From contig JAWZYU010000717.1 of the NCBI GenBank assembly GCA_038380435.1, positions 1 through 64,000 on the forward strand: 64,000 nucleotides of DNA, read 5' to 3'. The translations under genes were made by a program, and so were the position numbers. A model generated the notes under the pieces. That model did not search any database, was not told the DNA's origin, and saw only the letters and a program-made list of their open reading frames with translations. Below, one piece after another: positions 1 through 64,000 of this stretch; positions within the stretch are counted from its first letter, which is position 1; each line of letters begins with the position of its first letter. This stretch comes from Ryuthela nishihirai (Eukaryota > Arthropoda > Arachnida > Araneae > Heptathelidae).

Positions 1-97
1 CGAATCTAAACACCATCTGAGGATTTAAGATTTGTTGAAGCTTAACTTCTTTTCCTTATACATTCTTTGCCTTGGTAAAAGCCACGACAACAATTTT
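1..97 (-). repeat. dispersed repeat, also at 39268-39363
   Basis: The first ~97 bases match the reverse complement of 39268-39363 (shared motifs CTTAACTTCTTTTCCTTATA and AGCCACGACAACA). The copy at 39 kb lies inside an element with inverted ends, so this is probably the edge of another copy whose other end lies outside the window. Family not recognised. Confidence 0.7.
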
Positions 98-942
98 CAG
101 GCTATTTTGAACGGAGGATTTTTTGTACATCTTACTATAATATTTATAGGAAATTTTAGGATATATATATGTATACTGTATGAATATACATCTAAGCAAA
201 GGAATATAACATAAAATATATTAGTTTGCAGCAATACTAGGAAATAACACAAGAAATAAAAATTTTAGACGAATATGTTTTTAAATCTTGTTGAGTTTTT
301 CTTTTTGTTACTCATTTTTCCATTCGTGATAATCTGTACATCATTTAAACCTAATGGAACACAGTAACGTATATAGCTGTTCAGTTTTCAGATCAGCCAT
401 AAACTGCAAAATATCACATATACAGAAACGAACACCTCTATAAAACGAGAAAACGACAGAAACTACATACCGTTTTGTTCTTATTTCCAACCATATCATA
501 ACATGTTTCAATTTGCACACACTGCTTTGTGCTCCTGAAGAGTCATTTTGTTGCTACATATCATGTATCAACTCGTACAAAAAGTTGATGAAAAGTTGAT
601 AAATGTTAGCGACGGTACTTCACGATTAATGATCAACTCTATGACACTTGATAATGAAGGCCACGTTAGCTGTTTCGTGATGTCACATATGGGAAAATTA
701 TTTAGAAATTTATATTTAATATTATTGCAGGTTCGTTTAAGATACACCTAACGAATGGATAAATCAATAATTACTGACAATAATTAATAAAACAGTAATT
801 AAATATGTATTCATATAAGAGTTTTACTCTTTTTTACTTTACATTTTTGCCGTAGAAATAGTGAATTTAATATTATATTCATTTATTAAATATATTCTTA
901 AACTACATGCATTAATGTTAAAGTAAATTTTAAAAAATTTAC
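98..942. other. AT-rich DNA, mostly unassigned
   Basis: No repeat family or RNA gene recognised. A 67-codon plus-strand ORF (548-751) has, around residues 22-50, an Ig-like spacing (a DGTSRL...D.EG..SC pattern), but there is no tryptophan, no clear splice donor and no neighbouring exon, so it is not called as a gene. Confidence 0.5.
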
Positions 943-1040
943 CTTCCATACATAACGTCATCGGAAATAGCTGTCATGGCTTTAATTATTGAAGTAGCTC
1001 TGCCAGAGCCATTATATAAGCCCAGGTCCCGAACAGCTGT
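943..1040 (-). CDS. candidate 98-bp internal exon of an unidentified host gene
   Basis: Read on the minus strand there is a long polypyrimidine tract (TTTTTTCTCCTTCCTCTCAC) ending in TTGTTAG at 1041-1047, then 98 bases open in a single frame, then GGAAG followed by GTAAAT, a good splice donor. The other two frames contain stops. The open frame gives 32 codons plus 2 bases, beginning TAVRDLGLYNGSGRA and ending in AISDDVMYG. The stretch is richer in GC than its flanks, as expected of an exon in an AT-rich genome. I do not recognise the protein and found no neighbouring exon in the window. If real, its introns are filled with the SINEs and arrays described here. A chance ORF is the alternative. 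Confidence 0.5.
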
Positions 1041-1285
1041 CTAACAAGTGAGAGGAAGGAGAAAAAACAAATATGTATAAATTATTAAGTAATTCAATCT
1101 GTCTAAAAATTACCTGCAAACATTTAGTTCGAAATAGTACAAAAGAGAATAAATTTTTAGTTTTAAATTGTTAAATTATTATAATTTTTCTAATATCCGG
1201 TAAGTTCCTATTTTTGGTTACTACTTGAGTTAAAATTGCCATGTGTCACTCAACTGACGTAAATTTTAACTTTTTTTGTGTCTTT
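1041..1285. other. AT-rich DNA, possible intron
   Basis: Apart from the polypyrimidine tract next to the candidate exon, nothing recognised. Confidence 0.4.
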
Positions 1286-1298
1286 CTTTGTAACGATG

Positions 1299-1683
1299 GG
1301 GCGAGGGTGGCTCAGGCGGTAGCGCACCAGGTTCGTAATCTGTAGTTCCCAGGTTCGAGTCCCAGCTGGGTCAGCGTTGAGATTTATCTCCGCAAAATTC
1401 CCCGCCCTGCCCACGGTCAGTAGGGGCACCGATGGGCTTGGAAAGGCCGCCGTCCGTAGGATGGGACGTTAAGCCGTGGCCCCGTGTGCGGGAGAGACAT
1501 ACCCTGTGCACGTGTGCAAGAACACGCTGGATGGCCTTGACGGGAGGCTACCATCTGTCTCCAAACAGTTATTCCAGTGGGTCCCCTCCCACAACATTCT
1601 CTGAGCATTCGGGGTCCTTGTGACCTATCAATTTAGAACATGGTGTGCAAAAAAGTGCCGCTCAGAGGTAAAACAACCCAACT
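1299..1683 (+). mobile_element. tRNA-derived SINE, full length
   Basis: Reference entry for the main SINE. The tRNA-like head carries a Pol III A box (TGGCTCAGGCGG, 1308-1319; the consensus of other copies is TGGCTCAGTCGG) and B box (GGTTCGAGTCC, 1352-1362). The anticodon loop CTCGTAA would read CGT; a tRNA-Thr or altered tRNA-Met ancestor is possible. A ~300-bp unrelated body follows, ending GTAAAACAACCCAAC. The copy is flanked by a perfect 13-bp target duplication CTTTGTAACGATG (1286-1298 and 1684-1696), showing retrotransposition by a LINE. No protein is encoded; long ORFs across such copies are shadows. Slightly diverged from the commonest sequence. Confidence 0.95.
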
Positions 1684-2105
1684 CTTTGTAACGATGTTCC
1701 GTCTGTGCATTACTACTCTAAGCCTACTCCTGGAGAGCAAGTTTATGTGGCCAACGCAGCGAATTTAAACGATATTAATATTTTTGCGTGGTTGCGAACT
1801 GACATCCAATTTAATGCAGATTATATCGATTCTTATAGGAAACCTATTGGAAAGCTTCTGAATTCAATCAGCTCATGGTAGATAAAAGCGGTTTTGGCTT
1901 ATAGTTCAAGCTGATTGCATCTAAACACAAAATTCTGTGTAGGGTAAATATTGTCCTATCTCTCAAGCATCCATTGAAACTGACATGGACTCATCCTTGC
2001 CTCTTTCCGACTTCTTCGTAATGACCTGACTATTGTAAAAAGAATCTATAAATCGCATCATATCTGGAGAAAAGTTGGACTGTTTTAATCTCTAAATGAC
2101 AAATG
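1684..2105. other. unassigned unique-looking DNA
   Basis: Right target duplication of the preceding SINE, then about 400 bp with no recognised feature. Confidence 0.4.
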
Positions 2106-2107
2106 TT

Positions 2108-2440
2108 TTCCCACAATGGGTTAAATGGTCAGGTCACAATGACCCCCAGGGCTCCGAGAAATTGGAGGAAGAAGCCCCACTGGACAGCTGTCGGGAGATA
2201 GGTGACAGTCTCTGTGTCAAGACCATCCAGCGTGTTCTTTAACGTGCAAAGGAAATGGCTGTCCTGCACACAGACCACGGCTTTAAGTTACATTCGACGG
2301 ATGGTGGCCTTTCTAAGTCCAACGGTGCCCCTTTCTCACCAAGAGTAGGGCGGAGATCAATATCAACGCTGACACAGGTAGGACTCGAACACGGAAACTT
2401 CAGATTGCGAGCCTGGTGCGTTATGGACTGAATTACTCCT
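2108..2440 (-). mobile_element. old diverged SINE copy
   Basis: Matches the SINE reverse complement from AATGGGTTAAATGGTCAGG through ACGTGCAAAGG and GACTCGAACAC (B box) to the decayed A box. Many substitutions and small deletions; no clear target duplication. Confidence 0.85.
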
Positions 2441-2849
2441 ACCCTCAGAATTGTATGGTAATTAATTTGTCGCCAACTTAATGTTTTTGCCGTCAGCGGT
2501 TGTAGAGCTGCCAAGGAGTTATGTCAGCATGTCTTGGAAAAAAAGAAAACCGATGAAAATGAAGGAATGCAGAAAGAAAAGCGGTTTCTAACAGGGATGG
2601 AAAATTGCAGTTTGAATGTAACACGAAGTGTTAAAAGGAAACCTGCAAGAATAATTTGCATAATTAGTGAAAGAGACGGGGTGGGACGAAAAGTGATTAA
2701 AAAAATTCCAATCGATAAAATAAAATTTAAATACGTGGGGAAAGGGAATTCGAGGTTTTAAATCATGTTCTATCATAGGCAGGGATTTGAATTTTTTTAA
2801 TGCAACATGAACATGCACATTTTTAAATTTTATTTTATTGGAAATTTTT
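2441..2849. other. unassigned; 75-codon ORF not supported
   Basis: A lysine/arginine-rich ORF (2534-2761 +) has no recognisable domain. Nothing else seen. Confidence 0.4.
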
Positions 2850-3375
2850 AACAGAAGGCCAGTGGAGGAAATTTATGACTTTGGCATAAGTATTTTTTTT
2901 TCTAATATTGTTACTTGTGGTCTCTTGTGCTTATTTTTATAATAATATATCTATAAATATATTTTATTTCGGAGAAAAGTCATTTATATTAATTTGCATT
3001 ACAGTACTTGATAATAAATACGAATAATTTTCTTTCTAAATAAAATATAAATACATGAGCCCACCAGTAATAAAAATAGAAATTGAAATATAAGAATTGT
3101 CTAGATTAGGGATTCTCAACGTGGGGTACGCGGTGAAATTTCTTGGAATACGCCGTGAGAGCTCCAAACTCGCTAGTTCTTGTAACAAAGTAAAAATAAC
3201 CATTGTTATACTATAACTATAGTTTTATCTATCTATACAAGGGGTACGCCAGTTACAAACACATTTCCAGGGGGTACGTGAAGCATAATAGGTTGAGAAC
3301 CACGGGTCTAGATGTCAGAACTACTTATGCTGACGTCATAACTTGGTTCACTGGCCTTCTGCTATAGGAGGTGTT
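2850..3375 (+). repeat. AT-rich host repeat, copy 1 (carries hAT MITE)
   Basis: Homologous to copies at 46785-47150 and 47145-47665. Shared landmarks: TTTCTTTCTAAATAAAATAT, AAGAATT before the MITE, then ATGTCAGAACTACTTATGC and TATAGGAGGTGTTGG after it. The first ~70 bases resemble the inverted arm of the 46.8-kb copy, so the family is a foldback type. Class unknown. Confidence 0.75.
3107..3305 (-). mobile_element. hAT-type MITE, 199 bp
   Basis: The inner end reads TAGGGATTCTCAACGTGG and the outer end AGGTTGAGAACCACGG, i.e. hAT-like termini of the GTGGTTCTCAACC kind. Flanked by a perfect 8-bp duplication GTCTAGAT (3099-3106 and 3306-3313), diagnostic of hAT insertion; the central TA fits the nnnTAnnn preference described for Buster-type hATs. 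No coding capacity. Same family as 47394-47580 and 59174-60399; strand is set by the GTGGTTCTCAACC end as left end. Confidence 0.88.
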
Positions 3376-3409
3376 GGATGGAGAAGTCGTGTTGGGGGAT
3401 TAGAGGGGG

Positions 3410-3501
3410 AAAAATCTCAGTGCTGATTCAGGTGAGACTCGAACCTGGTAACCACAGATTACAAGCCTAATGCAGTACCCACTGAGCCAAACCCCAGCCC
3501 C
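3410..3501 (-). mobile_element. SINE head fragment
   Basis: Only the tRNA-like head remains: AATCTCAGTGCTGATTCAGG, then GACTCGAACCTGG (B box), ending GAGCCAAACCCCAGCCCC. Confidence 0.8.
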
Positions 3502-4100
3502 AGTGTTTCAGGAATTGGGTAGTCAAGTATTTAGGGAATTATGGATCAGTTAAAACTCTAACAAAGAGTATACTTAGCAGCATTTGTGGAGAACTGCTAT
3601 CATCACCATGCCATGGAAATAAGAACTGACATCGACAGAGTGTAGCCCAGATGGCTGCCTGCCCATGTGAACTTGGTCATTATTAATATATAAGTTATAT
3701 ATCAATTTGAAAATTAAATTTTTTTCTCATTATTATTTGAAACAGTAAAATATTTGAGAAAGTATTCTTGGCTTGTACAGGCCATCTCATGCACCAATAT
3801 TCCCTGGTAAGAACAATGAAAAAAGCAGTATTTTCAAGATCTCTCAAGAGTTACATAAGCGTGCTGTGGAAGAAAAATATTCGCTGCCATCGACAGAGCA
3901 CCATCTAGTTAAAAAAACTGCCCTTATGGACACGGTTATTATTAATATAATTATTTTTCAATTTTGAGAAAAATACGCCCTACTGCCGACACTGTGTAGT
4001 CCAGTCACCCAATAACCTTTTGGGACAGAGTAGGGCTATTATTACTAAAACTATTTTGCAATTTTGAGAAGATGAATATTTTTCTTCATAATTATTTCTA
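3502..4100. other. unassigned
   Basis: Two short segments (near 3590-3690 and 3860-4030) resemble each other (ATCGACAGAG, GTAGCCCAGATGG / GTAGTCCAGTCACC, TTATTATTAATAT), suggesting an old duplicated repeat of unknown type. Confidence 0.35.
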
Positions 4101-4101
4101 G

Positions 4102-4352
4102 TCTTGGGTGGATTTGGCTCTTTTACCTCTGAGCAGCACTTTTTTTCACACAGTGTGCTAAAGTTCAATTGGACAGTGCCCAGATCACAAGGACTCCGTA
4201 CACTCAGAGAAGGTTGGGGGAGGGGACCCACTGGAACAGCTATTGGGAGACAGATGGTAGCCTCCCATCAAGGCCATCCAGCGTGTTCTTTAATGTGCAC
4301 AGGTTATTGCTCACATGCACGTGGAACCACGGCTTAACGTCCTATACGACGG
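4102..4352 (-). mobile_element. SINE 3' part, joined to a Tc1 fragment
   Basis: Starts with a degraded tail and runs to CACGGCTTAACGTCC, where it passes straight into transposase sequence around ACGGACGG. The head is missing. Confidence 0.85.
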
Positions 4353-4685
4353 ACGGTTCCCTAATGACCGTCCCTGGTTTCAAGCGGATAATGCACCCGT
4401 GCATTGTGTGAAACGTGTCAAGTTGTGGTTTGCAGAGCACGAGGATGTGGTACAGCAGCTATCCTGGCCACCTCAATCTCCAGACCTCAATATTATGGAA
4501 CATTTGTGGAATATCTGAAATTCAAAGTCAGATCACACTTTCCATCTCCAGCATCACTGGCACAGTTGGGCCAAAATGGTCCCACATTCCATTGTCGTAT
4601 GTGCATGACGTATAAGTCTATTCCACATCTAATTGCGTCTGTTCTGAACGCCTGAGGTGGGCCTACACTTATTAATAAGATGTTC
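4353..4685 (+). pseudogene. Tc1-like (DD36E) transposase C-terminal fragment
   Basis: Codes for the last third of a Tc1/mariner DDE transposase: WFQADNAPVH holds the second catalytic Asp, then WPPQSPDLN and MEHLWN holds the catalytic Glu. Counting between them gives 36 residues, unlike the DD34E of Sleeping Beauty and matching the DD36E (Incomer) type. An in-frame stop follows HLWNI; the downstream region continues in another frame to a stop near 4650. N-terminal two thirds absent. Confidence 0.8.
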
Positions 4686-4965
4686 TCCACAAACATTACG
4701 TGTTTCCATTAGTTTGATAAACTCTTGTAGGTACGGTCAGCATAATATTTTATAGAGAGAAACCAACTAGGCAGCTACGCTGATGACTCAGATGGTAGAG
4801 CGCTATGTCGGCGGTTTTCTCCGCTAACCACAATTCTATTCTGCTCTCGGTGAAAAAGTGGAACATCGATTGGATTGGGAAAGAACATATATATTTTAAG
4901 TGTAATAAAATTTCCATATATATATTATGGATAATGTCAGGTGGTAACCAGGATTTAGTTTCGAG

Positions 4966-5354
4966 GTTGGGTTGGGTTGTTTTATCTCTGAGCGGCACTT
5001 TTTTGCACTCCATGTGATAAATGGCCAGGTCACATGGACCCCGAAGGCTCAGAGAAGGTTGGGGGAGGGGACCCACTGGAACAGCTGTTGGTAGACAGAT
5101 GGTAGCCTCCCGTCAAGGCAATCCAGCGTGTTCTTTAACGTGCACAGGGTATGGCTCTCCCACACACGGTGCCACGGCTTAACGTCCCATCCGACGGATG
5201 GCGGCCTTTCCAAGCCCATCGATGTCCCCTACTGACCGTGGGCAGGGCGGGGAATTTTGCATAGATAAATCTCAACGCTGACCCAGCTGGGACTCGAACC
5301 TGGGAAGTACAGATTACGAGCCTGGCGCGCTACCGACTGAGCCACCCCCGCCCC
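4966..5354 (-). mobile_element. SINE, near full length
   Basis: Runs from TTGGGTTGGGTTG to GCCACCCCCGCCCC. Flanks AGTTTCGAGG and AATTTCGGGG look like a diverged target duplication. The head directly borders the degenerate array that follows. Confidence 0.93.
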
Positions 5355-5755
5355 ATAATTTCGGGGAGGTTCAAGAATTTAGCCTCTGGGAATCGGCAGT
5401 GGGGTCCGGAAATTTAGCCTTTAGAGATGAGGAATACAAGGATTTAATCCCTGGGGATGGTGGAGTCCGGGAATTCAGCTTCTGGGGCTGGAGAATCCGA
5501 GAATTTAGCCCCTGGGGATTGGGGGTAGGTTTCGAGAATTTAGCCACTGGAAGGGGAGTGGTGAATTAAAAGAATGTAGCCTATGGGGGATGGGGGGAAG
5601 AATTTTCGAGAATTTAGCCTATGGGGGTCTGGGGGAGGGGGTCTAAGGAAGAGGTCCGAGAATTTAGCATTTGGGATGGGGCATGAGTTCCGAGAATTTA
5701 GCCTTTGGGGATGGGCGTGGGTTGAGAATATTTAGTTTAGAGGGGTAGTGAGAAT
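5355..5755 (+). repeat. degenerate tandem array, GAATTTAGCC motif
   Basis: About nine irregular units of 40-50 bp, each with a version of GAGAATTTAGCCTNTGGGGATGGGG. Strongly diverged, no coding sense. It starts at the head of the preceding SINE. Confidence 0.8.
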
Positions 5756-6005
5756 AAGACTTGAGTAAGCGTTTCCCAATTACTAAAATATTCCACACTA
5801 CACGAAAGCTTAAAGTGATATTTTATATGGAATAAAATTTTATACTTGTGTTTTAAAGCTATCTTTAGTGTCGGACATATACTATGGTGCTAAAATAAAT
5901 TATACGTACAAAGACAACAGTTTGGGAATCCAATCGCCAACCTATAGTCCAAAATTGGCAATTACGCATCTACTTTATGGCGGAAATTGTTATCGCGAGA
6001 TAGGC

Positions 6006-6386
6006 TTGGGTTGTTTTACCTCTGAAGGTAATTATTGGTGAACAATGTGCTAAATGCCCAGGTCACAAGTACCCTGAAGGCTCAGAGAAAGTTGAGGGGA
6101 GGGAACCCACTGGAACAACTGTTCACCGACAGATGGTAGCCTCCCGTCAAGGTCATCGAGTGTGTTCTTTAACGTGCACAAGGTATGACTCTCCTGTACA
6201 CGGGGCCATGGCTTAACGTCCCATCCGACGGACGGCAAACTTTCCAAGCCCATCTGTCTCCCCTACTGAGCTTGGCAGGGTGGGAAGTTTTGCAGAGATA
6301 AACCTCAACGTTGCCCATCTAGGATTCGAACTTGGGAACTGCAGATTACGAGCCTGGTGCTCTATCGATTGAGCCACCCTCGCCCC
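6006..6386 (-). mobile_element. SINE, moderately diverged
   Basis: CTTGGGTTGTTTTACCTCTGA to GCCACCCTCGCCCC. The tail region after TCTGA is replaced by AGGTAATTATTGG. B box reads as GGATTCGAAC in reverse. Confidence 0.9.
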
Positions 6387-6389
6387 AAA

Positions 6390-6710
6390 ATATCAGCCAG
6401 AAGGCTCTTGTGGCTGATCTTAACACCTATCTGGGATGGTCTCTCGAGATAGGACATTGGGCAAAACAAGAGTGGCTTTAATCAAAAGTTACTCTTTCCT
6501 TTCGGGTTTCGTTGGTTGTCTTATGTATGAATGACTGCTGTATTCGTAAGTACACTCCTTAATGAAAAGCTCCATTTACATATATTCTGTCTTGAAACAC
6601 TGAATTGTTTTTGTTTTGCACAAGAAAATAAATCAATGGAAAAAATTTTATTAGAAGCCCATGTGACCAATTGTCGTTTTTTTAGATTTGTCCCTTTTCT
6701 TTACGCTTTT
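6390..6710. other. unassigned
   Basis: Starts with a short piece (ATCTGGGATGGTCTCTCGAGATAGG). No family recognised. Confidence 0.4.
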
Positions 6711-6711
6711 A

Positions 6712-7102
6712 GAGGACGGGATGGCTTCGTTGGTAAGGCCTCAGGCTCGTAATCTGAAGTTCCCAGGTTCGAATCCCAGCTGGCTCAGCATTCAGATTTA
6801 TCTCCACAAAACTCTCTCTGCCCTGTCCACGGTCAGTAGGGGACACCAATGAGCTTGGAAAGGTCGCCGTTCGTCGGATGGGACGTTACGTGGTAGCTCT
6901 GTGTGTGGGAGTGCCATACCCTGTGCACGTTAAAGAACACGCTTCATAGCCTTGGGGGAAGTTATCATCTGTCTCCTAACAGCTACTCCAGTGGGTCCAC
7001 TCCCTCAACCTTCTCTGAGCCTTCGGGGTCCTTGTAACCCGGTCACTTAGCTCATTATGTGCAAAAAAAGTGCCACTCAGATGTAAAACAGCCCAACCCA
7101 CA
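6712..7102 (+). mobile_element. SINE, full length, diverged
   Basis: Head GAGGACGGGATGGCTTCG with altered A box, B box GGTTCGAATCC, tail AAACAGCCCAACCC. No clean target duplication. Confidence 0.92.
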
Positions 7103-7202
7103 ACAAGATTCTCTATCTATATATTGCATCTCCTGATATTCTGTTTACTGAACATTTCGTGTTCCATGTTTCACTGCTTTAGTGAAATTTAGAGTTAGTT
7201 TG

Positions 7203-10200
7203 TGTTGGATTGTTTTCTCTCTGAGCGGCACTCTTTCTCATACAATGGGCTAAATCGTCAGGCCACAAGGACCCCGAGGGCTCAGAGAAGGTAAGGAAAG
7301 TAATCCACTTTCAGGAGAAAGATGGTAGCCTCCTCTTAACAGCATCCAGTTCGTTTTAACGTGTACAGGTTATGGTTCTCCCACACATAGGGCGAAGGCT
7401 TTAAGTCCCATTCAAAGAACGGCGACCTTTCCAAACCCATCAGTGTCTCTTACTATCCGAAGTCAGGGAGTTTTTTTGCTTTAAGTCCCATTCAACGAAC
7501 AACGACCGTTCCAAATCCAACAGTGTCTCTTACTAACCGAGAGCAGGGAGTTTTGTAGTTTCAAGTCCCATTAAAAGAACTGCGACCTTTCCAACCCATC
7601 AGTGTCTCTTACTAACCGAGAGCAGGGCAGGGAGTTTTGTGGCTTTAAGTCCCATTCAACGAACTGCGACCTTTACAAACCCATCAGTGTCTCTTACTAA
7701 CGGAGAGCAGGGCAGGGAATTTTGTTGCTTTAAGTCCCATTCAACGATCTGTAACCTTTCCAAACCCATCAGTGTCTCTTACTAACCGATGGCAGGGCGG
7801 GGGAGTTTTGTGGCTTTAAGTCCCATTCAACGAACTGAGACCTTTCCAAACCCATCAGTGTCTCTTACTAACCGATGGCAGGGCAGGGGAGTTTTGTGGC
7901 TTTAAGTCCCATTCAATGAACTGCGACCTTTCCAAACCCATCAGTGTCTCTTACTAGCCAATGGCAGTGCAGGGAGTTTTGTGGCTTTAAGTCCTATTCA
8001 ACGAACTGCGACCTTTCCAAACCCATCAGTGTCTCTTACTAACCGATGGCAGGGCAGGGGAGTTTTGTGGTTTTAAGTCCCAGTCAACGAACTGCGACCT
8101 TTCCAAACACATCAGTGTCTCTTACTAACCGATGGCAGGGCAGGGGAGTTTTGTGGCTTTAAGTCCCATTCAACGAACTGCGACCTTTCCAAACCCATCA
8201 GTGTCTCTTACTAACCGATGGCAGGGCAGGGGAGTTTTGTGGCTTTAAGTCCCATTCAACGAACTGCGACCTTTCCAAACCCATCAGTGTCTCTTACTAA
8301 CCGATGGCAGGGCAGGGGAGTTTTGTGGCTTTAAGTCCCATTCAACGAACTGCGACCTTTCCAAACCCATCAGTGTCTCTTACTAACCGATGGCAGCACA
8401 GGGGAGTTTTGTGGCTTTAAGTCCCGTTCAACGAACTGCGACCTTTACAAACCCATCAGTGTCTCTTACTATCCGAAGTCAGGGAGTTTTGTGGCTTTAA
8501 GTCCCATTGAACGAACTGCGACCTTTCCAAACCCATCAGTGTCTCTTACTAACCAATGGCAGGGCAGGGGAGTTTTGTGGCTTTAAGTCCTATTCAACGA
8601 ACTGCGACCTTTCCAAACCCATCAGTGTCTCTTACTAACCGATGGCAGCACAGGGGAGTTTTGTGGCTTTAAGTCCCGTTCAACGAACTGCGACCTTTCC
8701 AAACCCGTCAGTATCTCTTACTATCCGAAGTCAGGGAGTTTTGTTGCTTTAAGTCCCATCCAACGAACAACGACCGTTCCAAATCCAACAGTGTCTCTTA
8801 TTAACCGAGAGCAGGGAGTTTTGTGGCTTCAAGTCCCATTAAAAGAACTGCGACCTTTCCAACCCATCAGTGTCTCTTACTAACCGAGAGCAGGGCAGGG
8901 GAGGTTTGTGGCTTTAAGTCCCATTCAATGAACTGCGACCTTTCCAAACCCATCAGTGTCTCTTACTAACCGATGGCAGGGCAGGGGAGTTTTGTGGCTT
9001 TAAGTCCCATTCAATGAACTGCGACCTTTCCAAACCCATCAGTGTCTCTTACTAGCCAATGGCAGTGCAGGGAGTTTTGTGGCTTTAAGTCCTATTCAAC
9101 GAACTGCGACCTTTCCAAACCCATCAGTGTCTCTTACTAACCGATGGCAGGGCGGGGGAGTTTTGTGGATTTAAATCCCATTCAACGAACTGCGACCTTT
9201 ACAAACCCATCAGTGTCTCTTACTAACGGAGAGCAGGGCAGGGAATTTTGTTGCTTTAAGTCCCATTCAACGATCTGTAACCTTTCCAAACCCATCAGTG
9301 TCTCTTACTAACCGATGGCAGGGCGGGGGAGTTTTGTGGCTTTAAGTCCCATTCAACGAACTGCGACCTTTCCAAACCCATTAGTGTCTCTTACTAACCG
9401 ATGGCAGGGCAGGGGAGTTTTGTGGCTTTAAGTCCCATTCAATGAACTGCGACCTTTCCAAACCCATCAGTGTCTCTTACTAGCCAATGGCAGTGCAGGG
9501 AGTTTTGTGGCTTTAAGTCCTATTCAACGAACTGCGACCTTTCCAAACCCATCAGTGTCTCTTACTAACCGATGGCAGGGCGGGGGAGTTTTGTTGCTTT
9601 AAGTCGCAGTCAACGAACTGCGACCTTTCCAAACACATCAGTGTCTCTTACTAACCGATGGCAGGGCAGGGGAGTTTTGTGGCTTTAAGTCCCATTCAAC
9701 GAACTGCGACCTTTCCAAACCCATCAGTGTCTCTTACTAACCGATGGCAGGGCAGGGGAGTTTTGTGGCTTTAAGTCCCATTCAACGAACTGCGACCTTT
9801 CCAAACCCATCAGTGTCTCTTACTAACCGATGGCAGGGCAGGGGAGTTTTGTGGCTTTAAGTCCCATTCAACGAACTGCGACCTTTCCAAACCCATCAGT
9901 GTCTCTTACTAACCGATGGCAGCACAGGGGAGTTTTGTGGCTTTAAGTCCCGTTCAACGAACTGCGACCTTTACAAACCCATCAGTGTCTCTTACTATCC
10001 GAAGTCAGGGAGTTTTGTGGCTTTAAGTCCCATTGAACGAACTGCGACCTTTCCAAACCCATCAGTGTCTCTTACTAACCAATGGCAGGGCAGGGGAGTT
10101 TTGTGGCTTTAAGTCCCATTCAACGAACTGCGACCTTTCCAAACCCATCAGTGTCTCTTACTAACCGATGGCAGCACAGGGGAGTTTTGTGGCTTTAAGT

Positions 10201-11290
10201 CCCGTTCAACGAACTGCGACCTTTCCAAACCCGTCAGTATCTCTTACTATCCGAAGTCAGGGAGTTTTGTTGCTTTAAGTCCCATCCAACGAACAACGAC
10301 CGTTCCAAATCCAACAGTGTCTCTTATTAACCGAGAGCAGGGAGTTTTGTGGCTTCAAGTCCCATTAAAAGAACTGCGACCTTTCCAACCCATCAGTGTC
10401 TCTTACTAACCGAGAGCAGGGCAGGGGAGTTTTGTCGCTTTAAGTCCCATTCAATGAACTGCGACCTTTCCAAACCCATCAGTGTCTCTTACTAACCGAT
10501 GGCAGGGCAGGGGAGTTTTGTGGCTTTAAGTCCCATTCAATGAACTGCGACCTTTCCAAACCCATCAGTGTCTCTTACTAGCCAATGGCAGTGCAGGGAG
10601 TTTTGTGGCTTTAAGTCCTATTCAACGAACTGCGACCTTTCCAAACCCATCAGTGTCTCTTACTAACCGATGGCAGGGCGGGGGAGTTTTGTGGATTTAA
10701 GTCCCATTCAACGAACTGAGACCTTTCCAAACCCATCAGTGTCTCTTACTAACCGATGGCAGGGCAGGGGAGTTTTGTGGCTTTAAGTCCCATTCAATGA
10801 ACTGCGACCTTTCCAAACCCATCAGTGTCTCTTACTAGCCAATGGCAGTGCAGGGAGTTTTGTAGCTTTAAGTCCTATTCAACGAACTGCGACCTTTCCA
10901 AACCCATCAGTGTCTCTTACTAACCGATGGCAGGGCAGGGGAGTTTTGTGGCTTTAAGTCGTAGTCAACAAACTGCGACCTTTCCAAACACATCAGTGTC
11001 TCTTACTAACCGATGGCAGGGCAGGGGAGTTTTGTGGCTTTAAGTCCCGTTCAACGAACTGCGACCTTTCCAAACCCATCAGTGTCTCTTACTAACCGAT
11101 GGCAGGGCAGGGGAGTTTTGTGGTTTTAAGTCCCAGTCAACGAACTGCGACCTTTCCAAACCCATCGGTGTCTCTTACTAACCGGGAGCAGAGCAGGGAG
11201 TTTTGTGGATATAAATCTCAACTCTGACCCAGTTGGGATTCGAACCTGGAAACTGCAGATTAAGAGTCAGTCGCACTACTAAGTAAGATC
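7203..11290 (-). mobile_element. SINE expanded by an internal satellite
   Basis: The outer parts of one diverged SINE: tail and 3' body at 7203-7396 (TGTTGGATTGTTTTCTCTC ... AGGGCGAAGG) and head at 11207-11290 (GGATATAAATCTCAACTCTG, GGGATTCGAACCTGG). The piece that should join them, about 85 bp of the body, is replaced by the 86-bp array below. Confidence 0.85.
7397..11206 (-). repeat. 86-bp satellite array derived from the SINE body
   Basis: About 45 head-to-tail units, consensus from GGCTTTAAGTCCCATTCAAC through CTTTCCAAACCCATCAGTGT to GGGCAGGGGAGTTTTGT. The unit aligns end to end with the SINE minus-strand segment GGCTTAACGTCCCATCCGAC ... CTTTCCAAGCCCATCGGTGT ... GGGCGGGGAATTTTGC. Shorter units lack part of the CAGGGCAGGG segment. 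Unit variants recur in a fixed order 1526 bp apart, i.e. a higher-order repeat of about 18 units. Confidence 0.95.
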
Positions 11291-11545
11291 CAAATACAGC
11301 GGACGACGTAGTTTGAGACGTCTTGCTCTGTTCAAGCAAATTAATCTTTAATACGAATTTCATTTGATGTCTGATAAAACATGTTGTTAAACTGAAATCG
11401 ATTTAAAATGTTCGTAATAATGAGAATCGTATTATCAAGGCTTTAGACCAGTTTATTAAACTTTTATTTTGTAAATTATCTTCAGATTAATTTCACTTTC
11501 GTTGTCAACTTTGGTTTTTGTTATTGTTATTAACTACTTCGGTCT
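11291..11545. other. unassigned AT-rich DNA
   Basis: No feature recognised. Confidence 0.4.
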
Positions 11546-11549
11546 AACA

Positions 11550-11783
11550 CCACCCTGCCCACGGTCAGAAGGGGTCACCGATGGGCTTCGAAATGCCGCC
11601 GTCCGTCGAATCGAACGATAAACCGTGTTCTTGGGTGCGGGAGAGCCATACTCTGTACATGTTAAAGATCACGCTGGATGGCCTTGACGGGAGGCTACCA
11701 TCTGTCCTCCCAACAGCTATTCCAATGCATCTCCACCCCCAACCTTCTCTGAGCCTTCCAGTTCCTTGTGACCTGGTTGAAGT
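11550..11783 (+). mobile_element. SINE fragment lacking head and tail
   Basis: Body only, from ACCCTGCCCACGGTCAG to GTGACCTGG. Starts about 110 bp into the element and lacks the AACAACCCAACC tail. Confidence 0.88.
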
Positions 11784-12136
11784 TTCCAATAGTTGACGTC
11801 AGAAATGCAACCTACTATTTTCTTATTAACTTCCTGTTCGCGACATCATTGTTTAACAGGATATAACCTGATTTTCTGAAACAATGTGAAAGCTCGACCA
11901 ATCAGATTTCCGTTTCTATGGTTACACTTATTAATTTCAATATTTCTACTTTAACGTTCTGTAACGGAAATTTGTTCCTTCACATTTTTAATTTGATAGT
12001 GAAAACGTACAATATGCATGTACATATTTAACATGTCATTATTACTCAGATTTTTATTTTCACACCTTAAACTATTTTTTATTTTACTATTAAATTAATA
12101 AAATATTAAACATAAAACTATTGAATTTTATAGCTA
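11784..12136. other. unassigned
   Basis: AT-rich. GTTTCTATGGTTAC near 11910 is one mismatch from an RFX X-box consensus; not convincing alone. Confidence 0.4.
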
Positions 12137-12469
12137 GGGTTTGGTTGTTTTACCTCTGAGCGGCACTCTTTTGCACACCATGGGCTAAATGGCCAGGTCA
12201 CATGGACCCCAAAGGCTCAGAGAAGGTTGGGGGAGGGGACCCACTGGAACAGCTGTTGGGAGACAGATGGTAGCCTCCCGTCAAGGCCATCCAGCGTGTT
12301 CTTTAACGTGCACAGGGTATGGCTCTCCCGCACACGGGGCCACGGCTTAATGTCCCATCTGACGACGGCGGCCTTTCCAAGCCCATCGGTGTCCCCTACT
12401 GACCGTGGTCAGGGCGGGGAGTTATGCGGAGATAAATCTCAATGCTGACCCAGCTGGGACCCAGCTGGG
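12137..12469 (-). mobile_element. SINE, 5'-truncated at B box, bordering the LINE
   Basis: GGTTTGGTTGTTTTACC to CAGCTGGGACCCAGCTGGGA. The CCCAGCTGGGA segment is duplicated (slippage). It ends at the left target duplication of the LINE; the rest of the head is not found on the far side. Confidence 0.9.
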
Positions 12470-12726
12470 ACTTCATTGGTTTGGTTGTTTGGGTTTTAAT
12501 GGCGCATTAGCAACTAAGGCTATAATGCGCCATACGAATGTCCATAAGAAAAAAAAGATATAAATCGTGTAACTCTTAACAAAATTTTAAAAGAAACCAC
12601 AAACATATACTAAGAATGTAAAGCAATAAAAAGAAACATAATTGATAACAAGAAACAAATGTATAAATAAGTTATAAATATAAAGGTAACCCAGTTTAAG
12701 CGATCTGGGTTAAATATTGGAATAAA

Positions 12727-15700
12727 CTATATCCGAGTAAAATATCCTGTAAAAAGTAAAAATTCAAACACAGCGTTAAAACAATTTTGATCAGACAACG
12801 AATGTCCGAGAGTAAGGGGTTCGGACGGAAAATCGTGAAATTTAAAAAACAAACGCCGTTCCAAGTTAAAACATGGACATGAGATTAAAACGTGTTTGAT
12901 AGTTAAAATGGTGTCGCAAAACTCATACTTAGGTATGTCGTCCGCCCGTAGAAGAAACGAATGACCAAAGCAGAGCCGAGCAACTAAAACTTCCTCCTTG
13001 CGATTCCTGCAGTAACAAGACTGCCATGGCTTGATGATAGGTTTGATCTCAAAGAGATTGTTGGTAAGTTGTTCTGACCAAGATCTCTGCCACTGTGCCC
13101 GGAGCTCGGTGGTAAAACGCTGCCGGAAATCCAGATATGAAACCAGCAACGGAGAGTCGGACAGGGGCGTGGCTGACCTGGCAGCAGCATCTGCCAAATC
13201 ATTGCCCCTGATACCGACATGACCGGGCACCCAACGGAAGAGAACATTGGTTGAGGCTGCCAGACGATGTTGCTGCTGGCAGATCTTAGTAAGAACTGGG
13301 TGAGGCCGATGCCTCACTGAGATCAAAGCCTGTAGCAAGCTAAGCGAGTCGGTGTAAAGCACACACCGACGATGATGCGTAGTCGCCACTTGGTCCAAGG
13401 CGAGGCTGATAGCATGCAACTCTGCAGTGAAGATGGAACACTGCGGTGGGATCTGGTCTGCAATGATTACATCACAGCAGACCACGGCCGATACCACCGA
13501 TGTGCCGGACTTCTAGCCATCTGTAAAGACAGGCAAGAAGTCCGGGTGCTCAGCACAATGGCTGGCAAAGAGTTGCCGGTACACACAGTTGGGTGTAAAG
13601 GCCTTCCCCGTCCTGCACAGGGAAAAATCGCAGGAAGGGGAAACAACGAGCCAAGGTGGAAGTGGCTCAGCTGTCAACTGTGCGATGTTATCGAGACTGA
13701 TGTTAATGTCTCTGAGGTAGCCTCGGACACACAAACCAAAAGGACAAATGGCAGTCGGCCGATTTGTGTAAAGCATTTCCCACTTTTGACTGAAAACGCA
13801 GTCCCAAGTGGGATGGCCAGGCAGGGATCACAATTTAGCTGCGTATTGATTGTAGGGACAACTGCTGTCGGCAAAGAGATAATAAAGGTTCATTGGTCGC
13901 AACCTAAAGACTCCGGACCGGTGAGGTGCAGAAGGCTCCCGTGCAAACACGGAGGGCCTAATGATGGAGGGGGTCCAGCACCTTCACCACCGAATCCCGG
14001 GCGGAGTCGTACACCTGGGATCCGTAGTCCAGTTTCGATCAGACAAATTCACGGTAGAGGCGGAGCAATGAACATCGGTCTGCCCCCCAAGAAAGGGAGA
14101 AGAGGACCTTGATGATGTTCAATGCCCGCGTGCAATTGGACCTGAGATGGCGCATGTGTTGTAAAAAGGTCAATTTCCGATCGAATATGAGACAGAGAAA
14201 CTTGGTCTCCGCCACAACTGGAATGATGTTACCCCCGAGCCGAAGCTCAGGATCCAGATGAAGTTTACGCTTGTGGCAAAAGTGCACACAAAGCGGTCTT
14301 CTGTGGAGAGAACCGAAACCCATTTGTCGTCGCCCAAACCGAAAGATTGTTCAGGGCAATTTGCAGTTGTCTTTCAATGACCCTCATGCTGGACGAAGAG
14401 CAAAAGATGCTAAAGTCATCAACATAGAGGGCATTGCCTGCTGATGGAGGAAGTTGACTAGTAATAGAATTAATCTTGACAGCGAAAAGCGTAACACTCA
14501 GAATGCAGCCTTGTGGCACCCCTGTTCTTTAGGGTACTGCCGCGACAGTATGTTACCAACACGGACATGAAAAGAACGTGTTGATAAGAAGTTGGAGATG
14601 AAGATCGGCATGTGACCTCTCAAGCTGAAGCTGTGAAGGTCACGAAGAATGACGAATCTCCAAGCCGTGTCGTACGCTTTCACGATGTCGAAGAAAATTG
14701 ACACCAGGTGCTCTCTTCGTAAAAATGAATTTCTGATAGCCGATTCGAGGCGTATCAGATGGTCAAGAGTTGACCGTTGCCTGCGAAAGCCACACTGGGT
14801 GTTGGAAAGAAGGTTGTGGTGTTCTAAATACCAGATGAGTCTGGCATTTACCATTCTTTCCAACACCTTGCACACGCAGCTCGTCAACGCAATGGGACGA
14901 TAATTGGAAGGAATATTAGAATCCTTTCCTGGCTTTAGGAAGGCCAAGAAGATGGCCTCCCGCCAGGAGTTCGGAAACTGCTCCTCGAGAAAAATGCTAT
15001 TGAAAAGATGGAGCAGCCGATCCTTACTCGATGGTGAGAGATGTTGGAGCATGGCATAATGGACATTGTCTGGCCCTACAGCAGATGCACGGTAACTGTG
15101 CAGAGCAAGTCGAAGCTCTTCTACTGTGAATGGCCTGTTGTATGGCTCCAGGCCATTCGAATGGAAGGACAACGGAGAGCGTTCGGCCCTGCCCTTCTAA
15201 GCCAGAAACTCGGGGGAGTAAGAGTAAGATGAAGAGATGGAGGAGAATGACTCCCCCAGAGTATCAGCAATTGCTTTGGGATCAGCAATTGCCTGTCTAT
15301 TGTGCTCCAGGATCGATAACGAGTGGGACATGTAGTTCCCACCCATCTTCCTGAATTTATCCCACACGAACTTAGAAATGGTCTTGTTGGTAATAGAAGA
15401 CGTATATTTGATCCAAGATTCCTTCTGGCTCTGGCGCCGGATGAAACGAGCTTTCTCCCTGGCACGTTTGAACGTTTCAAGGTTGGGGGGTCGTCGGATA
15501 TCCCCGAAACCCCCCCCCCCAAGTCTAGTTCTGAGCCTTACGAGCTGCGGTGCAATCTGGATTCCACCACGGTTTCGGAAAGCGAGGAAACCGTGTCGAA
15601 GTTTGAGGAATTGTTGATGCAGCTGCATCTACGATACAGTCCGTTATCTCCGTCACTGCAACATTGATGGTCTCCTGGCTGACAGAGAGTGGTCATCGAG

Positions 15701-16431
15701 CTCAGAGAGCAGCTCGAAATCACCCCAGTCAGCCCGATCGAGCCTCCACAGTGAGACACGTGAAGGGCTACACGGCCCCCCACGGGAGATGGTGCACACC
15801 ACGGGGAGGTGATCACTTCCGTAAGGGTTGTCCTTGACCTCCCATGTAAAGAGTGGAAGGATCGAGGAGGAGCAGATGGTAAGGTCAATGGCAGTGAAAG
15901 TGCGGGTTGGGGAGTGAAAGTAAGTACTGACACCGGTGTTCAACAGGGAGAGAGAAGGATCCACGAGCCACTGCTCCAGGATCCCATCCTCCCGTTTGTG
16001 TCAGCACTGCCCCAAAGTGGACTGTGTCCGTTGAAGTCCCCCATTATGAGGAAGGGGGACGGCAGCTGCGAGACAACATCATCAAGGTCTTCCTGGAAGA
16101 CGATGCTCCCAGGTGGAAGATATACTGAACAGACAGTCAGTGAGAACCCCATGAATAAGCGGACGGCAACCGCCTCTAAGTTAGTGGTATGGGGTACGAC
16201 CTGGAATGGAGAATGGTTGCTCACGAGGATGACAACACCCCCGCGAGCTGGACCATCTCCATCCCAGTCCCAGCGAACTAGTAAGAAGTGCCAGATCATG
16301 GGATCTGTGACTGGCTGCAAGTATGTCTCCTGCAGGCACACATAAATGGGATGGTGTGCCTGAAGGAGGGCTTTGATGTCGTCAATATTCCTCTGGAATC
16401 CACGACAATTCCATTGTAGGAGTGTGGCCAT
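12727..16431 (-). pseudogene. LINE ORF2: endonuclease, reverse transcriptase, RNase H (broken)
   Basis: Starts MATLLQWNCRGFQ. The apurinic-like endonuclease (about residues 1-230) shows LQWNCRG, LQET (catalytic Glu), SVYLPPG, MGDFNGHSPLWG and YGSDHLPV (catalytic His). The reverse transcriptase has NYRPIALTS, CGFRRQRSTLDHL, FFDIVKAYDT (first Asp) and ALYVDDFSIF (YVDD). RNase H has FTDG, TAELHAI, LYTDS and GNDLADAAA. At least four frameshifts (near 15960, 15640, 15540 and 14510) break the frame, and a TAG stands directly after FTDG (near 13513). It would have cut target DNA and copied the LINE RNA in place. Confidence 0.9.
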
Positions 16432-16470
16432 CTTAGGACTTAGAAGAGTGGGCGGACGACGAATTCCTAT

Positions 16471-17710
16471 TCAACTTAACTGCCGCAGAGGACGGTTTAG
16501 TGAATAGGGGGCGGTCGGTATCCATGTCCTCGGAATTGTCCGAGGGGCATGGATTGGTGACCACTCTTTGTGGTGCAGTGATTTTCGTTTTTGGCCCCGG
16601 TGGGGGCCCCTTAGGTTTGGAAGATCTTGCTGTCTGAGGTGAGGAGGAGGCCTTCCGGTGGAGGTGGAAGGCTGAGTCGCAGGAATGGAAACAGGGGTTG
16701 ATGTCAAAGTCGACACCACCCTCGGTTTCGCCTGCGTGAGGAGGTACTTAGCTGCGGGCGAGAAAGACTCAGTTGGTGGTACACTGATGTCGGTCTGCAC
16801 CACCACCGAAGTAATTGGAATGATGGGCTTTCCAATGACTGCACTGGCATAGGAAACCTTGCCAGGTGGGGCGGGCGGTGTAGCAAGCTTTCTCGCCTCA
16901 GCATACGAGATGTTGTTCATGACTTTGAGGCGTTGTACCTCCTTTTCCTCTTTCCACTTCGGACAGTCGCGCAAGTACTCCGGATGATCGCCACTGCATT
17001 TCACACAGCATGCCTTTTCTGCTGCGCAGTCAGGATCAAGATGATCCTTACTGCCACAGCGAGCACAGGTGGGCTTGCCCCCAGCATGCTGTGCTGGCAT
17101 GCCCGTATATCTGACACTGAAAACAGCGCAGAGGGTTTGGTATATACGGCAGAACTTCACAATGCAAGTAACCTGCCTTGATGGAAGAAGGCAGGCACGA
17201 CGTATTAAATGTCACAATCAGTACCCAGGAGGGTACCAATTTCCCATCACGACGTGTCGAAACCCAGTGGACCGCTGTTACTCCTTGAGGTGTGAGCTCT
17301 GAGAGGATTTTCTGCTCAGTAACTTTGAGGAGGCCCCACTCAGTGATCACACCCCTAGAGAAATTCAGAGTTTTGTGGGGAGTGACTTCGACAGCCACCC
17401 CTCCAATTTCTCTGACTTTCAGGAGTAGTTCGGAGTGTTTCGAACAAGCAGTCTCAATCTGCAAGTCGCCAGATCGTAAGCGCTTGATGGATTTCGGCTC
17501 TCCTGCAAGACCTTTCAAACCTTTATTCACGAAAAATGGGGACATGTCCCCAAGTACCTGATCACCAGTGGAGTGGACGATCAGGAATCTCGGGAACGAA
17601 GGCACAGACACAGAAGACGACGGCAGAGATAACGGAGATGAAGAAGATGGGGGCTCATGTCGAGCCCTCTTGTTGGCACCGATCGCATTAATTTCGTCAT
17701 TCTCTTTCAT
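16471..17710 (-). pseudogene. LINE ORF1 (gag-like, three CCHC zinc knuckles), frameshifted
   Basis: RNA-binding ORF1 protein. Starts MKENDEINAIGANKRARHEP, then a serine-rich stretch, a PRFLIVHS...KRLRSGDLQIE region typical of Jockey gag proteins (about residues 40-130), and NPLRCFQCQIYGH. The knuckles read CFQCQIYGHASTAC, CARCGSKDHLDPDC and CVKCSGDHPEYLRDC. A frameshift near 17080, between knuckles 1 and 2, splits the ORF. A proline/serine/threonine-rich tail follows. ORF2 starts about 40 bases beyond its stop. Confidence 0.87.
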
Positions 17711-18405
17711 TTTTTATTTTGTGTGGTACAGTGCCCGCTGTCCTCACCCTCCACGGAACACAGCAAGGGGATGCCCAGTCGGGCGCCAGGGCTACGCAGG
17801 CACTATACCCACACAGACAGTGAGCCAAGCCCTCACAAATAAATAAAAGGAAAATAAAAAGAGAAATGTGCAAAACGAAATCATTTTACACAAAAGAAAC
17901 AAAGCGTAAAATAACAAAATTGTGAATGGCCAAACTGGCCTCACAAAGACATGATAACGACAAAAGGAAAATAATCTGTGAGGAAATTTGCAAACCTGTA
18001 CCCCGGACCGTGGGCAAGGTTACTCACCGCTCTGCACGGTTGACCCTAGCATGACCTGCCCACCAGCCGATTGCTCCTGGGAGGGGCCACCCCAGGAGCT
18101 CCCGTTTACCAGAAGCAGAAGCCAAATCAGTGTATAGCAGAGGCCCCGGAATCCGCTGCCCAGCCACGCGACAGACAGTGTCCCCAATGGCAAGGCGGCC
18201 AAAGGGGACCCCGCCAGTCATGAGCTGAGGAGAGAAGACGGGGACCCCCTAGCAACTACCAGGATCCTTCTTTCCCAGGACACGGGTCTCCGCGCATGGC
18301 AAACACACGGGCGAGCGTTTAGGACCCTGTGAAGGTAACCGACCCAGCGGAACCGTCACAGGGTGGTCCCCCTCACTGCGTATAGGCGCTCACACCGAGG
18401 GGGAC
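17711..18405 (-). promoter_or_regulatory. LINE 5' leader with structured 5' end
   Basis: 695 bp, much richer in GC than the surroundings. In LINE sense it begins exactly at the target duplication with GTCCCCCTC, which pairs with GAGGGGGAC (18366-18374); between them is a GCG/CGC mini-stem (18387-18389 with 18378-18380). Directly after comes a 9-bp hairpin ACCCTGTGA/TCACAGGGT (18324-18364). The internal promoter expected of Jockey-type LINEs should lie here. No tandem 5' repeats. Confidence 0.6.
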
Positions 18406-18535
18406 ACTTCATTGAATAATGACAATTTATGTATTTGATATGTATAATATTTAAAATATTCTCCTGTTCTTCTTTATATTTTTGTATTGTTTTGAAATGA
18501 ACCTGGTGTAGAAGGGTCTGGTCCTAACATCACCA

Positions 18536-18919
18536 TGGGGGGCGGGGGAGGGGTCAGTCGGTAGCGCGCCAGGCTCGTAATCTGTAGTTCCCAGGTTCGA
18601 GTCCCAACTGGGTCAGCGTTGAGATTCATCTCCTGAAAATTCCCTGTCCTGCCCATGATCAGTAGGGGACACCGATGGGCTTGGAAAGGCCGCCGTCCGT
18701 CGGATGGAACGTTAAGCCGTGGCTCCGTGTGCGGGAGAGCCATACCTTGTGCACGTTAAAGAACACACTGGATGGCCTTGACGGGAGGCTACCATCTGTC
18801 TCCCAACAGCTGTTCCAGTGGGTCCCTCCCCCAACCTTCTCTGAGCTTTCGGGGTCCATGTGACCTGGCCATTTAGCCCATGGTGTGCAAAAACGTGTCG
18901 CTCAGAGGTAAAACAACCC
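18536..18919 (+). mobile_element. SINE, full length
   Basis: 10-bp target duplication AACATCACCA (18526-18535, 18920-18929). A box partly altered (GGGTCAGTCGG), B box intact. Confidence 0.95.
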
Positions 18920-18929
18920 AACATCACCA

Positions 18930-19705
18930 AGATTGTTAGGTGTATAAATAAATAAATGAATAAATTTTTGAAAACAAAGCATTTTTCGCAACTACAACTC
19001 ACTTAGCAACATATGCATAATTCCCTAGCTATCATTAGAAAATCTATAAACATTTCTAAGACGACTTGTGGAAGAAAAAAAATTTTTTTTTTCTGTATTC
19101 TAACAACCGCTCTCGAAATATGAGAGAAAAATAGAACGAAAAAGCTCCCACCTTTTGGGTACCGTAGGAGTATAAGCCGCCACATACCAGCAAGCGGCCG
19201 GTGTAACGATTTTGAATAGAAACGTCTCTGAACTGAAGAGGCCAATGCCGTTTAATGACACCCAAGACGCATGGTTTCCATGGTAACAAATCCCACGGAA
19301 GAATAGTCAAAGTGCTTTGAAAAGATATTGCACGGGGTGCATTGTTGCATTTAGAAAGGTGCATAGGTATTAGCACCAGCAGTTGCTAGAGCAAAGCGTT
19401 TCGCCGAAGACAGAGGTATTGAAATCAAGTTTTGTGTGCAGTGAAAAATTGAAAACGAAGGATATATACGGAGGGCGAAAACCGATCAACCGTAGATGCG
19501 GCTTTCAAAGGCGAAAGGGTTAGTGGAAACTATACTGCGAAAAAGCGAAATATGAAATTTTTTTTCGATAAAATTAGTTTCGAAGTTTCGTGAACTTTCC
19601 CTAGCAAGAGTAAAACGGCGAAACTGATATTGTGTAAAGAAAAAAAAAACTGTGGAATCTGTATATATGTGTTTCGATTTTCACATGTGAGAAATGTCAT
19701 GGGAG
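18930..19705. other. unassigned; contains an RFX X-box-like palindrome
   Basis: 775 bp without recognised repeat. Around 19190-19420 it is less AT-rich. GTTTCCATGGTAAC at 19274-19287 fits the RFX X-box consensus GTHNYYATRRNAAC. No ORF of note. Confidence 0.35.
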
Positions 19706-19777
19706 GGAATTCTGTTGTTTTGCCTGTGACCGGCATTATTTTGGAGAACAACGCGATACATGACCAAGACACAAAGG

Positions 19778-20145
19778 TCGGTTCAGTCGGTAGCGCGCCA
19801 GGCTCGTAATCTGTAGTTCGTAGGTTCGAGTCCCAGCTGGGTCAACACTGAGATTTAGTTCCGCAAAACTCATCGTCTTGCCCACGCTCAGTAGAGGACA
19901 CCTATGGGCTTGGAAAGACCGCCGTCCGTCGGATGGGACGTTAAGACGTGACACAGTGTGCGGGAGAGCCATACCCTCTGCACGTTAAATACACGCTGGA
20001 TGACCTTGACGGCAACCTCTGTCTCCTAACAACTGTCCAGTGGGCTCCCAACCTTCACTGATCCATTGGGGTCCTGCCTTGTGACCTGGCCATTTAGCCC
20101 ATTGTGTGTAAAAGAAGTGCTGCTCAGAGACAAACAACCCAACCA
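19778..20145 (+). mobile_element. SINE inserted in an older SINE
   Basis: Head GGTTCAGTCGGTAGCGCGCC, B box GGTTCGAGTCC, tail AAACAACCCAACC. Target duplication decayed: AAGACACAAAGG on the left, AAGTCACAAGG on the right. Several deletions in the body. Confidence 0.88.
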
Positions 20146-20430
20146 AGTCACAAGGATCCCCAAAGTCTCAGAGAAGGTTCAGGTAGGGGATCCTCCTGGC
20201 AGCTATTAGGCGACAGATCTAAGTATTTCTTTAAACCCTTCATTCATCGTGTTCTTTTAACATACACAGAGTATGACTCTCCTGCACACGGAAACACGGT
20301 TTTATGTCCAATGCGAAGGACGGCAGCCTTTCCAAGCCCATCAGTGTCCGCTATTTTACCGAGGGTAGGGTGGAAGTCTTGCAGAGATCAATCTTAATGC
20401 TGGCACAGGTAGAACTCGAACTGGAAATTT

Positions 20431-20818
20431 CTGGGTTGGGTTGTTTTACCTCTGAGCGGCACTTTTTTGCACACCATGGGCTAAATGGCCAGTTCACATG
20501 GACCCCGAAGGCTCAGAGAAGGTTGGGGGAGAGGACGCACTGGAACAGCTGTTGGGAGACAGATGGTAGCCTCCCGTCAAGGCCATCCAGCGTGTTCTTT
20601 AACGTGCACAGAGTATGGCTCTCCCGCACACGGGGCCACGGCTTAACGTCCCATCCGACGGACGGCGGCCTTTCCAAGCCCATCGGTGTCCCCTACTGAC
20701 CGTAGACAGGGCGGGGAATTTTACGGAGATAAATCTCAACGCTGACCCAGTTGGGACTCGAACCTGGGAACTACAGATTACGAGCCTGGCGCGCTACCGA
20801 CTGAGCCACCCCCGCCCC
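20431..20818 (-). mobile_element. young SINE inserted in an older SINE
   Basis: Nearly consensus copy. The target duplication AACTCGAACTGGAAATT (20413-20429) / AACTCGAACTGAAAATT (20819-20835), one mismatch, comes from the B-box region of the older SINE. Confidence 0.96.
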
Positions 20819-21060
20819 AACTCGAACTGAAAATTACAGATTTGTGAGACTGGCACATTGCGAATGAGCAAACCTTCACCCCTATAGGATTGGAGTTATG
20901 CTGCGTGGCTCTTTGAGCAGCACTTTTTTTAAAACAATGGGCTAAATAGATAGGTCACTGTATTGTTGGGAGGACGATGCCATAAACAAATAAACGCTAG
21001 AAGAGGAGATCGATTAGTCCCTTAATTACATTCACCATTACTCAGGTGAAACCACAGGTT

Positions 21061-21452
21061 CGGGGCGGGGGTGGCTCAATAGGTAGCGAGCCAGGCTCGT
21101 AATCTGTAGTTCCCAGGTTCGAGTCCCAGCTGGGTCAGCGTTGAGATTTATCTCCGCAACAATTCCCCGCCCTGCCCACGGTCAGTAGGGGACACCGATG
21201 GGCTTGGAAAGGCCTCCGTCCGTCGGATGGGACGTTAAGCCGTGGCCCCGTGTATGGGAGAGAGCCATACCCTGTGCACGTTAAAGAACACGCTGGATGG
21301 CCTTGACGGGAGGCTACCATCTGTCTCCCAACAGCTGTTCCAATGGGTCCCCTCCCCCAACCTTCTCTGAGCCTTCGGGGTCCATGTGACCTGGCCATTT
21401 AGCCCATGGTGTGCAAAAAAGTGCCGCTCAGAGTAAAACAACCCAACCCAAC
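21061..21452 (+). mobile_element. SINE, full length
   Basis: GGGGCGGGGGTGGCTCAATAGG to AAACAACCCAACCCAAC. A box changed at one site (CAATAGG), B box perfect. Confidence 0.95.
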
Positions 21453-21655
21453 TCTACATTGTTTACGCGTTTCGCTCCATCAGTCGAACTAGAACTTCAG
21501 GCTAGTTATAAAAGCGCTTTCTTCACTGTGAGCATGTGCAGCCAGCTAGAGACCTAAAAAACAATTCGTGAGTCACATTCCCATATCCTGATATTTCCAA
21601 AAATACACTTAACACAAATATATATAATAATAACAACACTACAATAATAAATACA
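21453..21655. other. unassigned; TATA-like element
   Basis: TATAAAAGCGC near 21506 is followed by TTCTTCACTGTG, a weak core-promoter-like pair (TATA and initiator). No ORF follows. Low confidence. Confidence 0.25.
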
Positions 21656-21657
21656 TT

Positions 21658-21856
21658 AGAGGGACATGACAGTCACGTGGACTCTCAAGGGCTCGAAGAA
21701 GGGGGGGAAGGGAACCCACTTATCAGCTGTGAGGAGAAAGATGGAAATCCTCCCATTAAGGCTTTCAGCATGTTTCTTTAACTTGCACAGCGTATGGCTC
21801 TCCTGACCATGGAGCCAGGGCTTAATGTACTCTCCGATGGATGGTGACCTTTCCAA
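21658..21856 (-). mobile_element. SINE 3' part that passes into the 32-bp array
   Basis: ACATGACAGTCACGTGGACTC to GATGGATGGTGACCTTTCC. The next SINE bases (AAGCCCATCGGTGTCC) are where the minisatellite begins; the head is absent. Confidence 0.85.
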
Positions 21857-22547
21857 GCCTATCCTTGTCCTATCATCCTCCCTATCAAGCCTGTCCTTGT
21901 CCTATCATCCTCCCTATCAAGCCTGTCCTTGTCCTATCATCCTCCCTATCAAGCCTGTCCTTGTCCTATCATCCTCCCTATCAATCCTGTCCTTGTACTA
22001 TCATCCTCCCTATTAAGCCTGTCCTTGTCCTATCATCCTCCCTATTAAGCCTGTCCTTGTCCTATCATCCTCCCTATCAATCCTGTCCTTGTCCTATCAT
22101 CCTCCCTATCAAGCCTGTCCTTGTCCTATCATCCTCCCTATCAAGCCTGTCCTATTCCTATCATCCTCCCTATCAAGCCTATCTTTGTCCTATCATCCTC
22201 CCTATCAAGCTGTCCTTGTCCTATCATCCTCCCTATCAATCCTGTCCTTGTCCTATCATCCTCCCTATCAAGCCTGTCCTTGTCCTATCATCCTCCCTAT
22301 CAAGCCTGTCCTTGTCCTATCATCCTCCCTATCAAGCCTGTCCTTGTCCTATCATCCTCCCTATCAATCCTGTCCTTGTCCTATCATCCTCCCTATCAAG
22401 CCTGTCCTATTCCTATCATCCTCCCTATCAAGCCTATCTTTGTCCTATCATCCTCCCTATCAAGCCTGTCCTTGTCCTATCATCCTCCCTGTCAAGCCTG
22501 TCCTTGTCCTATCATCCTCCCTATCAAGCCCGTCCTTGTCCTATCAT
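21855..22547 (+). repeat. 32-bp minisatellite seeded in a SINE
   Basis: About 21 units of AAGCCTGTCCTTGTCC + TATCATCCTCCCTATC, with a few one-base changes and one unit short by one base. The first unit (AAGCCTATCCTTGTCC) continues directly from the SINE body. Because 32 is not a multiple of three and the unit has no plus-strand stop, all three plus frames stay open, giving long repetitive ORFs that are not genes. Confidence 0.95.
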
Positions 22548-22814
22548 TGGTCAGGAAGGGTCTTCTCAAGCCTGTCCTGACCGATGATAAACTGAGAATT
22601 TAAGGTAGATATTCTTAAGAGATGCAACAGAAATTCTATACTTAAAAATGAAAACAAACATTTCTAAATGAATGATGAATTGGGAAACAAAATTATTTTA
22701 AGGAAACAAAAAAATATACCATTTTAATGAGCACTATGAATTTGTAAAAAAGCGTTTAATTATGCATCTAAAAATGCTTGGTCAAAAAAATTGGAAGAAA
22801 TGAACTAGTGTATA
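22548..22814. other. unassigned AT-rich DNA
   Basis: Begins with GGTCAGGAAGGGTCTTCTC; otherwise nothing recognised. Confidence 0.35.
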
Positions 22815-22996
22815 CAGGGTGAATCTGAAAAAGTGGGCAAAACTTTACGGGATGGTAGAACGCAGCTATACGAGCAATATTCGTCATGGAATGTATGGTC
22901 GGAACGCAAACGGCGAGCCGCTAGGTGGCGTTGGAAATGGTATAAAAGGGTCGGTCCTCGCACCCAACGGCATTTCTACCGTGGATTGCCGAGAGG

Positions 22997-23415
22997 ATGG
23001 CTGGTTATACTAACCACGAAATGGCGGGTATGCACTTTGTGTACAGTCGCTCAAAAAAGTATCCGAACACTATGGTTGACTACAGAATTCAGAAAAAATA
23101 TCAGGCAACGATTTTTTCAGAAATTAGTGATCTGGCAACCTTCGTGTCACGTGACACGAAGGTTGCCAGACACGAAGGTTGCCAGATCGTTGCCAGACAC
23201 GAAGGTTGCCAGATCACTAATTTCTGAAAAAATCGTTGCCTGATATTTTTTCTGAATTCTGTAGTCAACCATAGTGTTCGGATACTTTTTTGAGCGACTG
23301 TACGGTGCGGCGGACGGGAATGCAAGTGAGGCACAGAGACGTTACCGCGACCGGTTTCCGATGAGATGCACTCCAGATCGGAAAACCTTCGAGCGTTTGC
23401 ATCGGCGGCTGTGTG
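22997..23415 (+). pseudogene. transposase N-terminal HTH (DUF4817-like), split by a MITE
   Basis: Starts MAGYTNHEMAGMHFVY at 22997-23043. Skipping the MITE at its TA duplication, the same frame resumes at 23301 with YGAADGNASEAQRRYRDRFP, then CTPDRKTFERLHRRLCG. The YG..DGN..EA.R.Y..RFP and DRKTF.RL..RL patterns are those of the DUF4817 helix-turn-helix domain at the N terminus of some arthropod transposases. The frame ends in the right inverted end, so no DDE domain remains. Confidence 0.82.
23044..23300. mobile_element. palindromic Tc1-type MITE, 257 bp, with near-perfect arms
   Basis: Flanked by TA (23042-23043, 23301-23302). Arms begin CAGTCGCTCAAAAAAGTATCC and extend ~105 bp each with no mismatch that I can see, meeting around GTGTCACGTGACAC plus an extra inner copy of ACGAAGGTTGCCAG. 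The arms share private variants (GACTACAG, ATCAGGC) not seen in the other copies. Family members: 39099, 39737, 53579 and 62425. No coding capacity. Confidence 0.93.
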
Positions 23416-23544
23416 GAAAACTACCTTTTAACTTCTCACCGCTTGCGTTCCGACCATACATTCTATGACGAATATTGCTCGTATAGCTGCGTTCTACCAC
23501 CCCGTAAAGTTTTGCCCACTTTTTCATATTCACCCTGTATATAT

Positions 23545-23938
23545 TAATGATTCTACATTTGTTTACATAAATTAAGGAAACTCCATATGTTAATACGATG
23601 GAAGCTAACATCAAAGCTCTATACTTCTAAAATAAGTTTTTGTTTGAAAATTGTAATTGCAGATAAAGATCTCAATCAAATAAATCAATATCTCGATTTT
23701 TTTTCAACAACCTTCGTCCAGCATTTAATGAGTTATGGAAGTTTGAATATTTAGCGATAACAATGCCAGTCATAAAATTGATTTCAGAAGTTAATTAAAA
23801 CTTAGCAATAAGTATTGTATCAAAGTATTTAATAAAATAAGTATGTATCATAGAAGTTTGTGTAAAGAATCTTTATTCAGTATTCAAACTTCCATAACTC
23901 ATTAAACACACAACGAATATTGTTGAAAATTCTGTGGG
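23545..23938. repeat. AT-rich foldback repeat, related to 24690-24845 and 52285-52790
   Basis: 23560-23705 matches 24690-24845 (GAAGCTAACRTCAAAGCTCT, AGATCTCAATCAAATAAATC). Inside, TTTAATGAGTTATGGAAGTT (23729 on) and its reverse complement (23886 on) form ~45-bp arms. A more diverged relative lies at 52.3 kb. Confidence 0.7.
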
Positions 23939-24325
23939 TTGTTGGGTTGTTTTACCTCTGAGCGGCACTTTTTTGCACACCATGGGCTAAATGGCCAGGT
24001 CACGTGGACCCCGAAGGCTCAGAGAAGGTTGGGGGAGGGAACCTACTGGAACAGCTGTTGGGACGCAGATGGTAGCCTCCCGTCAAGGCCATCCAGCGTG
24101 TTCTTTAACGTGCACAGGGTATGGCTCTCCAGCACACGGACCACGGCTTAACGTCCCATCCGACGGACGGCGGGCCTTTCCAAGCCCATCGGTGTCCCCT
24201 ACTGACCGTGGGCAGGGCGGGGAATTTTGCGGAGATAAATCTCAACGCTGATCCAGATGGGACTCGAACCTGGGAATTACAGATTACGAACCTGTCGCGC
24301 TACCGACTGAGCAACCCCCGCCCCA
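23939..24325 (-). mobile_element. SINE, full length
   Basis: 13-bp target duplication with one change, AAAATTCTGTGGG (23926-23938) / AAAATACTGTGGG (24326-24338). Inserted in the foldback repeat. Confidence 0.95.
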
Positions 24326-24338
24326 AAAATACTGTGGG

Positions 24339-24689
24339 CATCAACTGGATGTGATCAGTCCGGAATCTAGAGAAAACAATCGACAAAAGGGGAGGGGCAC
24401 AAGAATCGAGCCGAAAAAATATAAGGGGGCGGGGCATGAGACTGGATTTCCATTGCGTTATAAAATTTCCCTCTTCGACTTCACATATCTTTAACTATAT
24501 TTCCAAAAAATTGCATCAAACATTAATAAGTATAATAACTTTTGCGTTTATTACCATTATTAGCATTCTGGAAGGACATTTCATGGATTCGGCCCTGGTT
24601 GTGATGGTAGACGACATATGGAAATTGTTGATAATTTCTGAAGGGTCGTTCGTATCTTCGCCCAACGATACATACATCAAACAAGATAC
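24339..24689. repeat. unclassified repeat, related to 61380-61560
   Basis: Shares RAATCGAGCCGAAAAAATAT-like and GAGACTGGATTTCCATTGC / GAGACTTGATTTCCAATGC landmarks with 61400-61570. A 90-codon ORF (24436-24708) has no recognised domain. Confidence 0.55.
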
Positions 24690-24845
24690 ACTGGTTTCCA
24701 TAAATTAAGAAAAATCCGTATGTTAAGTCAATCGGAAGCTAACGTCAAAGCTCTATAACTTCTCAAAAAGTTTTTTTTTTTGCTTTGAAAAATGTGATTG
24801 CTGATAAAGATCTCAATCAAATAAATCAATATCTCGATTTTCGAC
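24690..24845. repeat. second copy of the 23560-23705 repeat
   Basis: Direct relative of 23560-23705, about 1.1 kb away, ending AATCAATATCTCGATTTT in both. Confidence 0.8.
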
Positions 24846-24857
24846 AATATACATAGT

Positions 24858-25548
24858 CGTATCAGAATGATATGACCACCAACCTAATAATGGGAATACC
24901 ACTCTTGGCCGGATGACAGCAGCGAGACGGCGTGGCATGGACGCAATAGGGCCCTGGAAGGTTGCCAGAGGCACATGTGCCCATTCGGACTCCAGCAGAG
25001 CACGGAGGTTCCATAGATGACGTGGTTGTGGGTCTGCACACCGAACTGTCGATCCAAATGGTCCCACAAGTGCTCTATGGGATTGAGGTCGGGCGATTTT
25101 GCCGGCCATGGGAGAACAGAAACATCACTGTAGTGTTCCTGGAACCAGTCATGCACCACCTTAACGACATGGCAGGGCGCATTGTCCTGTTGGTAGAAAC
25201 CATCACCACCAGGGTAAACGTCCAACATGAAGGGATGCATGTGGTTAGCGATGATAGATAGGTAGCCATTGGTGTTCAGGGACCCATCTAGTGATACCAG
25301 CGGTCCCAGGTCATGCCAGCGACAAGTCATCCCCCAGACATGCACACCGCCACCACCTGCCTGTACCTGACCGACAAGCATGTCTGGGTGTTGGTTCTTG
25401 TGTGTCTGACTCATATCTGCACCACCCGTCACTTCTGTGGAGTAGAAACCTCGATTCGTCGGAGAAGCAACCTTTTCCCACTCTTTCACTGTCCAATGAC
25501 GGTAGTCCTGTGCGAATAGCAGACGTCGTTGAGATGAGCCTTGGATAA
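24858..25548 (-). pseudogene. Tc1-like DD36E transposase, frameshifted and 5'-truncated
   Basis: Reading on the minus strand: HWTVKEWEKV, then (other frame) CFSDESRFLLHRSDG with the first catalytic Asp, then VQAGGGGVHVWGM, DGFYQQDNAPCH (second Asp) and WPAKSPDLNPIEHLWD (Glu). There are 36 residues between Asp and Glu. A second frameshift near 25035 moves the C-terminus (NLRALLESEWAHVP) to another frame. The N-terminal HTH is lost where a SINE stands at 25553. Belongs to the DD36E (Incomer-like) group, as does the fragment at 4353. Confidence 0.85.
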
Positions 25549-25552
25549 CATA

Positions 25553-25938
25553 GGGGCGGGGGTGGCTCAGTCGGTAGCGCGCCAGACTCGTAATCTGTAG
25601 TTCCCAGGTTCGAGTCCCAGCTGGGTCAGTGTTGAGATTTATTTCCGCAAAAATTCCCCGCCCTGCCCACGGTCAGTAGGGGACACCGATGGGCTTGGAA
25701 AGGCCGTCGTCCGTCGGATGGGACGTTAAGCCGTGGCCCCGTGTGCGGGAGAGCCATAACCTGTGCACGTTAAAGAACACGCTGGATGGCCTTGACAGGA
25801 GGCTACCATCTGTCTCCCAACAGCTGTTCCAGTGGGTCCCCTCCCCCAACCTTCTCTGAGCCTTCGGGGTCCATGTGACCTGGCCATTTAGCCCATGGTG
25901 TGCAAAAAAGTGCCGCTCAGAGGTAAAACAACCCAACC
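25553..25938 (+). mobile_element. SINE, full length, near consensus
   Basis: GGGGCGGGGGTGGCTCAGTCGG to AACAACCCAACC with perfect A and B boxes. It borders the truncated transposase; no clear target duplication, so it may mark a deletion. Confidence 0.95.
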
Positions 25939-26339
25939 TCTCTGTAATGATGTGTAACTCGGCCGGTATTATCAGAATAAAAAGCGGGCATATATTCCTC
26001 CCTGCGAGATATCTTTATAGATGCAAGGGAACAGCCATTTCAACCGCGACATGATTTATGACCTACCCCCGATGCCATCGAGTTTAATCTTATTTCCTTC
26101 CTGCTTCTGCTGATGCTATTTCCTAAAACTTCCTAGCTAACTTTCAATAAACGGTGCTTCAAACAGACGTAGTACGGAAAAAAATTTCTTCCCCTTGTGA
26201 GATATTGGGGCCCAGGACTGCAGAATGGCAACTGTTCTTTTTTCCTTATCACAACGACTGGAGTGAAAGTATAATGCCTAGCCAAAATATTATGAACACT
26301 GCATTGTGCGCAAAGTACCATGAAATATGCCGCAAAACT
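25939..26339. other. unassigned; remnant of a SINE head at the right end
   Basis: The last ~12 bp (GCCGCAAAACTCC) are SINE-like and belong to the older SINE split by the next entry. The rest is not recognised. Confidence 0.4.
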
Positions 26340-26351
26340 CCCCACCCAGCT

Positions 26352-26746
26352 TTGTGTGGCGGGGGTGGCTCAGTCGGTAGCGCGCCAGGCTCGTAATCTG
26401 TAGTTCCCAGGTTCGAGTCCCAGCTGGGTCAGCGTTGAGATTTATCTCCGCAAAATTCCCCGCCCTGCCCACGGTCAGTAGGGGACACCGATGGGCTTGG
26501 AAAGGCCGCCGTCCGTCGGATGGGACGTTAAGCCGTGGCTCCGTGTGCGGGAGAGACATACCCTGTGCACGTTAAAGAACACACTGGATGGCCTTGACGG
26601 GAGGCTACCATCTGTCTCCCAACAGCTGTTCCAGTGGGTCCCCTCCCCCAACCTTCTCTGAGCCATCGGGGTCCATGTGACCTGGCCATTTAGCCCATGG
26701 TGTGCAAAAAAGTGCCGCTCAGAGGTAAAACAACCCAACAACCCAA
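26352..26746 (+). mobile_element. young SINE inserted in an older SINE
   Basis: A box 26366-26377 and B box 26410-26420 are perfect. Target duplication CCCCACCCAGCT (26340-26351, 26747-26758) is itself SINE sequence. The tail has an extra CAACCCAA. Confidence 0.95.
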
Positions 26747-26975
26747 CCCCACCCAGCTCTCGGTCAGTAGGGAAGACCGATGGTCTTGGAAAGGCGCCGT
26801 CTGTCGTATCGGATGTTAACCTGTGGTCCCGTGTGCGAAAGAGCCATACCCTCTGTGTACTTCAAAGGACATGCTTGATAGCCTTGACAGGAGGCTACCA
26901 TCTGTCTCAACAGCGGGTCTCCTCCCTGAAACCTTGTCTGAGACCTCAGGGACCTTGTGACCTGTCCATTTAGCG
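26747..26975 (+). mobile_element. older SINE, 3' part
   Basis: Continues from the target duplication: CTCGGTCAGTAGGGAAGACC to TGACCTGTCCATTTAGCGAA, then runs into the AT-rich TIR family. Confidence 0.85.
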
Positions 26976-27291
26976 AAGGCCACTTTGATACACCAGGACT
27001 GGGGCAGCCTTCAACAAAAGAAGGGAAGAAAGAAAGAAAATTATTTATACATAAATATATAATTGGTTTAAGAATTAATTAAAGCCATTTATTTTAAAAC
27101 TAGTTGTAATAAAATAATTTATTCATTAGTGTTTCATTAAAATATTTCAGAAAGTTGTAAAATTTATTACCAAATTTTTAAAAATAAATAACTACTAGTT
27201 GAATTTTTAGGAATCTTAATATAATTAAAATTGCTACATTTTTGAAAATAAGGTTTGTTACTGTAGTGTGCAGTCTTGTTCTATCGAAATG
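26976..27291 (+). mobile_element. AT-rich TIR element (family B), copy
   Basis: Starts AAGGCCACTTTGATACACCA and ends GTTCTATCGAAATGGC; compare ends of 61578-61945 (AAGGCCACCTTGATACAC ... ATATCGAGGTGGCCTT). The interior TAAAGCCATTTATTTTAAAA is shared by all copies. Non-coding; superfamily unknown. Confidence 0.7.
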
Positions 27292-27303
27292 GCTTTGATT
27301 TAG

Positions 27304-27862
27304 GGGGCGGGGGTGGCTCAGTCGGAAGCGCGCCAGGCTCGTAATCTGTAGTTCCCAGGTTCGAGTCCCAGCTGGGTCAGCGTTGAGATTTATCTCCGCA
27401 AAATTCCCCGCCCTGCCCACGGTCAGTAGGGGACACCGATGGGCTTGGAAAGGCCGCCGTCCGTCGGATGGGACGTTAAGCCGTGGCTCCGTGTGCGGGA
27501 GAGCCATACCCTGTGAACGTTAAAGAACACGCTGGATGGCCTTGACAAGAGGCTACCATCTGTCTCCCAACAGCTGTTCCAGTGGGTCCCCTCCCCCAAC
27601 CTTCTCTGAGCCTTCGGGGTCCATGTGACCTGGCCATTTAGCCCATGGTGTGCAAAAAAGTGCCGCTCAGAGGTAAAACAACCCAACGTTAAAGAACACG
27701 CTGGATGGCCTTGACGGGAGGCTACCATCTGTCTCCCAACAGCTGCTCCAGTGGGTCCCCTCCCCCAACCTTCTCTGAGCCTTCGGGGTCCATGTGACCT
27801 GGCCATTTAGCCCATGGTGTGCAAAAAAGTGCCGCTCAGAGGTAAAACAACAACAACAACAA
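27304..27862 (+). mobile_element. SINE with a duplicated 3' module
   Basis: One full SINE (27304-27686) followed directly by a second copy of its last ~165 bp (27687-27862) joined at CCCAACGTTAAAGAACACGC, tail CAACAACAACAACAA. A single 12-bp target duplication GCTTTGATTTAG (27292-27303, 27863-27874) encloses both, so they were inserted as one transcript. The target is an older SINE-like tail (27863-27921). Confidence 0.94.
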
Positions 27863-27921
27863 GCTTTGATTTAGCCCACTGTGTGTAAAAAAAAGTGTTA
27901 CTCAGAGGTAAAATAACCCAA
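27863..27921 (+). mobile_element. remnant of an older SINE tail
   Basis: TTTAGCCCACTGTGTGTAAAA through ACTCAGAGGTAAAATAACCC; interrupted by the preceding SINE. Confidence 0.75.
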
Positions 27922-27947
27922 CCGCATCCTGCCTTCGAGCAGTAGAG

Positions 27948-28437
27948 CAAGGCCAATTTGATATATCAGGCCCGGACAGCCTTCTGTAAGAGAAGAAAGA
28001 AGCGAAATTAATTATGCATAAAAATTCAAGTATTTTAATTTGTTTAAAATTTAAGTCAAAGCTATTTATTTTAAAACTGTTTAAATAAAATAATTCATTC
28101 ATTGGGATTTTATTAAAATATTTGAGAACATTTCAAAATTAATTACCAAATTTTATAAAATAATTAACTACCATTGAATTTTTAGAAACATATTTATAAT
28201 AAAAATAGTTATATTTTTAAAAGATTTGAATTTTTAGAAGAATATATAAATAAGAGAAACACCTATATTTTTCAAGATTAGGTTTTCTGTTACTGCAATG
28301 TCCAGGCCTGTTATATTTAGGTGGTCTTCGTTGAGGCCACCGATGGCTTGGAAAGACCTCCATTTGTCGGATCGGATGAGCCAAGGCCTCGTCGATACAA
28401 CAGGCCTGGATACTGCAGTGACAGAAGATCCTAATTT
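27948..28437 (+). mobile_element. family B TIR element with a second inverted end
   Basis: Left end GCAAGGCCAATTTGATATAT, right end near 28335 (TATATTTAGGTGGTCTTCG). The last ~57 bp (28276-28333) are repeated inverted at 28381-28437 (AAGGCCTCGTCGATACAACA). Between the two ends sits a 43-bp piece of the SINE body (GGCCACCGATGGCTTGGAAA). Confidence 0.72.
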
Positions 28438-28470
28438 CATGTGTTATGTGATGTGATCAAATGTCATGGG

Positions 28471-28860
28471 ATTTGGGTTGGGTTGTTTTACCTCTGAGCG
28501 GCACTTTTTTGCACAACATGGGCTAAATGGTCAGGTCACAAGGACCCCGAAGGCTCAGAGAAAGTTGGGGGAGGGGACCCACTGGAACAGCTGTTGGGAG
28601 ACAGATGGTAGCCTCCCATCAAGGCCATCTAGCGTGTTCTTTAACGTGCACAGGGTATGGCTCTCCCGCACACGGGGCCACGGCTTAACGTCCCATCCAA
28701 CGGACGGCGGCCTTTCCAAGCCCATCGGTGTCCCCTACTGACCGTGGGCAGGGCGGAGAATTTTGCGGAGATAAATCTCAACGCTGACCCAGCTGGGACT
28801 CGAACCTGGGAACTACAGATTACGAGCCTGGCACGCTACCAACTGAGCCACCCCCGCCCC
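28471..28860 (-). mobile_element. SINE, full length
   Basis: Perfect 13-bp target duplication CAAATGTCATGGG (28458-28470, 28861-28873). Confidence 0.96.
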
Positions 28861-28873
28861 CAAATGTCATGGG

Positions 28874-29680
28874 TAGGTTAGAAACCCTTCAACATTGGGC
28901 TTTCTGCTATCCCAAACAAAGGATATGACGTGTAAATCACAATGTAGAAAATAAAAATAATAGTTTTTCTGAATTTTTAAAAGTTCCTACTTGTGCAGAG
29001 TGAACTTTCTGTGATCCAATTCTCTTGGATTCCAATTTCCTTTCCTTTCTGCACCAAAATAGATTTCAAAAACAAAAATTAACACTTCAAACAAGGTATA
29101 AAAAATAACAGTCACAGTTTTTCCTTCAGTTCCATCACAAAAATAACCATGAGGTTATCACTTGAGATATTGGCAACTAGAGAAAGTTTATATAAAACAA
29201 ATTTTTCTTGAACAGTCAATATTGCAAATTTGTAGATTGAATTCCTCTTTTTTTTTCGAAAAGCGAAAACCCAGCAAAGGGCGAATTCAGATTCTGTTTA
29301 TTAAAGAACTTTCCTCTAAGAAACTGAGAAGCAGGGTTTGAATTTTTAATCTAGTACTTTTACTGTAGCTTCTGCAGAGATGAGATTTCATTGACAATTC
29401 TTCATCTTTTCCTTCAGAATTTGTCGTTGAAATTGATAGAGAGGACAATGTAGAGATACATGAGAAATATTTATGGAGTTTTAAAGATGGTACAAAGTAG
29501 AGAGGGTTTTTTGTTAATTTTGAAGAGCTTTTCATTTAAAGCACAATGATCAAGGTTAATCCCGAAAAGAGCTGTTTCTTGTCTTCTGCTCAGATGAGAT
29601 GTTTGAAGTTGGGGTGGGGCGCTATTAAAGATGCTGCGATAGAATAGGCCAACATTTTTCGACTATTTTAAAAATGTTTA
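28874..29680. other. unassigned AT-rich DNA, possibly LINE 3' flank
   Basis: No domain or repeat recognised; lies next to the 3' end of the following LINE remnant. Confidence 0.35.
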
Positions 29681-29682
29681 AT

Positions 29683-30845
29683 TCATTCAGAGTGAATTAT
29701 TCTATTGTCTCTAATGCAGAAAGCTTTGTATGTTATGGTGTTATATATGCTTACGGTTTTCTGTAAGCTCTCTCTAGCAGTTTTGTCTGCCTCTTCGTTT
29801 CCGTAATATCCTATGTGGCTAGGAATCCACTGGAGCACAATTTGGTTTCTATTTTCTTCAATATGTTTATTGCATTGCCGTAATGTTTCTGAAATTAATG
29901 AACAGTTTGAGGTAAAAATTGGATTAGCTAGAAGAGCTTTGAGTGAAAACCTGCTGTCTGAAAGAATCGGAATTTTTTCTGAATGAAAACTGAATGCCCA
30001 TTCAAGTGCCTTGAGGATAGCCCAAAGTTCGCCATTCATAATAGATGTTGGATTAGACAACGAAAATCCTTATTTAATACTGAGATCAGGAATGCAGAAA
30101 GCAGAGGATGCTATTCCGATTTCATCACTTCTAGAATCGTCAGAAAAGATGTGGCAAAAACCAGCATATCTCCCACCAATATACAGCATGGTAAGAACCC
30201 ATAGTTCTTCAAATGGGTAATGATGTTTTGAAATCACATCAGGGATGAAAGGTAAAATATCTGGCCTAGAGAAATTCCAAATGGGAAAATCGGGTATTCT
30301 GTCTCCTGAAATATTTCTGTTAGTCAGATTTAAAAGGAAAATATTACTTTTGATACTTCTAAAAATGCTCGATCTTTTGCAGTTGTTCAAAATTTTATCT
30401 AAGATTAGATTTTTAATGGTCTTGGTTTTCATTCTTGCTACACTTTTAAAAAGAATGGAATTTCTTCTAACGCTGAGGGAGGTATGGCAACTTCAGCAAG
30501 AGAGGGAAGGGTTGGAGATCCAGGAAGTAATCCGAAGCAACATCTTATAGCTTTATTTTGGTAGGTTTCAAGCTTTCTGTACAAAGAATTGGAAGCATTA
30601 AGGTAAAGCTGATTACCATACTCGAGATCGGGCGTATTAAAACTCTGTAGAAAATAAGGAAAGTTTTAGATTAGCTCCCCATGATGTACCAGTTAGATAT
30701 CTCAGCATATTTAATCTGCTATTAACTTTTTGGCAGACTAGATTAATTTGAGGTTTCCAAATTTAATAATGGTCAAGAACTACAAGGAATTTGTGTGCTT
30801 TTGCTTTAACAACTTCAATTGGCTAATTAATTTCAGAAATATAGC
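29683..30845 (-). pseudogene. LINE ORF2 remnant: end of reverse transcriptase plus RNase H
   Basis: On the minus strand a decayed thumb region (GTSWGA, KLETYQNKAIRC-like) is followed by RNase H: NGELWAILKALEWAFS (Glu), PILSDSRFSLKALL (Asp), VLQWIPSHIGYYGNEEADKTA (His, Asp). The first RNase H Asp lies in the frame ending near 30070. Frameshifts and stops throughout. Different sequence from the 12.5-kb LINE, but same kind (Jockey/R1 group with RNase H). Confidence 0.8.
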
Positions 30846-31110
30846 AGTTTAAATTATATTTACGTTCCTAAAAAGACAAGTGGTAGTTATTTATTTTAAA
30901 AAATTGTTAATTAATTTTATAATATTCTCAAATATTTTAATAAAATCCTAATGAATAAATTATTTTATTTTAACTGATTTTAAAATAAATGGCTCTAACT
31001 TAAATTTTAAATAAATTAAATTAATTGCATATTTAGGTATAATAAATTTTCCTCCTTTTGTTCAAGACTCTCCAGGCCTCATGTATCAAAGTGGCTTGGA
31101 TGGGCCCGTC
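30846..31110 (-). mobile_element. family B TIR element, inverted copy
   Basis: Reverse complement of the 27.0- and 27.9-kb copies; ends AGGCCTCATGTATCAAAGTGGCTT. Borders the LINE remnant. Confidence 0.7.
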
Positions 31111-32058
31111 TATGTGTATTAATACCCAATTAATATCATGGTATTTCTACTCCCTTGTTCATTTAATATCCAATTTGCCAAATTAGAAATCAAATGTTTC
31201 CATTTACATTGTTTATCTTTCATTCTATATTAATTATTATTAAAAGGATAAAAATTTAAAAATGATTATTATTTTCGGGACAACGGTATGAGTTTTAAGA
31301 TAAAATAATATATTTCATTCAAAATTTACTACCGCTAAAATATTGAATTCTCTTACCTAGCAACTTGAAGTTAACTGAAATGACAGCGGAAATGAATTTC
31401 GAAAGGTGAACAAAAACATAAGAAACAATTTAAGGATCAATTTAAAAAAAACATCAAAAACGTGAGCAACAATTTAAAGATATTGGAAAAAAGAAATTCA
31501 AAAGAAAAGAAAGCCACAAGTTTGGAAACACAAGGAGTATTGATTCCTCCATTTCCACTCTGAAATACGCTTCTTTTGACGAATCTTCCATTAGAGCGTT
31601 GAGCTTTCGAGGGATTATTTTAAATGCTTTCGGCGAACCTTGTAATTCAATTTGTATTTGAAGCGAATTGAAATGCATCAAAGCGACGGAAAAAATGGAG
31701 AGCGCGAATACAAAAACAGAAAGGAATCGATATTTTTTTCAAAGTGCGATGGGTAAATAAATAATGCAAATGATTACTGGCGTATCGTTCCGAGTTTTAT
31801 TTTTCCATATTATTTCGGATTGATTTATCTTCAGTGTGGTGAGTGTGAAAAATATTAAAAAATGAATGGAAATATCAATGTAAGGTTCGTGTTTTTGAAA
31901 GAAAACTTTTTTGCAATAAAAAATTAATTTAAAATGTAAACCGTAAAATTTTGTTTTATGAATATTTGGAATTGTATGCTAGAAATTTGAAAGCCTTTTT
32001 TGTTATATTAACAATGAATTTCTAAAAAAATTATTCTGAGTCTTTATTACGTAAACAA
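31111..32058. other. unassigned AT-rich DNA
   Basis: About 950 bp with no recognised family. A 75-codon minus-strand ORF near 31454-31681 has no domain support. Confidence 0.4.
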
Positions 32059-32345
32059 GAGGGGTAGGATGGCTCAGTCGGTAGCGCGCCAGGCTCGTAA
32101 TCTGCAGTTCCCAGGTTCGAGTCTCGCGTGGGCCAGCGTTGAGATTTATATCCGCAAAACTGCCCTCGGTCAGTAGGGGACACCCATGTGCTTGGAAAGG
32201 CCGCCCTCCCTCCGATGGGACGTTAAACCATAGTTCCGTGTGTGGGAGAGACATATCCTAGCACCTTAAAGAACAAGCTGGATGGCCTTGACAGGAGTCT
32301 ATGATCCATCTTCTAAAAGCTGTCCAATGAATTGCCTTACCTCCT
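32059..32345 (+). mobile_element. SINE, 3'-truncated
   Basis: GAGGGGTAGGATGGCTCAGTCGG (A box perfect), body to AGCTGTCCAATGAATTGCC, then cut off by the next SINE. Confidence 0.9.
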
Positions 32346-32728
32346 GGGGCGGGGGTGGCTCATTCGGTAGCGCGTCCGACTCGTAATCTGCAGTTCCCAG
32401 GTTCGAGTCCCAGCTGGGTCAGCGTTGAGATATATCTCCGCAAAATTCCCCGCCCTGCCCACGGTCAGTAGGGAACACCGATGGGGTTGAAAAGGCCGGC
32501 GCCCGTGGATGGGACGTTAAGCCGTGGTCCCGTGTGCGGGAGAGCCATTCCCTATGCACGTTAAAAACACACTGGATGGCCTTGACGGGAGGCTACTATC
32601 CATCTCCTAACAGCTATCCAGTGGATCCCTTACCCCCAACCCGCTCTGAGCCCTTGGGGTCCTTGTGACCTGGCCATTTAGCACATTGTGTGCAACAAAA
32701 GTGCTGCTCAGAGGTAAAATAACCCAAC
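32346..32728 (+). mobile_element. SINE, full length
   Basis: GGGGCGGGGGTGGCTCATTCGG to AAATAACCCAAC, head to tail behind the previous copy. Confidence 0.94.
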
Positions 32729-33261
32729 ATAAACAATAGTTTGAATAGTAATACAGCTTGCAAGAAAAACGTGATAAATTGCTTTGATGAAAAGAATTCA
32801 TGACCAACAACAGCTGATGATTTTTTTTTTGGCTAGTCATTGCCATTTGTTATTCGAATAATGTTTTAAATAATTTTCAGCTTAAAAAATTTATCTTTTT
32901 GACGTCAAAATTTTTCAATATTTCTATTGTTCAAGCTTATTAAAATAGGTGTTGACTATAAGCAGTTAGTAAGACTAAATTATAAGGCGTTGAGAGTGAC
33001 TGACAAAACGACGTTAAAAAATGAATCCCAATGGAAATTCATGCTAACCAATTTATTATAGTGTGCCTTCGTAGGTAAGGACTTTGAGATTTGAAACTGC
33101 GACTTAGTAAAATGTAAACGAACGGTAGTTATGAAAACAATGGTGAGGTGGCGTGTATTTTATTTGTAAAAAATGGTGAATTTAAAAATCTGTGTTTTAG
33201 AGAAAAGCTATGCAAGATATTAAACCTTATTAACATGTACTAATACACTAAATAACTGAAA
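32729..33261. other. unassigned AT-rich DNA
   Basis: Nothing recognised before the 28-bp array. Confidence 0.4.
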
Positions 33262-34312
33262 GACAGACTAATGCAACAACCAATCGACAGCCAAAATTAT
33301 AAAACAACCAACCCACAGACAGACTAATACACCGTCCAACCGACAGACAGACCAATACACCATCCAACCGACAGACAGAATAATACACCACCCAACCGAC
33401 AGACAGACTATTACACTATCCAACCGACAGACAGACTAATACACCATCCAACCGACAGACAGACTAATACACCATCCAACCGACAGACAGACTAATACAC
33501 CATCCAACCGACAGACAGACTAATACACCATCCAACCGACAGACAGACTAATACACCATCCAACCGACAGACAGACTAATACACCATCCAACCGACAGAC
33601 AGACTAATACACCATCCAACCGACAGACAGACTAATACACCATCCAACCGACAGACAGACTAATACACCATCCAACCGACAGACAGACTAATACAATATC
33701 CAACCGACAGACAGAATAATACACCATCCAACCGACAGACAGACTAATACACCATCCAACCGACAGACAGACTAATACACCATCCAACCGACAGACAGAC
33801 TAATACACCATCCAACCGACAGACAGACTAATACACCATCCAACCGACAGACAGACTAATACACCATCCAACCGACAGACAGATTAATACACCATCCAAC
33901 CGACAGACAGACTAATACACCATCCAACCGACATACAGACTAATACACCATGCAACCGACAGACAGACTAATACACCATCCAACCGACAGAGACTAATAC
34001 ACCATCCAACCGACATACAGACTAATACACCATCCAACCGACAGACAGACTAATACACCATCCAACCGACAGACAGACTAATATACCATCCAACCGACAG
34101 ACAGACTAATACACCATCCAACCGACAGACAGACTAATACACCATCCAACCGACAGACAGACTAATACACCATCCAACCGACATACAGACTAATACACCA
34201 TCCAACCGACAGACAGACTAATACACCATCCAACCGACATACAGACTAATACACCATCCAACCGACAGACAGACTAATACACCATCCAACCGACAGAGAG
34301 ACTGCCCTGATC
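33262..34312 (+). repeat. 28-bp minisatellite
   Basis: About 37 units of CCGACAGACAGACTAATACACCATCCAA, very uniform in the middle, with rare variants (CATACAGAC, a 4-bp deletion near 33990, AATATCC). The inner GACAGACAGAC is itself a 4-bp repeat. Older, looser units at the left edge. Confidence 0.97.
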
Positions 34313-34837
34313 AACAGAATGAACAAGAGTCGGTCAACTGAGAATTGTGAGACATTCTCTCTCGCTAGCTGATTGGTTTGTCACTCTGTTGGCCAATCTG
34401 TCACACAGTCTGTTTTTCAGTAATAAAGTATCACAGAAAGGTTTCCTATAGACAAGAAAATTGCTGAAAAAACATTGTTTAGCTGATGGTGAAGTGGTTA
34501 TCATAGCCAGCATGTTTCTACGTGACGTGGGCTCGTATCATACTCAGGGCAAAACCAAATTTTTTTTTCAGCTAATTATTCAAACGGTCAGGTTTTTTCC
34601 TCTCGAATGGTCTGTCAGATAGTTTGTCTCAGTCAGCTGACTGGTCTGTCACATCGTTCGTTTCAGCCATATTTCAATTTGTTTCTGTCTGATTGTTTGT
34701 TGACAGATGATTTGTCAATCAGTCTGTTGACTGGACATTTTTGGTCTTCCTGTTGACTGGAATTTTGTCTTCCGGTAGGTTGTATTTTTAGTCTAAATAT
34801 TATATTTTTAATATTTATATTATATTTATCACCTAGA
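34313..34837. other. unassigned; contains a possible tRNA-like segment
   Basis: 34485-34550 reads TGGTGAAGTGGTTATCATAG (A-box-like), then ~35 bp later GGGCTCGTATCATACTC (weak B box), then CAAAACC and a T run. It may be a decayed tRNA or the head of another SINE. Several GTCTGTC motifs echo the array on the opposite strand. Confidence 0.35.
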
Positions 34838-37186
34838 ATCGTAATAAATTTATGCGACCCTCTAGAAATATAATAAATTTATGCGACCCTCTAAAAATGT
34901 AATAAATTTATGCGACCCCTAGAATTGTATCAAATTTATGCGACTCCCTAGAACTGTAATAAATTTATACGAAACCTATAATTGTAATAAATTTTTGCAG
35001 CCCCCTATAATGGTAATAAATTTATGCGATCCTGTAAAACTGCAATAAATTTATGCGACCACTTACAATTGTAAAAATTTATGCGACCACTAAAATTGTA
35101 ATAAATTTATTCCACCCCTCTACAATTGTAATAAATTTCCCATTAGAATTCCAATAAATTTTTGCGATCCCTAGAACTCTAATTAATTTATTCAATCCCC
35201 TAGAATTAAAATAAATTTATACGATCCCCCAGAATTATAATAAACTTATGCGACCCCCTAGAACTGTAACAAAACCATGCGATATCCTAGAATTTTAAGA
35301 AATTTTTGCGATCCCCTACGATTGTAATAAATCTTTACGATCCCTATCATCGTAATAAATTTATTCAACCCCCTAGAAATGTAAGAAATTTATAAATTTA
35401 TGCGACCCACTGGGACTGTAATCAATTTAAGCTATCCCATAGAATTCTGATAAATTTATGAGATCACCTAGAATTGTAATAAATTATGCGACCCCCTTGG
35501 ATTTTTATTAATTATGCAATCCCCTGTAATTTTAATAAATTTATACGACCCCTTAGAATTGTAATAACTTTGTGCCATCCCCCTAGAATTGTAAAAAATT
35601 TATGCGACTTCCTACAATTGTAATAATTTATGCGACCCCTAAAATTATGATAAATTTATGCAATACAGGGGATCGCATAAATACGATACACCCTATATAT
35701 ATAAATAGGATACACTCTATATATATTGTAATAAATTTATGCGACCCCTAAAATTTTAATAAATCTCTCCTTAGAATTCCGTAAATTTAATTAATTTATT
35801 CAACCCCCTAGAATTAAAATAAATTTATACGATACCCCAAAATTATATTAAACTTATGCGACCCCCTAGAATTGTAACAAATCCATGTGACAGCCTAGAA
35901 TTGTAATAAAGAACCAGACCAGTCAGCTGACTGAGACAAACGATTTGATAGACCAATCATAAATTAATAAAACTCCTAGATGTCGCATAAATGTTTTACA
36001 ATTTCTAGAATATTTATTAATTTATGCGATCACCTGTCATCGCAAATGAAATCCTAGGATACACATGTAACCCTAGGATATTTATTAATTTATGCGGTCC
36101 TCTGGAATTCTAATAAATTATTTGTTCCCTTAGAATTATAATAAATTTATGCGACCCCCTATCATCGTAATAAATTTATTCAATCTCTTAGAAATGTAAC
36201 CAATTTTTAGAAATGTAACTAATTATTTAGTAACCAAGGGATCGCATAAATTAATAAAAATCCGCCTAGGATTTTTATTAATTTATGCGATCCCTTGGAA
36301 TTGCAATAAATTTATGCGACCCTCTTGAATTGTAATGCGACCACATAGAATTGTAATAAATTTATCCTACCCCGAGGATTTTTATTCATTTGTGCAATCC
36401 TCTGGAACTGTAATAATAAAAAACTTTATACGACCCCTTTGAATAATAATTAATTTATGCGACCCCTTATCATCGTAATAAATTTATTCAATCCCCTAGA
36501 TATGTAACAAATTTATGCAACACACTAGATTTGTAATAAATTTATGCGACCTCTAAGATTTTTGTTAATAAATACGATCCCCTGTAATTATAATAAATTT
36601 ATACGACCCCTAATTGTAATAAATTTATGCGACCCTCTAGAATAATAAATAATTTATGCGACCCCCTATCATCGTAATAAATTTATTCAATCCCCTAAAT
36701 ATGTAACAAACTTATGCGACAATCTAGAACTGTAATAATTTCATGGGACCCCTAGATTTTTTATTTATGCTTCCCCTGGAATTGTAATAAAATTTTACGA
36801 CCCCCCCAGAATTGTAATAAATTAATGCGACTCTCTGGAATTATAACTCATTTATGCGACACCCTATCATCGTAATAAATTTATCCAACCCCCTAGAAAT
36901 GTAACAAATTTATGCGATCCCTAGAATTGTAATAAATGTATGCAACCGCTTTGAATTGATGCGACCCCCAGAATTGTAATAAATTTATGCGACCCCTTAG
37001 AAATGTAATAAATTGAGCGAAAGCCTGGAATTGTAAAAAAATTAAGTGTCTCCTTAGAAATGTAATAAATTTATGCTACCCCATAAATTGTAATAAATTC
37101 CTGCGACACCTAGATTTGTAATAAATTCATGCGACCCCCTAGAAATATAATAATTTTATGCGACTCCCTATAATTGTAATAAATAT
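34838..37186 (+). repeat. degenerate ~29-bp tandem array
   Basis: About 80 strongly diverged units of TAGAATTGTAATAAATTTATGCGACCCCC; unit length varies between about 26 and 31. Some units are inverted (GGGGATCGCATAAAT near 35668 and 36238). Old compared with the neighbouring 28-bp array. A non-array piece at 35917-35965 is an inverted match to 34605-34650. Confidence 0.9.
36234..36298. repeat. perfect 30-bp inverted repeat in the array
   Basis: Arm 36234-36263 starts CCAAGGGATCGCATAAATTA; arm 36269-36298 is its exact reverse complement; spacer GCCTA. Could form a cruciform. Confidence 0.92.
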
Positions 37187-37339
37187 AACTACCTCTTCCG
37201 AACAAATATTTGCGAAAAAAAAATCCCTAAAAATATAACAAATATAAAACTATCAGAGCTTTACAATCCCCTTCCAAGCTGCTCGCTACTCGTTTTTTGG
37301 GAACCACTGAGTTAAGATATCTGAAAAAACTGCAGTGAA

Positions 37340-37383
37340 ACCTTTAGGTGCATACCACCATGGGAGTCTCCCATTCAACACAT
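37340..37383 (-). pseudogene. transposase remnant, part beyond the SINE
   Basis: Continues the transposase fragment at 37797-37971 across the SINE; too short and decayed for more than positional assignment. Confidence 0.35.
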
Positions 37384-37395
37384 CTTCTGCAATGA

Positions 37396-37780
37396 GTTGG
37401 GTTGTTTTACCTCTGAGCGGCACTTTTTTGCACACCATGGGCTAAATGGCCAGGTCACATGGACCCCGAAGGCTCAGAGAAGGTTGGGGAAGGGGACCCA
37501 CTGGAACAGCTGTTGGGAGACAGATGGTAGCCTCCCATCAAGGCCATCCAGCGTGTTCTTTAACGTGCACAGGGTATGGCTCTCCCGTACACGGAGCCAC
37601 GGCTTATCGTCCCATCCGACGTACGGCGGCCTTTCCAAGCCCATCGATGTCCCCTACTGACCGTGGGCAGGGCAGGGAATTTTGCGGAGATAAATCTCAA
37701 CGCTGACCCAGCTGGGACTCGAACCTGGGAACTACAGATTACGAGCCTGGCGCGCTACTGACTAAGCCACCCCCGCCCCC
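37396..37780 (-). mobile_element. SINE inserted in a transposase remnant
   Basis: Perfect 12-bp target duplication CTTCTGCAATGA (37384-37395, 37781-37792). Confidence 0.96.
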
Positions 37781-37796
37781 CTTCTGCAATGAACAG

Positions 37797-37971
37797 CTAT
37801 CTTTTTCTTGGTGCCCCTCCCAACTCACCAGTTGCCTCAAACTTCTTCACCATCTCCCTTAACGCCTCTGACCTTTTCAGACCCTGACACTCTCGCAGTG
37901 CAGGATTTGCATTTCTCTGATTCTGGTAATAACTTGATTAACAGCACGCATTCCTTCTTCGTAAGAGCCAT
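37797..37971 (-). pseudogene. DUF4817-type transposase N-terminus, frameshifted
   Basis: Starts MALTKKECVLLIKL at 37971; a frameshift follows and the next frame reads YQNQRNANPALRECQGLKRS and EALREMVKKFEATGELG, then a basic APRKR. This pattern (YQN..NA..ALRE..., KKFE.TGELG) is the N-terminal DNA-binding domain of a group of arthropod transposases. The catalytic part is missing. Upstream bases 37972-38158 are not AT-rich and may be the element's 5' flank. Confidence 0.65.
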
Positions 37972-38158
37972 ATAACCGTTTGCTCGCAGTGTGGGCATTC
38001 CCACTTTTATACGACGTGTTTTTGCGTCGGAAACGTGTTGTTATGCAAACGAACACGATTAGCATACCTGAAGCACCCGTTTTTCCCCTGATAATGAGAA
38101 CTGGATTGTTTTCTCCCGTTAAATCGCTTTCGCACATTCTTATTAAGCTATATCAATT

Positions 38159-38548
38159 GGGGCGTCGGTGGCTCAGTCGGTAGCGCGCCAGGCTCGTAAT
38201 CTGTAGTTCCCAGGTTCGAGTCCCAGGCTATGTCAGCGTTGAGATTTATCTCCGCAAAATTCCCCGCCCTGCCCACGGTCAGTAGGGGACACCGATGGGC
38301 TTGGAAAGGCCGCCGTCCGTTGCATGGGACGTTAAGCCATGACTCCGTGTGCGGGAGAGAGCCATACCCTGTGCACGTTAAAGAACACGCTGGATGGCCT
38401 TGACGGGAGGCTACCATCTGTCTCCCAACAGCTGTTACGGTGGGTCCCCTCCCCCAACCTTCTCTGAGCCTTCGGGGTCCATGTGACCTGGCCATTTAGC
38501 CCATGGTGTGCAAAAAAGTGCCGCTCAGAGGTAAAACAACCCAACCCA
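38159..38548 (+). mobile_element. SINE, full length
   Basis: GGGGCGTCGGTGGCTCAGTCGG to AACAACCCAACCC; B box intact, then CCCAGGCTATGTCAG in place of CCCAGCTGGGTCAG. Confidence 0.95.
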
Positions 38549-39028
38549 AATCTCTATCAATCAAGCATGCTATCTTTTATTCCAATTCTATCAATCAATT
38601 GTTCCAAACATATCATAACTATTCCTTCATGTTGTGGAATTACAATGCTATTTGAGATAATTATATATCGACATCTCAATTTCAATAAAAAAAAATGTAT
38701 TTCTTATAAACGTCGACAAAAATTTCTACCTGATACACCCCACGCGTGCATCCCTTTTTGGAGGCCCTATTCGTTTATATAAATAAACGTAACCATGTTA
38801 GAAAATAACATTTCGAGGGCCACTCAGCAATAAGGGGCCCTACTTCTATGCATAGTGTGTGTACTTATAAATCAGCCTCTGCTGATTTATGGTTGGCTAT
38901 CTTCACAAGTCTCACATTTAACATGTACATTATGCTCTGCATTATAGGTTAGTTTTGTGAGCACTGCCACCCCCCCCCCCTCCCCATACTACCTCCAGTG
39001 ACACTTTAAAACATATTCAACGAGAAAG
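38549..39028. other. unassigned
   Basis: Mixed composition with a C run (38970-38985); no family recognised. Confidence 0.4.
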
Positions 39029-39096
39029 ATTGGGTTGTTTTACCTCTGAGCGGCACTTTTTTGGCACACAATGGGCAAAATGGCCAGGTCACAAGT
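39029..39096 (-). mobile_element. SINE tail fragment
   Basis: TTGGGTTGTTTTACCTCTGAG to AATGGCCAGGTCACAAG, then cut by the MITE at a TA. Confidence 0.85.
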
Positions 39097-39098
39097 AC

Positions 39099-39236
39099 AG
39101 CCGCTCAAATAAGTATCTGAACACTATGGTTGATTGCAGGATTCAGAAAAAACATCTGGCAACGATTTTTTTAGAAATTAGTGATCTGGCAACCTTCGTG
39201 TCACGTGACACGAAGGTTGCCAGATCACTAATTCGT
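39099..39236. mobile_element. palindromic Tc1-type MITE, right arm truncated
   Basis: Left end CAGCCGCTCAAATAAGTATC, centre GTGTCACGTGACAC, ends at GATCACTAATTCG. The right terminal ~70 bp are lost. Confidence 0.85.
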
Positions 39237-39246
39237 GAGTGGCACG

Positions 39247-39734
39247 ACTAAAACTGGCATCTCAGTGTGTTGTCGTGGCTTTTACCATCAAGGCAAAGAA
39301 TGTATAAGGAAAAGAAGTTAAGCTTCAACAAATCGTAAATCCTCAGATGGTGTTTATATTCGTATCGTGAATTTGATATAGCAGGGAAACGAGCAATATG
39401 GAGAAAACAAATTGTGAAATAGAAATTTATATTTAAAACTTGAAAACTGCACTTTTTCTTTGTAAGAAAAGAGCATGATTTTATTAGAGGGTCATTTTCT
39501 CCACTGGAATTCATTTTTGTTGAATCAACTGTTATAAGAAGAACGGAAATAATAATAATAATAATAAAACACATTAAAAATGGTGTGAAGTTTAATTATA
39601 AAAATAAATTATTATTAATTAAACTGTTTAAATTTTTTAATCGCTGGAATCAATGCAAACGTACGATACCAATGTGCAAAAAGTAAAAGCAATGTAATTG
39701 TACAGTGATACACACTGAGATGCCAGTTTATTAG
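39247..39734. mobile_element. short element with inverted ends, holding the window-start repeat
   Basis: ACTAAAACTGGCATCTCAGTGTG (39247-39269) is inverted at 39711-39732 (CACACTGAGATGCCAGTTTATTAGG). Ends in TTAGGTA like Tc1/mariner termini. 39268-39363 matches the first bases of the window in reverse. Contains an AAT microsatellite (39546-39567). Confidence 0.6.
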
Positions 39735-39736
39735 GT

Positions 39737-39952
39737 ACAGTCGCTCAAAAAAAGTATCCGAACACTATGGTTAATTGCAGAATTCAGAAAAAAATATCTG
39801 GCAACGATTTGTTTAGAAATTAGCGATCTGACAACCTTCGTGTCACGTGACACGAAGGTTGCCCGATCACTAATTCTAAAAAAATCGTTGTCAGATGTTT
39901 TTTCTGAATCCTGTAATCAACCATAGTGTTCGGATATTTATTTGAGCGGCTG
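39737..39952. mobile_element. palindromic Tc1-type MITE, complete
   Basis: CAGTCGCTCAAAAAAAGTATCC to GAGCGGCTG, bounded by TA. The arms differ from each other at about ten positions, unlike the 23-kb copy. Directly abuts the preceding element. Confidence 0.92.
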
Positions 39953-39954
39953 TA

Positions 39955-40365
39955 CTTGACCGAAAGGCCCTAAATTTCGTATGTGGGTTCCCCCTGCATG
40001 ACCCCTTGTTGGATTAGAAAATTAGGTCTCTAGCTGCAATGAGACTCCTTAAAATAATAATGCCTTTGGAATTATTGGGAATCTCTCAACAAAAGCAGAT
40101 TTAAACCTTTGTTGACTCTTACGTTCATAGTTAAGAAGCAGTATAGAGCAACAATGTAGTTGGGAGGAATTATCTTTTCCCGTAGGAATAGCATAGTAAA
40201 TAGTTTTGCTACTAGCAAGCCTCCTTTTGGACTTTCGGCTTGAAATTCGCCACTGGAACCCGGACAAAATGTGGGAACACTCTGTGAAACTTGAAACTTC
40301 GCCCTCGATTTTCCGATGAGTTATGGCTGCCAGAAACACACACATATATATATACACACAGACTG
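39955..40365. other. unassigned; CA/TA microsatellite at the right edge
   Basis: A 102-codon minus-strand ORF (40049-40357) has no recognised domain. ACACACATATATATATACACACA at 40338-40360. Confidence 0.4.
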
Positions 40366-40752
40366 GGGGCGGGGGTGGCTCAGTTGGTAGCGCGCCAGGC
40401 TCGTAATCTGTAGTTCCCAGGTTCGAGTCCCAGCTGGGTCAGCGTTGAGATTTATCTCCGCAAAAATTCCCCGCCCTTGTCGCGCCACGGTCAGTAGGGG
40501 ACACCGATGGGCTTGGAAAGGCCGCCGTCGGATGTGACGTTAAGCCGTGGCCCCGTGTGCGGGAGAGCCATACCCTGTGCACGTTAAAGAACACGCTGGA
40601 TGGCCTTGACGGGAGGCTACCATCTGTCTCCCAACAGCTATTCCAGTGGGTCCCCTCCCCCAACCTTCTCTGAGCCTTCGGGGTCCATGTGACCTGGCCA
40701 TTTAGCCCATGGTGTGCAAAAGAGTGCCGCTCAGAGGTAAAACAACCCAACC
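40366..40752 (+). mobile_element. SINE, full length
   Basis: Near consensus with an insertion CCTTGTCGCGCC in the body; short flanking repeat CAGACTG. Confidence 0.95.
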
Positions 40753-41300
40753 CAGACTGACATCTTTCACTATTATAGATATCAACGTGACGGAAAGGCA
40801 ACATCGAAAATAAAAAAAAGTAGATTTTTTTTCATTTCTCAGCAACCATACGGCGACTCAGTCAGAATACTGGACCAGTCGAAAAGTACAAGTAGAAGAA
40901 AGAAACTTTCAGACGTGGAGGAGGCGAACCACTTATTTTTAGATCAGACAGATTTTGAAACTTCTACATTTTAGTTTCAAGTTTCCCATAAAAATTTTAC
41001 GGCTACTTGGTTCTGGTTGTTGCTTTTTTTTATTTCAATGTATCATCGTAAGCCGCTTAGCATCGATTTTAAAGTTTTTTCCGGACATAAATAAAATATA
41101 TCCTTCATCGGTTATTGATGTAAAGAAGGATTTTCTGGATATATAACGGTAGGTGTGAAGTAGAATTACGAAACACTAGCATTTTATCAATCTTATATCG
41201 AATTTTGAAGATGGTGTTTAAAAATATCCTTCGGTGTGATAGATTTATGGAAAAGTACGTATCAGACCGGTTATCTTAAATGCCCAATGGAAAACTTAAA
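40753..41300. other. unassigned AT-rich DNA
   Basis: Nothing recognised. Confidence 0.4.
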
Positions 41301-41314
41301 AACTTCGAAAACTT

Positions 41315-41696
41315 GGGGCGGGGGTGGCTCAGTCGGTAGCGCGCCAGGCTCGTAATCTGTAGTTCCCAGGTTCGAGTCCCAGCTGGATTAGCGTTGAGAT
41401 TTATCTCCGCAAAATTCCCCGCCCTGCCCATGGTCAGTAGGGGACACCAATGGGCTTGGAAAAGCCGCCGTCCGTCGGATGGGACGTTAAGCCGTGGCGC
41501 CGTGTGTGGGAGAGCCATACCCTGTGCACGTTAAAGAACACGCTGGATGGCCTTGACGGGAGGCTACCATCTGTCTCCCAACAGCTGTTCCAGTGGGTAC
41601 CCTCCTCCAAACTTCTCTGAGCCTTCGGGGTCCATGTGACCTGGCCATTTAGCCCATTGTGTGCAAAAAAAGTGCCGCTCAGAGGTAAAACAACCC
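41315..41696 (+). mobile_element. SINE, full length
   Basis: 14-bp perfect target duplication AACTTCGAAAACTT (41301-41314, 41697-41710). Confidence 0.96.
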
Positions 41697-41764
41697 AACT
41701 TCGAAAACTTAAAAATATTGTTGCAGAAAAAATATCAACTAATGATTTAAAGGAGTATGGATTC

Positions 41765-42079
41765 GGTTGTTTTTCCTCTGAGCGGCACTTTTTTTGCACA
41801 CAGTGGGCTAAATGGCAAGGTCACAAGGACCCCGAAGGCTCAGAGAAGGTTGGGGGAAGGGACCCACTAGAACAGCTGTTGGGAGACAGATGATAGGTTC
41901 ACGTCAAGTCCATCTAGCGTGTTCTTTAATGTGCACAGAGCATGGTTCTCTCGCACATGGGAGCCATGGCTTATCGTCCCATCCGACGGATGACGCCTTT
42001 CGCTAACCCAGCAGGGACTCGAACTTGGGAACTGCTGATTTCCAGTCTGGGGCACTACCGATTGAGCTATCCCCGCCAC
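41765..42079 (-). mobile_element. SINE with internal deletion
   Basis: GGTTGTTTTTCCTCTGAGCGG to GCTATCCCCGCCACCCC. About 70 bp of the body between GACGCCTTTCG and CTAACCCAGCAGGG are missing. Confidence 0.9.
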
Positions 42080-42089
42080 CCCTTGTTGG

Positions 42090-42663
42090 GGTGGAATGTG
42101 TAAAAATAAATAAATACCCCCTGAAGCAGATGCTTGCGATAGAGGTCTGACAGTTTATATACCATAGTAGAAGGTCTGAGAGGATGGCAGGACCTTAGCA
42201 GAAAAACGACACATCAATGCCTTACCCGGAGCTCGAACCCAGGTCCCTTAGATCAGTAGCCAAGCGCGCTAACCACTCGGCCATGGGACGGGGCTCGAAC
42301 CCAGGTCCCTTGGATCAGTAGCCAAGAGCGCTAACCACTCGGCCATGAGACGGGGCTCGAACCCAGGTCCCTTAGATCAGTAGCCAAGCGCGCTAACCAC
42401 TCGGCCATGGGACGGGGCCCGAACCCAGGTCCATTAGATCAGTAGCCAAGCGCGCTAACCACTCGGCCGTGGGACGGGGCTCGAACCCAGGTCCCTTGGA
42501 TCAGTAGCCAAGAGCGCTAACCACTCGGCCATGGGACGGGGCTCGAACCCAGGTCCCTTAGTTCAGTAGCCAAGCGCGCTAACCACTCGGCCATGGGACG
42601 GGGCTCGAACCCAGGTCCCTTAGACCAGTAGCCAAGCGCGCTAACCACTCGGCCATGGGACGG
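42090..42663 (-). mobile_element. second SINE-like family with a multiplied tRNA-like head
   Basis: On the minus strand: seven tandem tRNA-like heads (see next entry), then a ~130-bp body (CGGGTAAGGCATTGATGTGTC, TGCTAAGGTCCTGCCATCC) ending GGGGTATTTATTTATTTTTA. Unrelated to the main SINE in body and tail. Confidence 0.75.
42231..42663 (-). repeat. seven tandem tRNA-like units, 62-bp period
   Basis: Each unit on the minus strand has an A-box match TGGCCGAGTGGTTAGCGCG and a B-box match GGGTTCGAGCC, with loop CTACTGA between. Successive units overlap so that GTCCCATGG is both the 3' end of one head and the 5' end of the next. Copies differ by only one to three bases. Ser/Leu-type tRNA origin suggested by the A box; not a functional tRNA (no variable arm, no full acceptor pairing). 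Confidence 0.88.
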
Positions 42664-43149
42664 CTAGTGTGTAAAACTAATATTAAAAATTCAAATAATC
42701 TCTATAAGAGAATAGTAAAATATGTGATCATCATCGAATTGAAATCTCATCGAGTTGTTCAATGTCCAAATTTATTAAATATTAATGATATTATAAATTA
42801 GTTCTATTTGTTTAGAATATTTTTCTTGTTGATTAAAAAATCAACACTGGATTTAAAACGATAATAGTAAGCAAAAATGTGGCTGTTCGTTATTTAAGGT
42901 GCCAATGACACACAAAGGTATAAATGCAGAGACTTTTTTATGTGATTCCTATGTATTATAAAATACTTTAGATATAAAACTGAGAAACGAAGCCTCCGAA
43001 GCAAAAATTACACAAAAAATCACACTTGGTGAGTATTTTTGATATTCAGTCCTTCGTCACATTTCATTAACCTCATTCTCTTTCATTGCTATTTATTATT
43101 GATTTTTTTAGTTTTCAAAACCTTCACTGTACATCTATAGAAATGTAAA
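42664..43149. other. unassigned AT-rich DNA
   Basis: Nothing recognised. Confidence 0.4.
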
Positions 43150-43345
43150 TTAGATTATCTTTAAGATTGAACTGGTAGCTTCAAATTTTTTAAAATATTC
43201 ATAAATATTTTAATAAAATAATAATGGATAAATTGTATTATTTTACACTTTTTAAAAATAAATGGCTTTTTACTTAAATTTTAGACAAATGAAACCACTT
43301 ACTTTTTACCCATATTGAATTTCCTCCTTTTTCCCTCTTTTCGTA
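43150..43345 (-). mobile_element. family B TIR element fragment
   Basis: ATAAATATTTTAATAAAATAA, AAATAAATGGCTTTTTACTTA and TTTCCTCCTTTT match the 30.8-31.1 kb copy; ends are missing. Confidence 0.6.
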
Positions 43346-43605
43346 GGGGCGGGGATGGCTCAATTGGTAGCGGGCCAGGCTCGTAATCTGCAGTTTCCAG
43401 GTCCGAGTTCCAGTTGGGTCAGCATTGAGATTTATCTCCACAAAGCTCTACACCCTGTCCTCAGTGAGTAGGGGACACCGATGGGCTTGGAAATTCGGCC
43501 GTCCGTCGGGTGGGACGTGAAGCCGCTGGCCCGTATGCGGGAAAGCCTTACCCCGTGCACGTTCAAGAACAAGCTTGATGGCCTTGAAGGTAGGCTACCA
43601 ACTGT
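43346..43605 (+). mobile_element. SINE, 3'-truncated
   Basis: GGGGCGGGGATGGCTCAATTGG to GGCTACCAACTGT; the next SINE stands in its CCACTGGATC site. Confidence 0.9.
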
Positions 43606-43618
43606 CCACTGGATCTTG

Positions 43619-44169
43619 CGTTGGGTTGTTTTACCTCTGAGCGGCACTATTTTTGCACACCATGGGCTAAATGGCCAGGTCACATGGACCCCGAAGTCTC
43701 AGAGAAGGTTGGGGGAGTGGACCCACTGGAACAGCTGTTGGGAGACAGATGGTAGCCTCCCATCAAGGCCATCCAGCGTGTTCTTTAACGTTGGGTTGTT
43801 TTACCTCTGAGCGGCACTTTTGTGCACACCATGGGCTAAATGGCCAGGTCACATGGACCCCGAAAGCTCAGAGAAGGTTGGGGGAGGGGACCCACTGGAA
43901 CAGCTGTTGGGAGAGATGGTAGCCTCCCATCAAGGCCATCCAGCGTGTTCTTTAACGTGCACAGTGTATGGCTCTCCCGCACACGGACCACAGCTTAACG
44001 TCCCCTTCGATGGACGACGGCCTTTTCAAGCCCATCGGTGTTCCCTGCTGACCGTGGGCAGCGCAGGGAATTTTGTGGAGATAAATCTCAATGCTGACCC
44101 AGCTGGGACTCGAACCGGGGAACTGCAGATTACGAGCCTGGCGCGCTACCGACTGAGCCACCCCCGCCC
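43619..44169 (-). mobile_element. SINE with a duplicated 3' module
   Basis: Extra 3' unit (43619-43791) joined at TTCTTTAACGTTGGGTTG to a full SINE (43792-44169). Target duplication CCACTGGATCTTG (43606-43618) / CCACTGGGTCCTG (44170-44182), two mismatches. Second instance of the junction seen at 27.7 and 57.9 kb. Confidence 0.92.
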
Positions 44170-44182
44170 CCACTGGGTCCTG

Positions 44183-44601
44183 TAAGGACTCGATCATCTA
44201 GGACGAACGAGAGCGCCTGCAGAGTTCTGCCTAGCAACAAGTAGAACAGGGCCGGACAGGAGATGAAACAACATATGTGTTAATTAAATCCCTCTGTTCG
44301 AAGTTGCATCGCATAAAGGTATCCACTAACGTGGAACATGAGCTATCTGACTGGATCGAGGGAACCTTATACCACCAAAATATATCACGTGACCGTATGG
44401 TTTCGAACAAGTGAAATTCAAAAACGACTTGCGTCTGGATTCTTGTAGGAGATGGTACTGAGACCTCCTCCTGTCAGCATTTAACCGTTTTCCTTTGTAT
44501 CGGTTTTGGGGACATCAGAAGCCTTGCTAGTAGGATTGGGAATCCTATTGCCGTGTGTTTATTGACTTGCCAGGCGGCAGTCACTGTAGTTTGTAAACAT
44601 A
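44183..44601. other. unassigned
   Basis: Mixed composition, no recognised domain or repeat; borders the left direct repeat. Confidence 0.4.
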
Positions 44602-44760
44602 TAATTGTGCACTGTATTGCTTCTGAAGATGGAAATGAATATAGTAATGTATATAACATAAATACGAGTCCAGTGTTATAAGCAAACGAGTAGCCTCACA
44701 CTGACATAATTATTAGCGAATCGCACCCAGAGGTTAAAATATAACACACACAGGGAGGAA
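44602..44760 (+). repeat. direct terminal repeat, left (TRIM/LTR-like)
   Basis: 159 bp, TAATTGTGCACTGTATTGC to CACACACAGGGAGGAA, nearly identical to 45703-45860. Confidence 0.85.
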
Positions 44761-45034
44761 TGAATCTCTTGTTGCGATGTTATGCAACCACGGCAATTCC
44801 CGGTTCCGCCTGACAGCACTACCTGGTTATGAAAAGCCACGACCATCTAGAGCCGGTGGCAAGGAATACGCCCTATAGGCGCACCTCAACCCCAGCCTCA
44901 CATGGCAGCAGTCCTATAGAAGGAAAGCTGACCACCGGAAGAAACCTTACTTTAATCTATTCCCCGGTTTGCAAATGTGCATGGATATAAAGATCCAAGC
45001 TCGATCGGCACCCGGGGTGGAGACTCTTAGTAAG

Positions 45035-45424
45035 TTGGTTGGTTGGTTGTTTTACCTCTGAGCGGCACTTTTTTGCACACCATGGGCTAAATGGCCAGGT
45101 CACATGGACCCCGAAGGCTCAGAGAAGGTTGCGGGAGGGGACCCACTGGAATAGCTGTTGGGAGACAGATGGTAGCCTCCCGTCAAGGCCATCCAGAGTG
45201 TTCTTTAACGTGCACAGGGTATGGCTCTCTTGCACAAGGGACCACGGCTTAACGTCCCATCCGACGGACGGCTGCCTTTCCAAGCCCATCGGTGTCCCCT
45301 ACTGACCGTGGGCAGGGCGGGGAATTTTGCGGAGATAAATCTCAAAGCTGACCCAGCTGGGACTCGAACCCGGGAACTACAGATTACGAGCCTGGCGCGC
45401 TACCGACTGAGCCACCCCCGCCCC
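45035..45424 (-). mobile_element. SINE, full length
   Basis: 11-bp perfect target duplication CTCTTAGTAAG (45024-45034, 45425-45435). Confidence 0.96.
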
Positions 45425-45702
45425 CTCTTAGTAAGACCCAGACTTTTTGGACAGCTCGTGCCTACAAGGCAGGGCTCAGACCTTTCGGCAGAGCCGTCGA
45501 ACAGACCACACAGGTCTCCTGAGAGGTGAGGTCTCCGACGCCGTCACCATCCGACCGGCAATCAAGCCGGCCAGCAGCATCTTCAACCTCGGTTGGCCTT
45601 AGCCATGTCCAACCGGGACACCAATCCGGTCGGCACAGCCTTCAGCCGGGTTGCTGGGCCCTAGGCCCCCCCACCACGACAAGGTGGTCCCCTATTGGGG
45701 GG

Positions 45703-45860
45703 TAATTGTGCACTGTATTGCTTCTGAAGATGGAAATGAATATAGTAATGTATATAACATAAATACGAGTCCAGTGTTATAAGCAAACGAGTAGCCTCAC
45801 ACTGACATAATTATTAGCGAACGCACCCAGAGGTTAAAATATAACACACACAGGGAGGAA
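45703..45860 (+). repeat. direct terminal repeat, right (TRIM/LTR-like)
   Basis: 158 bp; differs from the left copy by GAACGCACC versus GAATCGCACC. Confidence 0.85.
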
Positions 45861-45884
45861 AGAATAACGGACACCCCCTATAGG

Positions 45885-46185
45885 TCCGTTCCCTCCAACC
45901 TTCTCTGAGCTCTCGGGGTCCTTATGACCTGGTTTGGAAAGGCCGCCGTCCGTCGGATGGGACGTTAAGCCGTGGCTCCGTGTGCGGGAGAGACATACCC
46001 TGTGCACGTTAAAGAACACCCTGGATGGCCTTGACGGGAGGCTACCATCTGTCTGCCAACAGCTGTTTCAGTGGGTCCCCTCCCACAACCTTCTCTGAGC
46101 CTTCGGGGTCCTTATGACCTGGCCAATTAGCCCACTCTGTGCAAAAACGTGCCGCTCAGAGGTAAAGCAATCCAATCAACCCATA
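45885..46185 (+). mobile_element. rearranged SINE
   Basis: A 3' piece (CCCTCCAACCTTCTCTGAGC to TTATGACCTGG, 45889-45931) comes before the middle piece (TTTGGAAAGGCCGCC on), which then runs normally to the tail AGCAATCCAATC. The order shows template switching or partial deletion between two copies. Confidence 0.85.
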
Positions 46186-46540
46186 TTCCTTCTTTCGTTC
46201 AACGGATGTGCTGTCCCGTTGTGTATCTAAGTGGCCCTGAGTAAGGCAATACCTATAACAGAAAGCCAGAGGCCCAAATTTATGACGTCAGCCTAGGCAG
46301 TCCTCATCATCATCATCAAAGAAAATAAATATTTCCTCTGAAAATGTTCGAGTCTTTCGACCCTCTCCTCCAGATGGCAAGGTTGGATAATGCCAAGAAG
46401 CCGATGACATTTATGTTACAAAACCTCGATAAAAAATTCTTAAATCCTACGGAAAAGATTCGCATCATTTAAAAATTTGATTGTTTCATTGTAGCAAACT
46501 TTGCGAATAGTCAGATCTTCTTGTCCAAGATAACTGTGCA
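46186..46540. other. unassigned
   Basis: Nothing recognised apart from a CAT microsatellite near 46306. Confidence 0.4.
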
Positions 46541-46544
46541 GACT

Positions 46545-46782
46545 TAGTTCAAAGGATGTTTTCTGTTTGTAATCTTGCTATTAAGTTGTTTCTCTGGATC
46601 GAGTAAGCAGTACAATTCAGCAAAACATGAATCACCGTTTCCTTTACGTTGCACGTCTGGCAATTGGGGTAAAGAACCTTTCTCATCTTGAAAAGTGAGT
46701 CGTTCAAGAGTGATGCACCTGTTCTGAATCTGGTGATACACACAATTTTTTTTTTTACAAAATAGTCATATAATATAGACAC
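46545..46782 (-). pseudogene. LINE ORF2 C-terminal zinc-finger remnant
   Basis: FRTGASLLNDSLFKM then CQTCNVKETVIHVLLNC, the CxxC...H....C motif found behind RNase H in Jockey/R1-group LINEs. Only ~75 codons, in two overlapping frames. Confidence 0.65.
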
Positions 46783-46784
46783 TT

Positions 46785-47150
46785 CTTATATTTCTTATTC
46801 TAATATTATTACTGGTAGCTTTTCTGATAATCCTAATGTTTGTCTATAAAAATATTTTATTAGGAGAAAATTTATTTTTATTGATTAGCATTATTATATT
46901 TGATAATAAATGCGAAAAAATTCTTTCTAAATAAAATATATTTGTAGATGAACATTAAAACAAAAATATAAGAATTTTCTATATAGTAGGACTTTTTAAG
47001 TGACGTCAAAAATTTTGTACAATGGCCTTCTGTTATAGGAGGAGTTGGTAAGGCCAACACCTCCTACAACAGAGGGATATTGAACTAAATTTATGATGCC
47101 CGCTTAAGTAGTCCTACCATATAGACAAATCTTATACATTTGATTCTAAT
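46785..47150 (+). repeat. AT-rich host repeat, copy 2 (foldback, no MITE)
   Basis: Left arm to TATAGGAGGAGTTGG (47033-47047), TAAGG turn, then an inverted arm starting CCAACACCTCCTACAACAG running to about 47150. At the position where copies 1 and 3 hold a hAT MITE it reads AATTTTCTATATAGTAGG, an empty site. Confidence 0.72.
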
Positions 47151-47665
47151 ATTATTACTGGTAGACTACGGTGTTAATCTTTTATGTTAATGTTTATCTA
47201 TAAATGCATTTTATTCAGGAGAAAAATTATTTGTATTAATTAGCATTATGACATTTCATAATAAATGCGAATAATTTTCTTTCTAAATAAAATATATTTT
47301 TCGATGAACATTAGTAAGAAGATTATCAGAAGTGTCCACAAGTAATGATATTAGAATCAAATACATAAGAATTATCTAAATCAGTGGTTCTCAACCTTTT
47401 ATGCTTCACATATACCCCTGGAAATGTGTAAGTAACTGGCGTACCCCTTGTATAGATATGCTATAACTATAGTTTTATCTAACAATGGTTATTTTTACTT
47501 TGTTACTAGATCTAGCGACTTTTGAGCTCTCACGGCGTACCCAAAAAATTTTATCGCGTACCCCACGTTGAGAGCCCCTAATCTAAATGTTAGTACTACC
47601 TATGCAGATGTCATAGCTTGGTCCATTAGCTCTCTCTTATAGGAGGTGTTGGTAAGGCCCCCTTT
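47145..47665 (+). repeat. AT-rich host repeat, copy 3 (carries hAT MITE)
   Basis: Same landmarks as copy 1; ends CTCTTATAGGAGGTGTTGGTAAGG. It continues from the inverted arm of copy 2. Confidence 0.75.
47394..47580 (+). mobile_element. hAT-type MITE, ~187 bp
   Basis: CAGTGGTTCTCAACC to GTTGAGAGCCCCTA, flanked by the perfect 8-bp duplication ATCTAAAT. Opposite orientation to the copy at 3107-3305 relative to the shared host repeat. Confidence 0.9.
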
Positions 47666-47792
47666 TCCCCTCCCCTTCCATTTGATCCGAACCTGAGTCT
47701 ATACACAAAAAACTTGCCAAAGCATTAAGTGAGTAGCATCCCAGAATCGTCAACTTAACGTTTCTAAAATTTATGTGAAAACCAAAATTGCA

Positions 47793-48166
47793 GTTGGGTT
47801 GTTTTACCTCTGAGCGGCAGTTTTTTGTACACCATGGGCTAAATGGCCAGGTCACATGGACCCCGAAGGCTCAGAGAAGGTTGGAGGAGGGGACCCATTA
47901 GAACAGCTGTTGCGAGACAGATGGTAGCCTCTCTTCAAGGCCATCCAGCGTGTTCTTTAACGTGCACAGGGTATGGCTCTCCCGCACACGGGGCCACGGC
48001 TTAACGTCCCATCCGACGGACGGCGGCCTTTCCAAGCCCATCGGTGTCCCCTACTGACCGTGGGCATGGCGGGGAATTTTTGCGGAGATAAATCTCAACG
48101 CTGACCCAGCTGGGACTCGAACCTGGGAACTACAGATTACGAGCCTGGCGCGCTACCGACTGAGCC
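47793..48166 (-). mobile_element. SINE, lacks the last bases of the head
   Basis: GTTGGGTTGTTTTACC to CTACCGACTGAGCC. Flanks ACCAAAATTGC and CCCCAAAATTGC indicate the target duplication. Confidence 0.93.
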
Positions 48167-48187
48167 GACCTTTAACCCCAAAATTGC

Positions 48188-48859
48188 GGTTAAACTGCAG
48201 AAAATGAAGTCAATCTCATTTTGCTTTCCTAACCACAAACTCGTAGTTACCGACATTTCAATCCTCCCCAATTGTCATAGCTTGTTTAAAAATTACTTCA
48301 AGCGCGTAATAATCAAACCTCGGCACGGCGTTAATCGAATCACTTGTTTACATTGTAAAGAAAGAGACTTATCCCTCCCCCCCTCCCCATTTAAATGTTA
48401 ATTTCAAGCTTAGTGAAGTGGTCAGTTTATCGTCTATGAAGTTGTCAATTTCGTTTATCAGTTTCCTCTGTCTTCAACAATCCCATTTCCTCTCTCCATT
48501 TCCAACAAGTTTCATCAAACAATGGAAGAATTTCTTTTTCTGTGAAAGTACACTGAAAACGTGCTCGTCGACTATTTAATGCAATAAAAGTTTCAATTTA
48601 TTTTCATGGCTTTCGCAATAAAAATTAAGTTTCTTTTGGTTTGATCATGTAATTAAATTCGCCAAGCGATATTTCTGATAAGGACTTTGTCTTTAGAATG
48701 AAAAGGTTTAACTAGCATAAATAATTATTTCCATTAAATATGCAAATCATCGTTTGTGCTTTAAGTCCCAGTAGGTTATCTTTTGGCAGGTTTCTAGGGG
48801 AATTTTTTATTTATTTCTGATCCCGTTTGTTACTATGCAATGTTATTTATTGTTACTAC
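48188..48859. other. unassigned
   Basis: A 65-codon ORF (48204-48401 +) has no recognised domain. AT-rich remainder. Confidence 0.4.
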
Positions 48860-49244
48860 GGGGCGGGGGTGGCTCAGTCGGTAGCGCGCCAGGCTCGTAA
48901 TCTGTAATTCCCAGGTTCGAGTCCCAGCTGGGTCAGCGTTGAGATTTATCTCCGCAAAATTCCCCGCCCTGCCCACGGTCAGTAGGGGACACTGAAGGGC
49001 TTGGAAAAGCCGCCGTCCGTCGGATGGGCCGTTAAGCCGTGGCCCCGTGTGCGGGAGAGCCATACCCTGTACACGTTAAAGAACACGCCGGATGGCCTTG
49101 ACGGGTGGCTACCATCTGTCTCCCAACAGCTGTTCCAGTGGGTCCCCTCCCCCAACCTTCTCTGAGCCTTCGGGGTCCATGTGACCAGGCCATTTGGCCC
49201 ATGGTGTGCAAAAAAGTGCCGCTCAGAGGTAAAACAACCCAACC
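48860..49244 (+). mobile_element. SINE, full length
   Basis: Perfect A box; near-consensus body; tail AACAACCCAACCC directly before the 35-bp array. Confidence 0.95.
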
Positions 49245-52240
49245 CGCTACTACATTTTGTCGAAACGCAATATAAATAATGTTATTATTTATTACTACAT
49301 TCTGACGAAACGTAGTTAAATAGCCGTAGTGTAAGTAATATTATTACCATTACATTATGACGACACGTAATGTAAGGTAATGTTATTTATTATTATTACG
49401 TTATGAAGAAGCGTAATATAAATTAACATTATTTATTACTATTACATTATGACGATGCATAATGTAACGTAATGTTATTTATTGCATTATGACCATGCGT
49501 AATGTAATGCAATGTCATTTATTACGTTATGACAACAAGTAATGTAAGCAATGTTATTTATTCCTATTACGTTATGAAGAGAGTAATGTTGTTTATTCCT
49601 ATTACGTTATGAAGAAAGTAATGTTGTTTATTCCTATTACGTTATGAAGAAAGTAATGTTGTTTATTCCTATTACATTATGAAGAAAGTAATGTTGTTTA
49701 TTCTTATTACGTTATGAAGAAAGTAATGTTATTTATTCCTATTACGTTATGAAGAAAGTAATGTTATTTATTCCTGTTACGTTATGAAGAAAGTAATGTT
49801 ATTTATTCCTATTACGTTATGAAGAAAGTAATGTTATTTATTCCTATTACGTTATGGAGAAAGTAATGTTATTTATTCCTATTACGTTATGAAGAAAGTA
49901 ATGTTATTTATTCCTATTACGTTATGGAGAAAGTAATGTTATTTATTCTTATTACGTTATGAAGAGAGTAATGTTGTTTATTCCTATTACGTTATGAAGA
50001 AAGTAATGTTGTTTATTCTTATTACGTTATGAAGAAAGTAATGTTATTTATTCCTATTACGTTATGAAGAAAGTAATGTTGTTTATTCTTATTACGTTAT
50101 GAAGAAAGTAATGTTATTTATTCCTATTACGTTATGAAGAAAGTAATGTTGTTTATTCCTATTACGTTATGAAGAAAGTAATGTTGTTTATTCCTATTAC
50201 ATTATGAAGAAAGTAATGTTGTTTATTCTTATTACGTTATGAAGAAAGTAATGTTATTTATTCCTATTACGTTATGAAGAAAGTAATGTTATTTATTCCT
50301 ATTACGTTATGAAGAAAGTAATGTTATTTATTCCTATTACGTTATGAAGAAAGTAATGTTATTTATTCCTATTACGTTATGAAGAAAGTAATGTTATTTA
50401 TTCCTATTACGTTATGGAGAAAGTAATGTTATTTATTCCTATTACGTTATGAAGAAATTAATGTTATTTATTCCTATTACGTTATGAAGAAAGTAATGTT
50501 GTTTATTCCTATTACGTTATGAAGAAAGTAATGTTGTTTATTCCTATTACGTTATGAAGAAAGTAATGTTGTTTATTCCTATTACATTATGAAGAAAGTA
50601 ATGTTGTTTATTCTTATTACGATATGAAGAAAGTAATGTTATTTATTCCTATTACGTTATGAAGAAAGTAATGTTATTTATTCCTATTACGTTATGAAGA
50701 AAGTAATGTTATTTATTCCTATTACGTTATGAAGAAAGTAATGTTATTTATTCCTATTACGTTATGGAGAAAGTAATGTTATTTATTCCTATTACGTTAT
50801 GAAGAAAGTAATGTTATTTATTCCTATTACGTTATGAAGAAAGTAATGTTGTTTATTCCTATTACATTATGAAGAAAGTAATGTTGTTTATTCTTATTAC
50901 GTTATGAAGAAAGTAATGTTATTTATTCCTATTACGTTATGAAGAAAGTAATGTTATTTATTCCTATTACGTTATGAAGAAAGTAATGTTATTTATTCCT
51001 ATTACGTTATGAAGAAAGTAATGTTGTTTATTCCTATTACGTTATGAAGAAAGTAATGTTGTTTATTCCTATTACGTTATGAAGAAAGTAATGTTGTTTA
51101 TTCCTATTACGTTATGAAGAAAGTAATGTTGTTTATTCTTATTACGTTATGAAGAAAGTAATGTTATTTATTCCTATTACGTTATGAAGAAAGTAATGTT
51201 ATTTATTCCTATTACGTTATGAAGAAAGTAATGTTATTTATTCCTATTACGTTATGAAGAAAGTAATGTTATTTATTCCTATTACGTTATGGAGAAAGTA
51301 ATGTTATTTATTCCTATTACGTTATGAAGAAAGTAATGTTATTTATTCCTATTACGTTATGAAGAAAGTAATGTTATTTATTCCTATTACGTTATGGAGA
51401 AAGTAATGTTATTTATTCCTATTACGTTATGAAGAAAGTAATGTTATTTATTCCTATTACGTTATGAAAAAAGTAATGTTATTTATTCCTATTACGTTAT
51501 GAAGAAAGTAATGTTATTTATTCCTATTGCGCTATGAAGAAAGTAATGTTATTTTTTCCTATTACGTTATGAAGAAAGTAATGTTATTTGTTCCTATTAC
51601 GTTATGAAGAAAGTAATGTTATTTATTCCTATTAGTTATGAAGAAAGTAATGTTATTTATTCCTATTACGTTATGAAGAAAGTAATGTTATTTATTCCTA
51701 TTACGTTATGAAGAAAGTAATGTTATTTATTCCTATTACGTTATGAAGAAAGTAATGTTATTTATTCCTATTACGTTATGAAGAAAGTAATGTTATTTAT
51801 TCCTATTACGTTATGAAGAAAGTAATGTTATTTATTCCTATTACGTTATGAAAAAAGTAATGTTATTTATTCCTATTACGTTATGAAGAAAGTAATGTTA
51901 TTTATTCCTATTGCGCTATGAAGAAAGTAATGTTATTTTTTCCTATTACGTTATGAAGAAAGTAATGTTATTTGTTCCTATTACGTTATGAAGAAAGTAA
52001 TGTTATTTATTCCTATTAGTTATGAAGAAAGTAATGTTATTTATTCCTATTACGCTATGAAGAAAGTAATGTTATTTATTCCTATTACGTTATGAAGAAA
52101 GTAATGTTGTTTATTACTATTACATATGACGAAACGTAATGTAACCTAATGTTATTTATTACTATTACATTAAGACGGAACATAATATTATTTATTACCA
52201 TTACGTCAAATTACGTTATGACATAAAGTTTTTATATACC
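49245..52240 (+). repeat. 35-bp satellite array with degenerate edges
   Basis: Core (about 49560-52105) has ~73 units of ATTACGTTATGAAGAAAGTA + ATGTTATTTATTCCT, near identical. Both edges hold looser, older units with TTATGACGA and CGTAATGTAA. An 11-unit block with private variants (ATTGCGCTATG, TTATTTTTTCC, ATTAGTTATG) is present twice, 384 bp apart (51526 and 51910), so a block duplication happened recently. Confidence 0.97.
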
Positions 52241-52283
52241 ATTCGTTATGATAACATAACCATTTCGTTATGACGTAGTGTTA

Positions 52284-52786
52284 CATTGCCCTACCAAAAT
52301 ATTAGATAATTTTCATGCTATATCAATGAGAATCTAACATCGAAGATATTAACTCCTAAAATTTGCATTTAATGGGAAAATATCACAGATGATAAAGATC
52401 AAAATAATCCAACTATCAATTTTTAATAATAATCACTCAGTATTAAAGAGTTGTGGTAGCTATTCTATTTCACAACTGTAGATGCATTATAATAATTTAC
52501 TTCAGAAATTAATTAAAACTTAAATAAAAAGTATTGTTTCAAATCATTTATGAAACAAATATATATATATTAGAAATTTGCATAATGAATATTTCAATAT
52601 TAAAAACTATGAATGTTTTTTTCATGAAACAATACACTTTATTGTTAAATATTTCAGTTTATATATTCAAATGCTCTTGAAAATCAGAATTTAAATTGAA
52701 TTTATTATGATCTTTAATTTATCTTCAGTTAGATTTTTTCATTAAATTCTACGTGGAAATTCTCTGATATTTTGGCAGGGCAGTGT
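52284..52786. mobile_element. Tc1/mariner-type non-autonomous element
   Basis: Inverted ends TTACATTGCCCTACCAAAATAT (left) and, reversed, TACACTGCCCTGCCAAAATAT (right), about 29 bp, bounded by TA. The interior resembles the 23.56-kb foldback repeat (GATAAAGATCAAAATAATC, AATTAAAACTT). No ORF. Confidence 0.72.
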
Positions 52787-53400
52787 ATTTATTACTATTA
52801 CGTTACGCTACGTTATGACGTAAAGTAGTGTTATTTATTACTATGACTCTAATACATAATGTAATACCACATCGTTTTATTTATTATTTTTCAATTAGTG
52901 ACTGAAAAGATTAAAGTAAACTCTATAGAAGTTTGGAAAATGAATTTCCACTGGATTTGTTTTAATATTTTTCCTAATTATAACAATTCTTATGCATATA
53001 TCGATATACTCTTATTTCCACATAATTAATGCTGCAGACATTAACATATTATTTACAGAACAATGACACTGTTTATATCAGCACATTGTATTTTTCACAT
53101 CGATAACAATGCATATGTTGTTATGAAGTTATTGCAGATCAAAAACACTATAACAGTCACTCTTACTTTCAGTAATAATCTAATACAGTACAACTCTCAT
53201 TAACTCAATTGTTTTTTAATTCCCAATCAAATCCTTATACATTTACTGCATTTTCCCTCCCTTTAAATCGAACTATTTTCTGATGGTCACCTCGATAACT
53301 CGAAATTTTATGAAGAATATTTGAAAGGAAATTCCTATTTGATAAGTTTTTTTCCCCCATGAAATTTTGCTTTCTTTTTTTGCTGAAATTTTTGTCGGGT
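52787..53400. other. unassigned AT-rich DNA
   Basis: Begins with a few units like the edge of the 35-bp array (TTACTATTACGTTACG, 52790-52870); nothing else. Confidence 0.4.
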
Positions 53401-53403
53401 AGA

Positions 53404-53575
53404 TCAAATGATTCTCATTGGCTCCGCATTGTCCCCACTGCTTGCAGGCAGACAGTGATTCTTATTATGCATGCACTGCTTCCACCATCCTCGCAAGACT
53501 GACAGATAAGCATTCGTTATAGAACGTGCTGGTTTTATTTTAGTTTTGATCTGGTTACTCTTGGGGTTCTCTTGG
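53404..53575 (-). pseudogene. short ORF of unknown origin, cut by a MITE
   Basis: About 57 codons of less AT-rich sequence, ending in a stop at 53404, with ITNAYLSVLRGWWKQCMH. Might be a C-terminal piece of a DDE transposase (pogo-like), but no motif proves it. Its upstream side ends at the MITE. Confidence 0.3.
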
Positions 53576-53578
53576 TAC

Positions 53579-53688
53579 AATCGCTCAAAAAATATCCGAA
53601 CACTATGGTCGATTACAGAATTCAGAAAAAAATTTATCATTAGTGATCTGGCAACCTTCGTGTACGTACACCAAGGTTGCCAGATCAG
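53579..53688. mobile_element. palindromic Tc1-type MITE, partial
   Basis: CAATCGCTCAAAAAATATCC, then a deletion, then AGTGATCTGGCAACCTTCG and its inverted copy; right arm lost into the 21-bp array. Confidence 0.82.
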
Positions 53689-54380
53689 ACTCTCTGATCT
53701 AGATCAATAATTCTCTGATCGAAACAATAATACTCTGATCTAGATCAATAATTCTCTAATCAAGATCAATGATTATCTGATATAGATCAATGATTATCTG
53801 ATCTAGAACAATGATTCTCTGATCTACAACAATAATTCTCTGATCTAGATCAAAAATTCTCTGGTCTAGAACAATAATTCTCTGATCTAGAAAAATAATT
53901 CTCTGATCTAGAACGATGATTCCCTGTTCTAGAAAAATAATTCTCTGATCTAGAACAATAATTCTCTGATCTAGAACGATGATTCTCTGATCCAAAACAA
54001 TAATTCCTTGATCTAGAACAATAATTCACTGATCTAGAACAAATTCTCTGATCTAGAACAATTATTCTCTGATCTAGATCAATAATTCTCTGATCTAGAT
54101 CAATAATACTCTGATCAAGATCAATGATTATCTGATCTAGATCAATGATTATCTGATCTAAAACAATGATTCTCTGATCTAGAATAATGATTCTCTGATC
54201 TAGAACAATGATTCTCTGATCTAGAATAATGATTCTCTGATCTAGAACAATGATTCTCTGATCCAGAACAATAATTCTCTGATCCAGAATAATAATTCTC
54301 TATCTAGAACAATAATTCTCTGATCTAGAGCAATGATTCTCTGATCTAGATCAATAATTCTCTGATCTAGAACAATAATT
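53686..54380 (+). repeat. 21-bp minisatellite
   Basis: About 33 units of TTCTCTGATCTAGAACAATAA with substitutions (GATCAATAA, GAACGATGA). 21 bp is seven codons, so one minus-strand frame is a repeated DQRIIVL heptad; this is a by-product, not a gene. It starts inside the MITE's GATCAG and ends at a hAT-like end (TTTTCAAACTTTTTATGCTC, 54379-54398). Confidence 0.96.
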
Positions 54381-54460
54381 TTCAAACTTTTTATGCTCAA
54401 GTCAAAATTAATTTTTCGTCATGAATGCTCGCGGCACACTAAAAATTTCAGTTGGCAACA
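54376..54460 (+). mobile_element. possible hAT end
   Basis: ATTTTCAAACTTTTTATGCTCAAG and GCTCGCGGCACACTAAAA resemble ends of hAT elements. No second end found. Confidence 0.35.
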
Positions 54461-54790
54461 CTACGGGAGACTCGCGCATGCACAGTTTACCTTCAATAGC
54501 AGCCATTTTTGTGCAATCGTTTGTAAATGCAGAGCTGTTCTATTCCAGTTCTGATTCGTTTTGAGGTTAGTGTGTACACCGTACGTGTTATGGGCATGTT
54601 TTGTGTTAATTTTGGCTTTAACATTAATATGAATAAGTTTCTAATTAAATGGGAAAAGTTAAATGAAGAATCAGTAGCAGAAAGTAGCAACAAAATGGTT
54701 TACATTTTTCCTTCTATCTGCATAAAATCCGACCTTCTGTTATAGAAATCATTTCTTAAACGATCTCTCATAACGATTTTCTCTCATCTC
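54461..54790. other. unassigned
   Basis: Two overlapping 66-72 codon ORFs without domains; may be part of the following LINE. Confidence 0.35.
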
Positions 54791-54792
54791 AT

Positions 54793-57525
54793 ATGTTTAT
54801 AATTTACTTAACTAATTATTTCAGTAATAATCTAATACAAAACATGGAGTTATTCGTAGAGTTGCTAACCGAGTTTGGTTTCTCATTTATCATTACTGGC
54901 ATCATCAGAGAAGACATCATTGGTGACTCTCTCTCTCAGACATGCATTGATCACATGAACGTCCGACTTTACATTAAACTAGACACAAAGTCACGTTTTT
55001 TTGCAGTAGGATCGCAGACCACTACTTAATTGCTGCAACTTGCGGGGAAAAAACTTGGGGATTCGTCCAATCACACTAAAAAGCTAGACAGCAATTTTAA
55101 CACAAAACTTATCTTAGAACACAAAAACATATGCAAAGAAATAAGATTAACAAACTGACTGGACAGAGGCCTGGAAACGAAACCCCAGATTAATAACCAA
55201 TAGATGTACTTTATGAAGCATTCATAAAAAATATATGGCGATTGTTAACAATAGCAAAATTAATAAACCATCGGATGGCTCAAAAATTAAACAACGCAAT
55301 TGTAGCAAACACTGGATAAATCAGAAAATAATAAACTTAATACGAAAAAGAGATTCGGCTTGGATTGACTACAAAAATAAGAAGAGAAACAGAAATTTTA
55401 AATTACTATACACAAACTTAAGAAACACAGTCACGTCCCTTATTAAGCAGGAAAAGAAAAAAATATTACTATAAACAATTTGAGTCATAAAAATAATCCA
55501 AAGCAAATAGGGAACTAATCAACCAAATTATCAATAATAAACCTAAAACTACCATTGACGATTTTATCATGAAGAATATGCCACCAGGTATGTCTGAAAC
55601 TCGAGCAGCAGAGAAATTTAACACCTTTGCAGACATTATTGTCAATCTTAGAGACGATAACCGTATACAGAATCTCTCTACAGTTCCGAAACATATCCAA
55701 ATACTATTCTTTCAATTTTTATACCTCCCATCTCAACAATAAACTTTTAAAATTTTAAGTGATTTAAATGAAAGAAAATCATGTGGATACCATCAAGTAC
55801 ACGTGAAACATATTAAAGTATGCAAAATCTCCTTAGCTAATCTCGTGATAAACTTTATCAATGAAAGCATAGCTGCATGAAACATCCCTAATAAACTTAA
55901 AATTGCTATATTAAGGCCAATTTACAAAAGTAGAACTAAATCCGATTGCACTAACTATAGGCTCATAGTCATCTTACCCATTCTTCACAAAATCCTTCAA
56001 AAATAAGTAGCTAATGTTCTAGCCAATTTCTTGAAAAAACATAACATAATTAGTGAAAAGCAATATGGTTTGCAAAAAGGTAAAAATGCAATTGTATTTT
56101 TAACAGAGTTTTCTGACGTCATTAGTGGAATTTTGAAAAACGGAGAAAAGCAGCTGCTATCTTTCTGGACTTTCGTAAGGCATTTGATACATTAGATCAC
56201 GTTATTCTACTTCAAAAATTGTATACTTATGTTATCCGAGGTAATACTCTTAAATGGTTCAAAAATTGTATAAAAAACACAGTGCATGTTACTAAAATTA
56301 ATGGCGTTTTAGTGAGAAAAGAACAATGTATAGTGGTCTCCAGCAAAGTTTAATTTTAGGTACGCTCTTATTCATTACTTATATTTTTGATCTAACAAAC
56401 CTTAAATTGAAGGGCTGATTTATACGATGATGACACCGCCTTGATTAACGTGAATCACAATATAGGAGAGGGGCGGGGGTGGCTCAGTCGGGTAGCGCTC
56501 CAGGCTCGTAATCTGTAGTTCCCAGGTTCGAGTCCCAGCTGGGTGAGCGTTGAGATTTATCTCCGCAAAATTTCCCCGCCCTGCCCACGGTCAGTAGGGG
56601 ACACCGATGGGCTTGAAAAGGCCCCCGCCGTCGGATGGGACGTTAAGTCGTGGCCCCGTGTGCGGGAGAGACATACCCTGTGCACGTTAAAGAACACGCT
56701 GGATGGCCTTGACGGGAGGCTACCATCTGTCTCCCAACAGCTGTTCCAGTGGGTCCCTTCCCCTAACCTTCTCTGAGCCTTCGGGGTCCTTGTGGCCTGG
56801 CCATTTAGCCCATGGTGTGCAAAAAGTGCCGCTCAGAGGTAAAACAATCCAATCCAATCATAACATGATAACTCATGACCCTGACTGCTGCGGCTGTGAT
56901 GTTATTGAGCTTGTTGAAAGCCATAAATATCTTGGACTTTACATGGATATAACTTTTCGATGGAATACACATATTCAAAATTAGCAGGGAAATTGCGTCT
57001 ATATTCATCTAAACTTTACAAACTACAATATGCTGCAAGCACAATACGTGTATTTTGGTTTACAAAGCTATTTGTGAATCTATATTGATTTATGGTTTGA
57101 AAATATACGGCTCAATTAACGTCACAAATATAAAGAAAATAAAAACCGTTCAATCAACCATTGCTAAAAATATTTATATTTTCATAGAACTTTCTAAGAA
57201 ATTCATTTCATCATTGTGAGAAAAGACTAAATTATCTAGACATACTCTCTTTTCACAACCTTTGCAAATGCAGAATCACTTTAAAATATTTTTTGACAAT
57301 CAGTTTAATCGGAAATCTCTGATGGGGAAAACACAAGGTTCCAATCAAATAATTATTTCCAATTTCCAAAAGTATTAAACAATTACGGGAAACGTACAAG
57401 GGCATATACAGTATCTTACGTGTTCAATCAATTACCAAGGGAAACTAATTTATTAAACAAATTTAAAGAAATCATAAATAAGACTATAAATTTTCTTCTA
57501 GACACTAAAATCAATATAAAATTTT
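54793..57525 (+). pseudogene. CR1/L2-like LINE ORF2 remnant, split by a SINE
   Basis: In order: end of the endonuclease (QTCIDHMNV, then in another frame ADHYLIAATC at ~55010-55045), a linker (HWINQKIINLIRKRDSAW), reverse transcriptase (LRPIYKS, NYRLIVILPI, EKQYGLQKGKNA, RKAFDTLDHVILL with the first Asp, and YDDDTALI for the YADD box), the SINE at 56471, then the thumb (VESHKYLGLYMDITFRW) and C-terminal SYVFNQLPRETN. Many stops and frameshifts. No RNase H, unlike the other two LINEs. Confidence 0.82.
56471..56857 (+). mobile_element. SINE inserted in the LINE remnant
   Basis: GGGGCGGGGGTGGCTCAGTCGG (plus one extra G) to AAACAATCCAATCC. B box intact. Confidence 0.94.
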
Positions 57526-57744
57526 GAACCACCACAACGGAGCTTCCCTGAACTTTTGCAAAATTTCACACCATGGTTTTAAATATATATTTAAATAATT
57601 TCATGCATATTAAATTACATAAATATATATTTTAATATTCTTATTATTATTCTATTAAATTTCGTATTTATTATTCTTCTCTCCTACAAATAAGCAGGTG
57701 CTTTGCGGGTCAATTTTTTAAACTTTTGTATAACTAACATGATG

Positions 57745-58695
57745 GGTTGGGTTGTTTTACCTCTGAGCGGCACTTTTTTTGCACACAATGGGCTAAATAG
57801 CCAGACCACACGGACCCCGAAGGCTCAGAGAAGGTTGGGGGAGGGACCCACTGGAACAGCTGTTGGGAGACAGATGGTAGCCTCTCGTCAAGGCCATCCA
57901 GCGTGTTCTTTAACGTTGGGTTGTTTTACCTCTGAGCGGCACTTTTTTGCACACCATGGGCTAAATGGCCAGGTCACATGGACCCCGAAGGCTCAGAGAA
58001 GGTTGGGGGAGGGGACCCACTGGAACAGCTGTTGGGAGACAGATGGTAGCCTCCCGTCAAGGCCATCCAGCGTGTTCTTTAACGTTGGGTTGTTTTACCT
58101 CTGAGCGGCACTTTTTTGCACACAATGGGCTAAATGGCCAGGTCACATGGACCCCAAAGGCTCAGAGAAAGTTGGAGGAGGGGACTCACTGGAACAGCTG
58201 TTGGGAGACAGTGGTAGCCTCCCGTCAAGGCCATCCAGCGTGTTCTTTAACGTGCACAGGATATGGCTCTCCCGCACAAGGGGCCACAGCTTAACGTCCC
58301 ATCCGACGGACAGCGGCCTTTTTAAATACATCAGTGTCCCCTACTGACCATGGGCAGGGTATTGATGTCGGGGACGTGGGGGACATGGGAATCGTAGGTG
58401 AGGAATACGAGGTTCATGGATATTGCGGTCGGGGACACAGAAGGATTGGTATGACAAGTGGCAGACGTTGAGGATATGGTGTTGGAAGAGGGTTGGGTTG
58501 TTTTACCTCTGAGCGGCACTTTTTTTGCACACCATGGACTAAATGGCCAGGTCACATGGACCCCGAAGGCTCAGAGAAGGTTGGGGGATGGGACCCACTG
58601 GAACAGCTGTTGGGAGACAGATGGTAGCCTTCCGTCAAGGCCATCCAGCGTGTTCTTTAACGTGCACAGGGTATGTCTCTCCCGCACACGGGGCC
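57745..58695 (-). mobile_element. composite SINE multimer with captured DNA
   Basis: One perfect 13-bp target duplication AACTAACATGATG (57732-57744, 58696-58708) encloses: two extra 3' modules (57745-57915 and 57916-58084, joined at TTTAACGTTGGGTTG), a SINE lacking its head (58085-58359), 131 bp of non-SINE DNA (58360-58490; GATGTCGGGGACGTGGGGGA...) and a 5'-truncated SINE (58491-58695). The whole was therefore reverse-transcribed as one RNA. Confidence 0.88.
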
Positions 58696-58708
58696 AACTA
58701 ACATGATG

Positions 58709-59165
58709 AATAAAGAGATGAATAAAGACTATTTCTATTATTAAAAAAGATGTTAACACTGTCATCAGGAATTTTTCCCTCTTACACTAAAAAGATGGGA
58801 ATACGGAACCATTCTGCTTATGAGACAAAATGAAAAATTATGCTTTGATTGATTAACTGTTAGATATTGCAATATGCAATTTCCGAATCATTCATTAGCC
58901 TATATTACGCCTTTAGAGGCTGATAAAGCAATGAAATAACCAATTTTGTTCTCTTTAAAAACGACATATTATCCGGAGTCTATACGTTGTTCTTCCAGTT
59001 GATTACTTAGGTAATTAAAAAGCAATTACTATAATATTTGCACCATTCTTATCATTCACCATTTGAAATATGTTTTGTTGTTACATTTTTTCAGTGTTGC
59101 TTTTCGACATATCGATTTTTTTTCTCTTCATAAAATGAACCGTGGTTGAAATAAAAAATTTATTA
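58709..59165. other. unassigned AT-rich DNA
   Basis: Nothing recognised. Confidence 0.4.
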
Positions 59166-59173
59166 ATCTACAG

Positions 59174-60399
59174 AAGTGGTTCTCAACCTTTTATGCTTCA
59201 CGTACCCCCTGGAACTGTGTATGTAACTGGCGTACCCCTTGTATAGATAGATACAACTATAGTTATAGTATAACAATGGGAATAAAATAAGACATATATA
59301 TCAGTGGTTCTCAAACTTTTATGCTTCACGTACCCCCTGGAAATGTGTATGTAACTGGCGTACCCCTCGTATAGATAGATAAAACTATAGTTATGGTATA
59401 ACAATGGGAATAAAATAAAACATATATATCAGTGGTTCTCAAACTTTTATGCTTCACGTACCCCCTGGAAATGTGTATGTAACTGGCGTACCCCCTTGTA
59501 TAGATAGATAAAACTATAGTTATAGATAACAATGGGAATAAAATAAAACATATATATATCAGTGGTTCTCAAACTTTTATGCTTCACGTACCCCCTGGAA
59601 ATGTGTATGTAACTGGCGTACCCCTTGTATAGATAGATAAAACTATAGTTATGGTATAACAATGGGAATAAAATAAGACATATATATCAGTGGTTCTCAA
59701 CCTTTTATGCTTCACGTACCCCCTGGAAATGTGTATGTAACTGGCGTACCCCTTGTATAGACAGATAAAACTATAGTTTTGGTATAACAATGGGAATAAA
59801 ATAAGACATATATATCAGTGGTTCTCAAACTTTTATGCTTCACGTACCCCCTGGAAATGTGTATGTAACTGGCGTACCCCTTGTATAGATAGATAAAACT
59901 ATAGTTATGGTATAACAATGGGAATAAAATAAGACATATATATCAGTGGTTCTCAAACTTTTATGCTTCACGTACCCCCTGGAAATGTGTATGTAACTGG
60001 CGTACCCCTTGTATAGATAGATAAAACTATAGTTTTGGTATAACAGTGGGAATAAAATAAGACATATATATCAGTGGTTCTCAAACTTTTATGCTTCACG
60101 TACCCCCTGGAAATGTGTATGTAACTGGCGTACCCCTTGTATAGATAGATAAAACTATAGTTATGGTATAACAATGGGAATAAAATAAGACATATATATC
60201 AGTGGTTCTCAAACTTTTATGCTTCACGTACCCCCTGGAAATGTGTATGTAACTGGCGTACCCCTTGTATAGACAGATAAAACTATAGTTAGAGTATAAC
60301 AATGGTTATTTTTACTTTGTTACTAGATCTAACGACTTTTGAGCTCTCACGGCGTACCCAAAAAAATCTTTACCGCGTACCCCACGTTGAGAACCCCTA
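59174..60399 (+). mobile_element. hAT-type MITE with nine tandem left ends
   Basis: Left end AAGTGGTTCTCAACC at 59174, right end GTTGAGAACCCCTA at 60399, 8-bp duplication ATCTACAG (59166-59173) / ATCTGCAG (60400-60407). Eight ~128-bp units (59174-60199), each a left end CAGTGGTTCTCAAAC plus ~100 bp ending GGGAATAAAATAAGACATAT, precede a ninth left end that continues into the normal right half (TTACTTTGTTACTAGATCTA ...). Confidence 0.93.
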
Positions 60400-60517
60400 A
60401 TCTGCAGAAGTAAATAAATCTAAAGAAATGTTTTCCTAAGCGCGTAAATTTCTTTCTTCAATACAAGAGTAATTTTTTTTAATTTGTTAGAAAGCAGGAA
60501 TTACGAACGTTTCCTTT

Positions 60518-60707
60518 GGGGCGGGGATGGCTAAGTCGGCAACGCACCTGGCTCGTAATCTGCGGTTCCCAGGTTCGAGTCAAGTGCTAAGATTTATCTC
60601 CGTGAAACTCCGCGCCCTGCTCTCAGTCAGCAGTGGACACCGATTGGCTTGAAATGGCCGCCATCCCTAGGATGTTATACCATCACCCCTTATGCGGAGA
60701 GAACTAT
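60518..60707 (+). mobile_element. older SINE, 5' part
   Basis: GGGGCGGGGATGGCTAAGTCGG, B box GGTTCGAGTC, deletions in the body; interrupted by the next SINE, resumes at 61116. Confidence 0.88.
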
Positions 60708-60720
60708 ATCCTGTGCAATT

Positions 60721-61102
60721 GGGGTGGGGTTGGCTCAGTCCGTAGCGCGCCAGGCTCGTAATCTGTAGTTCCCAGGTTCTAGTCCCAGCTGGATCAGCGT
60801 TGAGATTTATCTCCGCAAAATTCCCCGCCCTGCCCACGGTCAGTAGGGGACACCGATGGGCTTGGAAAGGCCGCCGTCCGTCGGATGGGGCGTTAAGCCG
60901 TATCCCCGTGTGCGGGAGAGCCATACCCTGTGCACGTTAAAGAACACGCTGGATGGCCTTGACGGGAGGCTACCATCTGTCTCCTAACAGCTGTTCCAGT
61001 GGGACCCCTCCCCCAACCTTCTCTGAGCCTTCGGGGTCCATGTGACCTGGCCATTTAGCCCATGGGTGCAAAAAAGTGCCGCTCAGAGGTAAAACAACCC
61101 AA
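60721..61102 (+). mobile_element. young SINE inserted in the older SINE
   Basis: 13-bp perfect target duplication ATCCTGTGCAATT (60708-60720, 61103-61115), itself SINE sequence. Confidence 0.96.
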
Positions 61103-61263
61103 ATCCTGTGCAATTAAAAAACAAGCTGGATGGCCTTGACGGCAGGCTATCATCTGTCTCTTAATAGCTGTCCAGTGAGTCCTCCCCCCATCCTTCTCGG
61201 GGTCCTTGTGGCCTGGCCAATTGTGTGTGGGGGAAAATGCCTCTCAGAGGTAAAACAACCCAG
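61103..61263 (+). mobile_element. older SINE, 3' part
   Basis: AAACAAGCTGGATGGCCTTG to CAGAGGTAAAACAACCCAG; completes the copy begun at 60518. Confidence 0.9.
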
Positions 61264-61577
61264 TGATTCCGGACCACAGATCACCAAACTAAAGACTCGT
61301 GAGTGTATCAGAGGCATGCAAGCCTAATAGCGACTATTCATAAAGTAACCATAGAATGCATACATTCCCGGATCAAGAAAAAAAAACAGGGGGGGGGGTC
61401 AAGAGGCACCATCGATCCGAAATATTGTAAACGGGGGGACAAGAGACTTGATTTCCAATGCACTATAACACTTCCCCCTTCGTTTTATGATTTTTAAAAA
61501 AAATTCTTGAAAAATGCATAAAATAAAAATAAGTTAATACTTTTTTGCCTCTTTTACCCTTACTCGCATTATTAAAG
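61264..61577. repeat. unclassified repeat, related to 24339-24590
   Basis: From ~61380 it matches the 24.4-kb repeat; contains a G run (61390-61399). The part before it is unassigned. Confidence 0.5.
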
Positions 61578-61946
61578 GGGGGCATTCCAAGGCCACCTTG
61601 ATACACAAGTCCTTCCAGGCCTTGTGTATCAGTGCGAAAGGAGGGAATATAATTATGCATAAAAATATAAATGATTGAATTTGTTAAAAATTTTATGTAA
61701 AAGTTTCTATTTTAAAGCCAGCTAAAATAACATAATATACTACTTAAAATTTTATTTAAAAATTCTCAATATTTTAAAATTTATTACCAAATGTTTAAAA
61801 ATAAATCCCTACCAGTTCAAGTTTTAGAAATACGTATTTATATTTCTGTGTGTGTGTGTTGGTTATTTGAAAATTAGGAATTCTTTTCTAGCAGTGTCCA
61901 GATTTAATATATGACATATCGAGGTGGCCTTGACATGGCCACCTAC
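61578..61946 (+). mobile_element. family B TIR element, complete copy
   Basis: Inverted ends CCAAGGCCACCTTGATACAC and ATATCGAGGTGGCCTTG. Just inside the left end GATACACAAG/CTTGTGTATC forms a hairpin. Contains a GT microsatellite (61849-61860). Confidence 0.75.
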
Positions 61947-61949
61947 CCC

Positions 61950-62422
61950 CCCCCCCTAGATCTGGCCCTGAGTGCATATAACCTTAATTAACATAATAAT
62001 ATATAATTCTATTCTATAATCCTTGGTTCAATCTAGAACGAAAAGCAAAACTTTTTATCGAAGTTGAAATAGTTTATCGTATTTTATGGCATATAAGAGT
62101 TATTCCCATTTCACCAGGGAATATTTAGGAGAAAAAACTTTATTATATATTTAAGCATTCAAATAATACATTTAAGCAATTAATTGCAAATATTAAAAAT
62201 AAAATTATATGACGTTTGTAAAATAATATTTTTTTCCTTCCTATCAAATTTTACAGACTGTATTTTATCGTTTTTTTATGATACGAATGGACTTGTATTT
62301 ATTAAAAAATATCTAAATGCATCACTTACGCTTTTAATACCGAAATTATAATAAATTTGGTTTTTGGTATTATAATTTTTTAAAAACCAACCAAAAATCC
62401 TGGTTGTGCCCTTGTGCATTGT
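61950..62422. other. unassigned AT-rich DNA
   Basis: Nothing recognised. Confidence 0.4.
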
Positions 62423-62424
62423 AC

Positions 62425-62631
62425 AGTCGCTCAAAAAAGTATCCGAACACTATGGTTCATTACAGAATTCAGAAAAAACATCTGGCAACGATTTTTTTAG
62501 AAATAGTTAGAAATAGTGTCACGTGACACGAAGGTTGCCAGATCACTAATTTCTAAAAAAATTCGTTGCCAGATGTTTTTTCTGAATTCTGTAATCAACC
62601 ATAATGTTCGGATACTTTTTTGAGCGACTGT
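62425..62631. mobile_element. palindromic Tc1-type MITE, complete
   Basis: CAGTCGCTCAAAAAAGTATCC to GAGCGACTG, bounded by TA on both sides; a short deletion in the left arm before GTGTCACGTGACAC. Confidence 0.92.
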
Positions 62632-62687
62632 ACAAATCTTTCCATAAATTATATTGCTATATCTCATTTGAACCGATTTCATATGAA

Positions 62688-63240
62688 TGGGTTGGGTTAC
62701 CTCTGAGCGGCACTTTTTTGCGTAAAATGGACTAAATTGTCAGGTCATAAGGACCCCGAGGGTTCAGAGAAGGTTGGGGGTACGGACCCACAGGACAGCT
62801 GCTGGAAGACAAATGGTAAGCCTTCCGTCAAGGACATCCAGCAAATTACTTAATGTGGAATGAGTATCCACTATTTTAACAAAATATGTCTCTCCTGTAC
62901 ACGGGTAAACGGCATAATGTCCCATGCGACGGACGGAGGCTATTCCAAGCCCTCCGGGTAAGGCATGGACGTTTGCAATGTTTTTCTACTGAGGTCCCGC
63001 CATCTTTTCAGACCTTTTACTGTGGTGTATAATCTGACGAGTTCCTGTCAGAACTCTGTGACAAACAACTGCTTAAGGAAATGTTTATATATTTATTTTT
63101 TCTTTTATTTCCCCTATTGACCGAGTGCAGGGTGGGGATTTTGCGGAGATAAATCTCAAAGCTGGCTCAACTGAGACTCGAACCTGTGAACTACTGATTA
63201 CGAGCCTGACGCGCTAACAGATCCACGCCAAGCCACCCCC
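62688..63240 (-). mobile_element. old SINE with a ~150-bp insertion
   Basis: 3' part 62688-62958 (GGGTTGGGTTACCTCTGAGCG to GGCTATTCCAAGCCC), then 62959-63108 of foreign sequence, then the rest (CCCCTATTGACCGAGTGCAG to the head at 63240). The insert shows no target duplication that I can see. Confidence 0.82.
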
Positions 63241-63672
63241 CTCCACCACCCCCAACCCCACACACACCCACAAACACACACACACCTAATATAAGAGAAA
63301 AAGAGGACAACAACAGTAATTCAAACGTAATAAGATCAGAAAAAAAGCTTTCATCGATTTCTTTGCTATTGCTACAAAAATTATATTTTACGATCCTTTG
63401 TGATTTATATTTCATTCTTTAAAAACGTTTCATTAACCACGTTGTGATAATCATCTTTTGTACTTTGCACTGCTCTACAAAACACAAGTTGGTTTGGCCT
63501 TTTTTTAAATAAAAACTAAAAAAAAAACAAATTTTGAATGATTTTTTTTTTTAAAGAGAATTTTTATTATTTTTCGACTTTAGCGAACTCTAACGGTGGA
63601 AATTAGAATAATTGAATAATTGTGAAAAAGGAAATGGTGATATTTCCTGAATACTTACACAAGCCAAAAGAA
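63241..63672. other. unassigned; C/CA-rich then AT-rich
   Basis: CCACCCCCCTCCACCACCCC and a CACACACA run follow the SINE head; no ORF. Confidence 0.4.
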
Positions 63673-63674
63673 TG

Positions 63675-64000
63675 AGTTGGGTTGTTTTACCTCTGATCTG
63701 CACTTTCTTTTGCACACAAAGGACTAAATGGTCGGGTCACATGGACCCCGAAGGCTCAAAGAAGGTTGGGGGAGGAGACCCACTGGAACAGCGGTTGGGA
63801 GACATATGGTAACATCCCGTCAAGGCCATCCAGAGTGTTCTTTAACGTGCACAGGGTATGGCTCTCCCGCACACGGGGTCACGGCTTAACGTCCCATCCA
63901 ACGGACGGCGGCCCTTCCAAGCCAATCGGTGTCCCCTACTGACCGTGTACAGAGAGTTTTGCGGAAATAAATCTCAAAGCTGGGCCAGTTGGTACTCGAA
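63675..64000 (-). mobile_element. SINE, cut by the window edge
   Basis: GTTGGGTTGTTTTACCTCTGA to GGTACTCGAA (in the B box) at the last base. The head lies outside the window. Confidence 0.93.

Follow-up and report, generated by a model that had tools for sequence, protein, structure and literature searches.

A 45-unit tandem array that very probably arose in place within one old SINE copy of the spider Ryuthela nishihirai

We asked how a tandem array came to stand in the middle of a SINE. The DNA analyzed here is a stretch of 64 kb (the window), which is part of an 82-kb contig, and a sequence-only reading of it had described about 45 units of 86 bp at 7203..11290, taken to be a SINE body turned into a satellite. 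TRF reported this stretch as one array at 7397-11208 (minus strand; period 86, 45.0 copies, score 6126). Splitting of the array in the orientation of the SINE likewise yielded 45 monomers, and the coordinates given earlier were correct to within a few bases. The array spans 3.8 kb, and its monomers are 80-86 bp long: 26 have 86 bp, 10 have 85 bp, one has 84 bp and eight have 80 bp. There are 29 distinct monomers among the 45, and pairwise identity averages 92.1%. Tandem arrays in general are numerous in the window.

The SINE is a tRNA-derived element of about 387 bp. BLASTN revealed dozens of copies and fragments of this one family in the window, and 24 of the copies were combined into a consensus, which was trimmed to 387 bp; a full-length neighboring copy (6718..7097, plus strand) served as the first query. 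The element has the features expected of a tRNA-derived SINE, i.e., a tRNA-like head, dispersed copies and, at 27304, an exact 12-bp target-site duplication recognized by eye. ARAGORN read the head of the neighboring copy (6714-6787) as tRNA-Thr(CGT), and another copy matched the Rfam tRNA family at 45356-45415, exactly at the gathering score (29 bits). The genome that was searched comprises 3.11 Gb in 1680 contigs. In a 200-kb sample of it, made up of 20 preset 10-kb stretches with one each on contigs C1 to C20, the SINE covered 14.4% of the sequence; 44 of the 114 matches were near full length, and mean identity was 93%. On contig C272, SINE matches at 681, 14866 and 29051 were spaced exactly 14,185 bp apart, which suggests a long tandem unit containing the SINE.

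The array unit derives from the body of this element. It aligned with positions 94-180 of the consensus of the 24 window copies at 80.7% identity over 88 bases (E 1.1e-19). The sequence-only reading was right that the unit corresponds to a segment of the SINE body; its wording that the two align "base for base" was too strong, as the array consensus has 80% identity to the SINE segment and exceeds it by one base. When the neighboring SINE copy was used as the BLASTN query, nearly every unit of the array was matched on the minus strand, mostly by query positions 104-184, and the matches crossed both array edges: at the left edge they passed into SINE tail (7201-7468), and at the right edge into SINE head (11130-11266). 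The tail occupies 7204..7396 (minus strand, BLASTN) and corresponds to consensus positions of about 181-385 with 80.3% identity (155 of 193 aligned bases). The tRNA-derived head lies at 11209 to about 11290 (minus strand) and corresponds to consensus 1-97 with 79.1% identity (72 of 91). With both flanks being minus-strand SINE, the array stands where its segment belongs in one element, tail left and head right, as had been proposed. Head, tail and array consensus show 79%, 80% and 80% identity to the SINE consensus, respectively. That is, the three parts are equally diverged, by about 20%, and therefore most likely belong to one old SINE copy. Comparison of the outer flanks gave a weak candidate target-site duplication of 7 bp, TAGTTTG, at 7196..7202 on the left and about 11309-11315 on the right; it carries little weight because 66 of 2000 random pairs did equally well.

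The breakpoints can be read on both the consensus and the seed copy. In the SINE consensus, the unit is preceded by ATCTCCG and its end reads TTAAGCCG, which places CCG at both breakpoints. In the seed copy, the head flank (...TATCC) meets ACAAAA and the last monomer (...AAAGCC) meets TTCGCC, with CC still in common. The CCG at both places is consistent with a duplication that may have arisen by slippage or by short-homology joining; homology of 2-3 bp is weak evidence alone and could be due to chance.

The array differs from the SINE consensus by 17 substitutions, 11 of which are present in all 45 monomers, indicating that these 11 either predate the amplification or were homogenized. For two of the 17 substitutions, a single outermost monomer still has the SINE base: the first monomer (head edge) in one case and the last (tail edge) in the other. 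We take this edge retention only as a hint, because interior monomers carry the SINE base at four of the sites and because the edge monomers overall are not closer to the SINE: they match it at 66 of 85 (78%) and 61 of 81 (75%) aligned bases, compared with 80% for the array consensus. Monomers 7-18 recur as 25-36 with three differences in total, and monomers 20-24 recur as 38-42 with five. Along the diagonal at a lag of 18 monomers, an ungapped alignment placed the two copies of an 18-monomer block at 7630-9243 and 9156-10769 (span 7630..10769, minus strand), 1526 bp apart and 98.9% identical over 1614 bp. Thus, growth included at least one later duplication in a large step.

We then consider where else the unit occurs. 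The genome search for the 86-bp unit passes over very common words, and 40 of 1899 candidates were scored; therefore, absence of the unit elsewhere is to be read as holding for these candidates and not as exhaustive. The scoring gave 84 matches, 45 inside the array and 39 outside; all matches of at least 90% identity lay within the array, and those outside reached 83-87%. All of the first five outside matches that were fetched lie in ordinary SINE copies without an array, four of them near full length and one extending over consensus 2-303. A satellite flanked by something other than SINE and closer to the unit than the SINE is, which would speak against this origin, did not appear among the scored matches: none outside the array exceeded 87%, and the five fetched are SINEs. 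We also searched for the junction between adjacent units with a pattern that allowed either SINE or array letters. Of 38 exact matches, the array accounted for 30, and the other eight were spread over as many other contigs; all eight were single, and no exact junction stood in tandem outside the array. With up to one mismatch, 307 matches were obtained (269 beyond the exact ones) compared with 81 for the reversed control, the places listed being the first 100 with the exact matches leading.

On these data, we consider it highly probable that the array was born in place from one old SINE copy, by duplication of a segment of about 85 bp and growth to 45 units. The SINE insertion would be ancient, its sequence having since diverged by about 20%. 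A body segment (consensus 96-180, about 85 bp) would have been duplicated head to tail within the copy, joining places that share CCG, and unequal exchange or replication slippage may then have extended the array; at least one of the steps added many monomers together (the 18-monomer block of 1.5 kb). The order of these events and the mechanism are inferred, and no function is suggested for the array.

The array might instead have arisen elsewhere from another SINE copy and moved in by recombination or by reintegration of circular DNA. Homologous landing sites are common, given the share of the sample that is SINE, but no donor array was present among the scored unit matches or the exact junction matches, and array and flanks are equally distant from the SINE consensus; we leave a slim chance for such a transfer. 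An artefact of assembly, affecting the whole array or its copy number, is very improbable. The contig is short (82 kb) and arrays are difficult to assemble; however, the 29 distinct monomers stand in one order, and the two sides of the array carry SINE head and tail together with other sequence. Insertion of SINE fragments one after another at the same spot can be practically dismissed, although the window and the sample do contain several spots where SINE pieces adjoin: independent insertions are not expected to give 45 units with identical boundaries and 11 common substitutions away from the SINE, and the common junction speaks strongly against them. Birth in place from the enclosing SINE copy is thus the reading that we adopt, and the flanks and equal divergence bear out the seeding part of the sequence-only reading. 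The word "satellite" did not hold. A classical satellite forms long arrays in heterochromatin at many loci, whereas this one is 3.8 kb long and was found at one locus among the scored and exact junction matches, its exact junction being in tandem nowhere else; the array is an embryonic satellite at most.

The same reading had reasoned that a dispersed SINE could start satellites at many loci. We found no enrichment of SINEs as seeds. In the window, a SINE lay 10 bp outside one edge or both for 5 of the 15 arrays compared with 4.3 expected under random placement (P 0.44); in the sample of 20 x 10 kb, this held for 5 of 30 compared with 6.1 expected (P 0.78). SINEs as privileged seeds of arrays are therefore unsupported at this sample of 15 + 30 arrays. 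An array at 21854-22547 (32 bp x 21.7) begins inside a truncated SINE (21672-21870); it was rejected as a second case in place because BLAST did not match its unit to the SINE and because its right side lacks a SINE. At L045:5947-6364, a 28-bp x 15 array has a SINE at its right edge and, by eye, SINE-like sequence on its left, and at L037:9471-9517, a 12-bp x 4 array splits a SINE at consensus 218/219, beside the start of the 169-bp tail unit described below. Both lie in or against a SINE, but their units were not traced to SINE sequence, and we do not count them as SINE-derived arrays.

The idea of many loci fared better with another part of this element. In the window, three SINEs carry tandem copies of the final 169 bp (consensus 217-385) with an identical junction. 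The copy at 27304..27851 (plus strand) has this tail duplicated between exact 12-bp target-site duplications (GCTTTGATTTAG, by eye), the copy at 43620..44170 (minus strand) has the same duplication with a near-match target-site duplication (GACCCAGTG / GATCCAGTG, by eye), and a head-truncated copy at 57744..58359 (minus strand; TRF, BLASTN) has three tandem tails with the common junction. A further multi-tail copy with this junction was seen at L037:4484-5037. By eye, target-site duplications were recognized beyond the outermost tail in three of these four copies (exact 12 bp at 27304, 9 bp at L037:4484, and one mismatch in 9 at 43620), and none was established for the copy at 57744. These duplications, as judged by eye, suggest that the copies were inserted as two-tail units.

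Genome-wide, the 33-letter junction of the 169-bp tail was present 36,888 times as an exact match and its reversed control 0 times; the corresponding 33-letter stretch of the ordinary SINE occurred 179,985 times. Allowing up to two mismatches, the ratio of ordinary to junction stretches was 59 to 1 in the 200-kb sample and 30 to 4 in the window, i.e., the distribution is uneven. The first 100 junctions listed, all on C1 within its first 69.1 Mb, fall into 64 runs, 22 of which have at least two junctions in 169-bp register; the run rule permits gaps, and the longest implied runs are uncertain. At L056 (C1:67565750-67568450), a partial SINE is followed by eight further tails, and the parent and all eight tails have GGGTCTCCTCC in place of the consensus GGGTCCCCTCC. 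Unless it marks a subfamily, this common variant suggests that the tails multiplied in place. An exact 190-letter stretch containing two junctions occurred 499 times (control 0). Ten of the 100 two-junction places listed lie in C8:53574573-53581353, with every spacing a multiple of 169. A 601-bp piece from the middle of this region is an uninterrupted 169-bp array, and in the piece from its high end the tails pass into SINE body that is 100% identical to the consensus; if the array is continuous between the two pieces read, this implies that a single SINE adjoins about 42 tandem tails (C8:53574573-53581900). Tail copy number with one fixed junction therefore ranges from two to about 42, the largest being implied by register.

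We give even chances to the possibility that members of this SINE family, as they spread, bring preformed satellite seeds with them: a subfamily already carrying the 169 bp twice would be inserted, and its tail would then expand on site, reaching tens of copies at many loci and making a multi-locus satellite. Retroposition of the two-tail form would carry ready-made duplications to new places, where unequal exchange could extend them. The fixed junction itself may have arisen during reverse transcription, with synthesis leaving a tail fragment and resuming at the 3' end of a different template; for the first junction, such template jumping and a duplication in a single source copy both fit. 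In the open-licence literature, we found no title or abstract opening on this SINE or on 169-bp SINE-tail arrays.

Other elements were noted in the window. Seven tandem 62-bp units at 42227-42663 resemble a tRNA head with both Pol III boxes and match the SINE head weakly (E 0.002); they are perhaps another SINE family. At 12727-17713 (minus strand) lies a LINE in pieces, with Pfam matches to endonuclease, reverse transcriptase and RNase H and, by eye, a zinc-knuckle-like motif. Its 3' end near 12475-12500 resembles the CAACCCAAC end of the SINE and abuts a head-truncated SINE (12137-12475); a partner LINE or a template-switch chimera is possible. A transposase remnant at 24884-25672 has a DDE_3 match and is perhaps of the Tc1/mariner kind. 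Other large arrays were found at 33239-34303 (28 bp), 34832-37184 (29/58), 49341-52142 (35), 53691-54380 (21) and 59175-60305 (128); by BLAST, none of these five has a significant match to the SINE or a flanking SINE.

Tandem repeats made from SINEs are known. In squamates, SINE-derived satellites (sSats) mostly have one longer terminal unit that reaches the SINE end, and a minor form has both ends (PMC10702118). The 86-bp array is similar in that a portion of a SINE is repeated in tandem and the SINE continues beyond it, here into head and tail at the two array ends, as in the minor variant with both termini; more homogeneous long loci and monomer variants alternating within loci are further likenesses (PMC10702118). 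The sSats differ in coming from the Squam1-3 SINE families, and snake sSat3 has up to thousands of loci (PMC10702118). The major sSat forms have the same variant at many loci, whereas the exact 86-bp junction is in tandem at one locus here; the separate 169-bp tail unit does recur at many. The sSats also tend to lie in subtelomeric regions (PMC10702118). That source calls the restriction of sSats to squamates uncertain.

Human tandem repeats derived from transposable elements include an AluJo array of 17 units of 52 bp, for which in situ duplication is the explanation given (PMC3389668; Jurka and Gentles 2006 is cited there). As in our locus, a segment internal to a SINE was duplicated in situ; in addition, the units of five long human arrays are closest to each other and not to other regions, and older Alus have more units (PMC3389668). 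The Alu-derived arrays average 2.3-2.4 units, compared with 45 here (PMC3389668). Further SINE-derived tandem repeats are described from mouse B1, salamander and Xenopus (PMC9659126). In the limpet Patella caerulea, the satellite PcH-sat is linked to Nin-SINE, and its 179-bp unit includes 118 bp of SINE (PMC11121367). PcH-sat is large, mainly pericentromeric and about 10% of the limpet genome, and, unlike for the 86-bp array, the relevant portion of PMC11121367 describes no flanking seed SINE.

With squamate, human, limpet and other cases published, the kind of event is known, and the 86-bp array adds to it a new case that can be read unusually well. Satellite births are usually inferred once their origin has been erased, whereas this locus still shows the seed, the breakpoints, a growth step and the ancestral flanks. 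The SINE that generates arrays is abundant in its genome, and the 86-bp and 169-bp arrays come from different segments of it. The 169-bp tail arrays provide many loci at differing stages of growth, at which the passage from a duplication to a satellite could be tested.
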